From contig JAOPGA020001266.1 of assembly GCA_026419775.2 (NCBI GenBank), positions 1 to 64,000 of the forward strand: 64,000 bases of DNA, in the 5' to 3' direction. This DNA comes from Acrasis kona (Eukaryota; Heterolobosea; Eutetramitea; Acrasida; Acrasidae). The position numbers and the translations under genes are program-made. A model generated the notes under the pieces. It was not told the origin of the DNA. It saw only the letters and a list, made by a program, of their open reading frames with translations, and made no database searches. The stretch's first letter is position 1, and the number at the start of each line of letters is the position of its first letter. Below are positions 1-64,000 of the stretch, one piece after another.

Positions 1-856
1 CTATCATACACTTTATCTTGTCCATTTTTTTCTGTGTTAGTAGGATCGATCCTTCTACAAAGTCGAAGATCACGCCCAGGTGTTCTATTTTCTGAACAGG
101 TTCCAACACGCTCTTGTCCTTTGAGATGATAAATCCCAACTCCTGTAAAAGTTGGATTGTCCTTCTGGTGTATCTTCTTGACGTCTCCTGGTCCGGGGCA
201 AGGATGAGTAGGTCGTCGAGATAAAAGAATATTAGAATTCCTTCTGATCTGAGAATCCGTACTGCAGCCCCAACCACTTTGGAGAACTCTCTTGGGGCGA
301 TGTTCAATCCGAACGGTAGCGTCGAGTACATGTATTCCTCTCCTTCGAATCTGAACCCCAATAGGTGCCAAGCTCTCCTGTCTATGGATAAGTGGTTGTA
401 TCCCGACACCAGGTCCAGGGATGTTGCCCACATACCCTTCCTCATCGCTTGAGCAATCACTGCAATACTTTCCATCTTGAATTTCACTGCTTCGAAGTTT
501 TCGTTGATGGTGCGCAGGTTTATGATGGGTCTCCACGGGACAGGAGGTTTCTTGGGGACCAAGTGAATAGGCGAGAAGATGATTTTTGTTCCCTTCTTCA
601 ATTTCACATCTATTGCTTTGATCACCTGTTCCGTGTTGACCAGGTTCAACAAATGGTCCCTGTACCAATTGGCTTGATCGTCTGTGAAGTCCATGTTCCG
701 ACCCTTGTTCTTCACAACCAAGTTGTTTGTAGGAAGGCGAATTCCATAACGAATTGTGTTGAGAATCGATTTCGCCACCGGGTATTTCGCCCAAGCTCTC
801 CAATTCTTCGACACTCGACCTCCTCGAAACTCTGACTTCGGGATCAAAACTGGCAT
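1..856 (-). CDS. Reverse transcriptase of DIRS-like element (partial, runs off window)
   Basis: The reading frame is open from 856 to base 1. Readable RT landmarks in order are: a fingers motif ending in LVPKK with PWRPIINLR just after it; the palm segment WATSLDLVSGYNHLSI holding the first catalytic aspartate; LPFGLNIAPREF; the catalytic box FFYLDDLLILAP at roughly 200-240; and the thumb segment LGFIISKDKSVLEP followed by HLGVIFDF. YLDD instead of YADD or YMDD, and the sequence around it, match copy B, which carries a tyrosine recombinase. The protein would copy element RNA into DNA. All catalytic residues are present, so this copy could be functional if its missing 3' part is intact. Confidence 0.85.
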   Translation of the reverse strand, partial: MPVLIPKSEFRGGRVSKNWRAWAKYPVAKSILNTIRYGIRLPTNNLVVKNKGRNMDFTDDQANWYRDHLLNLVNTEQVIKAIDVKLKKGTKIIFSPIHLVPKKPPVPWRPIINLRTINENFEAVKFKMESIAVIAQAMRKGMWATSLDLVSGYNHLSIDRRAWHLLGFRFEGEEYMYSTLPFGLNIAPREFSKVVGAAVRILRSEGILIFFYLDDLLILAPDQETSRRYTRRTIQLLQELGFIISKDKSVLEPVQKIEHLGVIFDFVEGSILLTQKKMDKIKCMI

Positions 857-863
857 GGAGCAG

Positions 864-1940
864 TCATTGAGTGTCCTCCGTGGAAGAATTGTTACTTCCT
901 TCTCGACCTCTTCCGTCTCGAAAGGAATTCTTCTTCTTGTTCCATTTGGGATTTTCATCCTTCTTGTTGTTCTGTTGTTGTTGTTGTTGTTGTTGTTTCT
1001 GTTGTTGTTTCTGTTGTTTTTGTTGTTGTTGTTGTTGCTTTTGTTGCTTGAAATCAGGGTTGTAATCTAACTTATGCTTCTTCGCTCCCCTGTCGAAATC
1101 CGCTTCGCGAAGTCTTTTGAGGGTGAAGTTCATGTCGGCCTTCTTAAGAATAGACTTCGCAGCCTTATCAGACGCCTCCATGGTTTCCTGTTCTATAGTT
1201 TTATGCGATGATAGCGCACCAACTTCTTCCGCCACAGAAACGTCCTTAAATGCAGCCGTGTGCACAAACTGTAAGGATTTAACCAAGCAATCGTGAGCAG
1301 CCACCATGGCCCGGTAATCGGAGTGATTGAAGAACGAACCATTCGTGGCTTCGATGGAGCTCTCGTACCTCTCCAAACCAAGTTCCAACATGAGACCTGA
1401 GCTGATAAGTTTGTCCCAAACATTAATGAGGACTTTTTTAGCTGGCCCTGCCTCCATATTGTGGACCTGCTTAACAAGTTTCGTCCTATCCCATTTAAAC
1501 GACTTAGAATGTGTGGTGGTGGGTGAAGGACGAGTAAACTCCTCCAAGTCCGAATCCGCAGATAGTATATTTTGAAGGCGATCCTTCCTTTCTACATCCA
1601 AAAATGACCTGGCCGCTTTAAGAATCTCAGCAGGAGATTTCTGTTTGGGAGTTTTGGAGACTCCTTGCTCTACCACCATAGGAACATCAGCCGTACCTCC
1701 TTTGTTGTTCATGTTCTCAATGGTTTTAAATAATTGCTGCAGAAGATCTGCAGGCATGGATACCATTTGAGGCGCGACTTGTGGCGGGACAAGTGTTGTG
1801 ACCTGCGGGATAGCCGGTGTTGGATCGGCCGGAAGTTCCTCGTCAAATATTGGATCCTCCGGGGCTTCATCCTCATTGTTGTCAACTCCGCTGTCCTGTT
1901 GTAAAGGAGTTTGAGGACCAAATTTCTGTGGTCTTGACAT
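864..1940 (-). CDS. Gag-like structural protein of DIRS-like element, 358 aa
   Basis: This is the first ORF of copy A, starting at ATG 1940-1938. The N-terminal third is acidic and proline-rich. The middle (about residues 110-270) is predominantly helical, as in retroelement capsid-like proteins. Residues about 300-325 are a nearly pure glutamine tract broken by lysines, followed by a basic, asparagine-rich tail suited to nucleic-acid binding. No CCHC knuckle is visible. The stop lies 7 bases before the first ATG of the RT, which is in a different frame; the RT frame stays open across the gag stop, so RT could be made by frameshift or re-initiation. Copy B has a related, shorter gag (3531-4088). 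Identification rests on position and composition rather than on a recognised domain. Confidence 0.6.
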   Translation of the reverse strand: MSRPQKFGPQTPLQQDSGVDNNEDEAPEDPIFDEELPADPTPAIPQVTTLVPPQVAPQMVSMPADLLQQLFKTIENMNNKGGTADVPMVVEQGVSKTPKQKSPAEILKAARSFLDVERKDRLQNILSADSDLEEFTRPSPTTTHSKSFKWDRTKLVKQVHNMEAGPAKKVLINVWDKLISSGLMLELGLERYESSIEATNGSFFNHSDYRAMVAAHDCLVKSLQFVHTAAFKDVSVAEEVGALSSHKTIEQETMEASDKAAKSILKKADMNFTLKRLREADFDRGAKKHKLDYNPDFKQQKQQQQQQKQQKQQQKQQQQQQQQNNKKDENPKWNKKKNSFRDGRGREGSNNSSTEDTQ

Positions 1941-2839
1941 ACTCCCCCAAATAATCGGCAGAATGCAGAGTTTCTTGCAAACGTCATCTAACGCATCGTA
2001 CTCTTCTGGAAAATTTAAATTAAGAGATCTTAACTTTGCAAATCAATACAGGTACTGCATTTTGGTATTCCCTTTCCCTAAGGACAAAATTGTAAANTGG
2101 TTATAAATAATCTTGTAATGTCATTTGACTACCCGTTTTGAATCTGCGGCCATGTAAATGTATAAGTGAGGATCTGAAGCCACTCGACAAAAAATAACAC
2201 ATATGTGGCATCCGTGCTTTGATATAAGACAACTTATTTTCCTTTTGTCACCGCTTCAAATCTACTTTTTAATACAATCTCCGCAGATCTCCCTTCAAAA
2301 TAAAATTTGAAGAAAATATATTTGGGAGGAAGCCATTTTGCTGAGAAAACAATGGCCGTGTATTGTTTTGTCTCCAGCCAAACCAACTCTCTGTTACCAA
2401 TACTATTGAGGCAATGAACGTTGTTCTTCACCGGTAAGTTCTGTACAGCGACAGAGAGCTCTTCTTGAGATGGCAGGACTTGAGACATAGTAATATGTGT
2501 GAATGTGTTTTTTCGAACAAGAAACAAATACGTTCACACAACTCAATAAATACCCTCCACATTTTGGCGGCAGACCAATATCCACTGTCAATCTATATAA
2601 GGATTAAATTACATTACAATCCTTTCTATATCGATTATGTAACTATGATTAGTCCTTCGGAAATCAATTAATGCCTTCACGCAGTGGGAATAGACAAGGG
2701 CAAAGTTAATTGCTCCTAAGTGTACCCCGATGGCTTCAAAAAAGGACTAGTAATGTGTGTGCATTACTGCAATAATATTGCTTACGTTTGTGGTGTTGTG
2801 TTGTTGGTCTAGTTCTATGTGGGTCCGGGGTGAATTGCG
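1941..2839. other. Spacer between the two head-to-head retroelements
   Basis: No recognisable gene. A minus-strand ORF from ATG 2488 to 2234 would give 84 residues resembling nothing I know; it may be non-coding. The stretch probably contains the 5' terminal or untranslated region of copy A. It includes the only ambiguous base, at 2097. Confidence 0.4.
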
Positions 2840-3430
2840 AGTCTGGGGTGGGATTGTTCGTCCAGAAATATATTGTAAATAACAAATTGAATCGACAAAT
2901 TTGGTTTATTGAATTCCATAAGCAACTAGGCCAGAGGGAAGGCCAAATTGTTGTCAGAAGGTTAACACTACACGGAGAAATACAGTACATCAACCACTTC
3001 TCAAAAAATGGAATTTTGTAACACCAACAAAAGAGAGCAAGCACGTGATTAGAGCTTTACAGCTGATAAAGGATGGATGTGGAATTTACCCCGACATTCT
3101 ACAGGCCGATAATGGTGGAGAGTTTATAAGTGAGTCTCTCATCAAATTTTATGATAATAAAATTAAACTTGTTTATGGAGCACTTTATCACCCACAAAGC
3201 CAAGGTAGCGTTGAAGCTATCAACTAGACAATTTAGAATGGTATTGACAACCTTCGTTTGAACCCTGCAACCTGACATTTGGCTTTTCACATTCAAGCGG
3301 CTCAGTCTAATGCATCTTATAATGAAAGAATGCATCCAACAAAGGTTACTCCCAACAAAGCCTGTGTATTCAATAATCCAAAGAAGCGAGAAGATACCAC
3401 ATAAGAGTTGGAAAAAGCCTACAAAATGCA
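2840..3430 (+). pseudogene. DDE/D integrase core remnant (retroelement or Ginger-like)
   Basis: Fragments in shifting frames spell a retroviral-type integrase catalytic core. A segment like INHFSKNG (about 2990-3015) corresponds to the usual VDHFSK motif. LQADNGGEF (about 3098-3125) carries the second catalytic aspartate. YHPQSQGSVEAIN (about 3186-3226) lies where the catalytic glutamate is expected, followed by a stop. The segment ASYNERMHPTKVTPNK (about 3310-3360) matches the region after the core. DIRS elements lack this enzyme, so this is a second, older element next to or invaded by copy B. Several frameshifts and stops make it non-functional. Confidence 0.7.
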
Positions 3431-3530
3431 CCGCTACATGTATTTACAGTTTTTCGAAGGTCACGCAAGAGTTCCCATTTTTCAAGCCGATTCTTAAAAA
3501 AGGTCTGTTATTGAGGATGCCCCGACACAC

Positions 3531-4088
3531 TTGAAGGAAATTCTTCGTCTATCTACCGAGGATACTTGTATAATAGGTAGAATTGCTGAGCACGCGTTAC
3601 ATGGTTGCGACATGATACCACAGAAAGATGGAGAGTCACCGTTTAACAACATTCTGTATGCGGCTCTTGTTCTTATAAGAGAAGCGGCTGAGAACAAGGT
3701 AGGATTCAATAGCAAGTTGGGAGGGCACCTTACACATGCCAAGAAGGTAGCCGAACACGTGAAGGACACTGAAGACATTCTTGGCCGCTTTAATAGGAAG
3801 AGCGAAAATGTCCACAAGAAGACGAGTCAACGAAATACCAATGCGCTCTTAGCATTCTTCGCCTCCAACAGTCAAGGATCCACTTCCCACCACCAAAGCC
3901 CTTTCCCGCACCAAACCCTACCGCACAAAAACATCCAAAAAAGGGAAAAGGAAAAGGAAATGGAGGTGGCAAAGGGGACGACAAAAGAAACAACAAAAGG
4001 AAATGGAGGTGGCAAAGGGAACGGGATTGGAGGAGGAGGAAATCCGAAGCGAAAGCCCAAGTCCGAGAGGATGACTACTCATACCTAA
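3531..4088 (+). pseudogene. Gag-like protein remnant of DIRS copy B
   Basis: This is the region before the RT in copy B. It opens with a helical stretch and ends in a strongly basic tail rich in Lys, Gly and Glu (from about residue 130), a nucleic-acid-binding type of end that takes the place of the poly-glutamine tail of copy A. The frame begins with TTG and is open further upstream without a convincing ATG, so the 5' end is broken or missing. Similarity to the copy A gag is weak and mostly one of position and helical character. Confidence 0.5.
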
Positions 4089-4138
4089 CAACACCATCAC
4101 CACAACCAACAACCGTCACGAATCTGTCCATACCAACA

Positions 4139-5841
4139 TTGACCACATCAACAATCCCACCACTGCTCCCAAAATCAGAGTTTTACGGTGGAAGGATTTC
4201 GAAGTTTTGGAAAATCTGGAAGGCACTGGGTGTATCCAAGAAAATTTACAAAACAGTCAAGCGTGGACTCATGTTAAAAACAAAGAACTTGATATACAAA
4301 AACAAGGGTATCAATGCTCCATTAACAGAGGACCAGCTACGTTAGCTACAAGAGCATATGGACAGTCTATTGGAAGTTGGCCATCCGATTAGCCAAGGAG
4401 GAAGAGTTAGATGTCATACTAGTCTCCCCGATTCACCTGGTTCCAAAAAAGGACATTTGGAAACTTATCATCAACCTTCGCACGATCAACGAGAATTTCG
4501 AGACAATCAAATTCAAGATGGAAAGTGCGGCGGTGATTGCAGGCCATTCGGAAAGGCATGTGGGCCACCTCATTAAATCTGATTTCGGGGTACAATCACA
4601 TCAAGATTCACAACAAGTCCCACACATTCTAGGATTCCGATTTTTGAATCAAACATTTGTTTACAGGACACTACCGTTCGGTCTCAACATCGCCCTAAGG
4701 GAGTTTACGAAAGTTGTATCAGCAGTGATTCAAATATTGAGAGCAGAAGGAATTCTTGTATTCTTCTACCTGGACGACATCCTGATCCTTGCACCCATAC
4801 AAGAGCTCTCAAAATTCAATGGACAGCAAGAACGGTCGAATTGTTCCAATCCCTAGGGTTCATCATCTCAGAGGAGAAGAGTGTTCTCAAACCAACACAA
4901 AGGATGGAGCACTTGGGAGTATTCGATTTGGAGAACGGTTTGATTCAAATGTCGGAGCGAAAGGTCGAAAAGATTATTGCCACAGCCAAGAGCATTCTGC
5001 CGAGGACTAATTTGGAAAACCGCACATTGGCAATATTCATTGGAACAGTGAATTTTTCAACAATCGCGATTACTTGGCTCCTTATTTGTTCCAAATGGGA
5101 GAAGAACTACAACTGTCAGTCAAAGTAAAAGGATGGACAGAGTACCTCAAGTTGTCAGTGGATTCCAAGAAGGACATCATGCACATTTGCGAGATAATTC
5201 AATCCCACAACAGAATGCCGTTCAAGATGGACCATCCGTACCTAATCATGGCGACAGACAGCTCGAAACTGGCTTATGGAGGAGTGTGCAACTTAATAGC
5301 GATGACGGGAAGATGGCCATCGGAGGAGCAAGTACAATCCATCAATCTACTGGAGCTGAGAGCGGTAGAGAAGATGATTCAAGAGTGCGTTCCAAGGTCA
5401 CAAACTCTACAACAACTCCACATCTTCACGGACAACAACACTTGCAAGAGCTACCTGATCAAAGGGTACGGGAAGATTCCGTTATGGGAGACAGCCCAAA
5501 GAATCTACAAGATGTGCCAAGAGAGAAACATTTTGATCAGGAAAGTATCTTATGTACCAAAGCTCAAGAACGTTGGAATCAGACAATCTGTCGAGAATGT
5601 CAGAAGAGGAGTTCGAAAGAATTTGACAAGAGTGTCAAAGACAGCAATGGAGAGCATCCAACCAAGGGTTCCAAACCGTAAACTCTACATTCGGTCCGTT
5701 CCTTGTAGAGCGTTTCGCATCAGTCTCATATCGTCACGAGGAGATTCCAAGATTCTATTCAAGAGGAGATGTCATGAATTCGAATTGAGAACACCCATTA
5801 ACAGAAGCAGAGTGGTGCCAGACGCATTCTTAGACGAGTAG
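4139..5841 (+). pseudogene. Reverse transcriptase - RNase H remnant of DIRS copy B
   Basis: The RT reads in at least three frames: 4139-4345, 4377-4856 and 4841-5128. Landmarks are LLPKSEFYGGRISK (start, matching copy A), PIHLVPKK, LIINLRTINENFE, LPFGLNIALREF and the catalytic FFYLDDILILAP at about 4768-4803. The RNase H part (5074-5841) shows ATDSSKLAYGGV, SINLLELRAVEKM and FTDNNTCKSYLIKGYG, which supply the acidic metal-binding residues in the DIRS arrangement. The palm aspartate region (about 4590) is scrambled, and frameshifts near 4345, 4850 and 5590 rule out a complete polyprotein. It is a fossil, valuable mainly for classifying copy A. Confidence 0.8.
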
Positions 5842-5865
5842 GTCTCCCTATCGGGCCAACCGCAA

Positions 5866-6246
5866 ATGGAAAATTACTGCGTGCTGCCTCTTCCACTCAT
5901 CATGCGAACTATTCCACACATAGCAAAGACCAAAAGCGTAGGAACAGTGGTAGTGCCAAAATGGGTATCGGCTCCATGGTGGCCGATACTGATGTGCATT
6001 GGTGTAAAGTGGCTAGACGTAAGCCAATTCATAGAGCAATCAGAGGGTTCGGAAACTCTCAGCAATCCAGAGTGGGGCAAATGGCGTCATTATAAGAACA
6101 ACCATCCCACTCCAGCGAACGACTATCGCATACCAATAGCTGCGAGATTATGCAACAAATTTTGGAAAAAGAATCGCAAAAAGCTTCATCGCGATCCTTT
6201 CCCACTTGTAGCGTTAAAGGTATACGCCAAGAATAAACCAAAGTAA
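5866..6246 (+). pseudogene. Post-RNase H conserved segment of DIRS copy B
   Basis: A 126-codon open stretch contains VVVPKWVSAPWWPIL, which resembles the proline/tryptophan-rich block found between RNase H and the recombinase in DIRS elements. The C-terminal part is basic. It is separated from the RNase H frame by a stop and a frame change and from the recombinase by a stop at 6244-6246. A link to the methyltransferase-like domain of some DIRS elements is not supported by any visible motif. Confidence 0.55.
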
Positions 6247-6775
6247 TGAGAGAATTTGTTCACAATCGTAATATTGCATTGATATCCAATTGCTTCAGAG
6301 GTATGATGCGTGACGGCGAGATTGTTAAAACTGTGAGCGATTCGATTTCGTTTGAAACGGGGACGATTTAAGATACATCAACTGGAATCTGGGTGTCACT
6401 AAGACGGACTTGGAGGATGTTGACTCTGAGGGAAGCCCAGACTCGATAATATGCCCATACAAGAGTATCTCGAGTATTATCGTTTGAAATTCGGTGAACT
6501 GGGTAGTAATGATCGCATTTTCGTGAAGGAAGATGGCTCCCTATGTTCACGAAAGACGTGACCGAAATTATCAAGGAGATGATTTGGAACGCTGTTTTAA
6601 CCATACAATGTAGTGCCCACTCATTTGAGATTGGGTGGCGCTACAGCAGCTGTTAAAGCGTGTGTACCGATTGGCGTTATCATGGCTGTTGGTAGATAGA
6701 AGTCCAAGTGTACTTCGCTACATCAGAGCAATCTGTGCCGCTGCTAAGAGGTTATCAAAAACTTTGGAGTTGTAA
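6247..6775 (+). pseudogene. Tyrosine recombinase remnant of DIRS copy B
   Basis: Fragments read as a tyrosine recombinase. QEYLEYYRLKFGELGSNDRIF (about 6453-6520) precedes the catalytic core. LRLGGATAAVKACVPIGVIM then GR and KS (about 6618-6705) correspond to the HxxR box and the second arginine, with the Trp of the usual GRWKS replaced by TAG. A one-base shift leads to LRYIRAICAAAKRLSKTLEL (about 6713-6772), holding the catalytic tyrosine, ending at TAA 6773-6775. Box spacing matches DIRS recombinases. The nonsense codon and frameshift make the enzyme dead, but the family call is firm. Confidence 0.75.
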
Positions 6776-7338
6776 TAAATTTGTTGGTTTTTGATCCTTC
6801 TCATTTGATTCTGAAGCGACATTTTTGTTCTACTTAATGGTACAGTAGCATGATGCGTTTTCACCGGAACTCCTCAATTCCATGACTGGTGTCAACATAA
6901 CTCCACGACTGGTGCGTTGCTTTACAGCTATTTGATTGGATTTAAGTAATCCCAGAGTTATTACATACCATAACTGGAACTATGATGTAACTGGTTTTTG
7001 ATACATGTATAACAGGTAATTCCAGAATTAAATACAATGATAAAGTGTTCACACGAGTAAATCATCTCCAATTACAATGAATCTCCAATGACAACTCTTC
7101 ACTTGTTACAATGTATATTTGGTTACAACACTGGTAGTTTCTATTTGTTTTACAGCTGACTGAGAATTAACTATGTCGACGTGTTATGTCTCTACAATTC
7201 TTGGGTCAAATTTCTAGGGCAGTGCTATCAATTATGGTTGATGTTAGCATTCTCGGTAAGTGCATTTTGTAAAATTGCAAATTAAATTAATAGATGAAGT
7301 TACCCAATTTTATTGCAGTTGATCATGCCAAAAGAGTT
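6776..7338. other. Spacer after DIRS copy B
   Basis: No gene seen. The sequence is AT-rich with short repeated words such as CAACTGG/CCATAACTGG and may include the 3' terminal region of copy B. No clear inverted terminal repeat could be matched by eye. Confidence 0.4.
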
Positions 7339-8481
7339 TTATTGTACTATTTTCTTCAAAAATGCTTCAGATAGATCAATAACAAGACACTTCAGCTCTT
7401 CACTAAGTTTCTCTCTTTCTTTACAAAATAATTTTAAATCAACCAAAGAGTTTAGAGTTTTGACATTAGCTGCATTTATCAACATATTATCTTCAATGGT
7501 AGTTGCATTGATCAAGGTAACCGCTAGCATAAAAAGATCTAATTCCACAAAGCTTTTTTCCCCAATAAATTGCTTAGGTACATAACATGGATTTATGCTG
7601 GTAAAGTTGTCTCCAACTTTAATACATGAACTGTAGCAACCTAGGTTCCATCTCCCACTCATATCAATGAAAATATTTTGAAGATTGACATCAGAGTGGA
7701 TGAAGCCTTTATTATGTACCATTTTAAGTGCCTCTTTTATTCTATTACCACCTGTGACAATTGTTTGGATATCAATGCATCCTCTTTGATCATTTAAATT
7801 TTGAGGATACCGAGGCATAATTAAGCAGTCTTGATTTGATGAGCCTTCTTGAATAATTGAACGCGTTGGAACCAAACCTTCAATATTCTTTAAGAAGCTA
7901 GGTACCTCCAGCTCAAAGGATCTTTTTATAACAAACTTTCCAATAACTGGACATCCGTTAGTTTGATCAACGCCACTTACAATGTCAAATTGTGGTAGTT
8001 TCTTAGCGCTCTGGTATAAAGGGCCATCCAAAATGAAATTATAATTTTTGGTAATTAGCTTTCTTGTTTCGGTTCCTGGTTGGTCCAAAACACTTTGGTA
8101 AAGCTTTAATGCTGTTTCAGGACTATTAACAAATTCAAGCAATTTCCACCTTTTTTTGATTATTTTGTCAATCACATTTTGATTTGGAAGGAAATCCGAT
8201 TCTCTAAGCATTCTCTCAAATAATCCCTGTATTACCTTCTCCACCTACAATAAATAATCTTATTATTAATTAACACAAACCTTTGGCAATAAATAAATTT
8301 CTTTAAATCCATTTGAACTGCAATACAGTAAGTTTGTTATTGTCAAAGGCATGAAGCAATTGTCCATTCTTTTGATAGCGGATGCATTAGGAAAATATTC
8401 GCTCAATCTTGATTGGGTCTCTTCTTCACTAAATATATAATCCTCACGTATGCCTTTATAAATGATAGTTAATTCTATCAT
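7339..8481 (-). CDS. Crinkler-type effector-like protein with degenerate kinase domain (pseudokinase)
   Basis: Two exons, 8481-8281 and 8244-7339, are joined over a 36-nt GT-AG intron in phase 0, giving 368 aa. Exon 1 (67 residues) is a small header of ubiquitin-like size; exon 2 is a kinase-like fold. Residues HSDVNLQNIFID hold the HxDxxxxN catalytic loop, but where the paralogue at 16532-17736 has LTDFGSCIK this one reads LGCYSSCIK, so the metal-binding Asp of DFG is lost. The shared exon layout and the common GRW and SCIK motifs show they are paralogues. Such header-plus-kinase proteins belong to the Crinkler-RHS-type effectors of many eukaryotes; that name is inference. Catalysis is unlikely; a regulatory or binding role is possible. 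Confidence 0.65.
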
Positions 8482-8574
8482 CGTTGCTCCACCAACTTAG
8501 TTTCTTAACAAATTCTAATTAAGTCCTCTAAACAGAAAAATTTTTGGTTGCAATTAGACTTGTTGTAATTAATC

Positions 8575-8712
8575 ACTTAATCTGATTATTTGGATTAATC
8601 GGATTACTCAGATTAATCTCTGGATTATGATTATTTGGATTAATCTCTGGATTATAATTATTTAGATTAATCTAGATTATAATTCTTTGGATTATTCAGA
8701 TTATTAATTAAC
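8575..8712. repeat. Tandem GGATTAATC/GGATTAT-type repeats
   Basis: About ten imperfect copies of a 9-14 base unit around GATTAATC or GGATTAT, with spacing variants such as TTATTTGGATTAATC, lie between two convergent-side gene ends. It is simple AT-rich tandem repetition; no function is evident. Confidence 0.7.
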
Positions 8713-8716
8713 AAGT

Positions 8717-9985
8717 TTATTTGTTTTTCCAATTTTTGGCAACAAGTTCTTTCAATCGCTCTCTTCTTTCAAACAACTCTAATTGCTCTGGTGTCATGTT
8801 ATCAATATCTTCAAAAACATCTTGCAGAGATCGAGGATTTAAAAGTGATGACTTTGGTATTGACAAAGGTTCTAATGAAGATGGCTTCGATGCACAATCA
8901 AGTGTAGGCAATGATACAGGAGCAGCAGAATTAGCAGCTTCTGATAGAAGATCAAAGGGTGTGCTTTTCTTGACAGGTTCTTTGATTCTACCAGATAGAG
9001 CTTTTAACATCACTTCTCTTTGAGCATTTGGTGATAAAGGTTTAGTTGTTTGCTCAAGTTGCAAATGATGACCAGAGCCTGGGAACAAAGTTAATTGTTC
9101 TGTTTTTTTATTGTCCTCTGCTCTGCCAACAATCTCATATGTTTTGTCATCAGGTACATCAAAGCTCTCTTGGCTATAATTAGCCTGTTGTTGTTCATCC
9201 TAGATGTGTTGAAGCTGTTCAACTCTCTGGCACTCCTTTTCCTGTTCTTGTTTTCTATACTTGCTTGTAGCTTTGTATAGAATAGATGATATGTTATCCA
9301 TAGTGTCTATATATTCATCAACGTCATTAGAGCTATTTTTTGGTGATGCACTAAAATTATCATCATATTCAAAGAAGTCGGCTCCACCAATTATATTGTC
9401 ATCATCCTCATAATCATCCTCATCATCAGATGAGAGAATGACACTTGAAGCACAGTGCTTTGCATGCACTTTCGGACTTGAAAATGGTGATGGACTTGGT
9501 ATTGATACACTATTTGAAGAAGAAGATGCTTTTGTTGGGGTGACAAATGGTTGTCTTTCAACAATAGGTGTTGTACCCTTTTTCTTGAGTTTGGCCAATT
9601 CTTTTCTTTCTTGAAGAGCCTTTGACAACTCTGACTCAGTATCCGATAAACTAAAAAGTGCTTAGGATTGAGTCATATCAACAAGAGGTGTTGCAGTTTT
9701 CTTTTTATTTTTTTTGTGGGCCCTCCTTGATCTCTCATCCTCTCCACTTGATGAGCTGTCATCACTTGAGCGAGTGTTCTTCTTCATTCGCTTCTTCTTT
9801 GGTGGGATAGTAGCCTCTTCTCTATCCTCGTCATCACTTTTGGCGAAGAAGTCTGATCCATTTTCATACATGTTATCAAATAATTTCTTCAAGTTACCAA
9901 TGTTGTTTGTAATGTACCTTGCATCCATGTTTTTGACAAGATCAGTATTGTCAAAATCCTCAGACCCACGATGCGTTAATTGCAT
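8717..9985 (-). CDS. Unrecognised acidic, Ser/Lys-rich nuclear-type protein with two in-frame stops
   Basis: One minus-strand frame runs from ATG 9985 to 8717, interrupted by TAA at 9664-9662 and TAG at 9202-9200. Sequence character is continuous across both stops: an N-terminal helical segment, a PPKKKRMKKN nuclear-localisation-like patch, serine/acidic tracts, another acidic cluster, and a C-terminal helix rich in Glu/Arg/Leu. The TAG can be removed by a 60-nt in-frame intron (GTGCCA to TTATAG with a CTAAT branch-like site). The TAA could be removed only by a weak 48- or 54-nt intron. It is either an intron-containing gene or a decaying one. I do not recognise the family. Confidence 0.5.
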
Positions 9986-10186
9986 CTTTTGTTAGGGATA
10001 TATATTTAATTGACAGACATATGCAACACGATGGCTAACCGCCATAATTTCAGTTGAAATGTATTTGCATGATCCGATGTCCGGAGACTTCAAAGGTTTA
10101 TGCAAACACCGGAATATGCTCGCACGCTATAATGATAAAACTTCACTTCCATACTCGACACGAATAGTTATGATTATTGTAGTTTT

Positions 10187-10918
10187 ATGTGGGATGTTCC
10201 TAAGGAATATAATTGGATTTCCAGCGATCGTTACTCACTAGAAGAATACAAGAGAAAAACGCAGGGTCGTTGCACGCTGGAAGAACCGCAGAAAAGCCGT
10301 GAACCTGGTCATGACCAGGTTAATCGAGAGCATCTGGCCAACGACCATATATACGACAAGGTATACTTCAAGAAGAGGGCTGTATTCGACGCCATCACCA
10401 ATATTACGCAGATAAGCATCCTGACGCTGGTGATACTGTGTTGCACCGCCGTTACATCTTGCGGGGCTGCATTTCATGCACTTAACAACTATGGCATCGT
10501 GGACCACAAGGCGATGGCTTCTTTTCAACGCGTTCGTTTTGCAAATATCACCTCATCTTCGAGTTTGATAGAAAAAATCGATAGAGACAAATGGATGTTG
10601 ATCAACTCATGGTGGCTGTGCGTGTCCGACTCACTATTCTTATTAGAAAGACGCGGGATTAAGTATATAGACGATAATGCACGTCACATTCATGACATGA
10701 TGGAGTATGCACGCGTCTTGACTATCGATTATTATACGACCAGGAGACATTATGGGCGTAAAATTTTCGAGTGCTTCTCGTGGATGTTGCTTGGGTTGTT
10801 ATTGATATGGACTGTAGGACTGGATTTTCATTACAGATATAGAATATGGTGCGCTGCAAACAAAATTAAAGGCTTTTTTGACATTTTAATGTTTTGTTCT
10901 GGAATAGGAGGACTTTAA
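10187..10918 (+). CDS. Unrecognised membrane protein, 243 aa
   Basis: The frame starts at ATG 10187; an in-frame stop at 10136-10138 limits it upstream. A charged N-terminal region of about 70 residues precedes a hydrophobic helix (about residues 76-98, ISILTLVILCCTAV core). A region of about 90 residues rich in charged and aromatic residues follows. A second hydrophobic helix (about 200-218, MLLGLLLIWTVGL core) ends in a short basic tail. Two membrane spans with a soluble loop between is the simplest topology. A short 60-codon ORF at 10059-10241 overlaps its start in another frame and may be a leader or chance. No family is recognised. Confidence 0.5.
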   Translation: MWDVPKEYNWISSDRYSLEEYKRKTQGRCTLEEPQKSREPGHDQVNREHLANDHIYDKVYFKKRAVFDAITNITQISILTLVILCCTAVTSCGAAFHALNNYGIVDHKAMASFQRVRFANITSSSSLIEKIDRDKWMLINSWWLCVSDSLFLLERRGIKYIDDNARHIHDMMEYARVLTIDYYTTRRHYGRKIFECFSWMLLGLLLIWTVGLDFHYRYRIWCAANKIKGFFDILMFCSGIGGL

Positions 10919-10992
10919 TATTCTATTTTTTTGGTGGTAGATTACCTTGACAGGTAATACCATACCAACACCAAATTTAGTGAAAGCAAGAT

Positions 10993-13696
10993 TTATTTTT
11001 TTTTGCTAAAATCCAACCTGTAGAATGGTCGTATATTCGGACGGTTCTCTGCCAAGTGTTTTGCAGCCACAATCATCAAATTATTACGAGGTGGTTCGGT
11101 GAAAAGTACATCCGTGATTTGTCTGTGTGTCAGATCCGCCATAGTGACATACACAAAATAGCAATCGTTATCCTTGTATTTTTCCACTAAAGCGCCGTGC
11201 ACTCGATCATACCAAGGTGCAGGCATCTCACTTGTTTGCTGAGTAGATTTTGCGGTGATCTGCTTGCTTTTATATTGAACAAAAACACTAATAGGCTTTT
11301 TAGAATCATCAGAGGGATCAAACTCCATATAGGCATCAAGACCAATCTCACTACGTTTGAAAAAAAGTACATGATTCTTTCGATCTGCGACGGGTTTGTC
11401 GTCCACAGTTATAGCATCTTTCGGACCCACATTAACCTGCTCAATTTCAATCTTTCTCTTTGCATCCTTCGAACCTGACTCCTTCTTTTTAATAAAAAAT
11501 TCTTTTGAACGACCCACAGTAACTTTTCTAAGCGATATCATCGTTTTGGCACGTCCTTCGTCGTATACTGGAGAGTTGAACAAATCTTCTAGATTATACT
11601 CCGTGATACTATTTTTTACCAACGTGTTGATCTTGATGGCTAGTAGATTTGCCTCCAAATCCTCAAATCCCTCCCATTCCACATCTGAATTCATCAATGG
11701 AATCAGGCGTTTAAAGTAGGACACATGTGTATTGATGAGTTCCATGAAAATTGTGTGTGGAATCAAGACTTTCGCAGATTCTATTCCGGACAACATTCCA
11801 GAGCGCACCAAGTTCGTGACCCATTCCTGGTCGGGCAGCTGCAATCCGCTCAATGCGTACTCAATTAACTGTTTGTCGTGCTCTCCGCTGTCACTATATG
11901 TTTGTTTTGCTTTGAACATTCCCTTTATAGCTTCGTCTGTTTTCGAAATAACTTCCGACGCAAATTCGTCCTGTCTGTAGGATTGATTGTCGTACTCTGT
12001 GGCCATATCCTTGTATTTCGTATCCAGTAAACCTTTCGATTCATCAAAAAAAATCCTGAGATTTCTCGGTACGAGCCCCATTAACGTAGAATAGCGAACC
12101 AGCCATCTGTGATTTAATATGACGCTACCCGCTCCCTCTAAAACGAGTATACGGCGTGCTGATTCGAACGAAAGCGGTGGTAGTGGCATACATTCGGAGC
12201 TATAATCAGTAGCTGCAAACTTCACATCGGAGAGCATCACCGTACCAGAATACACCACGGTTATGAATACATTGTCTCGGATAAGGTTTGGATTGCGATG
12301 TGTATTATTGCATGAATACTGCAACAAGGCATGTTTAACTTGTCGAAACACATCCGATCCTCCTTCTTCCAGCACTTTTTGTATTTCGTCCAACACAATC
12401 ACAACAGAAACAGTATCTTGTTTTTTTAAACCAAGCTTCTCTCGATAAAAGTTGGCGATGAGAGGCATGACATTTCCCACACGAAGCGAACTTCTTAATC
12501 TTATAAAATTGTTTCCCAATCCAGTTTGAAAATTCAAAATCGGCTCATTTCGTAGTACTAGTGCGAACAATCTTGCTCCGATAATCTCATCGCCGTCTCC
12601 ATCAAACGTGTTGATTTTGCTTCCGTTCGAAAAGTCCATGAATATCTCTTGCGTTTGACTGTAAACTCCGCCCATACCTCTCATCACTCTGGTCACCTCT
12701 GCACATGCTCTTGTCTTAAAAGTTATTCTCAAGTAGTTGCATATTACATACCTTTCCGGAGCCACTTGAGCCAACCGCAAGCACAACTTTTGTCTTTTGT
12801 TTCTCGGTACCTCCTTCCTTATTTGATTCAAATTGTTGATAATTCATCAAGGCAGCACCTTGAATGACTTGTACCGCATCATCCCTGTCGCATAATTCCC
12901 CCTTAAAATCCATACTGCTCACCTTAGTAGTCAGATGTTTGTTTAGTAACTTCTTACTCGCGTTGGTTGTAAAGTGGTGGCCGTGATGTAATCTGAAGTG
13001 TTGACCGTGATGTAATTTGAAGTGTCGACAAGACCTTGTATACCTACTGTTTCATGTGTTTTTGATTGTGCTGCTTACCTGCTGCTTTGTCGAGGACCTC
13101 TACTAACACGTCGGGGTACTTGGTCTTCTTGTCAGCGCTGAGAAGTCTCCATTGCTTAAGGGTGCGGATTCCATTCGTTGTGAGCAATCGCATATATGGT
13201 TGTTTATCCTCATCTTCTATGTTATCAGACTCAGAGATGATTGTTTCCGTGTATCGCTTGGTTTCAGCATCTGAAAATGTTAATTAGACGAGAACACAAG
13301 TGCACTACCCTTTGCTGCTGCCTCACCACCACCACTGGTTGAAGCACTGCCCACTTGAGCCTGTGAATTGTTACCTCCCATCTCATCTTTGACACTTTTG
13401 CTACTACCACCTTGAATGTTTACACTCGAGCAAAAATTGTGTATATTACCTCGATGTAAAGGAATAGCATCTCCTTGATTGTTTTTGGTCTTCTTTTGTG
13501 GCTGTATTGTGCCAGCACTGCTGCCCTCATCACTTGATTGACCTCCTCTTTGTGTTTCCGCACTTTGACCATGACTACCACCATTTGATTGCTCTTTTGA
13601 ACTTTCGGGCGAGATATTCTTTCTTATTGGTTGTTCTCTTCCTGTGAGTGCGCTGCCACCCTCATCTGTGGGTGAAATCTGTTTTCTCTTTGGCAT
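10993..13696 (-). CDS. Crinkler-RHS-type effector-like P-loop NTPase with nuclease-like C-terminus
   Basis: Exons are 13696-13309 (NLS-like PKRKQ start, then Ser/Gly/Gln-rich linker), 13270-13079 (ending KYPDVLVEVLDKAAG), then from about 12913 to 12752 and 12714-10993. The last intron (37 nt) splits the Walker A motif GSSGSGKT exactly at the invariant lysine. Downstream come VSVVIVLDEIQ as Walker B-like segment and, near the C-terminus, GLDAYMEF followed by VFVQYKSKQ, a D-(x)n-QxK arrangement as in restriction-endonuclease-fold domains. NTPase plus REase-like nuclease is the classic Crinkler/RHS architecture, usually nuclear. The junction between 13079 and 12913 does not close in frame with the strong GTAAGC donor, so a frameshift, another donor, or two genes remain possible. 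Confidence 0.65.
12977..13024 (-). repeat. Two tandem 24-bp units inside the effector gene
   Basis: On the minus strand CACTTCAAATTACATCACGG.. is followed directly by CACTTCAGATTACATCACGG.., two 24-base units differing at three or four positions. The unit length is a multiple of three and the stretch is open in the frame of the next exon, encoding repeats of HFxLHHG. It lies in the unresolved intron/exon zone of the NTPase effector gene and may reflect a recent duplication that disturbed splicing. Confidence 0.7.
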
Positions 13697-13825
13697 TGTT
13701 CAAATTTGTTGATTGTAATATTCCATGAAAGGATGAGAACTTTGGAAGTGGAAATTCCGTGGTTGACAAGAAACTTCTCAGAAGTAATTACAACAGATCA
13801 GAAAGTTGCAAACAATCCGGAGTAG

Positions 13826-14146
13826 ATGAGCGACAATTCAAACACTCGCAATGCGAGAGGAACAGTTCCACCACAGTCATTTATGAGGTTGATAGCTGGA
13901 AACATACAGCAAATTCCACCACATGAATTTAGTCCACCACCGTTTGTGCATTCAAGGCAGAACAAATCTCTGGGGATCTGTTTCAAGAAAATAAGAGCCC
14001 TCACATAGAAGAATTTACACCAAAACAAGCGGTGAATGCGCCCTCGCCAGCTTCAATTAAAAAAAGATCTTATTCAACAGCAAATCCGCTGTCAATAACA
14101 CCAGTCAAAAGAGCGTCCATATCTGTCACTTCCATACAATTAACCG
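13826..14146 (+). pseudogene. Short Ser/Pro-rich reading frame, frameshifted, ending in a transposon end
   Basis: ATG 13826 opens a frame with SDNSNTRNARG and a PPHEFSPPPF segment. After about residue 45 sense character continues in another frame (AEQISGDLFQENKSPHIEEF, then APSPASIKKRSYST and TPVKRAS) up to TGA at about 14149, inside the left inverted repeat of the element at 14118-14781. It looks like the 5' part of a gene cut by that insertion and carrying one frameshift or a very short intron. Composition suggests a disordered protein with basic SIKKR and TPVKR patches. Family unknown. Confidence 0.35.
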
Positions 14147-14781
14147 GTTGACTTCCATAGTATTTTTTTCTTGGTGACCAATCGACAGCTGAACATGAAA
14201 CTTACGGTGTGTGTTCACATCGTATAGTACTTTACGCTCCTTTTTTTCCAGGGACGCTTCTTTTAAATGTATCAAGATAATTGAATAAATATAGATAAAT
14301 AAGATTAAAATAAATACTGAGACAACTCAGTCCCTTTAGCAGCATTTGCATTAGTTTAAAGTGCATCTTGTATGTTAATCAAGTCTTTAATTTTGTACGA
14401 TTATAGTTCCACTTTCATAGTGTACTTTTTTTGACATATGGCTGTTTGAAAGATAACTGTGACTTCCATAAAAATAGACAAAATGTAGTAACTGTAAGTA
14501 GAATTCTTTATTAATAGAATCGATACATTATATGAGCAAAAATAAAATCAACCTCAATTTAATGCGAGTTGAATGTTAACTGCTTGTTACAAGGGAGATG
14601 TGCTGCCATAACACAACATTACACTTCGCTTCAAAAGTTTTCGAAATCTACGAATTTTTTGCTCTTAGACGCACTGCTGCACTTCGCCAGCTTGCATCTG
14701 GTTCTGTATTAATTAATTGTATGGAAGTATGATTTATTGTATGGAAGTTGACCTGGAAATTGTATGGAAGTCACAGATATG
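14118..14781. mobile_element. Non-autonomous element with terminal inverted repeats (MITE-like), about 664 bp
   Basis: The left end CATATCTGTCACTTCCATAC.. (14118-14142) and the reverse complement of 14757-14781 agree at 23 of 25 positions. Inside both ends the word ACTTCCATACAATT recurs: the 16-mer at 14128-14143 is matched perfectly in inverse by 14713-14728, and further ACTTCCATA copies occur at 14151 and inversely at 14741. Such subterminal repeats are typical transposase-binding sites. The interior holds no convincing ORF. No clear target-site duplication was seen. Confidence 0.65.
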
Positions 14782-16280
14782 TCGTGATAGAAACTGTGGC
14801 CATATTGAAGCAAATAGAAGTACAATAAATAGACATATGCAGATTCATCATCCTACTCTCACTCCATACCCACGGTCAGTACCAAAGAAAGAACAAAAGA
14901 AACGTGAAAAGGAGAAACAAAGAGAGATTGCAAAAGCAAGTGAATCAAATAAAGAGAATATACAAGTGTTTTCGTACAAACCAAGGACACAAAAACGGGA
15001 TCGACCTTTAGGTACACAAACAGGTGATACTCCGTCACCAAAGAAGAGACTCTCTTTGAAAAATATGTATTCTCCTGTTAAATTAAGAACTTCACCTCTT
15101 CTTAAACCTGATCCTTCAAAATTACCAAAAGTTGAATGGACTAATTACAGCTGCGAACAAGGTGTAAAGTACAGGCCTATGTTCAATAATACAATACCTA
15201 TAGATGAAAAGATAGTGCTTGACTTATGTATTGAACTGGTTACTAGAGTGATTAATGAGTTTGATCCAGGAGATGATTTTAATTACATGGATATGACAGC
15301 AGAGAAAGTCGAAAAAAATATCCCACTCCACCTAGGTTATCTACTCAAAGGCATTTGTAAAAACAAATACTACCATGATAAAATGACGTCTAAAAATGAA
15401 TCTGGATTGTCAAAGACTGAAGCTAGTGCAGTTTCTTACTATTTAAAAAAAAGGATTCAGGAGTGTTATGTCTTTGTAGTCAGATTCTGAATATACGAGA
15501 CCAACATTCATATATGAAGGAGTGGGCTCTATCTAACACTGTTGTTTTTAATGTCCATTTATTGCATGATGAAGTGTGTGATAGATTAGAAACTATTGGA
15601 TTGACAGTGAATAGTACAACTAGAAAAAACCGTCTTGATTATGACAGTATAGCAAACGAGACTGGTTTGCTCAAGAGTATAAACAAGCCAACCCCAACTC
15701 TAACTCCACTTGAAAATGATGACAGTAGTGATGATGAACCTCCACCTGAATCATTAATAATACATACACCACGTGTTTGTCGTGGTCGTATTAACAGAAT
15801 AGAACCTCGTGTTATTCCAGAACAAGAAGCAACTCAACCTGTAGTTCAACTTGTAAATGAATCACTACAACCTAGAGCACTGGATTTTAGTTTGGAAGTT
15901 GATAAAGCACAAGAGCAGGAAAATGAACAAGAGCAAGGAGGCGGAATGAATTGGATGGATCAAAATCCAGTTGACCAAAATGCAAATAATCAAGATCAGG
16001 TGATTGATCTAATTCATCCAGTAGACAAAGAAGATATTCAAGTTATCAAGCGCGTTAATGATTAGTAGATATAAGAGCTGGTAATCCCAACATTACAGAG
16101 GAAGAGAACATAGAACTTGTGGAAAAGGTTACTGGTCTTTTGGATGTTTTGTCAAAAGAAATTGACCCTGAAAGAGTACAAAAAATGATCAAAAAAGCAC
16201 AAAGTATTTACTTACCAGGTTACCGACCTCCAGTTACCGATGACGACGTCGACAACGAGGAGGATGTGCACGAAGAATGA
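14717..16280 (+). CDS. Unrecognised zinc-finger-like, Lys/Glu-rich protein, probably transposon-derived, with frameshifts
   Basis: The frame enters from inside the right inverted repeat and becomes convincing at about 14775 with CRDRNCGHIEANRSTINRHM, a C/C/H/H-type finger layout. A basic region (KKEQKKREKEKQ) and PSPKKRLSL follow. A helical core (EKIVLDLCIELVTRVINEF) leads to a one-base shift near 15465 into a second frame (WALSNTVVFNVHLLHDEVCD), then acidic and Gln/Glu-rich sequence. Near 16064 another shift leads into NITEEENIELVEKV and an acidic C-terminus ending TGA 16278-16280. The central HDEVCDRLETIGL pattern recalls poorly characterised mobile-element proteins, but I cannot name a family. 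Two shifts suggest decay or unplaced small introns. Confidence 0.45.
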
Positions 16281-16283
16281 AGA

Positions 16284-16531
16284 CCGATATGGAAGTTACC
16301 CCGGGACATACTATGATTTTTCGGAGTGGGTTGACAACACTTTCTAGCGGGAGTTGAAAAAGGTCCGATGCTGACTCCTTAACACAATTTGTTAGGGATA
16401 TACTACTGTATTTTGTGCTCTTTGATACAGTATTTGTTGGCCAGCAATATCTTGTCTTTTGCAAAAATAGATCGGTCAGTTGATAAATGCCGATCAAAAA
16501 CACTTTCTAAAGTATTAAGTTTGTTTAAAAG
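16284..16531. other. Spacer upstream of the effector kinase gene
   Basis: No gene seen. It contains another TATGGAAGTTA word like those in the nearby inverted-repeat element, and presumably the promoter of the gene at 16532. Confidence 0.35.
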
Positions 16532-17736
16532 ATGCACTATCAAGCAACAGTCGTTTTTAAGCAAACAGAGAGGAAAATCTGTTTCAATGATGAAGACTCT
16601 ATGGAGCAATTATATGATTGCGTGAATGCTGCTTTTGGAGTACCGGATGGCTTCTTTATATCTATGAATGGGAGAAAATATACCCTTGATGTAAGTTTCC
16701 TCAAACTTGCTATACAAACTTCAAATGTTGTTAAACTCACATCTTATGTAAGTTAAAAATCAGTAACTATACTTAAAAACAGGGACAAAAAGCTCGGCTC
16801 ACCGGGGTATCTAATGATCAGGTGAAACGATTAAGGTCCCTCGTACAAGGATATCAAATAAATGAAAAAACCTGGAGCAAAATGGTTAACACCTTCCCAA
16901 TCAGACTATGCTTCGCCAGTAACGCTGAACAAGTATTGAAGATATATCAAGACGCTGAGCACATATTGTCAACTGCTACACGAGCAGAGCTATCCTCTAA
17001 CTTGGGTGTAAACATCTCTGGAGTACTTCCAGGGGCAATTTTAAAGTATGAAGTGTATCAGGGAACAAGAAACAATGGAGAACCCGTTGTGTTAAAAATT
17101 ATTGGAAGTGATGGAGGAGAGATTGAGGAGGAAGCAATTCGTGCGCTTGAGCTCAATAACCTTCCAAGTGGTCTTCCAATAGTGAGATCGGCAATAGAGT
17201 ATGCCACAGTAAATGGGAAAAAGTTCAAATGCTTGTTGTCAAACAAGTTCCCAACATCTGTTGCAGATCTACCACGTGGACTACCGGAGCATGTTATTCT
17301 CGAAGGAGGAAAGAGAATTTTACAAGGACTACAGTATGTTCATAATCGCGGTTATGTCCACATGGATTTAAATCCGGGTAACATCCTTGTAGACATGGAT
17401 GGTAGATGGTATCTGACAGATTTTGGGTCTTGTATAAAGGCTGGAGAGAAGGCAGTATCTTACACAAGATTTTTTTTGTTAGAAGATTTAGAATGCCTTG
17501 AAGCTCATTCTTCATATGATATGTACTCATTAGCTGTGAATCTTTTGATTCTTTTATTTGATGTTCCGGCGATCAAGAATGAGAGCAAAGGTAAAATTTC
17601 GATGGAAAAGATCAAACAAATGTGCGAGAAGGTAGAATTATTGGAGCTAAGGGTATTGATTTCAAATAACTTGGTCAAATACCCCTATACTTATAATGAA
17701 CGAAATAGTTTTATAGCAATAAAAGAATCTTACTAG
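16532..17736 (+). CDS. Crinkler-type effector-like protein kinase, 389 aa
   Basis: Exons 16532-16747 and 16783-17736 are joined over a 35-nt intron (GTAAGT...AACAG) in phase 0. Exon 1 encodes a 72-residue header with the size and beta-rich pattern of a ubiquitin-like domain. The second exon has a short linker and a kinase-like domain: VVLKI as candidate ATP-binding lysine, EEEAIRALE for the C-helix glutamate, HMDLNPGNILVD as catalytic loop with Asp and Asn, and TDFGSCIK as intact DFG. It is therefore likely active, unlike its paralogue at 7339-8481, with which it shares exon layout. Header plus kinase is a known Crinkler-RHS-type architecture; the ubiquitin-like reading of the header is by pattern only. 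Substrate unknown. Confidence 0.7.
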
Positions 17737-17963
17737 TAATGTCCTGTAACCCTTGAGTTCTGTTCTATTTTAAAAAGGTTAGGGGAACCTTAATTGCTAC
17801 CAAATGCGTTAGGGTTTAGGGTTTAGGGTAGGGTAGATCCAACTGGACCCCTCGTCCAAACATGAGTAGATACAGTATAGATACCATATACATATACAGT
17901 ATACATACCGCTCGACCTTCGTACGTAGCAAGAATCATTGGAAATTGAACAAGAAATTGAAGA
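17737..17963. other. Spacer with telomere-like tract
   Basis: No gene. It holds the TTTAGGG-type tract described separately and a TATACAGTATA-rich simple stretch (about 17870-17910). Confidence 0.5.
17809..17836 (+). repeat. Short telomere-like tract (TTAGGG/TTTAGGG)
   Basis: TTAGGG, two TTTAGGG units and two TAGGG units run without break. This resembles eukaryotic telomere repeats but is only 28 bases and lies far from any chromosome end in this window. It directly precedes a LINE endonuclease fragment, which suggests an interstitial telomeric site or element-associated repeat. Confidence 0.55.
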
Positions 17964-18380
17964 ATGGGTTACAGGAGCACGTTTGAAAGACACGACATTA
18001 TTATCGCCGGTGATTTCAGTGTCGAAATTGATGATTCTTCACAACGTGGTCGCCGCCTTACCAATCTGATGGACAAATTCCACCACTCTTCGGCAACAAC
18101 CTCGCTCACATTCTCGGAAAACTGCATTGATAACATTTTATACGGCATATCGAACGTAATAGCAGTCACTTCTAGAGTATTAAATTCGTACGAGGTTATT
18201 ACATTTCATGACTCTGACCACCAACCGATACTTCTCACATACACGGTCTTACATGAATGCATTGGTGATAAACTCATACGGTTTCCCTTTACCGAAAGGA
18301 TTGGGGTCAGTCCAAAAAAGTTTTACAAAAAAAGTGGCCACAGGACGACAGAGCACATTCATAATACCCACCCGGATTGA
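17964..18380 (+). pseudogene. APE-type endonuclease fragment of a non-LTR (LINE) retrotransposon
   Basis: A 138-codon open stretch contains IIIAGDFSVEIDD, matching the GDFN box of endonuclease/exonuclease/phosphatase domains, FSENCIDNILYG for the box near the active site, and DSDHQPILL for the C-terminal SDH box with catalytic Asp-His. The N-terminal half of the domain is missing and the frame becomes senseless after about residue 95; no RT follows. It is a 5'-truncated piece, probably from internal recombination because LINE copies are normally truncated on the other side. Confidence 0.65.
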
Positions 18381-18824
18381 GTATGGACAAACGATGTTGA
18401 GCCTACAGTCGTAAAATTGATTTGAAGATAATTAATTTATTTATGAACATCAGACTTTTGCGAATCTCCATCTCCCTACAATGAGTGTTTTCGTCTTCGG
18501 AGATTACTTTTATTACAATTTTGGTGCATGTATGTGGTACCATTGAAGAAAAAAGTGCATCTCAATTTTACGGAAGAGCATGTCATTAAATTCGGGTGAC
18601 ACTGAATTTAGTGTTTGATTGTGAAGTGTACTTTCTCGTAACAGTTTACCACCACTTTTTCCGCCGATAAGAATATTCTAATCCAATATTAATACCAATA
18701 GTCACCTAGCAAAAAGTTGGCCCGACGAATTATTCACAATTTAGATCACTTTGCCTACTACTGGATTGGTGCAAATAAACAAAAAAGTGTTTTATATCAA
18801 ACAAAGTTGTATTTAACATCAAGT
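18381..18824. other. Spacer with no recognisable content
   Basis: AT-rich sequence without convincing reading frames on either strand. Confidence 0.5.
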
Positions 18825-19148
18825 TTAGTTCAAAAGGATTCCTTTCATTTCATCTTGGAACCACCTCTTTGCCTCCTCTTTGGTTACTTTGTGTTGGACA
18901 CCAACTCTACTTCTGCATCTCTTTCTTTGGGATACACGGCGACCTGCTCTGCCAAGAACGACGTAGAAATCCATTCCGAAGATACCCTTCACAATCAACG
19001 ATGGATCGTACTTCATACCCAAATCAATGTGTTCTTGGATACCGAATCCGAAGTTTCCTGAGTCTGAGAAGCTCTTTTCGCGCAACTCGAAATCCTTGAC
19101 ACGGAGACCACGTGATAATAGTTCCTTAGCCTTATCACCACGAACGGA
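18825..19148 (-). pseudogene. RPL11: Truncated ribosomal protein L11 (uL5) copy, C-terminal part only
   Basis: Reading the minus strand from 19148, the sequence [20 protein letters not shown] runs into [38 protein letters not shown] and a tail ending at 18825. This is the C-terminal 60 percent of eukaryotic RPL11/uL5, whose full length is about 170-180 residues. An in-frame TAA immediately precedes SVRG and the first 70-85 residues are absent. The remaining frame is undamaged, so truncation is recent. The real gene must be elsewhere. Its position beside Tnp2-like sequence suggests duplication or capture by a transposon. Confidence 0.85.
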
Positions 19149-19159
19149 TTACTTGTGCT

Positions 19160-19704
19160 AGATCGCTTTATTGATTTCTTGCACTTTGTACACATGTAAT
19201 ATCTATCCATATCACAAAGAGTGTTCTTAAAATACTTTGTGAACATGTACTTGGTTTAACCTTCCCGGAATACTTCAAGAACAGCAAGAAGAAGATTAAT
19301 GTTGTTAAAAGGAAGTGACAATCATCATCAAAGTGTTTTTCGTGGAAATTCTCATCTTCATGTTTGATGCTTTCCTTCATAGTTGTCACACTTAATCCTC
19401 CGATCTCAGTATTCACTGTAGATTGTTCACCTACATCCATTACATCACAAAATGTTATTGTTACTGTCAAATACATAATTTCTTACCATTGATTGTTTCC
19501 ACAAAGATCCGAACGTGGCGGAGGTACATTGTCATCACATTGTTTCACGGCATCCTCTTTCCTAAATTCGTTCACCTCAACGTCTCTAACATAGGGTATA
19601 TTGCCAGACATGATGACTTTGAATAGGTTATTGATATTCTTCACCTTCCTCTCGGTTGTCAGTCCACCATTCTTCTTCATTTTCTTGAAATTTGTGGAAG
19701 TCAA
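19160..19704 (-). pseudogene. Possible N-terminal piece of a Tnp2-type transposase gene
   Basis: Minus-strand frames here include an acidic segment (MKESIKHEDENFHEKHFDDD) and, about 19255-19165, FKNTLCDMDRYYMCTKCKKS with a CxxC pair, like the zinc-binding N-terminus found before the catalytic part of CACTA/Tnp2 transposases. Frames break at about 19480 and run into the RPL11 fragment at 19148. The assignment is tentative and rests on position near the Tnp2 remnant at 21376-23345 and on the CxxC pattern. Confidence 0.25.
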
Positions 19705-20964
19705 CTCAAATCAACACTGCAACAACTATCACTTAAGGCCTCAACCAAAGACAAGCAGTTAATTGAGAAGTCAAGGTTTGACAAGTTATCCACAAACTTA
19801 CTCAAGTCCATATGCAAGATGTACAAAGAACCATTAGAGGAGAAGGAGCAAGGACCATTTAATACTGATAATAGTACTCTGGCTGATATTGTCGCCAAGT
19901 ATAGCAATACAGTCCTTCAACACGTTATTCATGACTTGAAACAAAACGGATCACATGAATACAAGGATACTACGACTGAACAATCTCAAGTTGTGGATGC
20001 GCCCCCAATAGCTCAGTTAGTGATAGAGATGTTGGAGACATAGAATACAAAGTTGAGTTATATCTTCAAGAAAAAAAAGTTGCAATTGGACACACATTTT
20101 GGGACATTCAAACATCAACATGGAGAAGTTGTTATCGATGAAGTTGTCAAGGAATATGAAGATAATAATGCGCCGTTTGATCAAAACCAAACCTTACCAA
20201 ACCTTAAAGAGCCTTATAAAGCAAATGTAACCTGGCCTATTAAGGATTTAAAACTGATTGATCCCGTTGTAAATAAAGAACCCTCACAACCTGTCATAAC
20301 CGACGAAGAAAGTGTTTCCACTGCGAGGAAAAGACAAAACGATGGCGTAATCTCTGTCAACCAACCGAACAAAAGACAAAAGACAGACGATGACACAAAT
20401 GCTACAGAGAACATCAAGACTCCAGAACCTGTCATTGGTGACCAGAAGCTGCTTGCGCAGATTGCATTACTGCACGCTGAGAATGTTAAACTGAGCAAGT
20501 TGGTTGAAAAGAGGGATGAAGAGATCGTTGCACTAAAGTCGAAATTGTGCGACGAATTTTCTATTTTGAGTGAGGTGGAGAAGACAATTAAGAAATGCAG
20601 GAAAAAGTATGGAATGAGTAACAGCGTCACAGCAGAAACGGTTTTTCTAAGCTTCGAGGGTAAGGAGTTTGTCGTCAAAGCACAGAACTACAACGAATTC
20701 CTCAAGTCTAACCAGAACCCAACGACGACCCGCCTATATTGCGAAATGGTCGGTGTCGACATTGCCGACTATTACATGCCAAGCACTAAAATCAAACCCA
20801 ACACTGATGGTGCGGGTGCAAAGTTCGTAATGACAAAAACTGCTGTAGAGTGTTTGACAGCAGGATTAAGAGCTCATCCGAACTTGGCTAGGGTGGAGAA
20901 CATGCAATCGTTGATTGGTGTAGCGGCATCTGCAGCTCGTGTAAGAAGGGAACAAGAAAAGTAA
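19690..20964 (+). CDS. Coiled-coil nuclear protein, possible BEN-like C-terminus, transposon companion
   Basis: One frame is open from about 19690 (GSQLKSTLQQLSLKAST) through 20964 except for TAG at 20041-20043. That TAG would be removed by a 51-nt in-frame intron (GTGATA to CTTCAAG). Only ATG 19819 is available upstream, so the true start is unresolved. The protein has an acidic/helical N-terminus, KRQ..NKRQK basic patches resembling a bipartite NLS, a coiled coil (about 135-175 residues before the end), and a C-terminal domain with YNEFLKSNQN, LYCEMVGVDIADYY and TAVECLTAGLRAHP that vaguely recalls BEN domains. It lies head to tail with the Tnp2 transposase and may be a second protein of that element. 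Confidence 0.45.
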
Positions 20965-21375
20965 ATAAAATCATATTAAAAAATTGTCAAGTCCTTTATT
21001 TGATCAATTATGAGTTGTTACGAGTCTTACCAAAAGGACTTGGATCGGGTCATGGTTGAGTCTTGTTTTCAAAAATCAAGTCTTATATTTTCATTCGGGC
21101 AATGTCTCCCGCATAAAATGTCAACCCTTTTTCCGACAGTTGAAAAATCTCAAATCAACAGTGTATCCACAGTGAAACAACTGCTTAAAACCAAAAATCA
21201 ACCGTTAGATCTGCATCCAGCATCCGAGTATTCCAGGGAGATGAAAAAAATGAAAAATAAAGCAAGTCGGTGCCAACACCTATTTAAACACACACTTGTT
21301 GTGACACGATAACACATTAACAAACGGCTGTAAAAACTTTTTTATTGCATTTCCGCAGGTTCCAATGTTTGTTCC
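20965..21375. other. Spacer with a doubtful 100-codon frame
   Basis: ATG 21010 to 21312 on the plus strand would give 100 residues without recognisable features. It could be a small gene or non-coding DNA between the companion gene and the 3' end of the transposase gene. Confidence 0.25.
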
Positions 21376-23345
21376 TCAGAGCATGTATTTGTGAGTGGTT
21401 AACATAGGAACCAAACACCACTTGTCCTCTCCTAACGACAAGCCAATACACTGATTCATAATCATTGAGATTGGAATCTTTCTTGATAGACCGAATTTGC
21501 CAGATTTGTCACTAACCACGTCCACTATTGCAGTAGCACGGCCCGTCTTCTTGTCATACGAAATGGATTGGATCATGACACTCCTAAACCCATTAGAAAC
21601 TTCAAAAAGAATAATATTTACCTATGGTCTGTCGTTTGAGCGAATGAATTATTATACACTTTAGATTTGGAAGCACTTCTTGCCTACATCGTGCCATCCA
21701 TCTTAAGATAACGATAGTTTGATTGTTCCAAACCGCTTGATACTTCATCAATCAAAGTTGCGGTACTACCGTTATCCATTTGTATTTTCACTCCATCTGT
21801 GTGCTTGTCTTTTGTCAACTTCCGCTCCCAGTTTGCGGCATCCTAGCAAGTTAGATTGCAACTCAACGTAGACTTACTTTCATTTTGTTGTAGGCCATGC
21901 GTTCAGCGCCTTGAATCTTCTTTTCTCTACTTTCCGCCAGTTGGTACATGTTTATGGATCTCACTGCAGAAAATTGACACATGTAAGAACCATGTATTCC
22001 TTTCAACAAAATGTGGTTGAAGCCTTCATAAATAAAACAATTGTAGCACCACAACGGGCCGTGCAACAATACGTTTTGAACAAGATGGGTAAGATTATGA
22101 ATGTTCATGGTGCACTTGCCCTCACCATACAACCTGGAAAATTTAAGTACGAACAAATCAAGCTTGATTTGCACTGATTCCAAGTCCAAGCGTCTGATGG
22201 ACCTTGACATCAATATCCTCATTGAATCCACAAGCAACTTTAAGTGATTGAGTACTCTTCATCCAAAAACGATTGTAGTAACGGAGTTAAATACAGCAGA
22301 AAAACCATTGACTCCGATGCCTAATGTTGTTACAGGTGATGGTTTGTAGTGACTTACCTTCCAATATCCACCATGTTCTATCACTGATCGAACGTTTCGG
22401 TGAAGTATACTAACAATATTCTGTTCTTGTATTAGCTTATCAAACCGTCTCCATAAAGATGCCGCCATTCCACCCAACTCGTTTGATTTGGACCAGCAGC
22501 TCAATAATTTCTTCACCACTCCAGATGTATTATGCATTGGATCAATGGATTGACACGACACCATCGTCCAATATGGAATTTGATCTAATACTGGCACCTG
22601 TTGAATTCCATCATAATCTATCTCCTTCCCTTGATGGGCCCTAACAGATTCATAAAGATCCTTTGTACCTTGTTCCGTCCTTAGCTTGGTGCAAAAATGG
22701 TCAATCTCGTCATTGCTTACAATGGTCGGGAAAACCACTTTTTTAACGCACAACTTCCCTGGGTGCAAACACCATGAACATCCGCAGTAGGCATTATAGT
22801 TCTTCATACACAATACTCCTGCTCTTGCTGGAAGGTCGCACGATAAGTTTACAAGACGAGCCCTTACATTCAAAAGGCCGTTGCCTCTCTGTATTTGTAT
22901 CCCTTGGTCAAGAAGGTTCAAATCTTTTACAAGCGGCGCAAGGTATAGATTGAAATCAGGCTTCCCCTTCCCAAAATACAAACCACAAAACAGCACATTT
23001 ACAGCTTTGAACCTCTCTGACGGTCTCATCTCATTAATTGTCAAGTATATGGGCCAACAGTTCCATTTTGATGATTTGTAGGGACTGATTCCATCTGTGT
23101 TCAAGGTGAAGGACAAACCTCCAATTTGCTTTGTAATCTTTTCTGCGATTTTCATGTAGGACGCACCACAATATACATCATCAAGCACATCGTCCTTTTT
23201 TGTATACTCACGAATGTAATACTGGCATCGTTCAAAAAAGTCGTCTTGCTTCAACTTTTTCTTTAGTATCTCTGAAGGAGGCTTGAAAAGAAAGTAGTGC
23301 TTTAAAATCTGCCCACACTTGCAAGTTTCAGAAGTACTTCGGCTC
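21376..23345 (-). pseudogene. CACTA/Tnp2-type transposase, N-terminally truncated
   Basis: From 23345 down, the minus strand reads CKCGQILKHYF, then NTDGISPYKSSKWNCWPIYL, INEMRPSERFKAVNVLFCGLYFGKGKPD, DLPARAGVLCMKNYN, CGCSWCLHPGK, SIDPMHN and HGGYWK. A 120-nt intron (22357-22238) leads to LYGEGKCTMNIHNLTHL and GPLWCYNCFIYEGFN. These are hallmarks of Tnp2 transposases of CACTA (EnSpm) elements, including the DG and MHN catalytic regions. Further exons follow (about 21850-21690, 21690-21376), with an in-frame TAG at about 21690. The start is missing, cut about 150 bases before the NHL gene. Mostly intact, hence recent; probably inactive. Confidence 0.8.
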
Positions 23346-23496
23346 TTGCTTGTGTTTACCGGTAAACAATTATTTTAATTACCAAACCAAAAACCACCTA
23401 ATTGTAAGAGACGTGGAAAATAGAACATCGAGAGGAGAAAATCCCTACACGCAAATATATAAAACAACCGACAAACCGAATTATTACCGTTCGAAA

Positions 23497-25294
23497 ATGA
23501 AAGTAATCATCATAGCATTAATACTGCATTGTTTGATTATTGCCTCGGGAAGCAATTTGATTAGCACATTTTTATTGTCACCTTTGGTTTTGCCTGTTAA
23601 TATAGCAATAGACAACATTAACAACCTTGCATATATTGCGGACTCAAATTGCGTTAAGGTTGTGGATCGCACAAGCGGTAACATTACTACGTTCGCAGGC
23701 ACTGGTATACAAGGATATAACGGAGATGATATTCCTGCAACAACAGCACATTTAAACAAGCCATACGGGGTTGCCATAGACAATGTCAATAATCTTGTTT
23801 ACATTGCAGATACATTAAACAGCCGTATCAGAGTTATAAATCGCACAAGCGGTAACATTACTACGTTCGCAGGTACTGGCATACGAGACTATAACGGAGA
23901 TAACATAGCAGCAACACAAGCACACTTGTTTTTGCCATTTGACGTAGCGATTGATAGTGTTAACAATTTTATTTATATAGTAGATTTTGCCAATAATCGC
24001 ATCAGAGTTGTGGCCCGATCCATCGGTATCATAAGTACTGTCGCTGGTGTAGGGCAGCCTGGAAGAGACTACGACAAAGAAGATAACATTGAAGCAACAA
24101 GTTCAGAGTTTTATTATGCACAGAGGTTGGCAATAGACAACGTTAACAACCTTGTTTACATATCAGATACAGACAACCAACGTATCAGAGTTGTAGATCG
24201 TACAACTGGGAACATTAGTACATATGCTGGTTTAATAATAAAAGTACCAAAGTCTACAAGAAAATGCGGATACAATGGAGATGGTATTGAAGCAACAAGT
24301 GCAAAGTTATGTAATCCACAAGGAATAGCAGTGGACAATGTCAACAATATAGTTTACTTTGCTGACTCAGGCAACGGACGCATTGTATCTATTCCATTTG
24401 TTAATAAAGTAACAGCAACTGACATTTACTGCTTCAACATTTTAAGTACTGATCCGAGTGTATGCAGCCAAGGTAATGGGGTGTGCACATCTTATAATAG
24501 CTGTGTTTGTAAAAGAAATAGTTTTATTGGAGAACAATGTGAGATTGATCTTACAAAGATGAGCTCCTTCACACTATTAAATAATAGTGCATCTGTAGAT
24601 ATGAACATACTTAGTAACTACACAGTTGATTACTACAATGTCGATGGTTGTGGAATGGAGATTAGTTCTTTGTTAACCAACAAAACAAAATCTATATGTT
24701 TTAAACCTAGTTTCTAGTTTAATAGGTAGACAGTTTTTTATGGCACTAAGGTTCACACAACAATTTTCTTCTGGATCTGCAGTTCAGTTATATTTAAAAC
24801 CTGAATCTTCTACCTCAGAGCAAGTTGCTACGACTTCCATTCAATTCACTGATAGTGGACAGAATTTCGTAATGGAAAATAGTTCTACAATATATAGCAC
24901 AATACAAACCCAAAGTAACACCGACTATATTGTCTATATCTCTTATGATGAACAAACGAACAGATTCATATCACAGATTACAGATCTGAAAGGAAAGATT
25001 ATATCAAAAGCTACCTCTGATTTGGTGGAATCCAACTACATCAGTTCAATCTTGAAGAAGAAATACAATGTTTGTATCGGCCCATATCGCTTCGTAGACA
25101 AAGTTTGGTCGTTAGATTTTAGATTTAGAGCTCTATTTTATGGAACTAGTTTTGATGGAAGAATGATTGATCTAGATACTTCTAATGAAACAACAAACAA
25201 CAAACCTAATCTCAGAATGATTGTCATAATTATTATTACATTGTTTATTGGCTATTTGTTAGATGTTATTATGCTTCCATTTGACAATGTGTAA
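23497..25294 (+). CDS. Secreted/type I membrane protein with NHL beta-propeller repeats and EGF-like module
   Basis: ATG 23497 starts a signal peptide (MKVIIIALILHCLIIASG). At least five NHL repeats follow (about residues 35-335), each with a variant of LAIDNVNNLVYIADT..RIRVV and GNITTFAGTG. A cysteine-rich EGF-like module (VCSQGNGVC...CVC...GEQC) and a second extracellular region follow. A stop at 24715-24717 is bypassed if a 28-nt intron (GTTTTAAACC...TAATAG, phase 1) joins the frame containing ATG 24740. That part ends in a C-terminal membrane helix (MIVIIIITLFIGYLLDVIML). Without the splice there would be a secreted propeller and a separate tail-anchored ORF. A surface binding or adhesion role is inferred. 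Confidence 0.7.
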
Positions 25295-26266
25295 GGTTTG
25301 TTTGTATTTCTCACCACTTTACAAGTGGGGAACAATGTATGAATAAAAACATAATTGTGGGTCTGGTTTGTTTATAGTTTAATCCTTGTTTTCATCTTGT
25401 CACCACAATCTAATAAATAAAAAGTACTTTTAATCAATACAAAAAAATTTTGGTTTGATGATGGGGAGGGAAGGTGAGGTGTTGTTGGGCTTCACGGGCC
25501 TGGCGGAAGCGACATCTAAAATTCGAGTCTGAACAGTCTCCTGATCCTCCTTCTGCTCGATTTCGGAGTTAGGGGTTGGATGTCTTCTTGATGCCTTTCT
25601 CGTCTTCCGCCGAGGGAGGTTTCATCTATTGAATCTGCTGTCCGCTTCCAATTCATTCAGACTTTGAGTGCGGATTATGAGCATCCACTTCTGTGCTAAT
25701 TTACTAAGGTCTTGTTGTTGGATGTCCTCGTAAATGTCGTCTTCCTTTTCTTTTTGGTAATCGGGGCTTTTGTGGTGGGTGTTCATCTTTTTTAGGAGAG
25801 ATTTTTCCTCCTGATCTTGGGCTGCTCAACATTCTGGGTATTGAGGGTGAACATAAATGCTGTTCACAATAACAAACCTTCAAAGTTAAAAAAATTTGTA
25901 CTTAGTTGTCCTTGGGAGGTCAAAGTGCTTTAACCCAGTTAAATAAGTTTCTTTCTGTATTGGTAAAGGTGAATTGAATATGTTGTCTTGTCGAGCTTAC
26001 AACGATTTCCATTATCATCCAAGAAATAGAAACTTAGAGTAGTAGGTGGCAGTTGAAGGATCCCATTTGTTAATATCTGTTACTGTGATTGGTGCGTTTG
26101 AAAAAGTCTTCCAACCGTTTTTTGGAAAGATAAAAGAAGGCATGAACGAAATGCGTCAAAAACGGATTTTCAACCTGTATTCGTTGTTTGAATAATTCAA
26201 TGTTTTCATCGAAAAATGCATCAAGGTGTCAAGTTCTAAAAAATCCAACTCTCAACCGCTTATTCC
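25295..26266. other. Gene-poor spacer
   Basis: No convincing coding region on either strand over nearly 1 kb. A GC-richer patch at about 25460-25640 with several short frames may be remains of a lost exon. The 3' end of the NHL gene is followed by AATAAAAAC-like words (about 25340, 25415) that could serve polyadenylation. Confidence 0.4.
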
Positions 26267-26523
26267 ATGATTGCACCCCGTCTGAAGGATGATTTAGCGG
26301 ACGACGACGACGGTGGTGGAAGTGAGGATGAGGACGATGAGGCTGAGGGTATACAAAGGAAGAACAGCAGGAACCCGATGAAGACTACCAACCTGACCTT
26401 AAAGTACTTTGTTCTTGAAACAATTCTTATTAACTTTTGTAGAAAAGAAAACTAGATGATTCTAAGAAAGGCGATCCTCATGAGTTCTTTGCGGATTGGA
26501 AACATGATACACCAGCCCTATAA
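26267..26523 (+). CDS. Small acidic protein of unknown function (two exons)
   Basis: ATG 26267 opens with RLKDDLADDDDGG and SEDEDDEAEG. A 32-nt intron (26411-26442, GTTCTT...ATTAACTTTTGTAG, phase 0) joins it to a second exon reading KRKLDDSKKGDPHEFF and ending TAA 26521-26523, for 74 residues. The intron has a good TTAAC branch-like site. The protein is short, highly charged and not recognised. It might be the last piece of a longer decayed gene, as the frame is open a little way upstream. Confidence 0.35.
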
Positions 26524-26581
26524 AAACAGTTTTTCAACTCGCTCTCTATGGTTATTGACTATCTGGTACAATGAATAAAAA

Positions 26582-27448
26582 ATGGGCCAGAATTCTGGCC
26601 CACTAAATCGGGCCGAGACAACGCAGCGGACGACGTTCGCTGCACAAAGAATAAAGGCGCTGCAGAAGGAGCACGGAGTTGCGTTATCCAGTGAGTTTCA
26701 TAACCAACTTCGACAAATTGATCAACGGTCGATACACGATTACCTGCAACCAATCATCACCCCTCCTGCGTTATTATCTACAATCGTGTTTGATCAAATT
26801 CACCCGCTGATTTATGCACCATTTTGCAACTCAGCACCAGGCCTATACAGAGTTCCATTACTGACGATTGAAATTCCACCAATTGTTATTGAAGAAATTC
26901 AAGATGATACCACCCCAACATTAGAACCAATGGCGAATCACATTTTGCACGAATTACAGGAACCGAATGATTTAAATGAACAGGGCATGGAACGCCCATT
27001 ACCGGCAGATGCACCCAATACTGCAACTGACCCGAAGCATTCGAAAAAGCGTAAAGCACAACAGGCCTTGACCGATCCTGATCTGAATTACCTATAATTC
27101 CATCCTAATAAAAGAAGGAAGTATCTAAAGGAAAAGGAGAAGGAAAAGAATAAAAAATACTGGTCAAAAATATTTGCAAAAGCAGGAGGGGCCAAATCCC
27201 CGTTGCAACCCCAAAGCCCAATTCCGCCACCCACAAGTTCCACGGCATCAGGTTTGGAGAACCTGAGCCCAAACACGCCAGAACCAGATCACCCCACTCT
27301 TGATGTTTATAACACAAGTTCTTATAGAGCACGGAGTGCTCTTAGCATGTGCGACGCTCGGTGTCCCACAAATACAATGCAGGAACAGAGTGAGGAGTTA
27401 CAAGAAGAAGGTTCGAAAATGGATATTACGGATGAGAGGACATTATAA
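26582..27448 (+). CDS. Unrecognised Pro/Lys-rich protein with in-frame stop
   Basis: The frame begins at 26582 with TTG or at a later ATG; the first plausible in-frame ATG is well inside, so the start is uncertain. The first part has an Arg/Gln-rich helix (AAQRIKALQKEHG), then a Pro/Ile-rich stretch and a KHSKKRKAQQ basic patch. TAA at 27095-27097 interrupts, and the same frame continues with NKRRKYLKEKEKEKNKKYW, a proline-rich segment and an acidic end at 27448. A GTAAAG donor at about 27052 offers possible in-frame introns (81 nt or more) but no strong acceptor. Either an intron-bearing gene or a disabled one; basic patches suggest a nuclear protein. Confidence 0.4.
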
Positions 27449-27787
27449 TTAACACAGTGCCTCGCACTGTCAACCGTAATATAATGAATGTATTGGTTTA
27501 TTTTTCCAACTGCTACACAGTTGTCTTTTTTTGAAGAGAACACACGTGTATATTACAATAAAGACTCTGTCAACTGGATCGCCTGCGGCGATTTGGATTT
27601 TTATCTAGAAATTAAGAGTTCACTTCACTAGTCGCTACCGCTCCGACAAAGTCCAACACTCTCTTCACCACAAGTCTCACAACCATCGCTGAAAATTGAT
27701 TAAATACAATAGAAAATAGTTGACCATGTTAAATTGGAAAATTTATTTTTAGAACCTACAAATAGTAAAATATTCAAACACACAAGC
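27449..27787. other. Spacer before the membrane protein gene
   Basis: Nothing recognised. A GTGCCTCGCAC / GCACTG near-palindrome occurs at about 27460. Confidence 0.4.
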
Positions 27788-28387
27788 ATGGCACCAATAC
27801 CCTACAACTTTGAAACAGAAGAATTTGATTTAGTGCCGCCCTCATCGCTGAGTGGAACAGTCAATCAATCTGACTACGAGTTGACAATAAAAAAATGCAA
27901 CAGAATTTGGGAACAGTACACTTCGTCGCGACGCAAGATTCGTACCATATCGGTATCAGTTGTCATTATTGGCCTTTTGTTAGGCGCAGCAGCAATTATT
28001 ACTTTGTTGGTCCTAAACTTGACGGGTGTGGTCGACTTGGGTACATCATACTTCAGATACGTCATATACCTAGTTGTAGGTATTCCAGTGTTCTTAATTG
28101 TAGGATTCGTTCAAGTGGTACTTCACATTTACGGTGTTAGAATGGCTGGGAGAACAGGAGCTGAAATACAAGAATATCTTGATGGAGAAGACTCATTTTG
28201 CGCTACTTACAAACTGAGGATGACAATTCTTGTTGAAGTTGTCAAAAATCACGGTGCGGTTCCCATGTTGCAAATAACTTCTATTGGAGAGCAGCCGAGT
28301 CTTTACCAGGCTCATAATGATAGCTTAACCAAACTACTATTATATTCAAATCTTGAAGGACGGTATAGAAGAGTCGAGAAATGTTAG
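27788..28387 (+). CDS. Membrane protein with two spans, 199 aa, unrecognised
   Basis: ATG 27788 (MAPIPYNFETEEFDLVPP) is chosen because the frame upstream begins only with TTG. A soluble N-terminus of about 55 residues is followed by two strong hydrophobic helices (about 60-82, SVVIIGLLLGAAAIITLLVL core, and about 92-118, FRYVIYLVVGIPVFLIVGF core) separated by a short loop, then a soluble C-terminus of about 80 residues. Both ends would face the same side. No family is recognised; the intact frame without introns suggests a working gene. Confidence 0.6.
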   Translation: MAPIPYNFETEEFDLVPPSSLSGTVNQSDYELTIKKCNRIWEQYTSSRRKIRTISVSVVIIGLLLGAAAIITLLVLNLTGVVDLGTSYFRYVIYLVVGIPVFLIVGFVQVVLHIYGVRMAGRTGAEIQEYLDGEDSFCATYKLRMTILVEVVKNHGAVPMLQITSIGEQPSLYQAHNDSLTKLLLYSNLEGRYRRVEKC

Positions 28388-30289
28388 AGCTTTTTTACGA
28401 TACCCTAATATGTTTATTGTAATAAAGGAATTAGTACAAGAGAACGTTTGATGTGTCATCATACATCTTACTCATTGTAATCGGCAATTGCCATAGGGCA
28501 TCGGTATAGTTCGATAGCCTCATTTCCTAATCACAAATACATTGATTCCAACACCATGCACGCTGTGTTTGTGCGGCTTTGCAGTGGTGCTTTCAACCAC
28601 CATGCTACGATCTATGGACAACGACAATATCGGTTTATCAAAGTACACGTGGAAATCTAATATGGGGGGGTACCTTCCAAAGCTGGGATCACCTATTTTG
28701 TACCTGGATAGCACGAAGACTTTTGCTGAGATATGCCTTATTCAACTCCACAGGGTTCAAAGTACTCGATCCAGCTGCATAAGAGACGAGTCTTTAGAAA
28801 TACGTAGTAGTTTATCAATTTCCAAGTGACTATGCTCCGTCCGTAGGATGTTGCTTTTAATAAAGTGATATTAAACCTCCACTCGTCCTTTTTGAAATTT
28901 GAGACTGTTACTTGTCTTTGATCGGGGACCAGTTCATAATTCCAAATCTTGATCATGATGCGATAGGTAGTATGATGTTGAGTGATCCGATCGAAAAATC
29001 CAATTCAATCAGAATTAATTATTCCTGATAGGGGTGATACATTCTCCAATGCAAAGATGGATTTTAGATTTCGATCTTGGGATTTTGCAATCAATGTTTT
29101 CCTCACCGCATCATTAGATTTATATTATTTGAATGCATTTTGTGTCAATCCCTTCAAACGGTGGAAAGATAATGCCGCAGTTGCGACGATATCTCGCAAT
29201 ACCAGCGCGTCTGTTTCCTCTGAGCGTATGTTTAATGATGGGCGTGATATAATGACGATGAAAATAGCAGTCAATCTAGCAGTAGTGATGATGGTTATCA
29301 AAATAATGATAATAATGATCAGCAAAGCAACAGTGAAAGTGAGGATAACAGATCTGACAATGATCAAAGTAAGCCATGCCAAGCTGACAATCTTGGTGAT
29401 AACGGTGATGTCAAGAAATTATGGACGTGGTCGCACAAAAGGATGTAATTAGTTTGGATGTGTCAGGGAGGTTCATAAGCAGCGACAATCTATAAGTGCC
29501 AGCATCATAGGATTTCCCAATTTCTTTACAAGTTAGGTAATTTTGTCGATAAATAAAACCAATTCTTCCGATCAAGATCCAAATCCTGAAGGATGTTCTG
29601 GTTGTTTCTATTTCTGTGAGCGAATATATAGTCTCCTCATTTGCAACAATTTAGATTGATAATGGTAATGATTTAAATGCATTTTGTATTATCGAATCTA
29701 TACGTATAATATATCGGCTTGTTGGAGCGAATTTGATTCTGATTAGTTGCTCATCTTTGATCAACCATCGCAATTCCAAATCATAAATGTAATTTTGAAA
29801 CGGGTTGTGATGGTGGTGACAATGTAGTGTTGATCATGACATTTGTCGAAGAGAGCTGATATATATGGTAGGCGATGGTTTAGTTAAGAAACTTTCTACG
29901 TGCCTCTCTTGTTAGTTTGTCTCCCACATTCGAACGCGTAGTAGGTCCTGTGTCAAAGTTAAAAATGACGTGTAGTGGATCCATTGCTGCTCATAATACT
30001 TCTTCTGTGGTAGAATTCTTTTATAACTCAATTCGATTGGAAATGATTCTTTAAATTAATTCTCCATCTCCAAATGTGAGCCGATCATACCCCTTTCTCT
30101 GCTCTGGCGGATTCAGCTGTACGCGAACGATTATAAAAATCGGTTTGAGATCATTTTGGTTTTGTTGTCACTTTGTTTGACTCCGAATGTTGATCGAATG
30201 GTTCTTATTGATGCGGGAGCATGGTGTAGAGGTGTGAAAAGTGCATTTTTTGTAAATAAATTGTAATTTTTGAGAATCAAAAGAGTTTA
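28388..30289. other. Degenerate, gene-poor region
   Basis: No complete gene seen. On the minus strand between 28956 and 28520 several short frames look weakly coding (for example LEIDKLLRISKDSSLMQLDR and YKIGDPSFGRYPPILDFHV) and might be exons of one small gene, but the splices do not close. A possible hAT fragment is listed separately. About 29450-30280 shows nothing recognisable. Confidence 0.35.
29044..29290 (+). pseudogene. Possible hAT transposase C-terminal fragment
   Basis: Within a plus-strand frame the segment NPFKRWKDNAAVATISRNTS followed by SVSSERMFNDGRDIMT resembles the hAT dimerisation region, where a WW-type motif precedes a (P/N)xSxxSER(V/M)FS box. Beyond it the frame runs into low-complexity sequence (repeated ATGAT/AATAATG). 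The match is short and could be chance. Confidence 0.35.
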
Positions 30290-30760
30290 TTAATGTTCTG
30301 AACCTTGTGGAACTGGTCCTTGTGGACGATTAGTACCTTGAGGTGCAACTGGTCTTGAACCTTGTGGGTATGTACCTTGTGGGCGTGCTGATCCTTGAGG
30401 GTGTTGTGAACCATGTGGGCGACCAGATCCGAGTGGAGCTCCAGAACCTTGTGGGCGTTGTGGCTTAGGTCCTTGTTGATTAGCTCCTTCTGGGAGAGGT
30501 TGTTGTGATGCAACGGCGGCTAGTGCAGATTTTAGTGATCTGGCAGATGCGTTGTTGGATGGACGAGGATGTCTTGAGCCCTGAGGTCTTCTGGATCCTT
30601 GTGGGCGTGCTGATCCTTGAGGGTGTTGTGAACCATGTGGGCGTCTCGAACCAACTGGGTGTGGTCTGATAGAACCTGCTGGCTGTCCACTTGCAGCTTG
30701 AGAAGAATAACCTGATAGTGCTACAACTACAAACAGAATGGCCAAAACGATCTTATTCAT
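30290..30760 (-). CDS. Secreted repeat peptide rich in (R/H)PQGS units, 156 aa
   Basis: ATG 30760 begins a clear signal peptide (MNKIVLAILFVVVALSG...A, about 22 residues). The mature part is built from repeats of five to seven residues of the type RPQGS, HPQGS and RPHGS in two blocks (about residues 25-68 and 95-156), separated by a less repetitive helical segment (ARSLKSALAAVASQQPLP). It has no cysteines and is rich in Pro, Gly, Gln, Ser, Arg and His. A matrix, mucus or cyst-wall component, or an antimicrobial-like peptide, are possible roles, all inference. No homologue is recognised. The two blocks share nearly identical DNA, indicating recent duplication. Confidence 0.65.
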   Translation of the reverse strand: MNKIVLAILFVVVALSGYSSQAASGQPAGSIRPHPVGSRRPHGSQHPQGSARPQGSRRPQGSRHPRPSNNASARSLKSALAAVASQQPLPEGANQQGPKPQRPQGSGAPLGSGRPHGSQHPQGSARPQGTYPQGSRPVAPQGTNRPQGPVPQGSEH

Positions 30761-31110
30761 GCTGTACTCTCTTCTGTTCTGTTGTCTACCTGTGTTACTT
30801 TTTTATGTTTGATGATGAAAAAATCACTGGGCTTTTATACCAGAGTTTGGACAGAATAACTGAAGCGGTTACGGCGTTGAATAAACTCTCCTAAAATTTC
30901 GCGAGCTTAAGATATTATACATCTTCTAATTTACTACAAGAAGTATAAAATACAAAAAATCCGCAAAGATCAAACTAAAAAGTAAGTCAACCAATTACAA
31001 TTGATGCAAAATTATGTGGTCTTAAATGTTGGTCGTTTGTAGAAATTATAAAACTGTAACGAATTACTTCTAATGCGCGCAGAATGTTTTTACAAATAAA
31101 TTTATTGATT
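30761..31110. other. Spacer upstream of the repeat-peptide gene
   Basis: No gene seen. TTTTATG/TATAAAA-like words near 30830 may be part of the promoter of the minus-strand gene. Confidence 0.35.
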
Positions 31111-31320
31111 CTAAAATTTGAATGTAGTCGCAGTCTCATCGTTCCTTCCTAGAGATGGAAGATCCCAATTGCTCTGCACAGTCTTTAGAATGAAATAATG
31201 ATCGTATGCGTTGTTATCTTTTGTACCAGGTTTAATCATGCTTCCTAACAATACCGTATAAACTTGATCTGTAATTGATTTAAATGTTTCGTTTCTGTCC
31301 TTGTTGGTGATGGTGGTGAG
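31111..31320 (-). pseudogene. C-terminal fragment of a phosphoesterase/acid phosphatase family protein
   Basis: A minus-strand frame reads KSITDQVYTVLLGSMIKPGT, then NAYDHYFILKTVQSNWDLPS and LGRNDETATTF, ending at TAG 31113-31111. The YDHY(S/F)xLxTVxxNW(x)L...LGRND signature is the C-terminal active-site region of the phosphoesterase family that includes fungal-type acid phosphatases. About 70 residues remain of a protein usually longer than 300, and the frame dissolves upstream into the hairpin region (31368-31429). It is most likely a truncated pseudogene. Confidence 0.6.
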
Positions 31321-32367
31321 AAGGATTGAACTATAGTACTGTCTGTCGAAATAATTCTTCTATTATTATTGAAGAGTTCACAGTCGTCGTTGACTTTCGC
31401 TTTTTTCTTGTTGCTGTGAACTCTTCAATCTGTTGTTTAGAACTCCAAAGCTTTTTTTTGTCTATCCTTCCGTTCTTGGTGACGGTATTGACCAGAATCT
31501 TATGAAAACTCAAATCTAAAACGAGTTAGGGTACTTCGATATAACACTACTTACTCCTCTTTTCCACTATAGTACAGATCGACGTATAATTCATAATAAA
31601 ATATGAATTGTGGCTACTTGAGGCATTCACTTTTCGGGCTTATTATGACTATGCACCGTCGGATTCTTGTTGTTGCTCACAGTTGGCCAAATGGAATTTG
31701 TAAACTATCAAAGGGATAAACGTTGAGGAGGGAGAAAGAATAATTATGGACAAGAAGTGAGAGAAGAAAAACATAGTGCTTTCAAAAAGAAATATTAATA
31801 ATTTCGCCATTATGCGACTTGGTCAACTTTTAAAATGAGCTGTTGCTCTGCCCCATTTCATGTTGTAAGTCTCACAGATGCTATCGGATGTAACCTTATC
31901 TTTTTTTCTTACAAGATAATTTTTGCCGGAGAAGGTCTGATAACCGATAATTTTCCTATCGGATTACCGGCCACTACCGATAAAGACTCCTAGATGCGCA
32001 TAAGGTTCCAGAACTGTATGAGCTTTGAAAAAATACTTGTCATAAACCTTGTGTCCACGAAGCATCACCACGTGTTATTTTTGTGAGTAGGAGTTGACCA
32101 AAAGTAACTCCGTTTCTCCTTCTTCAAAAACAAAAATAACAGTCCTCTGAAGCTCAATATTAATTCTCAATATTAATTCTCTTTCAACCTTCCACACACT
32201 AAGACCATTTAAAACATAAAAGTAGTTATAAGCATCAACAAATATCGGAATATCAAACATACACTTGGAACTTCCAAACTTTTGAAACTTCAATACTACG
32301 ATATGGAAAACAATTGAATAAGCAATATTTCATTAAAGCAACATAATATACGTTAAGCCCCACCCTT
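31321..32367. other. Boundary region between accessory and conserved halves
   Basis: No reliable gene. It contains the hairpin at 31368-31429. A minus-strand frame at about 32293-32075 (72 codons, starting with TTG) is unrecognised and may be chance. The last 100 bases presumably hold the promoter of the eIF2-alpha kinase gene. Confidence 0.4.
31368..31429. repeat. Perfect 16-bp inverted repeat with 30-nt loop
   Basis: ATTGAAGAGTTCACAG at 31368-31383 is followed at 31414-31429 by its exact reverse complement CTGTGAACTCTTCAAT. As RNA this is a stable 16-bp stem. It could be a small transposon remnant, a transcription or processing signal, or the mark of a local inversion next to the phosphatase fragment. 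Confidence 0.8.
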
Positions 32368-34895
32368 ATGCAGCACATTTTCTCGAACAATGACTATACT
32401 AATAAAAAGAGCAGTAGAAATACATACACAAAGAGGTCTTACCAGGACGAGTTGAGCTTGGATGGTGACGACTTCTTCTTCCCGAAGCAGGATTCGCCAA
32501 AAGAAACATACATTAACATCAAAAATCACAAAGAGAAAGCGTTGGAGCGCATGTGCAGCGACATTGAGAGCAAGTATGGAAGTAGTGTCGACAGCTTCTC
32601 GGGAAGTCCGTCCTCACTACTAACGTCCAGTAGTGACGAGAACGAAAATAACGCCACAGCGGACATTATCGGAAACCTGTTGAGTACTTCTACAATGTCA
32701 TCAAGCTCCACCGCGGAGAGCTTCCGGGCCGATTCATACATGGAGCAGGCTTTTAAAAAGAAGATTGCCACAAAAAGCGCTCCACCGTTGGCACCAATTG
32801 TCGCCAAATCACTGCCCATAATAGAGAAACACTTTAAGCCCATGGATAAAAACATTAATAGCTCGAATGAAAAAGAAAAGAAGAAGAGGTGGTTCAAGGC
32901 CAACTTGGAAAGCGACAGCGACGAGGACGACTATACAGACGAGGACACATGCTCTAGTCAAGACATGTCCCCGTTACATTCTAAAAATGGTTTATCATAT
33001 CCTCTCCCCTCCCGACAGTCGTCACCCACCATCTCTCTTCAAAAATCAGAATTGAGCAGGTTGATCGAGGAGGAGCAGAGAGGAAGGTCCTTTTCGAGTC
33101 CCAGCGAACCATCATCAGCCACCACATCTACTCTGTCGGCGTCAGCTTTTGAGACGCTACCGCCACAGGATGAGGACAAGTTGAAGAGATCGGAACTTAC
33201 TGTTTTTCTACTGCAACATGTTTGTAGACAGTTCAACCCCGACCCGGAGTTCTTTCAATCCATGTGCGCTCAACTTTATGATAAAGGATATTTGGACGAC
33301 GAAAAGTTTCTGGATAAGGAGTATTTGAAGAGAGCGTGCAAAGGTTTCATGGTGGACGTCCTGAAGAATGTAAGCGTGACATTATAAATGTATACTAACC
33401 ATGCCAGTGGCCACTACATAATCAGGATTCAAAAATCAAGAGATCGGAGAGCATGGGATCATTCATGAGTCATCTCACATCAGGTCAACAACGTCCATCA
33501 ACATCATCAAACATCAACTTTCAAATGCCAACAGCTGCACCCCTACACAAGCACAACAGCAGCATGCCATTCTATGACGACATGTTCTACAACCCCAGTC
33601 GATTCCAAGCTGACTTTTTGTCCAAACAAATCATTGGAAAGGGAGCGTTCGGCTGCGTCTACAAATCAAAACATCGCATCGATGGTTTCGAATATGCCAT
33701 CAAACGAGTCAAGTTCTCCTTCAAGAACGTTTCGGAGTTAGAATCGTCATACCGAATGGTAATCAGGGAAGTACATGGATTGGCATCGTGCGATCACCCC
33801 AACGTGATTCGTTACAATCAAGCATGGTTCGAACCGTGTCGACAATCAGATTATCATCCGGTGGAAGGAACGGATGGATTGAACATTTCATCGTGCGATG
33901 GTCATTGCGACGTCATGATGAGCGAATCATCCGAACATTCCTTCGCCAACAACAAGACCTCCAATGAATTGGTCGTTTCAAATCACTTTGTGCATCACCA
34001 TCCTTTTCAAACAACAACAACATCATCATCATCAACAACAACAGCGACGGACCATAACAATGCCTCCACCATACCCGATTCGCCGGTCAACATGTCTTAT
34101 TTGGAATATGCCATCGAAAGAAGGAACGACGAGGAAAAGTGGAGGACCGAAGTGAAAACATTGTTCGACAACATGTTCAACGTGAGGAATTTGAAATTCG
34201 AAATGTTCTTGTTCATTCAAATGCAACTGTGCCAACAACGCACGCTGGAGGATTGGTTGTGGAACGATGGAAGGGTCAAGGAAGGATTCGTAGATTCTAG
34301 ATCTGCATGTCGTTACATTTTACAAATTGCCAACGGCATGGAACACGTACACGAGAAGGGATTGATTCACAGGGATTTGAAACCACCCAACATTTTCTTG
34401 AGCGACGATGGCAACATTAAAATTGGAGATTTCGGATTGGCCAAATTTGCATTTCAAATGGACAACAACCTAATGATGCAATACTCTGAATCCATGGATA
34501 ATCACACGTGTGGAGTGGGGACGTTTCTATACGCATCGCCGGAGCAATTGTCTAGAAAAGATTACGATTGCAAGAGCGACGTGTTTTCGTTGGGAATCAT
34601 CTTCTTTGAAATGTTGCACCCAGTGGCCACCAGGAGCGAGAGAGCGCACGTGTTGAGTCAGGTGAGATGTGGAGTGATTCCTGATGACATGATGAAGAAA
34701 TTCCCAAAACAAATGAAACTGATTCAGTGGTGCGTGAAGGAATCTTGCGAGGACAGGCCGGACATGAAGCAAGTCGTTCAAGGCATTTTAGAATTTGAAG
34801 ACTTGAAGAATGATTTACAAGAGACCATCAAGGCGCAGCACGATATGATTCTACAGTTACAAAAAGAATTGGAAGAATTAAAATTAAAAATGTAA
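32368..34895 (+). CDS. eIF2-alpha kinase, HRI/PEK-like, 823 aa
   Basis: Exons 32368-33369 and 33426-34895 flank a 56-nt intron (GTAAGC...ATCAG) with a TACTAAC branch site. The N-terminal half is Ser/acidic-rich and disordered, ending in a helical block (LTVFLLQHVCRQF, about residue 280) that resembles the N-terminus of HRI-type kinases. The kinase domain starts with IGKGAFGCVYKSKH (about 405) and AIKRVK. It contains a large low-complexity insert (about 465-560) between the N-lobe strands, as in eIF2-alpha kinases, then LFIQMQLC, IHRDLKPPNIFL, KIGDFGLAKF, TCGVGTFLYASPEQ and a closing EDRPDMKQV. All catalytic residues are present. The expected role is phosphorylating eIF2-alpha to slow translation under stress. 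A C-terminal coiled coil ends the protein. Confidence 0.85.
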
Positions 34896-34910
34896 ATTTT
34901 TGTATGATTT

Positions 34911-36354
34911 TTATTTACTACTCGTTTCCTCCAATAATTGAATGGCGGCGTTGATGGTGTCCTTGTCTTGTTTGTTTGTACATTCCCTCAATATACACTC
35001 CAATATTACAATGGAATAGTCGTGATTACCAGATGGCCCTGCTTGTCGTGCATAGCTCAGGGCGTGTCGATACAAAACGTCCTCAGCACATGCGGGCATA
35101 CAAGAATCAGCGGTCGAAAGTTGACGTAGTGCCTTTTCGAGGCTCTGCATGTCCCTGTCCATATTTACAAATCTTTCCACGAGCATCGTTTTGAGTCCAT
35201 GTGCTTGTTCGGGTGTATCCTGTATGCAGCCTAAAAGCAAGTCCATACATTTCAGATTCAAACAAAAAAGACTAGACATGGATTCGTCTTTTATTCTACT
35301 GGCCACATTGTCCACGCAACAAGCATATTCGATCCTTCTGCGTATTTGACTGCTCAGAGCAGCATTGGATATGTTATCAAAATCAAAGTCATATTCCCCC
35401 AGCGTTTTGGATTCGACGGGGACGTGATGGATTGTCGACGAGTCGTTTGACGTATCGTCAACATCATCATCATCATACACACTTTGTTTAATATATGGAT
35501 GTTCATAAAAATCTTTCAAAGTTATCCTCTTGGATGTATCCAAAAGCAACACTCTACTTATCAAATCTTTAGCGAGCGGACTAACATGAGGTGGGAAATT
35601 TATTTTTTCAAACTCAATTTTTCTTCTCAACTCTGAGGGTTTGTTGGCTCTCCATGGGAGGCGACCAGTCAATAGTTCGTACAGTATGACCCCACATGAA
35701 TACAAGTCACAACCAAAATCATACGGACGGTTGTCCATGATTTCTGGAGCCATGTAGTTTGGCGTTCCAATCATTGTTTTTGCCATTTCGCCGTTATGAA
35801 TGTGTCTTGCGAGACCAAAATCTGCAATCTTGATGACGGATAAATCTCCCATGATCGAATTCTGCTTGTTTATTTTCATTGGTCTGTCGAGAAGCAGGTT
35901 TGCAGGCTTAAGATCTCGATGTATCATGTCAGATTCATGCATGGCTTTTAGTCCGTTTGTTAAGTCTTGGAAGAATTTTTGAGCGAGTTTTGGCGGAAGA
36001 CCTCCTGGATTGTCCTCCATGAATTTTTGCAAGTCGCATTCACACTTCTCAATCACGAGATAATAATATCTCACAGATTTCTGAAATTGTTAGTGGGATG
36101 GGAAATAGACAACATACCAAAAAATCGTAAGAACGAACAATGTTATCGTTCTCTAGTTTCCTTGACATGCCAATTTCTAATTGGAGACCAGCCAATAGTT
36201 TTTCGTCGTTAATGATTTTATCGCAACTCATAACCTTAATTGCAACCTTCTTTTGTGTCTCTGTGTGATATCCTTCAAAGACCTCTCCGAACATACCGCT
36301 TCCCAATCTGTTGTTTGTCAGCGTATACTTTCCAATCTGCTTAGTGCTTGGCAT
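34911..36354 (-). CDS. ATG1: Atg1/ULK-like autophagy kinase, 468 aa
   Basis: Exons 36354-36118 and 36080-34911 join over a 37-nt intron in phase 0. ATG 36354 is chosen because the frame upstream has only TTG. Residues 5-265 are a Ser/Thr kinase domain: LGSGMFGEVFEG, VAIKVM, the Atg1-like YYLVIEKCECDLQKF, MIHRDLKPANLLL, IKIADFGLARH, GTPNYMAPEIM and DLYSCGVILYELL. The C-terminal 170 residues are helical with tetratricopeptide-like periodicity, consistent with the tandem MIT-like tail by which Atg1/ULK binds its partners. Domain order and length fit a compact Atg1. It ends 15 bases from the stop of the eIF2-alpha kinase gene, tail to tail. Role: starting autophagosome formation on starvation. 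Confidence 0.75.
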
Positions 36355-36604
36355 CGATAATGGAAGTTTCAAATATTATGTTACAATAAAAAGTTGAAAC
36401 TGAGCAAACAAGGAATCATACCATACCTATGGAATTGGCCTCTGTCCAGATATTCAAGGCCGAGTGCTACATCTATGCAGTATTCACATGATATAGTGGT
36501 GATGTAACTTGAAAGACCCGCAACAAAAATAGTCGAATGAGAAAGAGTATTTGGGATCCAGTAAGCATTGAAAACGGATATCGTTTAAACATACATTTAT
36601 TAAT

Positions 36605-37884
36605 TTAGAATGCTAATTGTAGCAAAAATGCAATTGTGATGGCGAGCACTCCAATTGCGATCTGTTTCCCTGACATGGCATCAGAGGAAACACCCAATAG
36701 TGATCTACTGTTCACGGCATATGGCTTAACATCTTTCAATTGCACTTCGTTCACAGGGAGTGATGTGTTCAAGTCGATTGGTAGGTAGTACTTCTCGCCT
36801 GATTCAATATCAGATACGCAAACAGCGTCAAGGGCATATTGTATACATCCGTCCTTCTCGTTTGAGATGCTGCATGATTTGTATGATGGGCACATGTTAA
36901 TCTGCTTTCCATTGAAGGTGACAACATTTTTGACCAAAGCAGAATCCAAGTGATCTGCGACAGGTACCAATAAAGCAGAAACCAACATATTTCCTAAGTC
37001 AACTTTTGAAGAGATCACAATCTTGTCTGTCTTGCTGACTGCGCCTGCATTTGATTGGTCATATAGATATAACGTGTTGGATGTCTTATCCACGCTAATA
37101 CTTCTCTGCCTTGATAGTTCAGCGTTGGACTGGTATAATACTTTTTGTACTAATTGAGCACCTTCGTTTTCTAGCTTAAATTTAGCCACGTACAAGTTGT
37201 TCTGTCCATCGACTACCTCAATGTGTTGGCAGTAGAATAAATCTTCTTCCGCATCAAAGTGGATGAAACGGCTGCAGGTTGTCTTGTCAGAATCAATCTT
37301 GACGACTGGTGTTCCGGATCCAATGGATGTCAAGTCCAAAACTGACAAGGTGGAGGCATCAACCAAATAATAAGCCTTGTTCAAGCTCTTGCTGGCTCCC
37401 AAAAATTGACCTGATAACTTAATGTTGTATACGTCTGGCTTGCTATCTGAGGTTGCAAAGGTCTTGTATCTAATTAGCGAATCTCCGACGCTCACATAGA
37501 CATATTGGTTAAGGGTAAACATATGTTGAACAGGGACGCGGAAAGCCTCGATTTGAACCAAAATGTTGTCAGCAACGCTATATCTGAACAGGGCGTTGTT
37601 ACTAATGTAGAACAAAAATGTGTTTGACTCCTCAGTAACCCAATCTTCTGTTGCACTTGGGTTTGGGAATAATATGGGTGTTACAGATCCGCTATTAATG
37701 CCCACTCTTAATATCGCACTCATCCCTGATACATCTTGAGATAAATAAACATCGGAAGCTGTTAGTACGGAGGCATCTATGATATTAGCGTAACTAAATG
37801 AATGATATCAAAAAGCTTACTGGTATAAGTTAGCAAGAGCACCATAAGCATGGCGCAATAGACTAGGGTTTTAGCTCTGGGCAT
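36605..37884 (-). CDS. Secreted or surface-anchored protein, beta-propeller-like, 411 aa
   Basis: Exon 1 (37884-37821) encodes MPRAKTLVYCAMLMVLLLTYT, a signal peptide; a 44-nt phase-1 intron separates it from exon 2 (37776-36605). The body consists of repeated beta-strand pairs (NTFLFYISNNALFRYS, QYVYVSVGDSLIRYK, NKAYYLVDASTLSVLD, NTLYLYDQSN), a pattern of propeller-type extracellular proteins. It has a few cysteines and ends in a hydrophobic tail (IAIGVLAITIAFLLQLAF) with no basic residues after it, typical of a GPI-anchor signal or a very short membrane anchor. Specific family not recognised. Probably on the cell surface. Confidence 0.65.
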
Positions 37885-38165
37885 TGTAGAGTTTGTTTCT
37901 GTAAAATTCAACAACAATCCTTCTTGTACTAATACAGTGTCGGTTACCGAATTATCTATATAAGGAAATCTGGTTACAACAAATTTAAAAATAATTAAAA
38001 TGAGACAATTATGATTTCATAATTATGACCGTTATCGTTGGACATTGATGTTGGGTAGTAAAGTTCTTTTATTATTATCGATTGGAATGTTTATTATTAT
38101 ACTCGCGAGTATTCAATGCTCAATAGAAGGAGAACAATTTAAGCGACAAACTTTGTACAACCATA

Positions 38166-38732
38166 CTACGATAGATTCTTTGGTATTTCAACTTTCTCTT
38201 GTCTCTTTATCTCTTTTTCAAAGTCGGCAACTCTCTCCCAAGCCTCCATGTGTTTGCCTTCTATTGCGACAAAGCAGGGGTGTATTTTGAGATTCACGTA
38301 CTCTTCATCTTGTTTAATGTTTTCTATTAAATTCAAGTTATATTTTACAGGATCCCTTTGCGATAGTTTGAAAAGAAGCCAACCAAATTCGTATTGCAAT
38401 TGTCCCTGTGTAATGGGAATTCTGTCTTGGCTCAATAAATCGGTCTTGCACACAATTAGGTTGGAATTGAATTTAAACCCTCTATCCGTTGCTTCTTCTT
38501 GAATAATTTTTAACCACGCTCCAATAGCAACAAGGGAAGCTGTTATATCTTTCTGATCTGTGTATTGATTTAAATTGTCTGTTTTGAATTCCAAGAATCT
38601 AATTAACTGGGGATGATCCTTGTACCCTTTCGTTGTGCCTGTCAAAACTTTTTGTGCCAATAATCCTTCTCTCCACGAAGCCACAAGTCCTCTAGAGTCC
38701 AAGTATCTTGGATGGATGGACCACAACCTCAT
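38166..38732 (-). CDS. Pyrimidine dimer DNA glycosylase family protein, 188 aa
   Basis: The protein begins MRLWSIHPRYLDSRGLVASW followed by REGLLAQKVLTG, TKGYKDHPQL and RFLEF, the N-terminal signature of the Pyr_excise family related to T4 endonuclease V, which starts base-excision repair of UV-induced pyrimidine dimers. The family is common in bacteria and patchy in eukaryotes. The second half (GQLQYEFGWLLFKL, HPCFVAIEGKHMEAWE) also fits the family's C-terminal region and the 188-residue length is usual. No introns and no mitochondrial presequence; nuclear or cytosolic action is assumed. Possible ancient transfer from bacteria. Confidence 0.7.
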   Translation of the reverse strand: MRLWSIHPRYLDSRGLVASWREGLLAQKVLTGTTKGYKDHPQLIRFLEFKTDNLNQYTDQKDITASLVAIGAWLKIIQEEATDRGFKFNSNLIVCKTDLLSQDRIPITQGQLQYEFGWLLFKLSQRDPVKYNLNLIENIKQDEEYVNLKIHPCFVAIEGKHMEAWERVADFEKEIKRQEKVEIPKNLS

Positions 38733-38802
38733 ATCTTGTCAACTTGAAAAGTAAAAGTATCAAATAAGTTTTTAATTAAAGTACAACATGATCAAATATT
38801 TC

Positions 38803-40236
38803 TCAAACCTTCTCTTCGCTCTCATCCGTTTCTTGTTCAAGTGATGAATTACTCCTTTTCAACTTTTTCTTTTTCGTTGTATTTTTGGAGCCTTTTCTTT
38901 TTAAGCTCTTGATCAGGAAACCATTCTCGTCCTTAATCTCACCTTTGGATATTAAAAGCCTATAAAAATTACTACACTGATAACCAACTCTGCCTGGTAT
39001 GGCCTTTGAAAAGATTCCCCACTGAGGACTGCTTGCATTGTGTCTCACTTCCTTCAACCTGTCCAAGAATAAATTCTTCTCCGCATCTGTCCAAGGCCCA
39101 TTACGTTGTTCTTGACCAGGTTCATTGAATCTATAATAATATGTGTTTGGGTTGTCTTTGATCTTGTTAAATGCACTCTTTCGTGCCTCTGACCACCCCG
39201 TCATGTTATCGACGTCACACATGGCATCGTTGAGGGTCAACCGAGCGCCCAAACGTTTCTTTTTCTTGGCAATCTTCTTCGGGGACTTTACGATACTAGT
39301 GAATTCGACCGGCACAAACTCTTCGTCAGTGACGGATTTGATGTCGCTGACATCCGAATCGCTCGTTTCCTCCTCGTTGCCGGTTGACTGCTTCGCGACG
39401 TGACCGACGTGAGTTGTGGCGACGCTCTTGCGAACTTGACGAAGGAAGGATGAGTGTTTGGACGGATTGCTTAGCGTATCGATAACAATGTTTTGGTCTT
39501 GATTGGACATGTAAAGTGCGTGTATACATTCCATGTTGGTCATGTAGGGAAACGAGCATCTTACTTGGACTATTTTGTTGTTCAATTCCACCAGGGACTC
39601 TTTTATTAATTCGTGGTTTGATGGGATGCCTTCGTTCTCAACAATGTTCTTGTCGAATTGAATGTTGTTGAATTTTTGCGAAAGTTTTTGGACTAGAATT
39701 GATTCTTCTTGTTGTGGTTCCGCTACGAGAGGAGTTGTTTTTTTGATGGGTGGTCTGTCGTTTTGAATGTAAAAAGTGTTACCGTGTACACGTACTCGCG
39801 CTGGTGGAATGTAAGGGCGTATGTTGATGCACTCGTGACATTTCCAATCACCTTCGGGGACGCTTGCCAACGAGATGCATGTTGTATGGTAGCCTCTATC
39901 GCATGAATCGCAGAAAATCAACTCGTCCTCTCTGTCATCCTCGCCACAGTGGGTACAAGATTTACATCCATCACACTCCCAATCCTGTCTGAACTGTATG
40001 GCAATGTGCTCAAGTGAAGGTTTATGGCATAGAGCGTGGAGACAAAGATTACATCTTGTGCATTGCAGTAAGTTTACATCTTTCCCATATTCACACTCTT
40101 GTGATTTACAGTAGAGGCATGTTCGTTTTGTACATATTTGCTTGTGTGGATGTCCTCTTCTTTGTTTGGTGACTACACTCAACACGACTCTATTTGAAGT
40201 TTTGCCTTTCTTGGGTGTCTTTGTGCCTTTGCTCAT
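38803..40236 (-). CDS. PHD-finger protein with C-terminal SANT/Myb-like domain, 477 aa
   Basis: Residues about 35-90 form one cysteine-rich PHD-like finger (CLYCKSQECEYG...LLQCTRCNLCLHALCH) and about 91-138 a canonical PHD finger (CTHCGEDDREDELIFCDSCD, then GYHTTC, WKCHEC), the tandem arrangement of double PHD fingers that read histone H3 tails. The middle has acidic and serine-rich linkers and a KKIAKKKKRLG basic patch. About residues 365-440 read GPWTDAEKNLFLDRLKEV and WGIFSKAIPGRVGYQCSNFY, a SANT/Myb DNA- or histone-binding domain. A basic, serine-rich tail ends it. It is probably a nuclear chromatin regulator. The tandem PHD plus SANT combination is unusual. Confidence 0.75.
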   Translation of the reverse strand: MSKGTKTPKKGKTSNRVVLSVVTKQRRGHPHKQICTKRTCLYCKSQECEYGKDVNLLQCTRCNLCLHALCHKPSLEHIAIQFRQDWECDGCKSCTHCGEDDREDELIFCDSCDRGYHTTCISLASVPEGDWKCHECINIRPYIPPARVRVHGNTFYIQNDRPPIKKTTPLVAEPQQEESILVQKLSQKFNNIQFDKNIVENEGIPSNHELIKESLVELNNKIVQVRCSFPYMTNMECIHALYMSNQDQNIVIDTLSNPSKHSSFLRQVRKSVATTHVGHVAKQSTGNEEETSDSDVSDIKSVTDEEFVPVEFTSIVKSPKKIAKKKKRLGARLTLNDAMCDVDNMTGWSEARKSAFNKIKDNPNTYYYRFNEPGQEQRNGPWTDAEKNLFLDRLKEVRHNASSPQWGIFSKAIPGRVGYQCSNFYRLLISKGEIKDENGFLIKSLKRKGSKNTTKKKKLKRSNSSLEQETDESEEKV

Positions 40237-40438
40237 TTATGACTTATTTTGTAACGTTCAACTCAACCATTCCCTTCAAACATATTTTTTACAAAAAATA
40301 CATCGCGTCGATTCGAACCACCAGAGTTCCGGACATGACATTAAAGTACAAATCAAATTGACACAACAAACAGATTTCTTAGTATCAGATCACCAACTCA
40401 ACCATCTCAGAATACACAATATGTTTGAAGAATGTCAT

Positions 40439-41977
40439 TTATTTAAATAGGGAAACAATTCTTTGCATTCTTGATTTCTGAGTGGATTTGACCCGAAGAC
40501 TATCTGTACATAAGCATGCGTATTCATTCCACGTTGTGAATGTGTCTACGCGAACATTACCAGAGCAGTCATATTCCTTGATAAAGTATCCCATCTCTCT
40601 AATTGTTCCGTGAACAATAATTCTGTGTTTTTCTTGTTGTCTGACGACTTTGTATTTAAAGTGAACATCAAAATGTGAAAAGGAATTTTTGTTTGTCTTC
40701 GAAACAACAGTATCAATCCATACAATGCTCCCGTGCATGTCAAAGCATATAATGTAGCATCCGTTACTACCATATATCATAATGATGACATTAAAGTTTG
40801 AATCATTCCGTTTGATGGCTTGTATCTGTACATTTGGGGAGTAGCCCAGGTGTGCAATGAGGGGAACATGAGCCACCCATTCTGGCACAACAGGTTTAGT
40901 CCTTTGTTGCAATACGGTCACATAACTAAGAGTGCTAGTGAATGCATCAATCTTACAAAATCCCAACAAGTAAGCACTTTCGTTCTTGTTTAGTGGTAAA
41001 TACTCCACAAGGTACATTGCAGAAGGCATTTGTAATTTGGAGAATTCTCCTGTACTAAGATCAACCACCGTGCTTACTTTGCTTTCCCCATCTGTGCCAC
41101 TAAAGCACCAGTGGGACAATCCCATGTACACAATATCTATATTAACAGCTTTGGTTTGAACACGATACAATAAATCTCCTGTTTCTATACAATAACAATA
41201 AAAGTAGATTCTAGGAGCAGAATGAGGTCTAACATCCATAAACACTTTGTCGTATTTGACTTCAAAACACAAGTGATTGTCATGTCCGTATATTGCGATT
41301 GTCTGTGATGTGCCTTCTTCGGCCCAGGAGATTTCTCTTTGCAAAAATAAATCTTTATTGAAAATTGATACCTTACGATCCGCCTTACTCTCCAGTAGAA
41401 CGTAGTTTGGTGTTGTTAAAATGAACCAGCCAACATAGGTATAGGGAACGGAATACTTGTGGGAGTGAAAAATTTTGGCTTTGGCATTGTTCTTTCGAAT
41501 GTAAACACAAGTATTTTTGACCTTTGACTTGTTGGTCAGAATAACATACAGATTTTTGTCATCTTGTGTGAAGGACAAAACATTATCCACTTCGTTGACT
41601 ATTGATAATGAAGCGATCCATAAATTATGATTTGGATCGTCCACCGAGTTACATTGTACGCACCATTTGTTATCATTCTTGGCGATGCTATATACATTAA
41701 GGTCGTCATTTAATAAATAGTGACAATGATAGTACTGAACTCGCTGCCCATTGAACCATTCTGATTTTGCGTATGTATTTTCCGTGCTGTACAAATGGGG
41801 ACTCATGTTGTCTGGTGAGTGAACAATGGGTCCGGTGAAAACACTCTGCCCCCGTTTTGATGAAATTATTTCCCTAGAAATACTATAAAAATCCATGCAT
41901 GTTGGTAGAACATTGTACAGTTCGCCTATCGTAAGATATTGAAATATCAGATTGGTGACTTCAAGTGGCAATGTCAT
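40439..41977 (-). CDS. F-box-like protein with beta-rich C-terminal domain, 512 aa
   Basis: The first 40 residues (LPLEVTNLIFQYLTIGELYNV) have the spacing of an F-box, which docks onto Skp1 in SCF ubiquitin ligases. The remaining 470 residues are a run of short beta strands with aromatic turns (WCVQCNSVDD.., YVGWFILTTPNYVLLES, DLLYRVQTKAVNIDIVY, FNVIIMIYGSNGCYIICFD) at roughly propeller-like intervals, plausible as a substrate-binding beta-propeller. No introns. It overlaps no other gene and ends 51 bases before ATM1. Substrate unknown. The F-box call is by pattern and could be wrong. Confidence 0.55.
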   Translation of the reverse strand: MTLPLEVTNLIFQYLTIGELYNVLPTCMDFYSISREIISSKRGQSVFTGPIVHSPDNMSPHLYSTENTYAKSEWFNGQRVQYYHCHYLLNDDLNVYSIAKNDNKWCVQCNSVDDPNHNLWIASLSIVNEVDNVLSFTQDDKNLYVILTNKSKVKNTCVYIRKNNAKAKIFHSHKYSVPYTYVGWFILTTPNYVLLESKADRKVSIFNKDLFLQREISWAEEGTSQTIAIYGHDNHLCFEVKYDKVFMDVRPHSAPRIYFYCYCIETGDLLYRVQTKAVNIDIVYMGLSHWCFSGTDGESKVSTVVDLSTGEFSKLQMPSAMYLVEYLPLNKNESAYLLGFCKIDAFTSTLSYVTVLQQRTKPVVPEWVAHVPLIAHLGYSPNVQIQAIKRNDSNFNVIIMIYGSNGCYIICFDMHGSIVWIDTVVSKTNKNSFSHFDVHFKYKVVRQQEKHRIIVHGTIREMGYFIKEYDCSGNVRVDTFTTWNEYACLCTDSLRVKSTQKSRMQRIVSLFK

Positions 41978-42027
41978 ATTTTTTGTAATACACCATTAAA
42001 AAAACATCAGATTCAATCAAGTCTATT

Positions 42028-44103
42028 TTATTCAGCATCTCCCTGTTGCCTTCTCCATAAATCATAGTATCTTCCCTTCTGCTTCAACAGTTGGTCATGA
42101 TTGCCTCTCTCTGCAACAGTACCAGTCTCACTCAGAACAATAATTTCGTCTGCGTTCTGCACCGTACTCAACCTGTGTGCTATAAATATACTGGTTGTCT
42201 GTTGGGATATTTCATGTATGCTTCCCATGATTTGCTTCTCTGTTTCAGTGTCTAAACTTGAGGTCGCCTCATCACACAAGAGAATTTTCGGCTGTTTTAG
42301 CATTGTTCTCGCAATGGCAACTCTTTGCTTCTCTCCTCCCGATAACATTAAACCACGTTCACCTACTTGCGTCTCGTAACCTTTTGGCATCCTTGCGATA
42401 ACGGGTCCTAAACTGGCTCTTTCGGCTGCGCGGACGATTTGATCTTGACTTGCCGTCAAGTCACCGTAGCCAATGTTATATTGAATGGTGTCGTTGAATA
42501 GTACTGTGTCCTGAGGAACAACACCGATGAGACCTCTCACCGATTTCATGGTGCATCGAGAAATGTCCTGACCGTCAATTAATATGCGTCCTCCATCAAC
42601 TTCGAAGAATCTGTACAAAAGTTTTAATATGGTACTCTGAAAAAGTTAGGACGCCTCTTGGTAAATGTAAAAACAAACCTTTCCACTACCACTCGCACCG
42701 ACAATACCGAGCGTTCCACCAGGAGGAACACGGAACGACACATTATCTAGAATCTTACGGTCTTTTACTCCAGGATAATAAAAATCAACATTTTCGAAAA
42801 CAATTTCTCCAGACACAAAGTTGATATCGGTTGCATCGGGTGCATCCACAACATCGCTCTTCTCGTCCATCAGTTGGAACATGTTTTCCATGTCGGTTAC
42901 TGCTTGAATTGTTTCTCTATAAACAGTACCCAAGAAATTCAATGGAATGGATAGTTGAAACAAGAGTCCATTGACCATAACCAAGTCTCCCACGCTCATG
43001 CTTCCTGCCATAATTCCATTAGCAGTCAGGAACATTATACCGGTCAGAGCACAGCTAAAGATTAGGTTTTGGCCCAAATTCAACATGCTTAATGAGGTGG
43101 CAGTTTTAATGGCGGCATCTTCATATTTCCTCAAATATCCATCGTATCTCTTTGTCTCGTGCAATTCATTGCCAAAGTACTTTACTGTCTCATAATTGAT
43201 CAGTGAGTCAACCACCTTGGCGTTACTCTCATTTTCGACCTGGTTCATGATCTTGCGGAATTGAGTCCTCCATGTGGTGATTCTGATGGTGAAAAGTGTA
43301 TATGCCGCAACAGCCACGACAGCAGTAAGAGCAAACTCAGGACCCATCTTATAGTATAAAATGGTGCAGACAATTGCAAGTTCTAAAGCAGTGGGGACGA
43401 TATTGAATAATAGAGACGATAGGATAAAATTAACACCCCTCTTTCCCCTATCTATTACAGAAGCCAAACCTCCTGTCTTGCGAGACAAATGGAATTTCAA
43501 ATCCATGTTTATGAGATGAGTAAATACATTTGAAGCTAGGTCAGAAATAGAGCGTTGAGCTACTTTAGCGAATAATGCCGTGCGTATTTCGTTACACGCG
43601 GCAGCTCCAGCTCTTGCTAAACCATCTAAAGATTTAGCGTAAACATTAAAGTCATCACGTACATCCTAAAATCATGGCAACTGGAGCAGTAAAGAACCAA
43701 TACTGTTGTAGGATGACTTGTGTGTTTGTTACATCACTCAACAGATCAATAGCGTACTTGAAGAAGAATGGAACAGCCACATTAAGTACTTTGGCCCCGA
43801 CCAAGAAACCAAGAGCACTAATCACTCGCACTCTTAAAGCTGCTTCTTGTGGCCATAAGAACTTTCCTACTGCCCTTAGTATTCTACCCTTACTGATTTC
43901 CAAACTCTTCTTCTCTTTAGAATCCTTTTGCTTTTCAACACTCGACTTCGATCGATAAAAGCAAATTAAAAAAATGTACCTACTTTTTCTGGAACAGGGC
44001 CAGTATTACTATTGAACCTTGGCGCAGATAAATGAAGACGCCTAGCCACAGTCTTTGGCCGGGTGGTGAATTTCAGACCCCGAGAGCCCGACAGTCGGAG
44101 CAT
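42028..44103 (-). CDS. ATM1: Mitochondrial ABC half-transporter of the ATM1/ABCB7 type, 652 aa
   Basis: Four exons, 44103-43984, 43945-43663, 43625-42679 and 42636-42028, join over introns of 38, 37 and 42 nt in consistent phases 0, 1 and 0. The first exon encodes [20 protein letters not shown], an Arg-rich mitochondrial presequence. A six-helix membrane domain follows with [11 protein letters not shown] and [20 protein letters not shown], typical of ATM1. The nucleotide-binding domain has GASGSGKS (Walker A, split by the last intron), LSGGEKQR (signature), [12 protein letters not shown] (Walker B) and IAHRLST (H-loop). ATM1 exports a glutathione-linked sulfur species from mitochondria for cytosolic iron-sulfur assembly. 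Presence of the presequence implies a mitochondrion with that pathway. Confidence 0.92.
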
Positions 44104-44209
44104 TACTTTAAAAATAATAATAAATTGTAATTAAATATTACAAAACGAAATTTGACAGTCGATTAGGATAAGACATGTAACAAGGTAATTTGTAGAGGAA
44201 AAAGGAATT

Positions 44210-45322
44210 TTATAGTTCCCAATCATCATCACTATCGGATTCGCTTTCTTCAACTGCTTCTCTTCTTTGCCTCATTGCTTCTGCAATCTTTCCAGCCAAT
44301 GTATCGCTTTCGGCCTCATTCATTGTATCAACATCTGGTAGCTGCTCAACGTTCACCTTCTTGAGCTTTGTTCCCATTCTAATCTGAGACAATAAATCTG
44401 AACTGCTACCAACTCCACCTGTGGGTTCTGGCACTCCTGTTGGAGTAGTGACTGCTTTGGGTGGTGGCGGTGGTTTAGGTGCATTTACTAGTGGAGGTGG
44501 TGGTGGCGGTGGTGGGGCTCCTGATCCAACACTTGGTGTAGTAGTAGCTACGCTAGCATTACTTGCGTTAACCAAAGCAGCAGGTGGTGGCGGAGGATTC
44601 TTTTTGTTGTTTTCGTGAACCATTGTTTTGACCAAGAACTTGGCAGTCTTCTTGTCCCTCAACTCCTCCTCGCTAATACCAGCCTTTGTGAAGATCTGTT
44701 TCCATTGCTCAGGTATCTCGCTGAATCCGGTCTTTGGATCAAATCCAAGATGACTGACGTGTTGGAAGTTCTTTGGTTTACCGATCGTGGGTCTTGCTTG
44801 TACTGGTTTCTTCTCGGTCTTCTTTCCAAAGATGCTTGAAAAAAATCCCTTCTTCTCTTCTTGAGGTGCGGGCGTTGGCGCAGCCTTTGGTGCAGACTTG
44901 ACTGCTGGGCTTGTTGCACCGGCTTTGGGTATGCTCTTCACAATGTTTTGGAGACCTTGAAGTGTTATGGCGAAGGATTTGGCTTCGTAGTTTTCTGAAA
45001 AGGAAAGACCCACCAAAAAATCATCTGCCTCAAAGCAGTGGAAGTGTGGATCCAGAGTTGCGTGGTAGACAAAGGGATCGTAGACCTCTTGCTTAATGAT
45101 AACCTGCTTGCTTTTCAAATCGACAAAGTTAATGCTGAGCAATGCTTGAGTCATGTCCAAATTAATTGTTGCCACTCCGAAATGACCAGTATATTCGAAA
45201 ACCTCAGAGTTTGGGTGGCAGACATAAAGACGAGCAGGGGCCTGTGCCTTTACATCGGCTTTTTGGCACTGAAGTGCTGCTGCTGCAATCGAAAGTTCTT
45301 CATCATTTATTGTGTCCTTCAT
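44210..45322 (-). CDS. WAS: WASP-family actin nucleation promoter, 370 aa
   Basis: In order: WH1 domain (about residues 10-130, ARLYVCHPNSEVFEYTGHFG start, FHCFEADDFLVGLSF near the end); a short basic linker; a CRIB motif (about 192-208, IGKPKNFQHVSHLGFDP) for Cdc42/Rac-type GTPases; a proline-rich region with runs of five to eight prolines (about 245-305); a WH2 actin-binding motif (DLLSQIRMGTKLKKV, about 318-332); a central/connector helix (LAGKIAEAMRQRREAV); and an acidic end SDDDWEL. That is the complete WASP architecture in a compact form. It activates the Arp2/3 complex to make branched actin during crawling or endocytosis. Single exon. Confidence 0.93.
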   Translation of the reverse strand: MKDTINDEELSIAAAALQCQKADVKAQAPARLYVCHPNSEVFEYTGHFGVATINLDMTQALLSINFVDLKSKQVIIKQEVYDPFVYHATLDPHFHCFEADDFLVGLSFSENYEAKSFAITLQGLQNIVKSIPKAGATSPAVKSAPKAAPTPAPQEEKKGFFSSIFGKKTEKKPVQARPTIGKPKNFQHVSHLGFDPKTGFSEIPEQWKQIFTKAGISEEELRDKKTAKFLVKTMVHENNKKNPPPPPAALVNASNASVATTTPSVGSGAPPPPPPPPLVNAPKPPPPPKAVTTPTGVPEPTGGVGSSSDLLSQIRMGTKLKKVNVEQLPDVDTMNEAESDTLAGKIAEAMRQRREAVEESESDSDDDWEL

Positions 45323-45556
45323 TTTTTATGGTTGACGTAATCTTTCAAACGTCTGTATAATTAGAACCATCAAATTGTTCAAGTTGTAAGCAGAGGTTGT
45401 AAGGTCATGACCAACGTTCAAACTCGTAGAGAAAAAAGACACGCAACCGTTCTAAAATTAATAGTTTATATGTACATTGTTTTAAATTTCTTTGTTTCAT
45501 TAATGTTTTCCATGCGAAGAAGGCGAATTCATCCAATAATCTTGAAGTATATAAAT

Positions 45557-46684
45557 CTATGCGCAATGTTTCCATTGGGTGGTCTGGTTATCCAAAATAT
45601 TTTGGTATTCATTCTCGGTATGTATCTTCGCCCTCATGGCCTTACTTTTAGTCTCCATGGATGGCAACCCAGGCTTCATTGCAGCTTTGTAGGCTTCATT
45701 TAAAATCAATTGTGGTTGAACCGAAACATCTCTAAAATGTTCTCTCTCCGATGGATCTTCGTATTCGGGTGCCGTTGATTTCCATGTGAATGGGTTGGGA
45801 GGCATCCTGATAGGAGACGACACCTCGCTATCGGACAATGGGTATCCGTCGTTACCGGTTGCATAGGCTATTCTAGTCTTTGATATTTCAAATACGCTCT
45901 TTCCCTTCTTTCTTCTTTTGACTTGAATGTCTGGTTTCACATCATCAAAGTTGTTATTAGACTGTGTTGGTCTTGGCGGTAAGTTTCTCAACTGCTCTTG
46001 TACTTGTTGTTGATGAATGGCTTTGTTGTAATTTTCTGGCGATAATTGTATATCTTTTAGTGGGTTGCCCCCAAAATTGACGAGCGACGAACATCTAGAC
46101 AATCTTCTGGTTGGTTGTGACTTTAGTATTACTTTTGGTGTGTGTAGCGGTTGCACGACTACGGTTTCTTCGAAGCCGAAGGGACTGTTTACGCTGCCCG
46201 TCGCGCTGCCGCTGCTGCTGCTACTTAGGTACGATTGGTTTACAGGGGTCATCGGGGTCATTGGAGTCATTGGCGTTAGTGGGGTTGAAATTGCTGGGGA
46301 GTTGTGTAGAGGTGGAGAGGACGAATGCATTGTGCTCAAAGGTGTCATTGGTGTTGACGGTGTGACATGAGAAGGATGCGACTGCTTGGTCATTTTGTGG
46401 TTCACGCTATTCACCAGCATTGTCTTCATTTTTTTATTCTCTTGTGACAGTACCTTTATGAGGTGGTTCTTACTACTTACTTTTCTAACAAGTTTTTCCA
46501 TCATCACGAGAACAAGTGAGTTGGTGTAATTTCTTTCGGCGTCGTTTGCGGTTGGCATTAAAGAAAGTATGGAATTAAAAACATCGTCCTCAGCAATGTT
46601 CAAGTCTTTGACTGTTATGAGCAAGTCCTTTCCAAGGGACATTGCTCTTTCATGATTGATACTTCGTTCCGAGTCTACATTCAT
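45557..46684 (-). CDS. Ser/Thr/Pro-rich protein of unknown function, 375 aa
   Basis: ATG 46684 (MNVDSERSINHE) is chosen; the longer frame begins with TTG. Residues 1-100 are helical with a coiled-coil-like segment (LVLVMMEKLVRKVSSKNHLI). Residues about 105-180 are low-complexity TPMTP repeats, serine runs and SATGSVNSP. Then come RRLSRCSSLVNFGGNP (kinase-site-like), a KRRKKGK basic patch and a C-terminal region with PIRMPPNPFTWKS and a final helix. Many SP/TP sites suggest phosphorylation. Nuclear or cytoskeletal regulator is possible. No family recognised. The gene is uninterrupted and sits 235 bases upstream of WASP on the same strand. Confidence 0.6.
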   Translation of the reverse strand: MNVDSERSINHERAMSLGKDLLITVKDLNIAEDDVFNSILSLMPTANDAERNYTNSLVLVMMEKLVRKVSSKNHLIKVLSQENKKMKTMLVNSVNHKMTKQSHPSHVTPSTPMTPLSTMHSSSPPLHNSPAISTPLTPMTPMTPMTPVNQSYLSSSSSGSATGSVNSPFGFEETVVVQPLHTPKVILKSQPTRRLSRCSSLVNFGGNPLKDIQLSPENYNKAIHQQQVQEQLRNLPPRPTQSNNNFDDVKPDIQVKRRKKGKSVFEISKTRIAYATGNDGYPLSDSEVSSPIRMPPNPFTWKSTAPEYEDPSEREHFRDVSVQPQLILNEAYKAAMKPGLPSMETKSKAMRAKIHTENEYQNILDNQTTQWKHCA

Positions 46685-47757
46685 TGGTACGTACAACTGT
46701 GAAGATGTATTTCAAAGTTCTAAATGTTTGATAAATAAAAATAAAGGATCTATTTGCATCTTGAATGGACAATTATAGACTATTGAAAATGAACAATTTA
46801 GGGAAAATATCAAATAAAGCTTATTTTGATCATTAACTTTTTTTAGATTTCAAGAAATCATTTAAGTTCAGCTACACATAACTGGGCTTTCCGTTCTTCT
46901 AGGGTTGTGATCAAATCTGGTTGTTAATATTTACGTTACTTGCGTCGCAAAACACCGGCAAGAATATTGGACCATTGAATTCTGGACTGCACAAAGAATA
47001 TGCAAGGGGTTTGCAAGTAGGGTGGTAACTAAATATTACTCTTTATTATTAGAAGAAGGAGGAAATTCCCCCGTAGCAATACATTATTAGAGATCGTGGT
47101 TTTATTGCCAATATTGGTTTACTAACAGTTAGAAATCAGAGGTGAGAATGATTACCAGAATAGTGATAGAAATTGTACATTGTTTTAGAAGAACTTTAGA
47201 AGATTGTTTATTTCGTACAAGCTATAAAACTCCCTGTTAGATTGAAAGACTGGTGTGTGTTCTAATTCACCCAAATGATGTTGAGGACAGGGTCGGGTAT
47301 TTGAAATTGCTAACTGATATTACTGTCGTATAGGGTCAATTGTCCGCTCAATCTCTCTGTTAAAAAATTCGTCACAATGCGACTCTCTTTTTAATGATTG
47401 TCTTGAAATTTAATGATATTATCCACAATTCCTTTTACAGAGTTTCGTCATCAAGTAAATGAAAAATTGACATTATGCACGGCAACTCTCAAATTTTCCA
47501 AAAGGTTTCGTGACGCAAAAAATGATGTGCAGTAATGTTCTTTGTCATTGTCCATTGCTTCCTCCGACGAATTCTACTTTGAGAATTAAATGTTAAACAC
47601 TTTACTGATTACCGTCGCTTGTTTATGTGTTGATTTGTGTTTCCTTTCATCGATGGATCATGCATACAAGGCATGTAATTAAGTGACCTATCATGAATCA
47701 AGCTTTGCTGCTATTATTGTAAGAGTGAATAGAATGGTCTAATTGAAATGAATAATA
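46685..47757. other. Long intergenic region between divergent genes
   Basis: About 1.07 kb, unusually long for this half of the window, between the minus-strand gene ending upstream at 46684 and the plus-strand arrestin-like gene starting at 47758. No coding frame of note. It probably contains both promoters; an unrecognised RNA gene cannot be excluded. Confidence 0.5.
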
Positions 47758-48894
47758 ATGAATCACACTGAACAACCCGATCAAGCACAGCAAAGCGAAG
47801 AGCAAGAGCAGGAAGTTATCGTAGCGGACGTACAGTTCAAACAGAAACACTTTGTAAACTCAGTAAGTGGGAGTGTTGTTCTTCAAGTAAAAAGGGAAAG
47901 CGTGAATGTGAAAGCTGTAAATTTGTATCTAAGAGGGTTCGAAAATGTCGAGGACAGTACCGAAGAGGAGGGATCCCGAATCGAGCTATTGTCCATCTGT
48001 ATACCCCTGGTGTAAGAACCACGCTTTGTAGTACTGCTTCTCACTTTTAGAACTTATCCAACCACACTAAACCAACAATCCCACTCGTTTGATTTTTCAC
48101 AAAAATTACCTGAAAAACTACCCAGCACATTTGCACAAGAGTTGCAACATTTTGGGAAGAGTGTTAGAATGAGCATCTTGTACCATGCAACAGTGCAAAT
48201 AGAATTCAACGAGAGTGCAGATATTTATCACCACCAAGAATTCATTGTCACTGAAAAATGCCCTTCAAAGTCAGCTAGACCACTTTTTGCGAGCAAGATC
48301 AAAAACATTGACGGCAACCAAGAGATCGCCATGAAGTTTAGAACCGATAGAGGTGTCTTTTTCCCACCCCAACAAGATGAAAAGGACCTGACCCACTTCA
48401 ATAAGATTATGCTACTTTGTGAATTGACAAATGAAAGTTTTAATAAGGATGTGGAGATTTTAAGTGTAAAGCTCATGCAGTATGTAACAGCAAAAAGTAA
48501 AAATGAATTATATCGCATCACGGATGAGGTGTTGCGAAAGAATGCTCATGGTGTTTATGCGCGCATGAAGGATTCAAGAATGTTGGTACTCAAACTTCCA
48601 CACGACACACAACCCTCGGTCAACGGCACATTGATACAGAGCAGTTACAAAATTGAAGTAAACTGTGCGGATGCAACAGTGTTGATTCCTCTTGAGATTT
48701 TACATGAACAACCAGTAAACATTCAAAGCCGCACGAATAGTTATAGATCATCTCGTTCACTTTCTGGATATACAGACTTGGAAGCAGATCAAGATACTTT
48801 GGTTGATCCGTGGGAGGATGAAGCTTATTATGTTTCGGAGAAGTTAATAGAGAGACCGAATAACCCACTTTGTCCATGTTGCACCGTAATGTAG
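47758..48894 (+). CDS. Arrestin-like protein with C-terminal CaaX box, 365 aa
   Basis: Exons 47758-48011 and 48051-48894 join over a 39-nt intron (GTAAGA...CTTTTAG, phase 2). After an acidic N-terminal stretch, FVNSVSGSVVLQVKRESVNVK and NLYLRGFENV fit an arrestin N-terminal beta-sandwich. SHSFDFSQKLPEKLPSTFA and SILYHATVQIEF correspond to the characteristic core of arrestin-domain/Vps26-like proteins, followed by a C-terminal sandwich. The last residues CPCCTVM form a CaaX box (C-T-V-M) with two neighbouring cysteines, so prenylation and perhaps palmitoylation would attach it to membranes. Arrestin-domain proteins act as adaptors for receptor trafficking. Membrane-anchored arrestins are uncommon. 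Confidence 0.7.
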
Positions 48895-48913
48895 AAATCA
48901 TTAAATTATTATT

Positions 48914-50383
48914 TTATTTTACATCTCTGAGACCACTGTGACATGATTCGACGAGGTCTCCTGGTAGAGGATAAATCTTGGGTCGTCCGCTTATGGGAAG
49001 CGGAACGATCAGCCTTCTTGGATTTTCACAAATGAATACATGATCCGACTCACTCTCGTGTTCTGAGGCCTGTGTGTATTTTTTGTCATAATCCTTCTTT
49101 GGCATGATTTCTCTCACATCAACACATCCCAGCACAACGCTCGTCGGATAATGTAATGGGTATCCCTTGTCTCTGCAGTAGGGTTCGCTTTTGTAAAAGT
49201 GCTCAAGAGATTCAATTTCCTCCGGCGTTGGTTCTTGACTGGTGCTTGCTATCCATAAGCGACCCGTGTGCCCGTGTGTCCAAGTCCTTCCTTCGTGTCT
49301 CTTGATGCCATGAACAAGCAAAGAAGCATAAGGTTGATGCATGCTCATTACCAAACACTTGTCCTCTTCGTTGGTGGATATTGGTTCCTTGTATTGTATT
49401 TCTGGTTCTCCGCGTGAATCATCTTCTTCAACAGGACACGTCTCGTCATCTGGATCAGAAGAATTCACAACATCATCTTGGTCTGCAAAATAAACATCTT
49501 GGAGCCTTCCCCATGACTTTTTCTTGTCAACAGGGTTGGATTGTTTTGCTTTATTGTCAACTTTTTCCTTTTCTATTACAAGTTTTGAAGCAATGTCTCT
49601 TAGAGATGGATGCATGGTTCTCGAAGGTGTGACCTGTTGTGATGTGGAGGAGGAACTACCACCGCTATTGCTTGTTTTAAGGTCCTTGATTAGTTTTTTG
49701 ACTTCATCCTTTTCTTTTATTTTCTGACTGTCATCCTCAATCATCTTCCTTCCAGCAAAATCGAAAATGTAGCGAATGGATTGACCTGATTTCTTTTCAT
49801 TCTTTTCCTTGAGTTCTTTTATTCTTTGTGCCTTCTCTTCTCTTTCCAATCTCTCCTCTTCGTTAAGCCAAATGTTTGTCTCTGCGTCATCACCATAATG
49901 ATCAACAGCTTGTTCGTCTATAACAATGGTCCTTTGCTCAAAGTTCTCTTCGTACTGTAATAGTCGGTTCCTTCTTTCTAGGGCATTTATGAATTTTGGA
50001 TCAGATTTTTGTTTATTAGAAAGAGTGTTATCGTCTTGGTTTTTAAATGTTGGTGGGACTTGAACTTGAAACGAACAAAAGTGGCACGGCCCATATCCTT
50101 CCTGCTCACAAACAATCTTGCCACAGCTCAAACAGTTGGCGATCACTAAATGTTTTGTTCCCTCACAATTGCATTCGTGGCGACCCTGTTTTAGTAATAC
50201 TCCGTTGCTTGTTAGTGGTTTTTTATCCTTGTTTTGAGATTTTTGGTTGTGTTTTGGTTTTGCGTGCTTCACACTATATACCATTCCTCCAATGATGAGG
50301 GTATTGGGATCTTGAGACTGTACCTGAGACGGGAGTGGTACAAAGTCGTCATGCTTTTGTGATTGCTTCTTCTTGTTGTTCAT
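48914..50383 (-). CDS. TRIP4: TRIP4/ASC-1 homologue, 489 aa
   Basis: Residues about 66-106 contain a cysteine-rich C2HC5-type zinc finger (HECNCEGTKHLVIANC, CGKIVCEQEG, CHFC) characteristic of TRIP4. A Lys/Glu-rich coiled linker and a conserved basic patch (SIRYIFDFAGRKMI) follow. An ASCH domain occupies about residues 340-485 (CLVMSMHQPYASLLVHGIKR, HEGRTWTHGHTGRLWIAS, YPTSVVLGCVDV, VPLPISGRPKIYPLP). In other eukaryotes TRIP4 is part of the ASC-1 complex with ASCC1-3, acting in ribosome-collision rescue, transcription coactivation and alkylation repair. Length and domain order match. Single exon, convergent with the arrestin-like gene (19 bases between stops). Confidence 0.93.
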   Translation of the reverse strand: MNNKKKQSQKHDDFVPLPSQVQSQDPNTLIIGGMVYSVKHAKPKHNQKSQNKDKKPLTSNGVLLKQGRHECNCEGTKHLVIANCLSCGKIVCEQEGYGPCHFCSFQVQVPPTFKNQDDNTLSNKQKSDPKFINALERRNRLLQYEENFEQRTIVIDEQAVDHYGDDAETNIWLNEEERLEREEKAQRIKELKEKNEKKSGQSIRYIFDFAGRKMIEDDSQKIKEKDEVKKLIKDLKTSNSGGSSSSTSQQVTPSRTMHPSLRDIASKLVIEKEKVDNKAKQSNPVDKKKSWGRLQDVYFADQDDVVNSSDPDDETCPVEEDDSRGEPEIQYKEPISTNEEDKCLVMSMHQPYASLLVHGIKRHEGRTWTHGHTGRLWIASTSQEPTPEEIESLEHFYKSEPYCRDKGYPLHYPTSVVLGCVDVREIMPKKDYDKKYTQASEHESESDHVFICENPRRLIVPLPISGRPKIYPLPGDLVESCHSGLRDVK

Positions 50384-50431
50384 GTTTGAAATGCGTTGTC
50401 AACCAAGCTATTTTTTACAATTTATATACTT

Positions 50432-52192
50432 TTATTTGAAACTTGGCAGGGCGAACTTGGATTTTTCCGATTCCAAACTACTTCTCAACAAGTCCCACCT
50501 TAAGCTCCTGGTTATTTTCGGCCTTGCGTTACAATACTTCATGTACTCCAACAAGAACTCAACATCATCGCCCCTCCCTCTTGATGTACATTCATTCAGC
50601 AGCTTGTAAAATAGGTTATGGTCCAAAGTTTTTAGTGACCTTCTCTTCATTTCTCTCAACACATCAATAGATTCATCGAGGCGTTTTGTAGTAAAGTAAT
50701 AAAAAGCCATGGTGCTCCACAATCGCGGAGGCGTTGTATCCTTGTGCTGGTCGATAATATTTATAATAATATCGCCATGTTCTGTTTTTTCTAAATTGGC
50801 ACATACACGTAGAGCACTGTTTAAGGAGTACAAATCATGATGACTATTAAACTTTCTTAATGTTTTTGACACACACTTTAATGTATTGTCATAATCATTA
50901 TTACGACAATAAAACCAGGTCACCATTTGGTCCATTTTCCAGTCATAAGCAATTTTATTATCAGCCATGTAGTCAATAACTTGAAGACCCATTTCATAAT
51001 ATTTTTTGTCACGGTGGAAAAGAGACATTAACAACACACAAGTTTCAAGATTAGGATGAGGAGCTTCCTTGACCATTGAATTAAATAATTCCATTGCAGT
51101 TTTAGGACTCAACTTGATGTTCATTTTCATGATTAGATTCATCACGTCAATATCATATGTAATCTTTCTGCGCATCATAAACTTTATTGTTTTATGTGCA
51201 TGTTCATAGTGATGCCCATCAATAAGAGAATTACACAAAACATTACAAAAAGTAAACAAGTGTTTAGAATCTTTTTCAAACCTCATTTTATGAAGAGCTA
51301 ACATTGCAGAGTCAATGTCACCCTCCGAAACATAAAATCTGATAATCTCGGATTGAAGTTCCGGATTGTCATTTAATTGATTTACATCAACATAATCGAG
51401 TAATTCATGGACATAATCTTTATTGTGACTAATAAAAACGTACAACAAATCTTTTAATACAGTTGGAGTAATATTATTAGTTTTTTTGAGTTTTCTGAAA
51501 AGATTTATTGCAAGCTCAGCGTCCTCTCTAGGCTTTAGATAGCGAGCCAAAAGTACATTATCACCCTCAAAGTCATGTTCAATAAAATAAGAAATTATAT
51601 GGCGAATGTTATAATATGTCCTCTCCACTGTACATTTGAGTAAAAATGCATTCGCTGCATCACCACTCAATACTTCTTGTGAATCAACGGCAGATTGTAC
51701 CAATTCTATGGCCGTCTCCATTTCAGGAATGTAACAAAAGATGACGATAAAGTCATCTCGCAGGGTGGGTGTTAAATTGTTTTTTAGTTGTTCATATAAA
51801 TTTTTGGCGAGTTCGAACGAGTCTTGACGACGGCACAAATTGACTAGTGCGTGATAAAATTTTAATTGATCCTTGATTAGCATTTTGTTACGGTCGAAGA
51901 ATGTTGCAGCTTCCATAAGAGAACCACTTCGAATTAATGAATCAAGAATGATTTCACACGATTGAATAGCCTGATTTTTTTGATCCTCGTTGTTATCGCC
52001 CAATTGGAGTGAAGTTTGAAAGTGATTCACTGCAAGGCCATGTTGACCTGATTCACATAGGTCAAGTATCTTTGAGTCCACTAATGATATTGGCTTTTTC
52101 TCCAAAACTTTGAAAACGTCATCGATTTGAAAATGGATTGAGTAATGTCTCAACCTCAACCGCAGAGCTCCTATCGTTGACCGTGACAACAT
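50432..52192 (-). CDS. PPR-like organellar protein, 586 aa
   Basis: The start MLSRSTIGALRLRLRHYSIHF is Arg-rich without acids, like a mitochondrial targeting signal. The rest is a chain of helix pairs of about 35 residues (FYHALVNLCRRQDSFELAKNLYEQLK, TFCNVLCNSLIDGHHYEHAH, LMSLFHRDKKYYEMGLQVIDYM, FYYFTTKRLDESIDVLREMK), the signature of pentatricopeptide repeats. Such proteins bind organellar RNA and act in its processing, editing or translation. At least ten repeats can be guessed, several degenerate. No catalytic domain is visible. No introns. Confidence 0.7.
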   Translation of the reverse strand: MLSRSTIGALRLRLRHYSIHFQIDDVFKVLEKKPISLVDSKILDLCESGQHGLAVNHFQTSLQLGDNNEDQKNQAIQSCEIILDSLIRSGSLMEAATFFDRNKMLIKDQLKFYHALVNLCRRQDSFELAKNLYEQLKNNLTPTLRDDFIVIFCYIPEMETAIELVQSAVDSQEVLSGDAANAFLLKCTVERTYYNIRHIISYFIEHDFEGDNVLLARYLKPREDAELAINLFRKLKKTNNITPTVLKDLLYVFISHNKDYVHELLDYVDVNQLNDNPELQSEIIRFYVSEGDIDSAMLALHKMRFEKDSKHLFTFCNVLCNSLIDGHHYEHAHKTIKFMMRRKITYDIDVMNLIMKMNIKLSPKTAMELFNSMVKEAPHPNLETCVLLMSLFHRDKKYYEMGLQVIDYMADNKIAYDWKMDQMVTWFYCRNNDYDNTLKCVSKTLRKFNSHHDLYSLNSALRVCANLEKTEHGDIIINIIDQHKDTTPPRLWSTMAFYYFTTKRLDESIDVLREMKRRSLKTLDHNLFYKLLNECTSRGRGDDVEFLLEYMKYCNARPKITRSLRWDLLRSSLESEKSKFALPSFK

Positions 52193-52319
52193 TATTACAA
52201 TCGACGATGCAGGAAGTATTTGATACCGAAATCAAACATCCAAAAAGATCGCAAAGCATAAAATAAAAGAACAAAGGCTTCGAATAATAAATATTTATTT
52301 TTACAAATAGAGATGGAAT

Positions 52320-55055
52320 TTAAATTTCCAACATTTCATCAAAGTGTTCTTTGTTGTCTGTGGCGTAAGAGGAACCTCCATACGCACTTACTCCGTACGT
52401 AGTAGCGTCATTTCTACCCATCCTCATGACGCCAACTTTCTTCTTCTTCAAGTACAAGTACAATGCGGCAATGATAATAATCAACACCACCACCAAAAAT
52501 AAACCTCCTAGAACGATTGGTATTACAATAGCTGCGATCAAACCGCTGTTATTGGGTGCATTTGTCACAGGTGTATTGTAAGAAGCAGTCGTTGTAATTC
52601 CAGTTATAAATAACGAAGAATCAGGACTGTTCGCCGTGAAACCAACACCATTACCTGAACTCTGTTGGATGGATCGACTCGATGAATAAAATACATTTTT
52701 TATATCGAATGTGTAAACTCCAGGACTGTTTACTAACACCGATGATATGACTGCACCTGATGGTTTGTTTGTTAACACCAACAACACCGAACCTTTAGGC
52801 ACTCTAGACACTGTTACTGTCATGGTTAACGAAGTGACTGCATTAGGTAGTTGTGATCTATCTGGTGTGGCAGTCAAACTTGCATTGATGATTTGAGACA
52901 TGTACAGGATATTTTCTCCTGATTGTGTTCTCTCCAACTTGTCAGCATTTTCTATGGGAACAAATTGTGTTGCGATTACTGTGGGTACTTCTATGATTGT
53001 TTGAGGAGCTAAAGTTGAAGTTGGGGTGGGTGTGGGTGTTGGTTGTTGAGTTGGAGCAATAGTTTGTGTTTGAGTGGGAGTGGCTGTTGGGGTAGCGGTG
53101 GGTGTGAATGAAGAAGTTGATGTTGGCGTGGCGGTTGGCGTAGAAGTAGGCGTGGATGTGTTTGTTGGTGTGGCAGTTGGAGTGATGGTGGGAGTTGATG
53201 AAGGTGTTGAAGTAGCTGTTGAAGTTGGTGTTGGAGTGCTGGTGGATGTTGGCGTCCGTGTTGGAGTGAAAGATGCAGTACTGGTAGAAGTCGGTGTTGG
53301 TGTTGATGTTTGTGTTGAAGTTGGTGTTGCCGAATTAGTTGGTGTTGGTGTCTGAGTGGCAGCAGAAGTTGGTGTGCTTGTTGCTGTCAGAGTTGGCGAC
53401 GAAGTTGAGGTAGTAGTTAGGGTTTGTGTAGGCGTCGAAGTCATGGTTGCAGTAGGTGTAGGGGAAGTAGTGGCTGTTGAAGTTGGAGTAGGTGTATTTG
53501 TTGAAGTTTGTGTAGAGGTTGGTGTTGATGTAACAGTTGGTGTTGGTGTCGAAGTAGTGGTGTATGTGGAAGTAGGTGTTAATGTAGGCGTAATTGTTGG
53601 AGTGGACGTGTATGTCGGAGTTGGTGTTGGAGTCAGTGTAGTTGGCTTAGGAGTGGGTGTAGGTGTAATTGTTGGAGTAGGTGTCGATGTAGGAGTTAAT
53701 GTAGACGTAGGTGTTACTGTTGGTGTTGAAGTCGGCGTGGAAGTAATTGTTGGAGTCGGGGTAATTGTTGGAGTAGGTGTTACTGTTGGTGTCAAAGTCG
53801 GTGTTTGTGTAAGGGTGGGTGTTGGAGTAAGTGTCGGGGTAATTGTTGGAGTCGGCGTGGGTGTAGGAGTGGGTGTTAAGGTGGGCGTGGGTGTAGGTGT
53901 TGGTGTAGGTGTTGGAGTGGGTGTAGGAGTGGGTGTTGATGTTGGTGTGGGAGTGGGTGTAGGTGTAGGTGTGGGTGTGGGAGTAGGTGTAGGCGTGGGT
54001 GTTGGAGTAGGCGTAGGAGTGGGTGTTGGAGTAGGTGTTGGTGTTGGCGTAATGGTTGGAGTAGGTGTTGGAGTGGGTGTTGGAGTAGGCGTAGGTGTAG
54101 GAGTGGGTGTTGGAGTGGGTGTTGGAGTGGGAGTTGGAGTGGGCGTAGGTGTAGGAGTAGGCGTAGGTGTAGGAGTAGGCGTGGGTGTTGGTGTGGGCGT
54201 AGAAGTGGGCGTAGGTGTTGGTGTTGGTGTAGGAGTGGGTGTCTCTGTTGGTGTGGGGGTCGGCGTTGGAGTAGGTGTAGGGGTCGTTGTGGGTGTAGGT
54301 GTAGGCGTAATTGTTGGAGTGGGAGTAGGTGTTACTGTTGGAGTTGGCGTGGGGGTGAATGTTGGTGTTGGAGTTATTGTTGGTGTTAATGTTGGTGTGG
54401 GTGTTGGCGTAGGGGTCGTTGTGGGTGTTGGTGTAATTGTTGGAGTAGGTGTTACTGTTGGTGTTGGAGTAGGGGTAGGCGTTATTGTTGGTGTTGGCGT
54501 GGGAGTAATTGTTGGTGTTACTGTTGGTGTTACTGTCGGTGTTGGTGTAATTGTTGGAGTAGGTGTTACTGTTGGTGTTGGAGAAGGGGTAGGTGTTACT
54601 GTTGGCGTGGGAGTAGTTGTTGGTGTTGGAGTAGGGGTCGTTGTGGGTGTTACTGTTGGTGTTGGAGTAGGTGTAACTGTTGGTGTTGGCGTGGGGGTGA
54701 CTGTTGGAGTAGGCGTGGGAGTAATTGTTGGTGTCGGCGTAATTGTTGGAGTCGGGGTGAGCGTAGGTGTAGGTGTAGGTGCAGGCGTAGGTGTTGGCGT
54801 AGATGTCTGCGTAGGTGTAATTGTTGGAGTCGGCGAATCCGTAGGTGTTTGGGTAGGTGTGGTCGTTTGGGTAATGGTTAGTGAAAGCGTTGGAGTGGGT
54901 GTTGGGGTAATTGAAATGGTCTCCAATGCTGGCGTAGGTGTTGGGGTGAAAGTTACGGAAGATGTATCGTTATTTTGCGACACAACACTTCCCATGCACA
55001 ATACGAATACAAGATAAAGCACTACCAAGCATTGATAAACGAACCACTGCTTCAT
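52320..55055 (-). CDS. Giant Thr-Pro mucin-like type I membrane protein, 911 aa
   Basis: ATG 55055 ([20 protein letters not shown]) gives a signal peptide; the frame upstream has only TTG. From about residue 45 to 680 the chain is almost entirely TP dipeptides with spaced variants ([12 protein letters not shown]), ideal for O-glycosylation and extended like a stalk. Residues about 690-825 look globular ([20 protein letters not shown]), followed by a strong membrane helix ([20 protein letters not shown]) and a 45-residue cytoplasmic tail with KKKK stop-transfer and Tyr-rich [11 protein letters not shown]. Probably a cell-surface mucin-like coat or adhesion protein. The opposite strand is also open over 1.6 kb because of repeat structure; that is not a gene. 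Confidence 0.8.
53020..54960. repeat. 1.9-kb minisatellite encoding Thr-Pro repeats
   Basis: On the plus strand the stretch is built of GTTGGTGTnGGAGTn-type hexamers, mostly (GG[A/T/C]GT[A/T/G]) units with ATTGTT, ACTGTT and TCGTTG variants every few units. Purest run about 53870-54240. Synonymous third positions vary freely while the Thr-Pro reading on the minus strand is kept, so selection on the protein is likely. Confidence 0.9.
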
Positions 55056-55168
55056 TCTTCGTTTTAGAAATGTGATCTTGTGTCCGTTTGTTGTTTGTTG
55101 GGACAAATGTCAATGTCAATAAGTTGACTAAAAACATATATATTTATTAAATCTCCGTGATTCGCACC

Positions 55169-56278
55169 CTATTCTTTCCTAACCGTGTTGACAATATACT
55201 TTGTAAGAAAGGCGAACAAGAATAATGTACCAACAATGAAAGCCGATCCACCAACTGCCATATTTAGAATGCTGAATATCAGATTCGGACCTCCCAACCA
55301 ATTACCGGTCGACAAGACGATGCTCTTGGTCACATCGCTCGCCAATGGCCACTTTTGCTCCACAAACACCACGTAGACGCCTGCTGGCATCGGAACGTTT
55401 ATGATTCGATATAACTTCTTTGGGTCTGGATAAGGACTCGTCAACATCCAAACCTTAAAATCTTCGTCGATCACATCGGGCAAAAAGTGACCGGGCTCAT
55501 TCCTGTACTCTGTGGTGTAATTCCTTCCCAAACTACCTCTCTTGAACAAGTCATTGTACGCTTTCGAGATTCCTGATTTTGTACAGTTTTTGCCGTCTGG
55601 GTTGGGTCCGTTGCAAATCACATTGTTGCGCACGTCGGATAATATAAATGTATCGTTGAACATGCTCCACGCGACCACGCCGCAGGGCATGTATACTTGA
55701 TCTATCGTTGTTAGTTTATCGTCATAGTATAGTCTGTTCCCGCAGTCCGATAGGTCGCTCACGGTTATGGTGGCATCGCCGGTTAATTGTCTGTCGTAAC
55801 GACTTTTTGTGTACAAGCGATGATTTTGGTGGAAATTGTACAACTTGTAGTACATGTAGATGGGCGGGTTCATGTCAAAGGGCACTGTGATTGTGAATGT
55901 AGTGTTACAATAGGGAGCTGTGTTGTTGTTGGGGGTCTGTCTGCACTTGTCGTCGTATCTTTGTTCTGCGACTACAATAAAGCTTCTTAATGATGTGAAA
56001 TACATGCCTATGCCTATTGGTAGTAGAATCAAGAACATTGAATAAAAGAGGGCAATCATGTAGACGGGATCGTATATGGGTTGGAATCCCCACAGATTTT
56101 GTTCGAGAATATTTCTCCATCCTAATTCGTTAATGTATGGTTTCATTTTTGACTAACTTCTTTTAAACCACAACCAGGGTCTTTTTTTATTGGATGGAAC
56201 GGGTGTAGGTTCTTGTTTAGGAGATCCTATTGATTTTGACTCTGGGTTTGTGGCAACATTGCTTGGTGTGTTCGACAT
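55169..56278 (-). CDS. CDC50: CDC50/LEM3-family P4-ATPase subunit, 357 aa
   Basis: Exons 56278-56158 and 56121-55169 join over a 36-nt intron (GTTAGT...GAATTAG, phase 1) that removes an in-frame TAG. The N-terminus is proline/lysine-rich and cytosolic, leading through KKRPWLWFKRRW to a first membrane helix (VYMIALFYSMFLILLPIGIGM). A long extracellular domain with several N-glycosylation sites (NNT, NTT, NDT, NCT, NYT) and cysteines follows, with PCGVVAWSMFNDTF, the hallmark CDC50 motif, and FKVWMLTSPYPDPKKLYR. A second helix (GGSAFIVGTLFLFAFLTKYI) is near the C-terminus. CDC50 proteins are obligatory partners of lipid flippases in Golgi, endosome and plasma membrane. Confidence 0.92.
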
Positions 56279-56536
56279 GTCTGCGGGGCTGTTTTGCAAA
56301 TATTGTAATCTATTTATATTCGTTTGAATCAATCAAGAATCTGAATGCTCATCATGAAGGTGTGCTGTTGCTATGAGAAGAGAGTATAACGTTATCACAC
56401 TAGTAAGTAGAAGTTACAAGGAAACAAAAAGCCAAAAGATGCGTAATAAAGATGATGTGGTTTCCACTATACATTGAGACAAAATTTGTTTGAAACAGGA
56501 GCAGACATAACATACAAAAGCACTATATAAAAGTTT

Positions 56537-57356
56537 TTATAATTTTGATTTATTGATTGTTGTGGTAATAAAGTGTAGCAAGATTTGAGGAAAATCCATT
56601 GTTTTAGGTATGTGGTGGCTACCGTCGTGTGTATAGATGGTTCTTGTGTTCGGATCGAACATCGTCGTCAGCAAGTATGATCTTTCGTTTGGAATTACAT
56701 TGTCGTTGGTTGCAATGACATGGAGTGAGGGAATTTGAAATTGAATGTTTTGAAAGTAATGGAACAGACTGGATGCGCGCGGACCGAATGGAGGGAAGCA
56801 ACTAATGTAAATTATAAATTTGAAACTCGGTTGATTAGGGAACCACTCCTCTCTTGGTTTTAAATGTGAAATTTTCGTATATACCAAATCTTGAGTCGGA
56901 TTATCTTGATCGTGTAGATGACGGAGTCTTAATAGTAGCGAACCAAGAATTCCTCCCTTGTGAGATTTAGTTATTCATTTGTATAGAATTGAACATACTT
57001 GTGAGAAGCAGAGCAAACCATCATATGGTCCGTTTTCTTTGATAAAATCGATTATTACAAGTAGAGAATGCTCCCATTTTTCAAATGATTTGGTTTCGTC
57101 AAAGACCAACCAAGATCGGTTTGATTCGTTCGGGTTTTTTGCTTTTTTAGGTGGTGTGACAATAAATGGTCCGTCAATAAAATCTATAAAGTCAAGATCG
57201 TTTGTTTTGGTTTGTTACCAAATTCAATAAGGGACTTTGAATCATTGATTACTCTCGAAAGGTTTCTTCTAAATTTTGCAGCACTTTCCTGCCATCCATG
57301 TATGCCTTTTGATATGTAAACGAATAAAATGAATTGGACTCACATAAAATCTTCAT
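56537..57356 (-). CDS. FSH1: FSH1-type serine hydrolase, 234 aa
   Basis: Four small exons, 57356-57344, 57305-57219, 57183-56999 and 56956-56537, close in frame over introns of 38, 35 and 42 nt. The protein starts MKILCIHGWQESAAKFRRNL, the LHG..Q oxyanion region of FSH1/OVCA2 hydrolases, with FIDGPF next. GPYDGLLCFSQGGIL carries the nucleophile serine, split by the third intron right after FSQ. VIATNDNVIPNERS supplies the catalytic Asp region and THDGSHHIP the His. All three triad positions are visible. Small alpha/beta-hydrolase of cytosolic type; substrate unknown (esterase activity is known for yeast FSH proteins). Confidence 0.82.
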
Positions 57357-57700
57357 CTTCCTATTATTCTTGTAATGTTGAGCAAACTATTGTAATTGAA
57401 ATCGTGGAAACCTGGACTGTGAATCACATCAGCAAGGAAATGCGCCGCAGTACATTTTGATCCTTACATGAACATCAAGATAATTATTGCACTTTGTAGA
57501 TGTGCCTGTCAGGCTAAAATGAAGGTGAGGAAGAAGATTAAACATTAATAACAATACAGATACGAATTGATGAAGTTAAATTACTATTTAGAAGAAAAAC
57601 ATTTCTAAAGAAACAAGCGGAAACTTTGGATGGGATTTATTCTTCGGTCGAAAGTGATTCTCGCAGCCTTTTTCCACATCAATTTCAACGTAAAATTACT
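57357..57700. other. Spacer between FSH1-like gene and tRNA gene
   Basis: AT-rich, no gene visible. Probably contains the FSH1-like promoter. Confidence 0.4.
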
Positions 57701-57705
57701 AAAAA
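57701..57705 (-). terminator. RNA polymerase III terminator of the tRNA gene
   Basis: Five T residues on the minus strand directly follow the discriminator base, the usual Pol III stop signal. This supports transcription of the tRNA gene. Confidence 0.7.
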
Positions 57706-57788
57706 TGGTTGAGATGGGGATCGAACCCAGGACCGCCGGCTTATTAGACCGGTGCTCTATTTCAAACAACCGACTGAGCTACTCAACC
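57706..57788 (-). tRNA. tRNA-Ile (anticodon AAT) with enlarged D-loop
   Basis: Read on the minus strand from 57788: acceptor stem GGTTGAG pairs perfectly with CTCAACC at the 3' end. D-stem GCTC/GAGC. Anticodon stem CCGGT/GCCGG with loop CTAATAA (anticodon AAT at 57745-57743). T-arm with loop TTCGATC and one mismatch at the stem base. Discriminator A at 57706. The D-loop is 18 nt (AGTCGGTTGTTTGAAATA) instead of 8-9, as if about 9 nt (GTTTGAAAT) were inserted after GGTT. The internal A and B box sequences are recognisable. Either a functional tRNA with a non-canonical D-loop intron or a tRNA pseudogene. Confidence 0.85.
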
Positions 57789-57976
57789 TATATATTAAAT
57801 GAAAATTACACAAGAAATTAGTTGTAAATTATATGAAAAATGTTATATACTATTATGTTATTCGATATCTAATGATTCTAAACTGTTTGACTTGCAAGTA
57901 GAACATCATTTGAATTTAGTAAAACACAACAACTGCGCCTAGTAGAGCAGTCAACTGACCTCTACAACTTTTTGGA

Positions 57977-59595
57977 ATGGACAGGGTATTTGATATACCA
58001 CAGCTAGAGATTTATATTCACGGAAGAGACCTCCACCGTGATGTAGTGAAACAACCAAAAGTATCGGTGACTCTATTTATGGCAATGAGTGCACCGAAAG
58101 TCAATGTCGACACAAAATGGAGTTCTCTGGGACAAAGCGAGGTTATTAGGAGTACATGCCCTCATTTTACAAAAACATGGGTAGTGGAATATGATGTGGT
58201 TGCAGACACTCATTTGAGAGTTGAACTAAACGAAGATAAACTTATGGATGGCGTCGTTAAAAAAACCAAACCAAATAAGGTTGCCTTCGCACAGTTTACT
58301 CTTTCAGAGCTATCGGCATCGTCAAATGGAAAACTCTCCCTTCAATTGCGGTACGCATCACCACTAACTAATACTGACGATTATAGAAATGAAAATGGCA
58401 AGAATTTAGGCTTTGTTGACATTATTGGAGAGTTGCTCAGTGATCCCAATGTGACCAAAGAGAAACTGACTATGGAATATTCTGCCTCGCACTTGAAAAA
58501 GATGGACATTCTATCAAACACCGATGGTTTCTTTTACTTGTTAAAAAAGATTGGAGATGAATGGGTGGAGGTCTATAAAAGTGAAGTCATTGACAATAAT
58601 TTAAATCCAACCTGGCAAAAATTTAAAATCTCATCCACCAAGCTATGTAGTGGGAATTATAACAATGCTATTAAATTCAAGTGTTATGGTAAAATACATT
58701 TTATGTTGACGCTTACATGATATAGATTGGAACAAGGTGGATGCATGCAAAAAGATTGGAGAATTTGAATTACCACTACACATGCACAGAGATCAACCAC
58801 TCAAGAATGACAAAAACATACATTCAGGTGGACGTATTTCTCTTGTTCTTACCAGGGAGCCCATCACCACAATACATGATTATTTTGATAAGAGACAACT
58901 CAAGATTATAGTTGGTATTGACTTTACTGTTAGCAATGGTGCACTTCATAACCTCTCAGAGACACTCAATCCATGTACCTTATTACAATGCATTGAAACC
59001 TTTTTTAACTCAACTTTAGATCAACGTGTATTAGAGGAACTTTCACGATTGCTTTCGCCTTATAATTATGACGAAAAGATAACAGGATATGGCTTTGGTT
59101 GTAAACCCACAAAAGAATCTGAAAACAGTCAATTGTTTGCTTTAAACTTTAATGATGCTAAGGTACGTGGATCGCATAGTTCTATTAATGATTATAATAG
59201 CCACAATGTAATGGTTTTGGAGAATTGTTTGATGCTTATCAAAATACTTTAAAAAGAGTAGTGTTATATGGACCAGGAATGTTGGCACCAGTAAGTAGCA
59301 AGTTTACATTTTGTTTTGAATTTTCAAGATTATCAACAAGGCTAACAAATTAACTGCTGTGGACGAACATTGTCTCTTATTCATATTGACTGATGGAATT
59401 CCGATGGATCATGCTTTACTTCCTCCCGTTCATGACAATGTCACATGCGCAATCATCGGAATAGGAAATGATGATTTTAGTAGCATGAGTAATATCATTG
59501 TAGAGAGAGATTGGAAGGAGAATACAACTAGGGAAGCTTTGAGAAGGCTAAATAGTCGTCTATGTAAATGGTTCTCAGAGTTGAAGCATCAGTAG
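57977..59595 (+). CDS. CPNE: Copine (two C2 domains plus vWA-like domain), 501 aa
   Basis: Four exons, 57977-58688, 58726-59162, 59201-59290 and 59329-59595, separated by introns of 37, 38 and 38 nt, all closing in frame. C2A (about residues 10-130) and C2B (about 145-255, ending KFKCYDWNKVDACKKIGEFE) precede a copine/vWA domain: IVGIDFTVSNG with metal-site-like DFTxSNG, CNGFGELFDAY, VVLYGPGMLAPIINKA and LLFILTDGIPMDH. This is the complete copine order, slightly short (usual 530-560). Aspartates of the C2 loops are only partly conserved, so calcium dependence is uncertain. Copines move to membranes with calcium and act in signalling and cytokinesis in amoebae. Confidence 0.92.
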
Positions 59596-59769
59596 TAATA
59601 AATAACATTTTAAAGTTTGTGAGTTGTTTTCACTTCTCTGCTTCGAATCTGTTGTCCGACTTGGGTTGTATTTTTGATGCGGAGAAGAATGTTGGAGGGA
59701 ATCGTATCGTTTAGTAATCCCCGAATTTCTTTTTTGTAACTATTCTACTTCTATAATTAACTTCACAAC

Positions 59770-60542
59770 ATGAACCTATCTAGAACGATATCGATGGATG
59801 GTAAGGATACATCTACTATCTAAACTAACCCGAAGATTCTCCTAGGTTCCCCATACCAAGCACGATTAGGAATGAAATAACAATTGCAGATGATGTTTCT
59901 TTCCGGAATCACCATTCGCTTGCTGCTTTGGAAGCGGAAGAGTTGAACTATTCAGCAACAGATAAATTCCGTCATACTTTATCTAGAATAGTCTACTCTA
60001 AGGTGTACTGGCTCTTCTTTTTTGTTATAATAGCTTTGAATATTGCTCTACTCATCTACAATGTGGTTAAACTACTAGACCAGTAAGTACGACATCGCTT
60101 TTAATAATACTCACTTCATTAAAGTCCAAAAGAGTGGTGGTACATTACACTGGAGTTTATAATTAACGGATTCCTTGTTCTGGATGTTGTTGTGCGCATC
60201 ATAGTAGAAGGTCAAACATATTTTAGAAAATGGTTGAATTGGTTAGATTTAATTTTGACTGCATCATGTGTGATTTCTTTAATTGTTTATTTGATAAGTG
60301 TACAGGGCTCTTTTGAGGAGGGAGTTGGAGAAGTTTTTGATATTGTTCTTGTCATTTTGCGTTTTGCAACCCAAGTGCCTCGTATAATTTTATTCATTAG
60401 AAACCAATGGAAGAGGAGAGATGTCTTCAAGAAGCAATATATTGATTTGGGAGAGTCTGCGGAGGTCAATTTAGATCCCCTACCTCAGAAGAATCATGAT
60501 GATAAAAGTGATGATGAAGTTGAACTTCGGTTATCTGCTTAA
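59770..60542 (+). CDS. Four-helix voltage-sensor-like membrane protein, 231 aa
   Basis: Exons 59770-59800, 59836-60082 and 60125-60542 join over introns of 35 nt (ACTAACCCGAAG end) and 42 nt. The soluble N-terminus of about 70 residues leads to four hydrophobic helices: YWLFFFVIIALNIALLIY, ITLEFIINGFLVLDVVVRI, WLDLILTASCVISLIVY and a helix with VFDIVLVILRFATQVPRIIL. The acidic/Arg pattern (E-F..D-VVVR in helix 2, D in helix 3, LRFATQVPRIILFIR in helix 4) is that of a voltage-sensor domain without a pore, as in Hv1 or TMEM-type proteins. A charged C-terminal tail (KNHDDKSDDEVELR) ends it. Function as proton channel or sensor is inference; helix 4 has only two or three arginines. Confidence 0.65.
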
Positions 60543-60622
60543 TGTATTTATTCAATAACATGTTTGAATTCTATATATATGTGTAGTTGTTAATGTACAC
60601 TCCCTAGGTGTTGACTAATTTC

Positions 60623-60967
60623 TTATTCAGAATCAACTCTTAATGAACGTGGAAGGTACTTCCTTTTGACCACGACTTTTCTTGATGCCACATTTGATGA
60701 GATCTCTGTGCTATTGTTAACAGTACTCTGCACTGGAGTATTTTGTTGCTCATCAGTAGTTTCTTCTTCCACCCTTGTTCCTTCTATATCATCTACAAAG
60801 TTCTTTAGACTTTCTTTAGGTTGGGTAGGTGAAGGGGTTGGTGACGGTGAAGTGTTGTTCTTTCTAGTGATGAATGATACGATTCTGCCTAATCTAGGGG
60901 AAGCGAGTGGGTCCTTACGCACAGCACACTCTTCTTGGATGCTAATGTTGAGGTTATTTTTTTTCAT
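60623..60967 (-). CDS. Small Ser/Pro/Thr-rich protein, 114 aa
   Basis: ATG 60967 (MKKNNLNISIQEECAVRKDP) to stop 60623. It has a basic/hydrophobic segment (LGRIVSFITRKNN), SPSPTPSPTQP, an acidic middle and a basic end (SRKVVVKRKYLPRSLRV). No domain is recognised. It may be the last exon of a longer gene or a small disordered protein; the frame is intact and convergent with the preceding gene. Confidence 0.5.
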   Translation of the reverse strand: MKKNNLNISIQEECAVRKDPLASPRLGRIVSFITRKNNTSPSPTPSPTQPKESLKNFVDDIEGTRVEEETTDEQQNTPVQSTVNNSTEISSNVASRKVVVKRKYLPRSLRVDSE

Positions 60968-61119
60968 CCTGTGAACTTGAGAACTCAGTGCGTTCGTCTT
61001 GGTTACCTATTCAACAGTCAACTGTCAAAATCGGGATGTATATTTTCAGGACATGTCTATCAAAATACAAATTTCACCAAAACGGTAGAAAACAATTAAC
61101 AAAAAGAAAAGTGAAAAAA

Positions 61120-62053
61120 TTATAATTTACTTTTGAAACTCTTCATTTTGTTCATATATTGGGGCATTGAGCAGCCAGATGTAAATGTGCTACCTCCGTC
61201 TACTTTTATTATGGCACCTGTTACATAAGAGGACGCAGGGCTGCTCAAGTACAAACACATGTTGGCTATGTCCTGAATCTTGCCAAATCGCAATAGAGGA
61301 ATATTTTGTCTCATATCTTCAATCAAGTTTGGTGGTAGTAATCTAGAGAAGCCCTCTGTTTCGTCGATTGGCCCTATGCAAATCGAGTTAACACGAATGT
61401 TTTCACCACCCCATTCTACGGCCATATGCCCTGTCATGGCATCAATAGCTGCCTGTTAGATGTTAATCAATGTTATGGGTAGTAAAAATTACCTTTGCGG
61501 CACCAGCATGAACTTGCAAGACTTGTGCAGTCATGTGTAGGTTTGCAGAAAGGTTAATAATGTTGCCACCATTCTCTTTGAACCACTTTTCATGAGCAAG
61601 TTTTGATGCATTAAATGTTCCGACGGTGTCGATGTCCATAACCGTTTTAAACGCGTTGCTGGATAAGCCTGTAATAGGAGCGAGGAAGTTTCCAGCTGCA
61701 CCATTAACTAGTATAGTGATTCTGCCAATTTGCTTAGCGGCGTTGTCAAATGCCTCGCTTAGTAGTTTATAATCTCTGACATCGGCCTGGACAGCGACGC
61801 ACAAGGTTCCATTGTTGTGCTTTCTCATGAGTTCTGCTGCGGTGGCATCCAATCTGTCCTTTTTACGACCGACAATTGCGACGTTACATCCATGCTCAAG
61901 GTAAGCATCTACAATTCCTTTACCAATTCCACTACCTCCACCGGTCACAATTGCAGAGTGGCCACGTAGAAAGTTGTCAGCAAAGGTTTTGTTGGACATG
62001 TTTGTGAAATAATTACAAAAATCGTTCACATCCCCCAATTTGAAACAGTTCAT
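61120..62053 (-). CDS. DECR2: Peroxisomal 2,4-dienoyl-CoA reductase-like SDR, 297 aa
   Basis: Exons 62053-61493 and 61452-61120 join over a 40-nt intron (phase 0). An alternative start is ATG 61999 (MSNKTFADNF), which would give a more typical N-terminus. Rossmann motif VTGGGSGIGKG, VGRKKDRLD (NADP-type Arg/Lys), ADVRD, LVNGAAGNFLAP and MDIDTVGTFNASK are present. NIRVNSICIGPIDETEGFSRL and SSYVTGAIIKVDGG follow. The order and the NGAAGNF motif fit 2,4-dienoyl-CoA reductase rather than a general SDR. The C-terminus is SKL, a perfect PTS1 peroxisome signal. Role: auxiliary beta-oxidation of polyunsaturated fatty acids in peroxisomes. Confidence 0.88.
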
Positions 62054-62244
62054 GCACCGTTACGAACAACGTCAACCGGCCACCACAACCTAAAAATCAG
62101 TCACTTTGTTTATGGATTTTCTATCTGACTGTACGCTACATTAAAGTGCAGCGAAGGTTTGAAGATGACAGTCATCCGTAGTAAACAGAATCAAATAAAC
62201 AGAATAAATAGACAGAGTAATTTATTATTTATAAACATATATAT

Positions 62245-63540
62245 TCAAAGTGATGTGTAAAATACAAAAGTAGCATCTTGGAAATCGCTCACATAATGGC
62301 AGCCTTTGCTGATGTTACTAAATTCATTCCGGTACATTATATAAACGTGTTGCCAACACTGCACCATCAGTGATGTGACATTAACTTGTTCATTAATCTG
62401 ATTATTCTCCCTCATCATATCTAGCGCATCATGCATCACGTTCTGGTTTACCAGTGTTAAAAATATAATCAGTTGACCTTTATGATTTTTTATTTTTTTA
62501 GAATTATAACTAGCGACACTCAACACCATGCTGGTGAGTGCTTGTACAAGGAGACCGCCCTTGCTAAACAATTTGTAAGATTGGTAAAAAGAATTTTGAA
62601 TTTTCTCATACTCACATTCCGACTTCCATTGCCGAAGCGCACCTAGTTGTGCAATGTATGCCCTTACTTTCGATGACTGGCACTCAAGTTGAGCGTGATA
62701 TTCTGTTGATCTGTTGTGATTCTTTTCCATGTGTGGCGTGAGATATCTCAAAAGTTCATACTCTAGCGATAAAGTACAAAAGATTGTTTTTGCTTTGATG
62801 CTTGTTGCACATGTTTCTGTAAATTGACACAATTTTTCCAGTTCCATTTCTAGATCCACTCGGTGCATGCTTTGTTGATAGCGTAGTTTAATGTGACGAA
62901 GTTTGATCTGCAGCCACTCATCGCTCCATTCTGGAAAGTAATTAATGAGCCGTCGCACAGTTTCGCTCATCTTATTGCACGTCTTGTAGTTACGGAGCAC
63001 CAGTTTTGAAAGTTTTGAAATGACTAACGTTCGGTGACTGGTAACCTTAAAGTCTAACATGTCCCGAATACAGGCGTCGGCCAAGTTATAGAGTTCCGAA
63101 GGTATATACTTCTTTACTAGCATCTTTAAAAATTGAAATCTGGAATTAACCGATGTTTGTCTTGTCATGGCGATGCGCATAAGTACATCATTTTTATCTT
63201 CATATTTGAGAAGGGCCCTCCACTTCTTTTTCATTGACGGACACTCGCATATAGGCTTTTTGCAAACGTTACACTCATCCCGGCTTGGCTCCAGCAGATC
63301 ATCATCACTTGAGATTTGTATTGTTATACCGCTGGAAATTTTTTTAATGTCCCTCAAAGTAACGTCTGAACCAAGCACTGTAAACCTTCCGTTTGATTGG
63401 ATGTTGTCCTCAATTTTCGATCTTATTTTGTTGTACTTATATCTAAGCTCGTCTTGTTCGCAAGCGACAAGAGATGCTCTCCTCTCACGCTTCTTCTCGC
63501 CAAATACTCCCCTCGTCATCAGGATGGTTGGTGTCAACAT
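62245..63540 (-). CDS. Large helical protein with a cysteine cluster, unknown, 431 aa
   Basis: ATG 63540 (MLTPTILMTRG) is taken; the longer frame starts with GTG and may continue into an upstream exon. An N-terminal basic region is followed by a small cysteine cluster (ECNVCKKPICECP, about residue 90-102), then about 320 residues almost wholly helical (FQFLKMLVKKYIPSELYNLAD, VRRLINYFPEWSDEWLQIKLR, FCTLSLEYELLRYL, GGLLVQALTSMVLSVAS). Several repeating helix pairs suggest an alpha-solenoid. No family recognised. No catalytic motif seen. Confidence 0.55.
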   Translation of the reverse strand: MLTPTILMTRGVFGEKKRERRASLVACEQDELRYKYNKIRSKIEDNIQSNGRFTVLGSDVTLRDIKKISSGITIQISSDDDLLEPSRDECNVCKKPICECPSMKKKWRALLKYEDKNDVLMRIAMTRQTSVNSRFQFLKMLVKKYIPSELYNLADACIRDMLDFKVTSHRTLVISKLSKLVLRNYKTCNKMSETVRRLINYFPEWSDEWLQIKLRHIKLRYQQSMHRVDLEMELEKLCQFTETCATSIKAKTIFCTLSLEYELLRYLTPHMEKNHNRSTEYHAQLECQSSKVRAYIAQLGALRQWKSECEYEKIQNSFYQSYKLFSKGGLLVQALTSMVLSVASYNSKKIKNHKGQLIIFLTLVNQNVMHDALDMMRENNQINEQVNVTSLMVQCWQHVYIMYRNEFSNISKGCHYVSDFQDATFVFYTSL

Positions 63541-63712
63541 TCCGTTCACCACGTCACTGTCAATTTTTAAATTTAGAAGAAGATTCTATATTTTAATCTT
63601 GATCAAAGAGTGAATCCTTCGAGTTTCATTACTATAATACCACATCCTATACCAGTAATCAAGTTGCCAATTGGTTGATAATTACTAATTTCCTTATTGT
63701 GGCAACGGCGGG

Positions 63713-64000
63713 ATGAGTGATCCAACAAATGCTGGCCCACGTGTGGTCACAAGGAATGAATTAGTATGGTATTGCAAAGATTGCGACAGACCATGCCTGC
63801 CAATAAAGAGTGAGTGTAGATGTTTATGCGGCCATAGGTTAAAAGAGCATCAAAAAGACGAAAAGTTCGAATAAAAAACGACAAATTCACTTACATAGTA
63901 GAGGGGCACTAGGATGCAAAAATAAAAAATGCAAATGTGGAGATTTTTTCTATATTGTTGCGGAGGGTAGTTGGATTCTAAGGTGCAGGTGCAAACACAA
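63713..64000 (+). CDS. FAM221-like cysteine-rich protein (5' part, runs off window)
   Basis: Exon 1 (63713-63864) reads WYCKDCDRPCLPIKSECRC and CLCGHRLKEHQKDE. A 34-nt intron (GTTCGA...ACATAG, phase 2) leads to exon 2 with GALGCKNKKCKCGDFFYIV and SWILRCRCKH at the right edge. The repeated C-x-C-x-H..H blocks (CxCLCGHxxKEH, KCKCGDF, RCRCKH) are the hallmark of the FAM221 family, a small eukaryotic cysteine/histidine-rich protein family often found in ciliated or amoeboid protists. Probable metal-binding protein of unknown role. Ends at the window edge after about 80 residues of an expected 200 or more. Confidence 0.75.

Follow-up and report, generated by a model that had tools for sequence, protein, structure and literature searches.

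A putative Crinkler-RHS-like NTPase family and a neighboring kinase/pseudokinase pair in the aggregating amoeba Acrasis kona

The DNA analyzed here (the window, 64,000 nucleotides) comes from Acrasis kona, an aggregating free-living amoeba, and carries a pseudokinase gene (positions 7339 to 8481), an NTPase gene (10993 to 13696) and a kinase gene (16532 to 17736), the kinase on the plus strand and the other two on the minus strand. The coordinates of the three genes, as given in an initial annotation, were confirmed. The genes are not of one kind: a Crinkler-RHS (CR)-like NTPase is to be distinguished from a kinase/pseudokinase pair. The initial annotation had read all three as Crinkler-type, and as a whole that interpretation is partly supported, since it suits the NTPase (a header, a P-loop NTPase and a nuclease-like domain in a multicopy family with seemingly recombined headers) and does not suit the kinase or the pseudokinase. 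We consider it probable that a CR-like NTPase family and a separate, old kinase/pseudokinase pair lie here side by side and are unrelated; the location of the NTPase gene between the other two may be mere coincidence.

The window NTPase is represented at NCBI by the gene model AKO1_012114 (protein P0002). Read along the minus strand, the gene begins with a low-complexity N-terminal part (13272 to 13696) containing basic stretches that resemble nuclear localization signals (MPKRK and QPQKKTK, by eye); a start at the ATG at 13696 is assumed, because the NCBI model is partial and begins within this stretch. It is followed by a header of approximately 64 residues (13080 to 13271), which is helical by its look and recurs in the genome, and by the stretch from the header to Walker A, including introns (12752 to 13079, P0002 read against the DNA). 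The last exon of the NCBI model (10993 to 12714) encodes the NTPase after Walker A, a helical middle and the C-terminal nuclease-like domain. Walker A is interrupted by an intron (12715 to 12751), as it is in the C766 copy. The Walker A (GSSGSGKT) and Walker B (VVIVLDE) motifs identify the protein as a P-loop NTPase. The Walker B Asp and the C-terminal residues D518...Q538xK540 (P0003 numbering) are invariant in all four aligned relatives, and all six bodies of alignment A5 retain GxGKxR, the Walker B Asp and QxK without exception. In Pfam, the C288 and C76 bodies matched no AAA family. The structure model of the NTPase was poor and of low confidence, with only 4 of 50 fold matches lying wholly past residue 400; these were XisH, Cdn1, MspJI and Can2, which we take to be PD-(D/E)XK-fold proteins. 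The C-terminal domain of the family is, as predicted from these data, probably a nuclease. Solved structures searched by sequence gave nothing useful for the NTPases, NCBIfam gave no match near a cut-off, and PADLOC matched P0003 only with PDC-M01B (E 0.0038).

The NTPase-gene header had 12 matches in the genome at E ≤ 1 and occurred at nine places at E < 1e-3, the window included. Seven of the nine places were read, with linkage between header and body inferred from order and strand: an NTPase lies behind the header in five (two diverged types), an unrelated frame in one, and no NTPase in one. The header is accordingly shared by proteins with different C-termini. L38, W41, L44, S45, K49, L56, V59, L60, D61 and A64 are invariant in 6/6 headers (alignment A6). 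Its best match by sequence among solved structures, the viral protein VP4 (E 0.017), was taken as chance. Comparison of the copies revealed a mosaic. The window and C766 bodies are 72% identical, and the header matches at 18/21 positions in its C-part but at 5/34 in its N-part (Fisher 4e-7), where the window and C363 agree at 21/36. Conversely, C76 and C821 share 29/35 positions of the header N-part, yet their bodies are 28% identical. At the DNA level, identity drops abruptly in the header N-part, which is flanked by stretches that match well. The mosaic identities in the window-C766 and C76-C821 comparisons suggest that headers have been recombined against bodies in this family.

A header joined to an NTPase and a nuclease-like domain, in multiple copies and with headers recombining against bodies, is described as a hallmark of CR proteins (PMC5289972). 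The NTPase gene appears to fit this broad type as a variant with a different header. As in the CR NTPase-REase proteins, an N-terminal header precedes a P-loop NTPase and a putative restriction-endonuclease-like domain; headers that recur on diverged bodies in multiple copies, a neighborhood of mobile elements and a free-living host are also shared with CR genes. Unlike the ubiquitin-like LFLAK header of Crinklers, the NTPase header has the pattern L..W..LS...K..LxKVLD, and, unlike CR effectors, the NTPase matches neither Crinkler nor RHSP profiles. The profile comparison proposed with the initial annotation gave no Crinkler match: LFLAK Crinkler (PF20147) did not match the kinase or pseudokinase headers, P0002, or the C76 and C363 headers at E ≤ 10, a threshold at which the HMMER filters discard most matches above about 0.1. 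The NTPase is not an LFLAK Crinkler. The genome search with PF20147 found nothing; this search and that with PF07999 were uninformative, because no control genome matched either.

We propose that A. kona holds a dispersed family in which a header module is followed by a P-loop NTPase and a restriction-endonuclease-like domain with QxK, and in which headers may recombine against quickly diverging bodies. The header would set the partner or the site of action, and nucleotide binding by the NTPase would gate the C-terminal domain. The latter would cut nucleic acid, probably in the amoeba's own nucleus, because inspection by eye shows no signal peptide and the N-terminal part has the basic stretches noted above. 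It might act on DNA that is invading or mobile, or on the genome of a rival.

The family might instead consist of ordinary intracellular ATPases (ORC/STAND-like) with a non-nuclease C-terminal domain and headers that differ through plain divergence, which we regard as unlikely, though it is the strongest of the competing accounts. The low confidence of the structure model leaves room for it, and the weak fold matches of the N-terminal part were often ORC subunits, along with phosphoribosyltransferases. Moreover, the Pfam matches on P0002 and P0003 were to generic AAA families below cut-off (AAA_22 on P0003: E 8.8e-6, 26.5 bits, cut-off 27). However, QxK is retained in 6/6 bodies even though five are only 15 to 27% identical to the sixth, C821, and plain divergence does not readily account for so sudden a drop in DNA identity within the header N-part. 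The distribution of the family also argues against this account, with several diverged members in the A. kona genome and a single protein recovered outside it: when the NTPase exon and alignment were compared with a protein collection, scoring the approximately 8000 candidates with the most shared words, two A. kona proteins and one metagenome protein (P0004) were recovered. The C288 and P0004 bodies are 25 and 28% identical to C766; C76 matches P0003 by BLASTP (E 3e-12 across 203 columns), and the A4 profile matches C821 with an hhalign probability of 84%. None of the 600 and 391 pattern stretches from the viral and GTDB genome collections, respectively, was confirmed as an NTPase relative, and plasmids searched with the C821 body gave no match.

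The kinase gene is composed of exon 1 (16532 to 16747, a 72-codon PB1-like header), a phase-0 GT..AG intron of 35 nt (16748 to 16782, from the sequence) and exon 2 (16783 to 17736), which encodes a linker of approximately 80 residues (by eye) without a Pfam match and a kinase domain with its catalytic residues kept (Pkinase E 1.4e-15 to 1.6e-15; Lys, HMD...N and DFG present). In the pseudokinase gene, exon 1 (8281 to 8481) is a 67-codon header without a Pfam match, separated by a phase-0 GT..AG intron of 36 nt (8245 to 8280, splice sites by eye) from exon 2 (7339 to 8244), which encodes a linker and a kinase domain below the Pfam cut-off (Pkinase E 1.2e-5, 25.3 bits against 31.7). Here DFG is lost, with CYS at its site, where relatives keep the Asp (DYG in C346, DYA in C457). 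The two proteins are 30% identical over most of their length (E 2e-22) and are therefore related; judged by their sequences, they are diverged paralogs with differing, unshared header exons. These headers are 24% identical in a MAFFT alignment; at E ≤ 1 neither has a genomic match other than itself, and neither is among the 19 PB1 (PF00564) and 69 ubiquitin places found in genome surveys. Among solved structures searched by sequence, the kinase exon matched generic kinases; antibody chains and FimC (best E 0.00086), matched by the headers, were taken as chance. The similarity of 11 viral loci to the kinase is limited to a short segment around its catalytic loop, and the best PADLOC matches of the kinase exon (mad6, E 4e-16, and PD-T4-6) were read as generic kinase similarity. 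Further kinases lie in the window at 33399 to 34892 and, by eye, at 34911 to 36089.

The AlphaFold model of the kinase header has the topology bbabbab, a beta-grasp as the initial annotation had anticipated, albeit at low confidence (mean pLDDT 50.7). PB1 entries top both of its fold lists, with no Foldseek match at E ≤ 0.001. A PB1 profile built from 12 loci, of which one with stops was removed (11 used, 10 distinct), aligned to residues 7 to 40 of the header with an hhalign score of 19.3 (probability 11%); shuffled headers scored at most 16.4, and 0/150 reached the real score. Taken with the lack of a PF00564 match, the models suggest a PB1-like beta-grasp of low confidence. PB1 domains are also found at the front of ordinary kinases such as MEKK2/3, MEK5 and aPKC, and the kinase analyzed here would resemble these in having a putative short N-terminal PB1-like beta-grasp before its kinase domain; it differs from them in lacking PF00564, in its highly diverged kinase domain, in its linker of approximately 80 residues and in having a pseudokinase paralog. 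The kinase and pseudokinase seem better read as PB1-kinase-like signalling proteins than as CR proteins. The kinase would probably be a scaffolded signalling enzyme, and the pseudokinase its catalytically inactive partner.

That all three genes are Crinkler-type effectors in a mobile-element-borne conflict island, as initially proposed, appears doubtful, more so than the ATPase account. In its favor are the CR-like NTPase, the modeled beta-grasp and the recent mobile-element copies between the genes; kinase-coupled CR C-termini and CRs of free-living eukaryotes have also been reported (PMC5289972). Nevertheless, a CR reading of the kinases is unsupported, because their headers are matched nowhere else, no nuclease domain was seen in either, and the kinase header appears PB1-like. 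The proposed common layout describes the two kinase genes, with their short first exons, and breaks down for the NTPase, whose first exon is of low complexity and whose header is another module downstream; no one header type runs through the three genes. Headers without a ubiquitin-like fold together with housekeeping C-terminal domains, which had been named as evidence against the proposal, were found only in part. Mobile elements are indeed nearby: a repeated element lies between pseudokinase and NTPase (8553 to 9971; 97% copy on C909, partial copies elsewhere), and a MITE-like element at 14118 to 14781 has 42-nt terminal inverted repeats (I1, 86% complementary) and a 663-bp copy on C861 that is 99.8% identical. 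A reverse transcriptase fragment at 4326 to 4856 matches RVT_1 with E 5e-5, and the remnant at 17964 to 18380 is endonuclease-like (E 0.0017); both fall below the Pfam cut-off. Travel of the genes with these elements is unsupported, because homology between duplicated copies is confined to the genes (1.5 kb of flank compared per side) and no element copy found holds the three genes.

That the genes are pseudogenes or decaying cargo of mobile elements, with no function today, is a still poorer explanation. Two related pieces look decayed (C870, with internal stops, and C346, of half length), the kinase exon, which was the exon searched, gave 0 matches at E ≤ 1e-3 among 1559 candidates from 5.8 billion proteins, and dN/dS between the window and C766 NTPases is near neutral (0.94 over 573 codons, both frames open). 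Against decay, the window copy of the last NTPase exon has an open frame of 573 codons and the C766 copy one of 584; in neutral simulations of the 573-codon pair, 14 stop mutations were rejected on average (minimum 4). Columns that are conserved in both C288 and P0004 show fewer changes than others (30/159 versus 123/387, p 0.002), the pseudokinase and the C346 piece give a dN/dS of 0.29 over 152 codons, and AKO1_012114 is annotated as a gene at NCBI. A test for positive selection on the NTPase gave no support. Least probable is a split toxin-antidote system in a free-living discobid, with a header-shuffling NTPase-nuclease arsenal serving conflict among aggregating cells (kin discrimination or selfish killing) and the kinase/pseudokinase pair as regulator or antidote: SPOK spore killers likewise bring nuclease (of a CR-related class) and kinase together as toxin and antidote (PMC12693581), but here the nuclease-like and kinase functions, though also at one locus, lie in separate genes on opposite strands, the nuclease-like domain is joined to an NTPase, and the locus has no known drive or killing.

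CR-type proteins are known mostly as pathogen effectors, and what they originally did is a matter of debate (PMC5289972). With a probable CR-like family, A. kona would offer a culturable, non-pathogenic, aggregating setting for studying the function of headers and whether such proteins first served mobile-DNA defence or cell conflict, and the header mosaic renders the shuffling step directly testable. The literature searched contained nothing joining Crinkler with Heterolobosea or Acrasis with a retrotransposon hot spot, which does not imply absence from print; by word count, neither "effector" nor "crinkler" occurs in the main text of the paper describing the A. kona genome. Crinkler and Naegleria do co-occur in some of the literature.

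The header, a small N-terminal module, of the window NTPase gene (AKO1_012114; positions 10993 to 13696, minus strand) recurs in the genome, and its copies have mosaic identities. The Acrasis kona protein AKO1_012114 is 100% identical to the window NTPase exon, with 97% of the query covered. A search of the 37.35-Mb assembly, in which the window lies on contig C642, with the 64-residue stretch upstream of the NTPase P-loop yielded 12 header matches at E ≤ 1 and 9 at E < 1e-3, the window counted in. Seven of these nine places were read (the window and contigs C766, C363, C76, C610, C821, and C744), covering 2.1 to 2.3 kb 3' of the header on C363, C76, C610, and C821 and 401 bases only on C744. 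An NTPase was found behind the header in five of the seven: a first type in the window and C766, a second type, marked by GPGxGK and DEYNK, in C76 and C821, and, on C744, a P-loop part read alone. Since this stretch (C744:1480-1880) is by eye nearly identical to that of C821, the two probably reflect a recent duplication. A long frame lies behind the C610 header, with no similarity to the first NTPase type detected (hhalign probability of 0.2) and with a SIDEVQ that is Walker B-like by eye only. No NTPase was found in the approximately 2.2 kb read behind the C363 header; this copy (C363:5900-8600), whose linker resembles that of the second NTPase type, may encode a header-only protein or be broken. 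Across the six aligned headers, ten positions were invariant (6/6).

Between the window and C766, the body is 72% identical and the C-part of the header matches at 18 of 21 positions, whereas no more than 5 of 34 N-part residues agree (Fisher test, 4e-7); the N-part of the window is closest to that of C363 (21/36). DNA identity counted in 40-base bins was 0.69 to 0.97 between about 12550 and 13150, where a single bin near 13070 is gapped, dropped to 0.28 to 0.47 from about 13151 to 13310, rose to 0.72 to 0.74 in two bins around 13350 to 13390 (BLAST, 83% over 13328 to 13379), and was low again (0.30 to 0.51) farther upstream. Because identity dips between better-matched stretches, a tract of the header looks replaced between the two copies, the upstream flank being a mere 52-base island of likeness. 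The opposite pattern was observed between C76 and C821, with 29/35 in the header N-part, 14/23 in the C-part, and 28% in the body. We infer recombination as the cause of this mosaic. At the other end of the gene, likeness to C766 stops at window positions 10993 to 11000, and the 3' ends therefore differ through some rearrangement. The window NTPase ends there in a short Lys run (FSKKK), and the C766 and C870 copies continue through KNEKVK.

Six bodies were aligned (C821, C76, C766, the window, C288, and the metagenome protein P0004). All six keep GxGKxR, the Walker B Asp, and QxK, and every body except C821 (five of six) also has an Asp upstream of QxK. The other five are 15 to 27% identical to C821. 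C76 matched P0003, a protein of the NTPase family, by BLASTP (E of 3e-12), and a profile of the first type matched C821 with an hhalign probability of 84%; plain BLASTP gave no match between C821 and P0002, the NCBI protein of AKO1_012114. Pfam searches found no AAA families in C76 and, in C821, only ACTMAP-like_C (3e-4) and AAA_19 (0.05), both below the cut-off. The NTPase gene appears to be of the Crinkler-RHS (CR) type in the broad sense, with a putative nuclease fold in its C-terminal domain; an LFLAK Crinkler identity was rejected. The header family resembles CR proteins, in which, according to PMC5289972, headers recur on diverged bodies. The same paper describes varied headers, helical forms among them, NTPase-REase as a frequent C-terminus, and CR proteins also in free-living eukaryotes. 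PMC12693581 serves for comparison with SPOK, and PMC11064341 also covers the CRN domain layout. In the CR-type reading, the NTPase would gate a nuclease and act in the nucleus.

Across 573 codons, dN/dS between the window and C766 NTPases was 0.94. In neutral simulations, 200 per setting, the ratio came to 0.77 ± 0.12 under the observed kappa and to 0.94 ± 0.15 when kappa was set to 1, and means of 14 and 17 stop mutations per simulation (minima of 4 and 7), respectively, had to be rejected. Given this ratio and the stops rejected, the NTPase frame is retained with amino acids changing at about the neutral rate. Changes fell in 30 of 159 columns alike in C288 and P0004 versus 123 of 387 columns differing there (P = 0.002), 81 further columns with a gap in one being set aside. 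This pattern fits fast evolution under conflict, short of proving positive selection. A. kona, a heterolobosean amoeba, forms aggregates (PMC11589745), and NTP-dependent conflict systems have been linked to multicellularity in PMC7159879.

The kinase (16532 to 17736, plus strand) and the pseudokinase (8481 to 7339, minus strand) are paralogs, being 30% identical (E of 2.2e-22) with most of both lengths aligned. Exon 1 comprises 72 and 67 codons, respectively, followed by a phase-0 intron (35 and 36 nt) and a single long exon. Pfam Pkinase matched the kinase (E of 1.4e-15) and, below the cut-off, the pseudokinase (E of 1.2e-5). The catalytic Lys, HMD...N loop, and DFG are all retained in the kinase; DFG is replaced by CYS in the pseudokinase, and its C346 and C457 relatives retain the Asp. 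The C457 open frame is a further close relative whose N terminus differs by eye. The half-length C346 piece is 60% identical to pseudokinase residues 145 to 296, and since dN/dS between them is 0.29 over 152 codons, the pseudokinase looks like a constrained protein with catalysis lost rather than a dead gene. The pair would act as a signalling unit. The initial annotation took all three genes for Crinkler-type effectors; this holds, broadly, for the NTPase, and the kinases were not placed among CR-kinases.

The same annotation had the genes travelling with mobile elements. Elements do sit between the genes: a repeated element (8553 to 9971), of which C909 has a 97% copy; a MITE-like element (14118 to 14780), with a 99.8% copy in C861; and a repeated stretch (15143 to 15795; approximately 70% matches on four contigs). 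Outside the three genes lie a reverse transcriptase fragment (4326 to 4856) and an endonuclease-like remnant (17964 to 18380), both below the Pfam cut-off. Carriage of the genes was not seen, as homology among duplicated copies is confined to the gene for the NTPase (11000 to 13379) and the pseudokinase (7356 to 7795), with 1.5 kb of flank compared per side. Soon 3' of the kinase gene, telomere-like repeats TTAGGGTTTAGGGTTTAGGG lie internally on the contig (about 17809 to 17833, plus strand). Farther along the window are a frame matching Transposase_21 (tnp2; E of 3.8e-10) and DUF1258 (22262 to 23374, minus strand), an NHL/teneurin-type propeller frame (23287 to 24714, plus strand; TEN_NHL, E of 1e-19), and a very long Thr-Pro repeat frame (52320 to 55109, minus strand) that coincides with strong GC skew at 52 to 56 kb.
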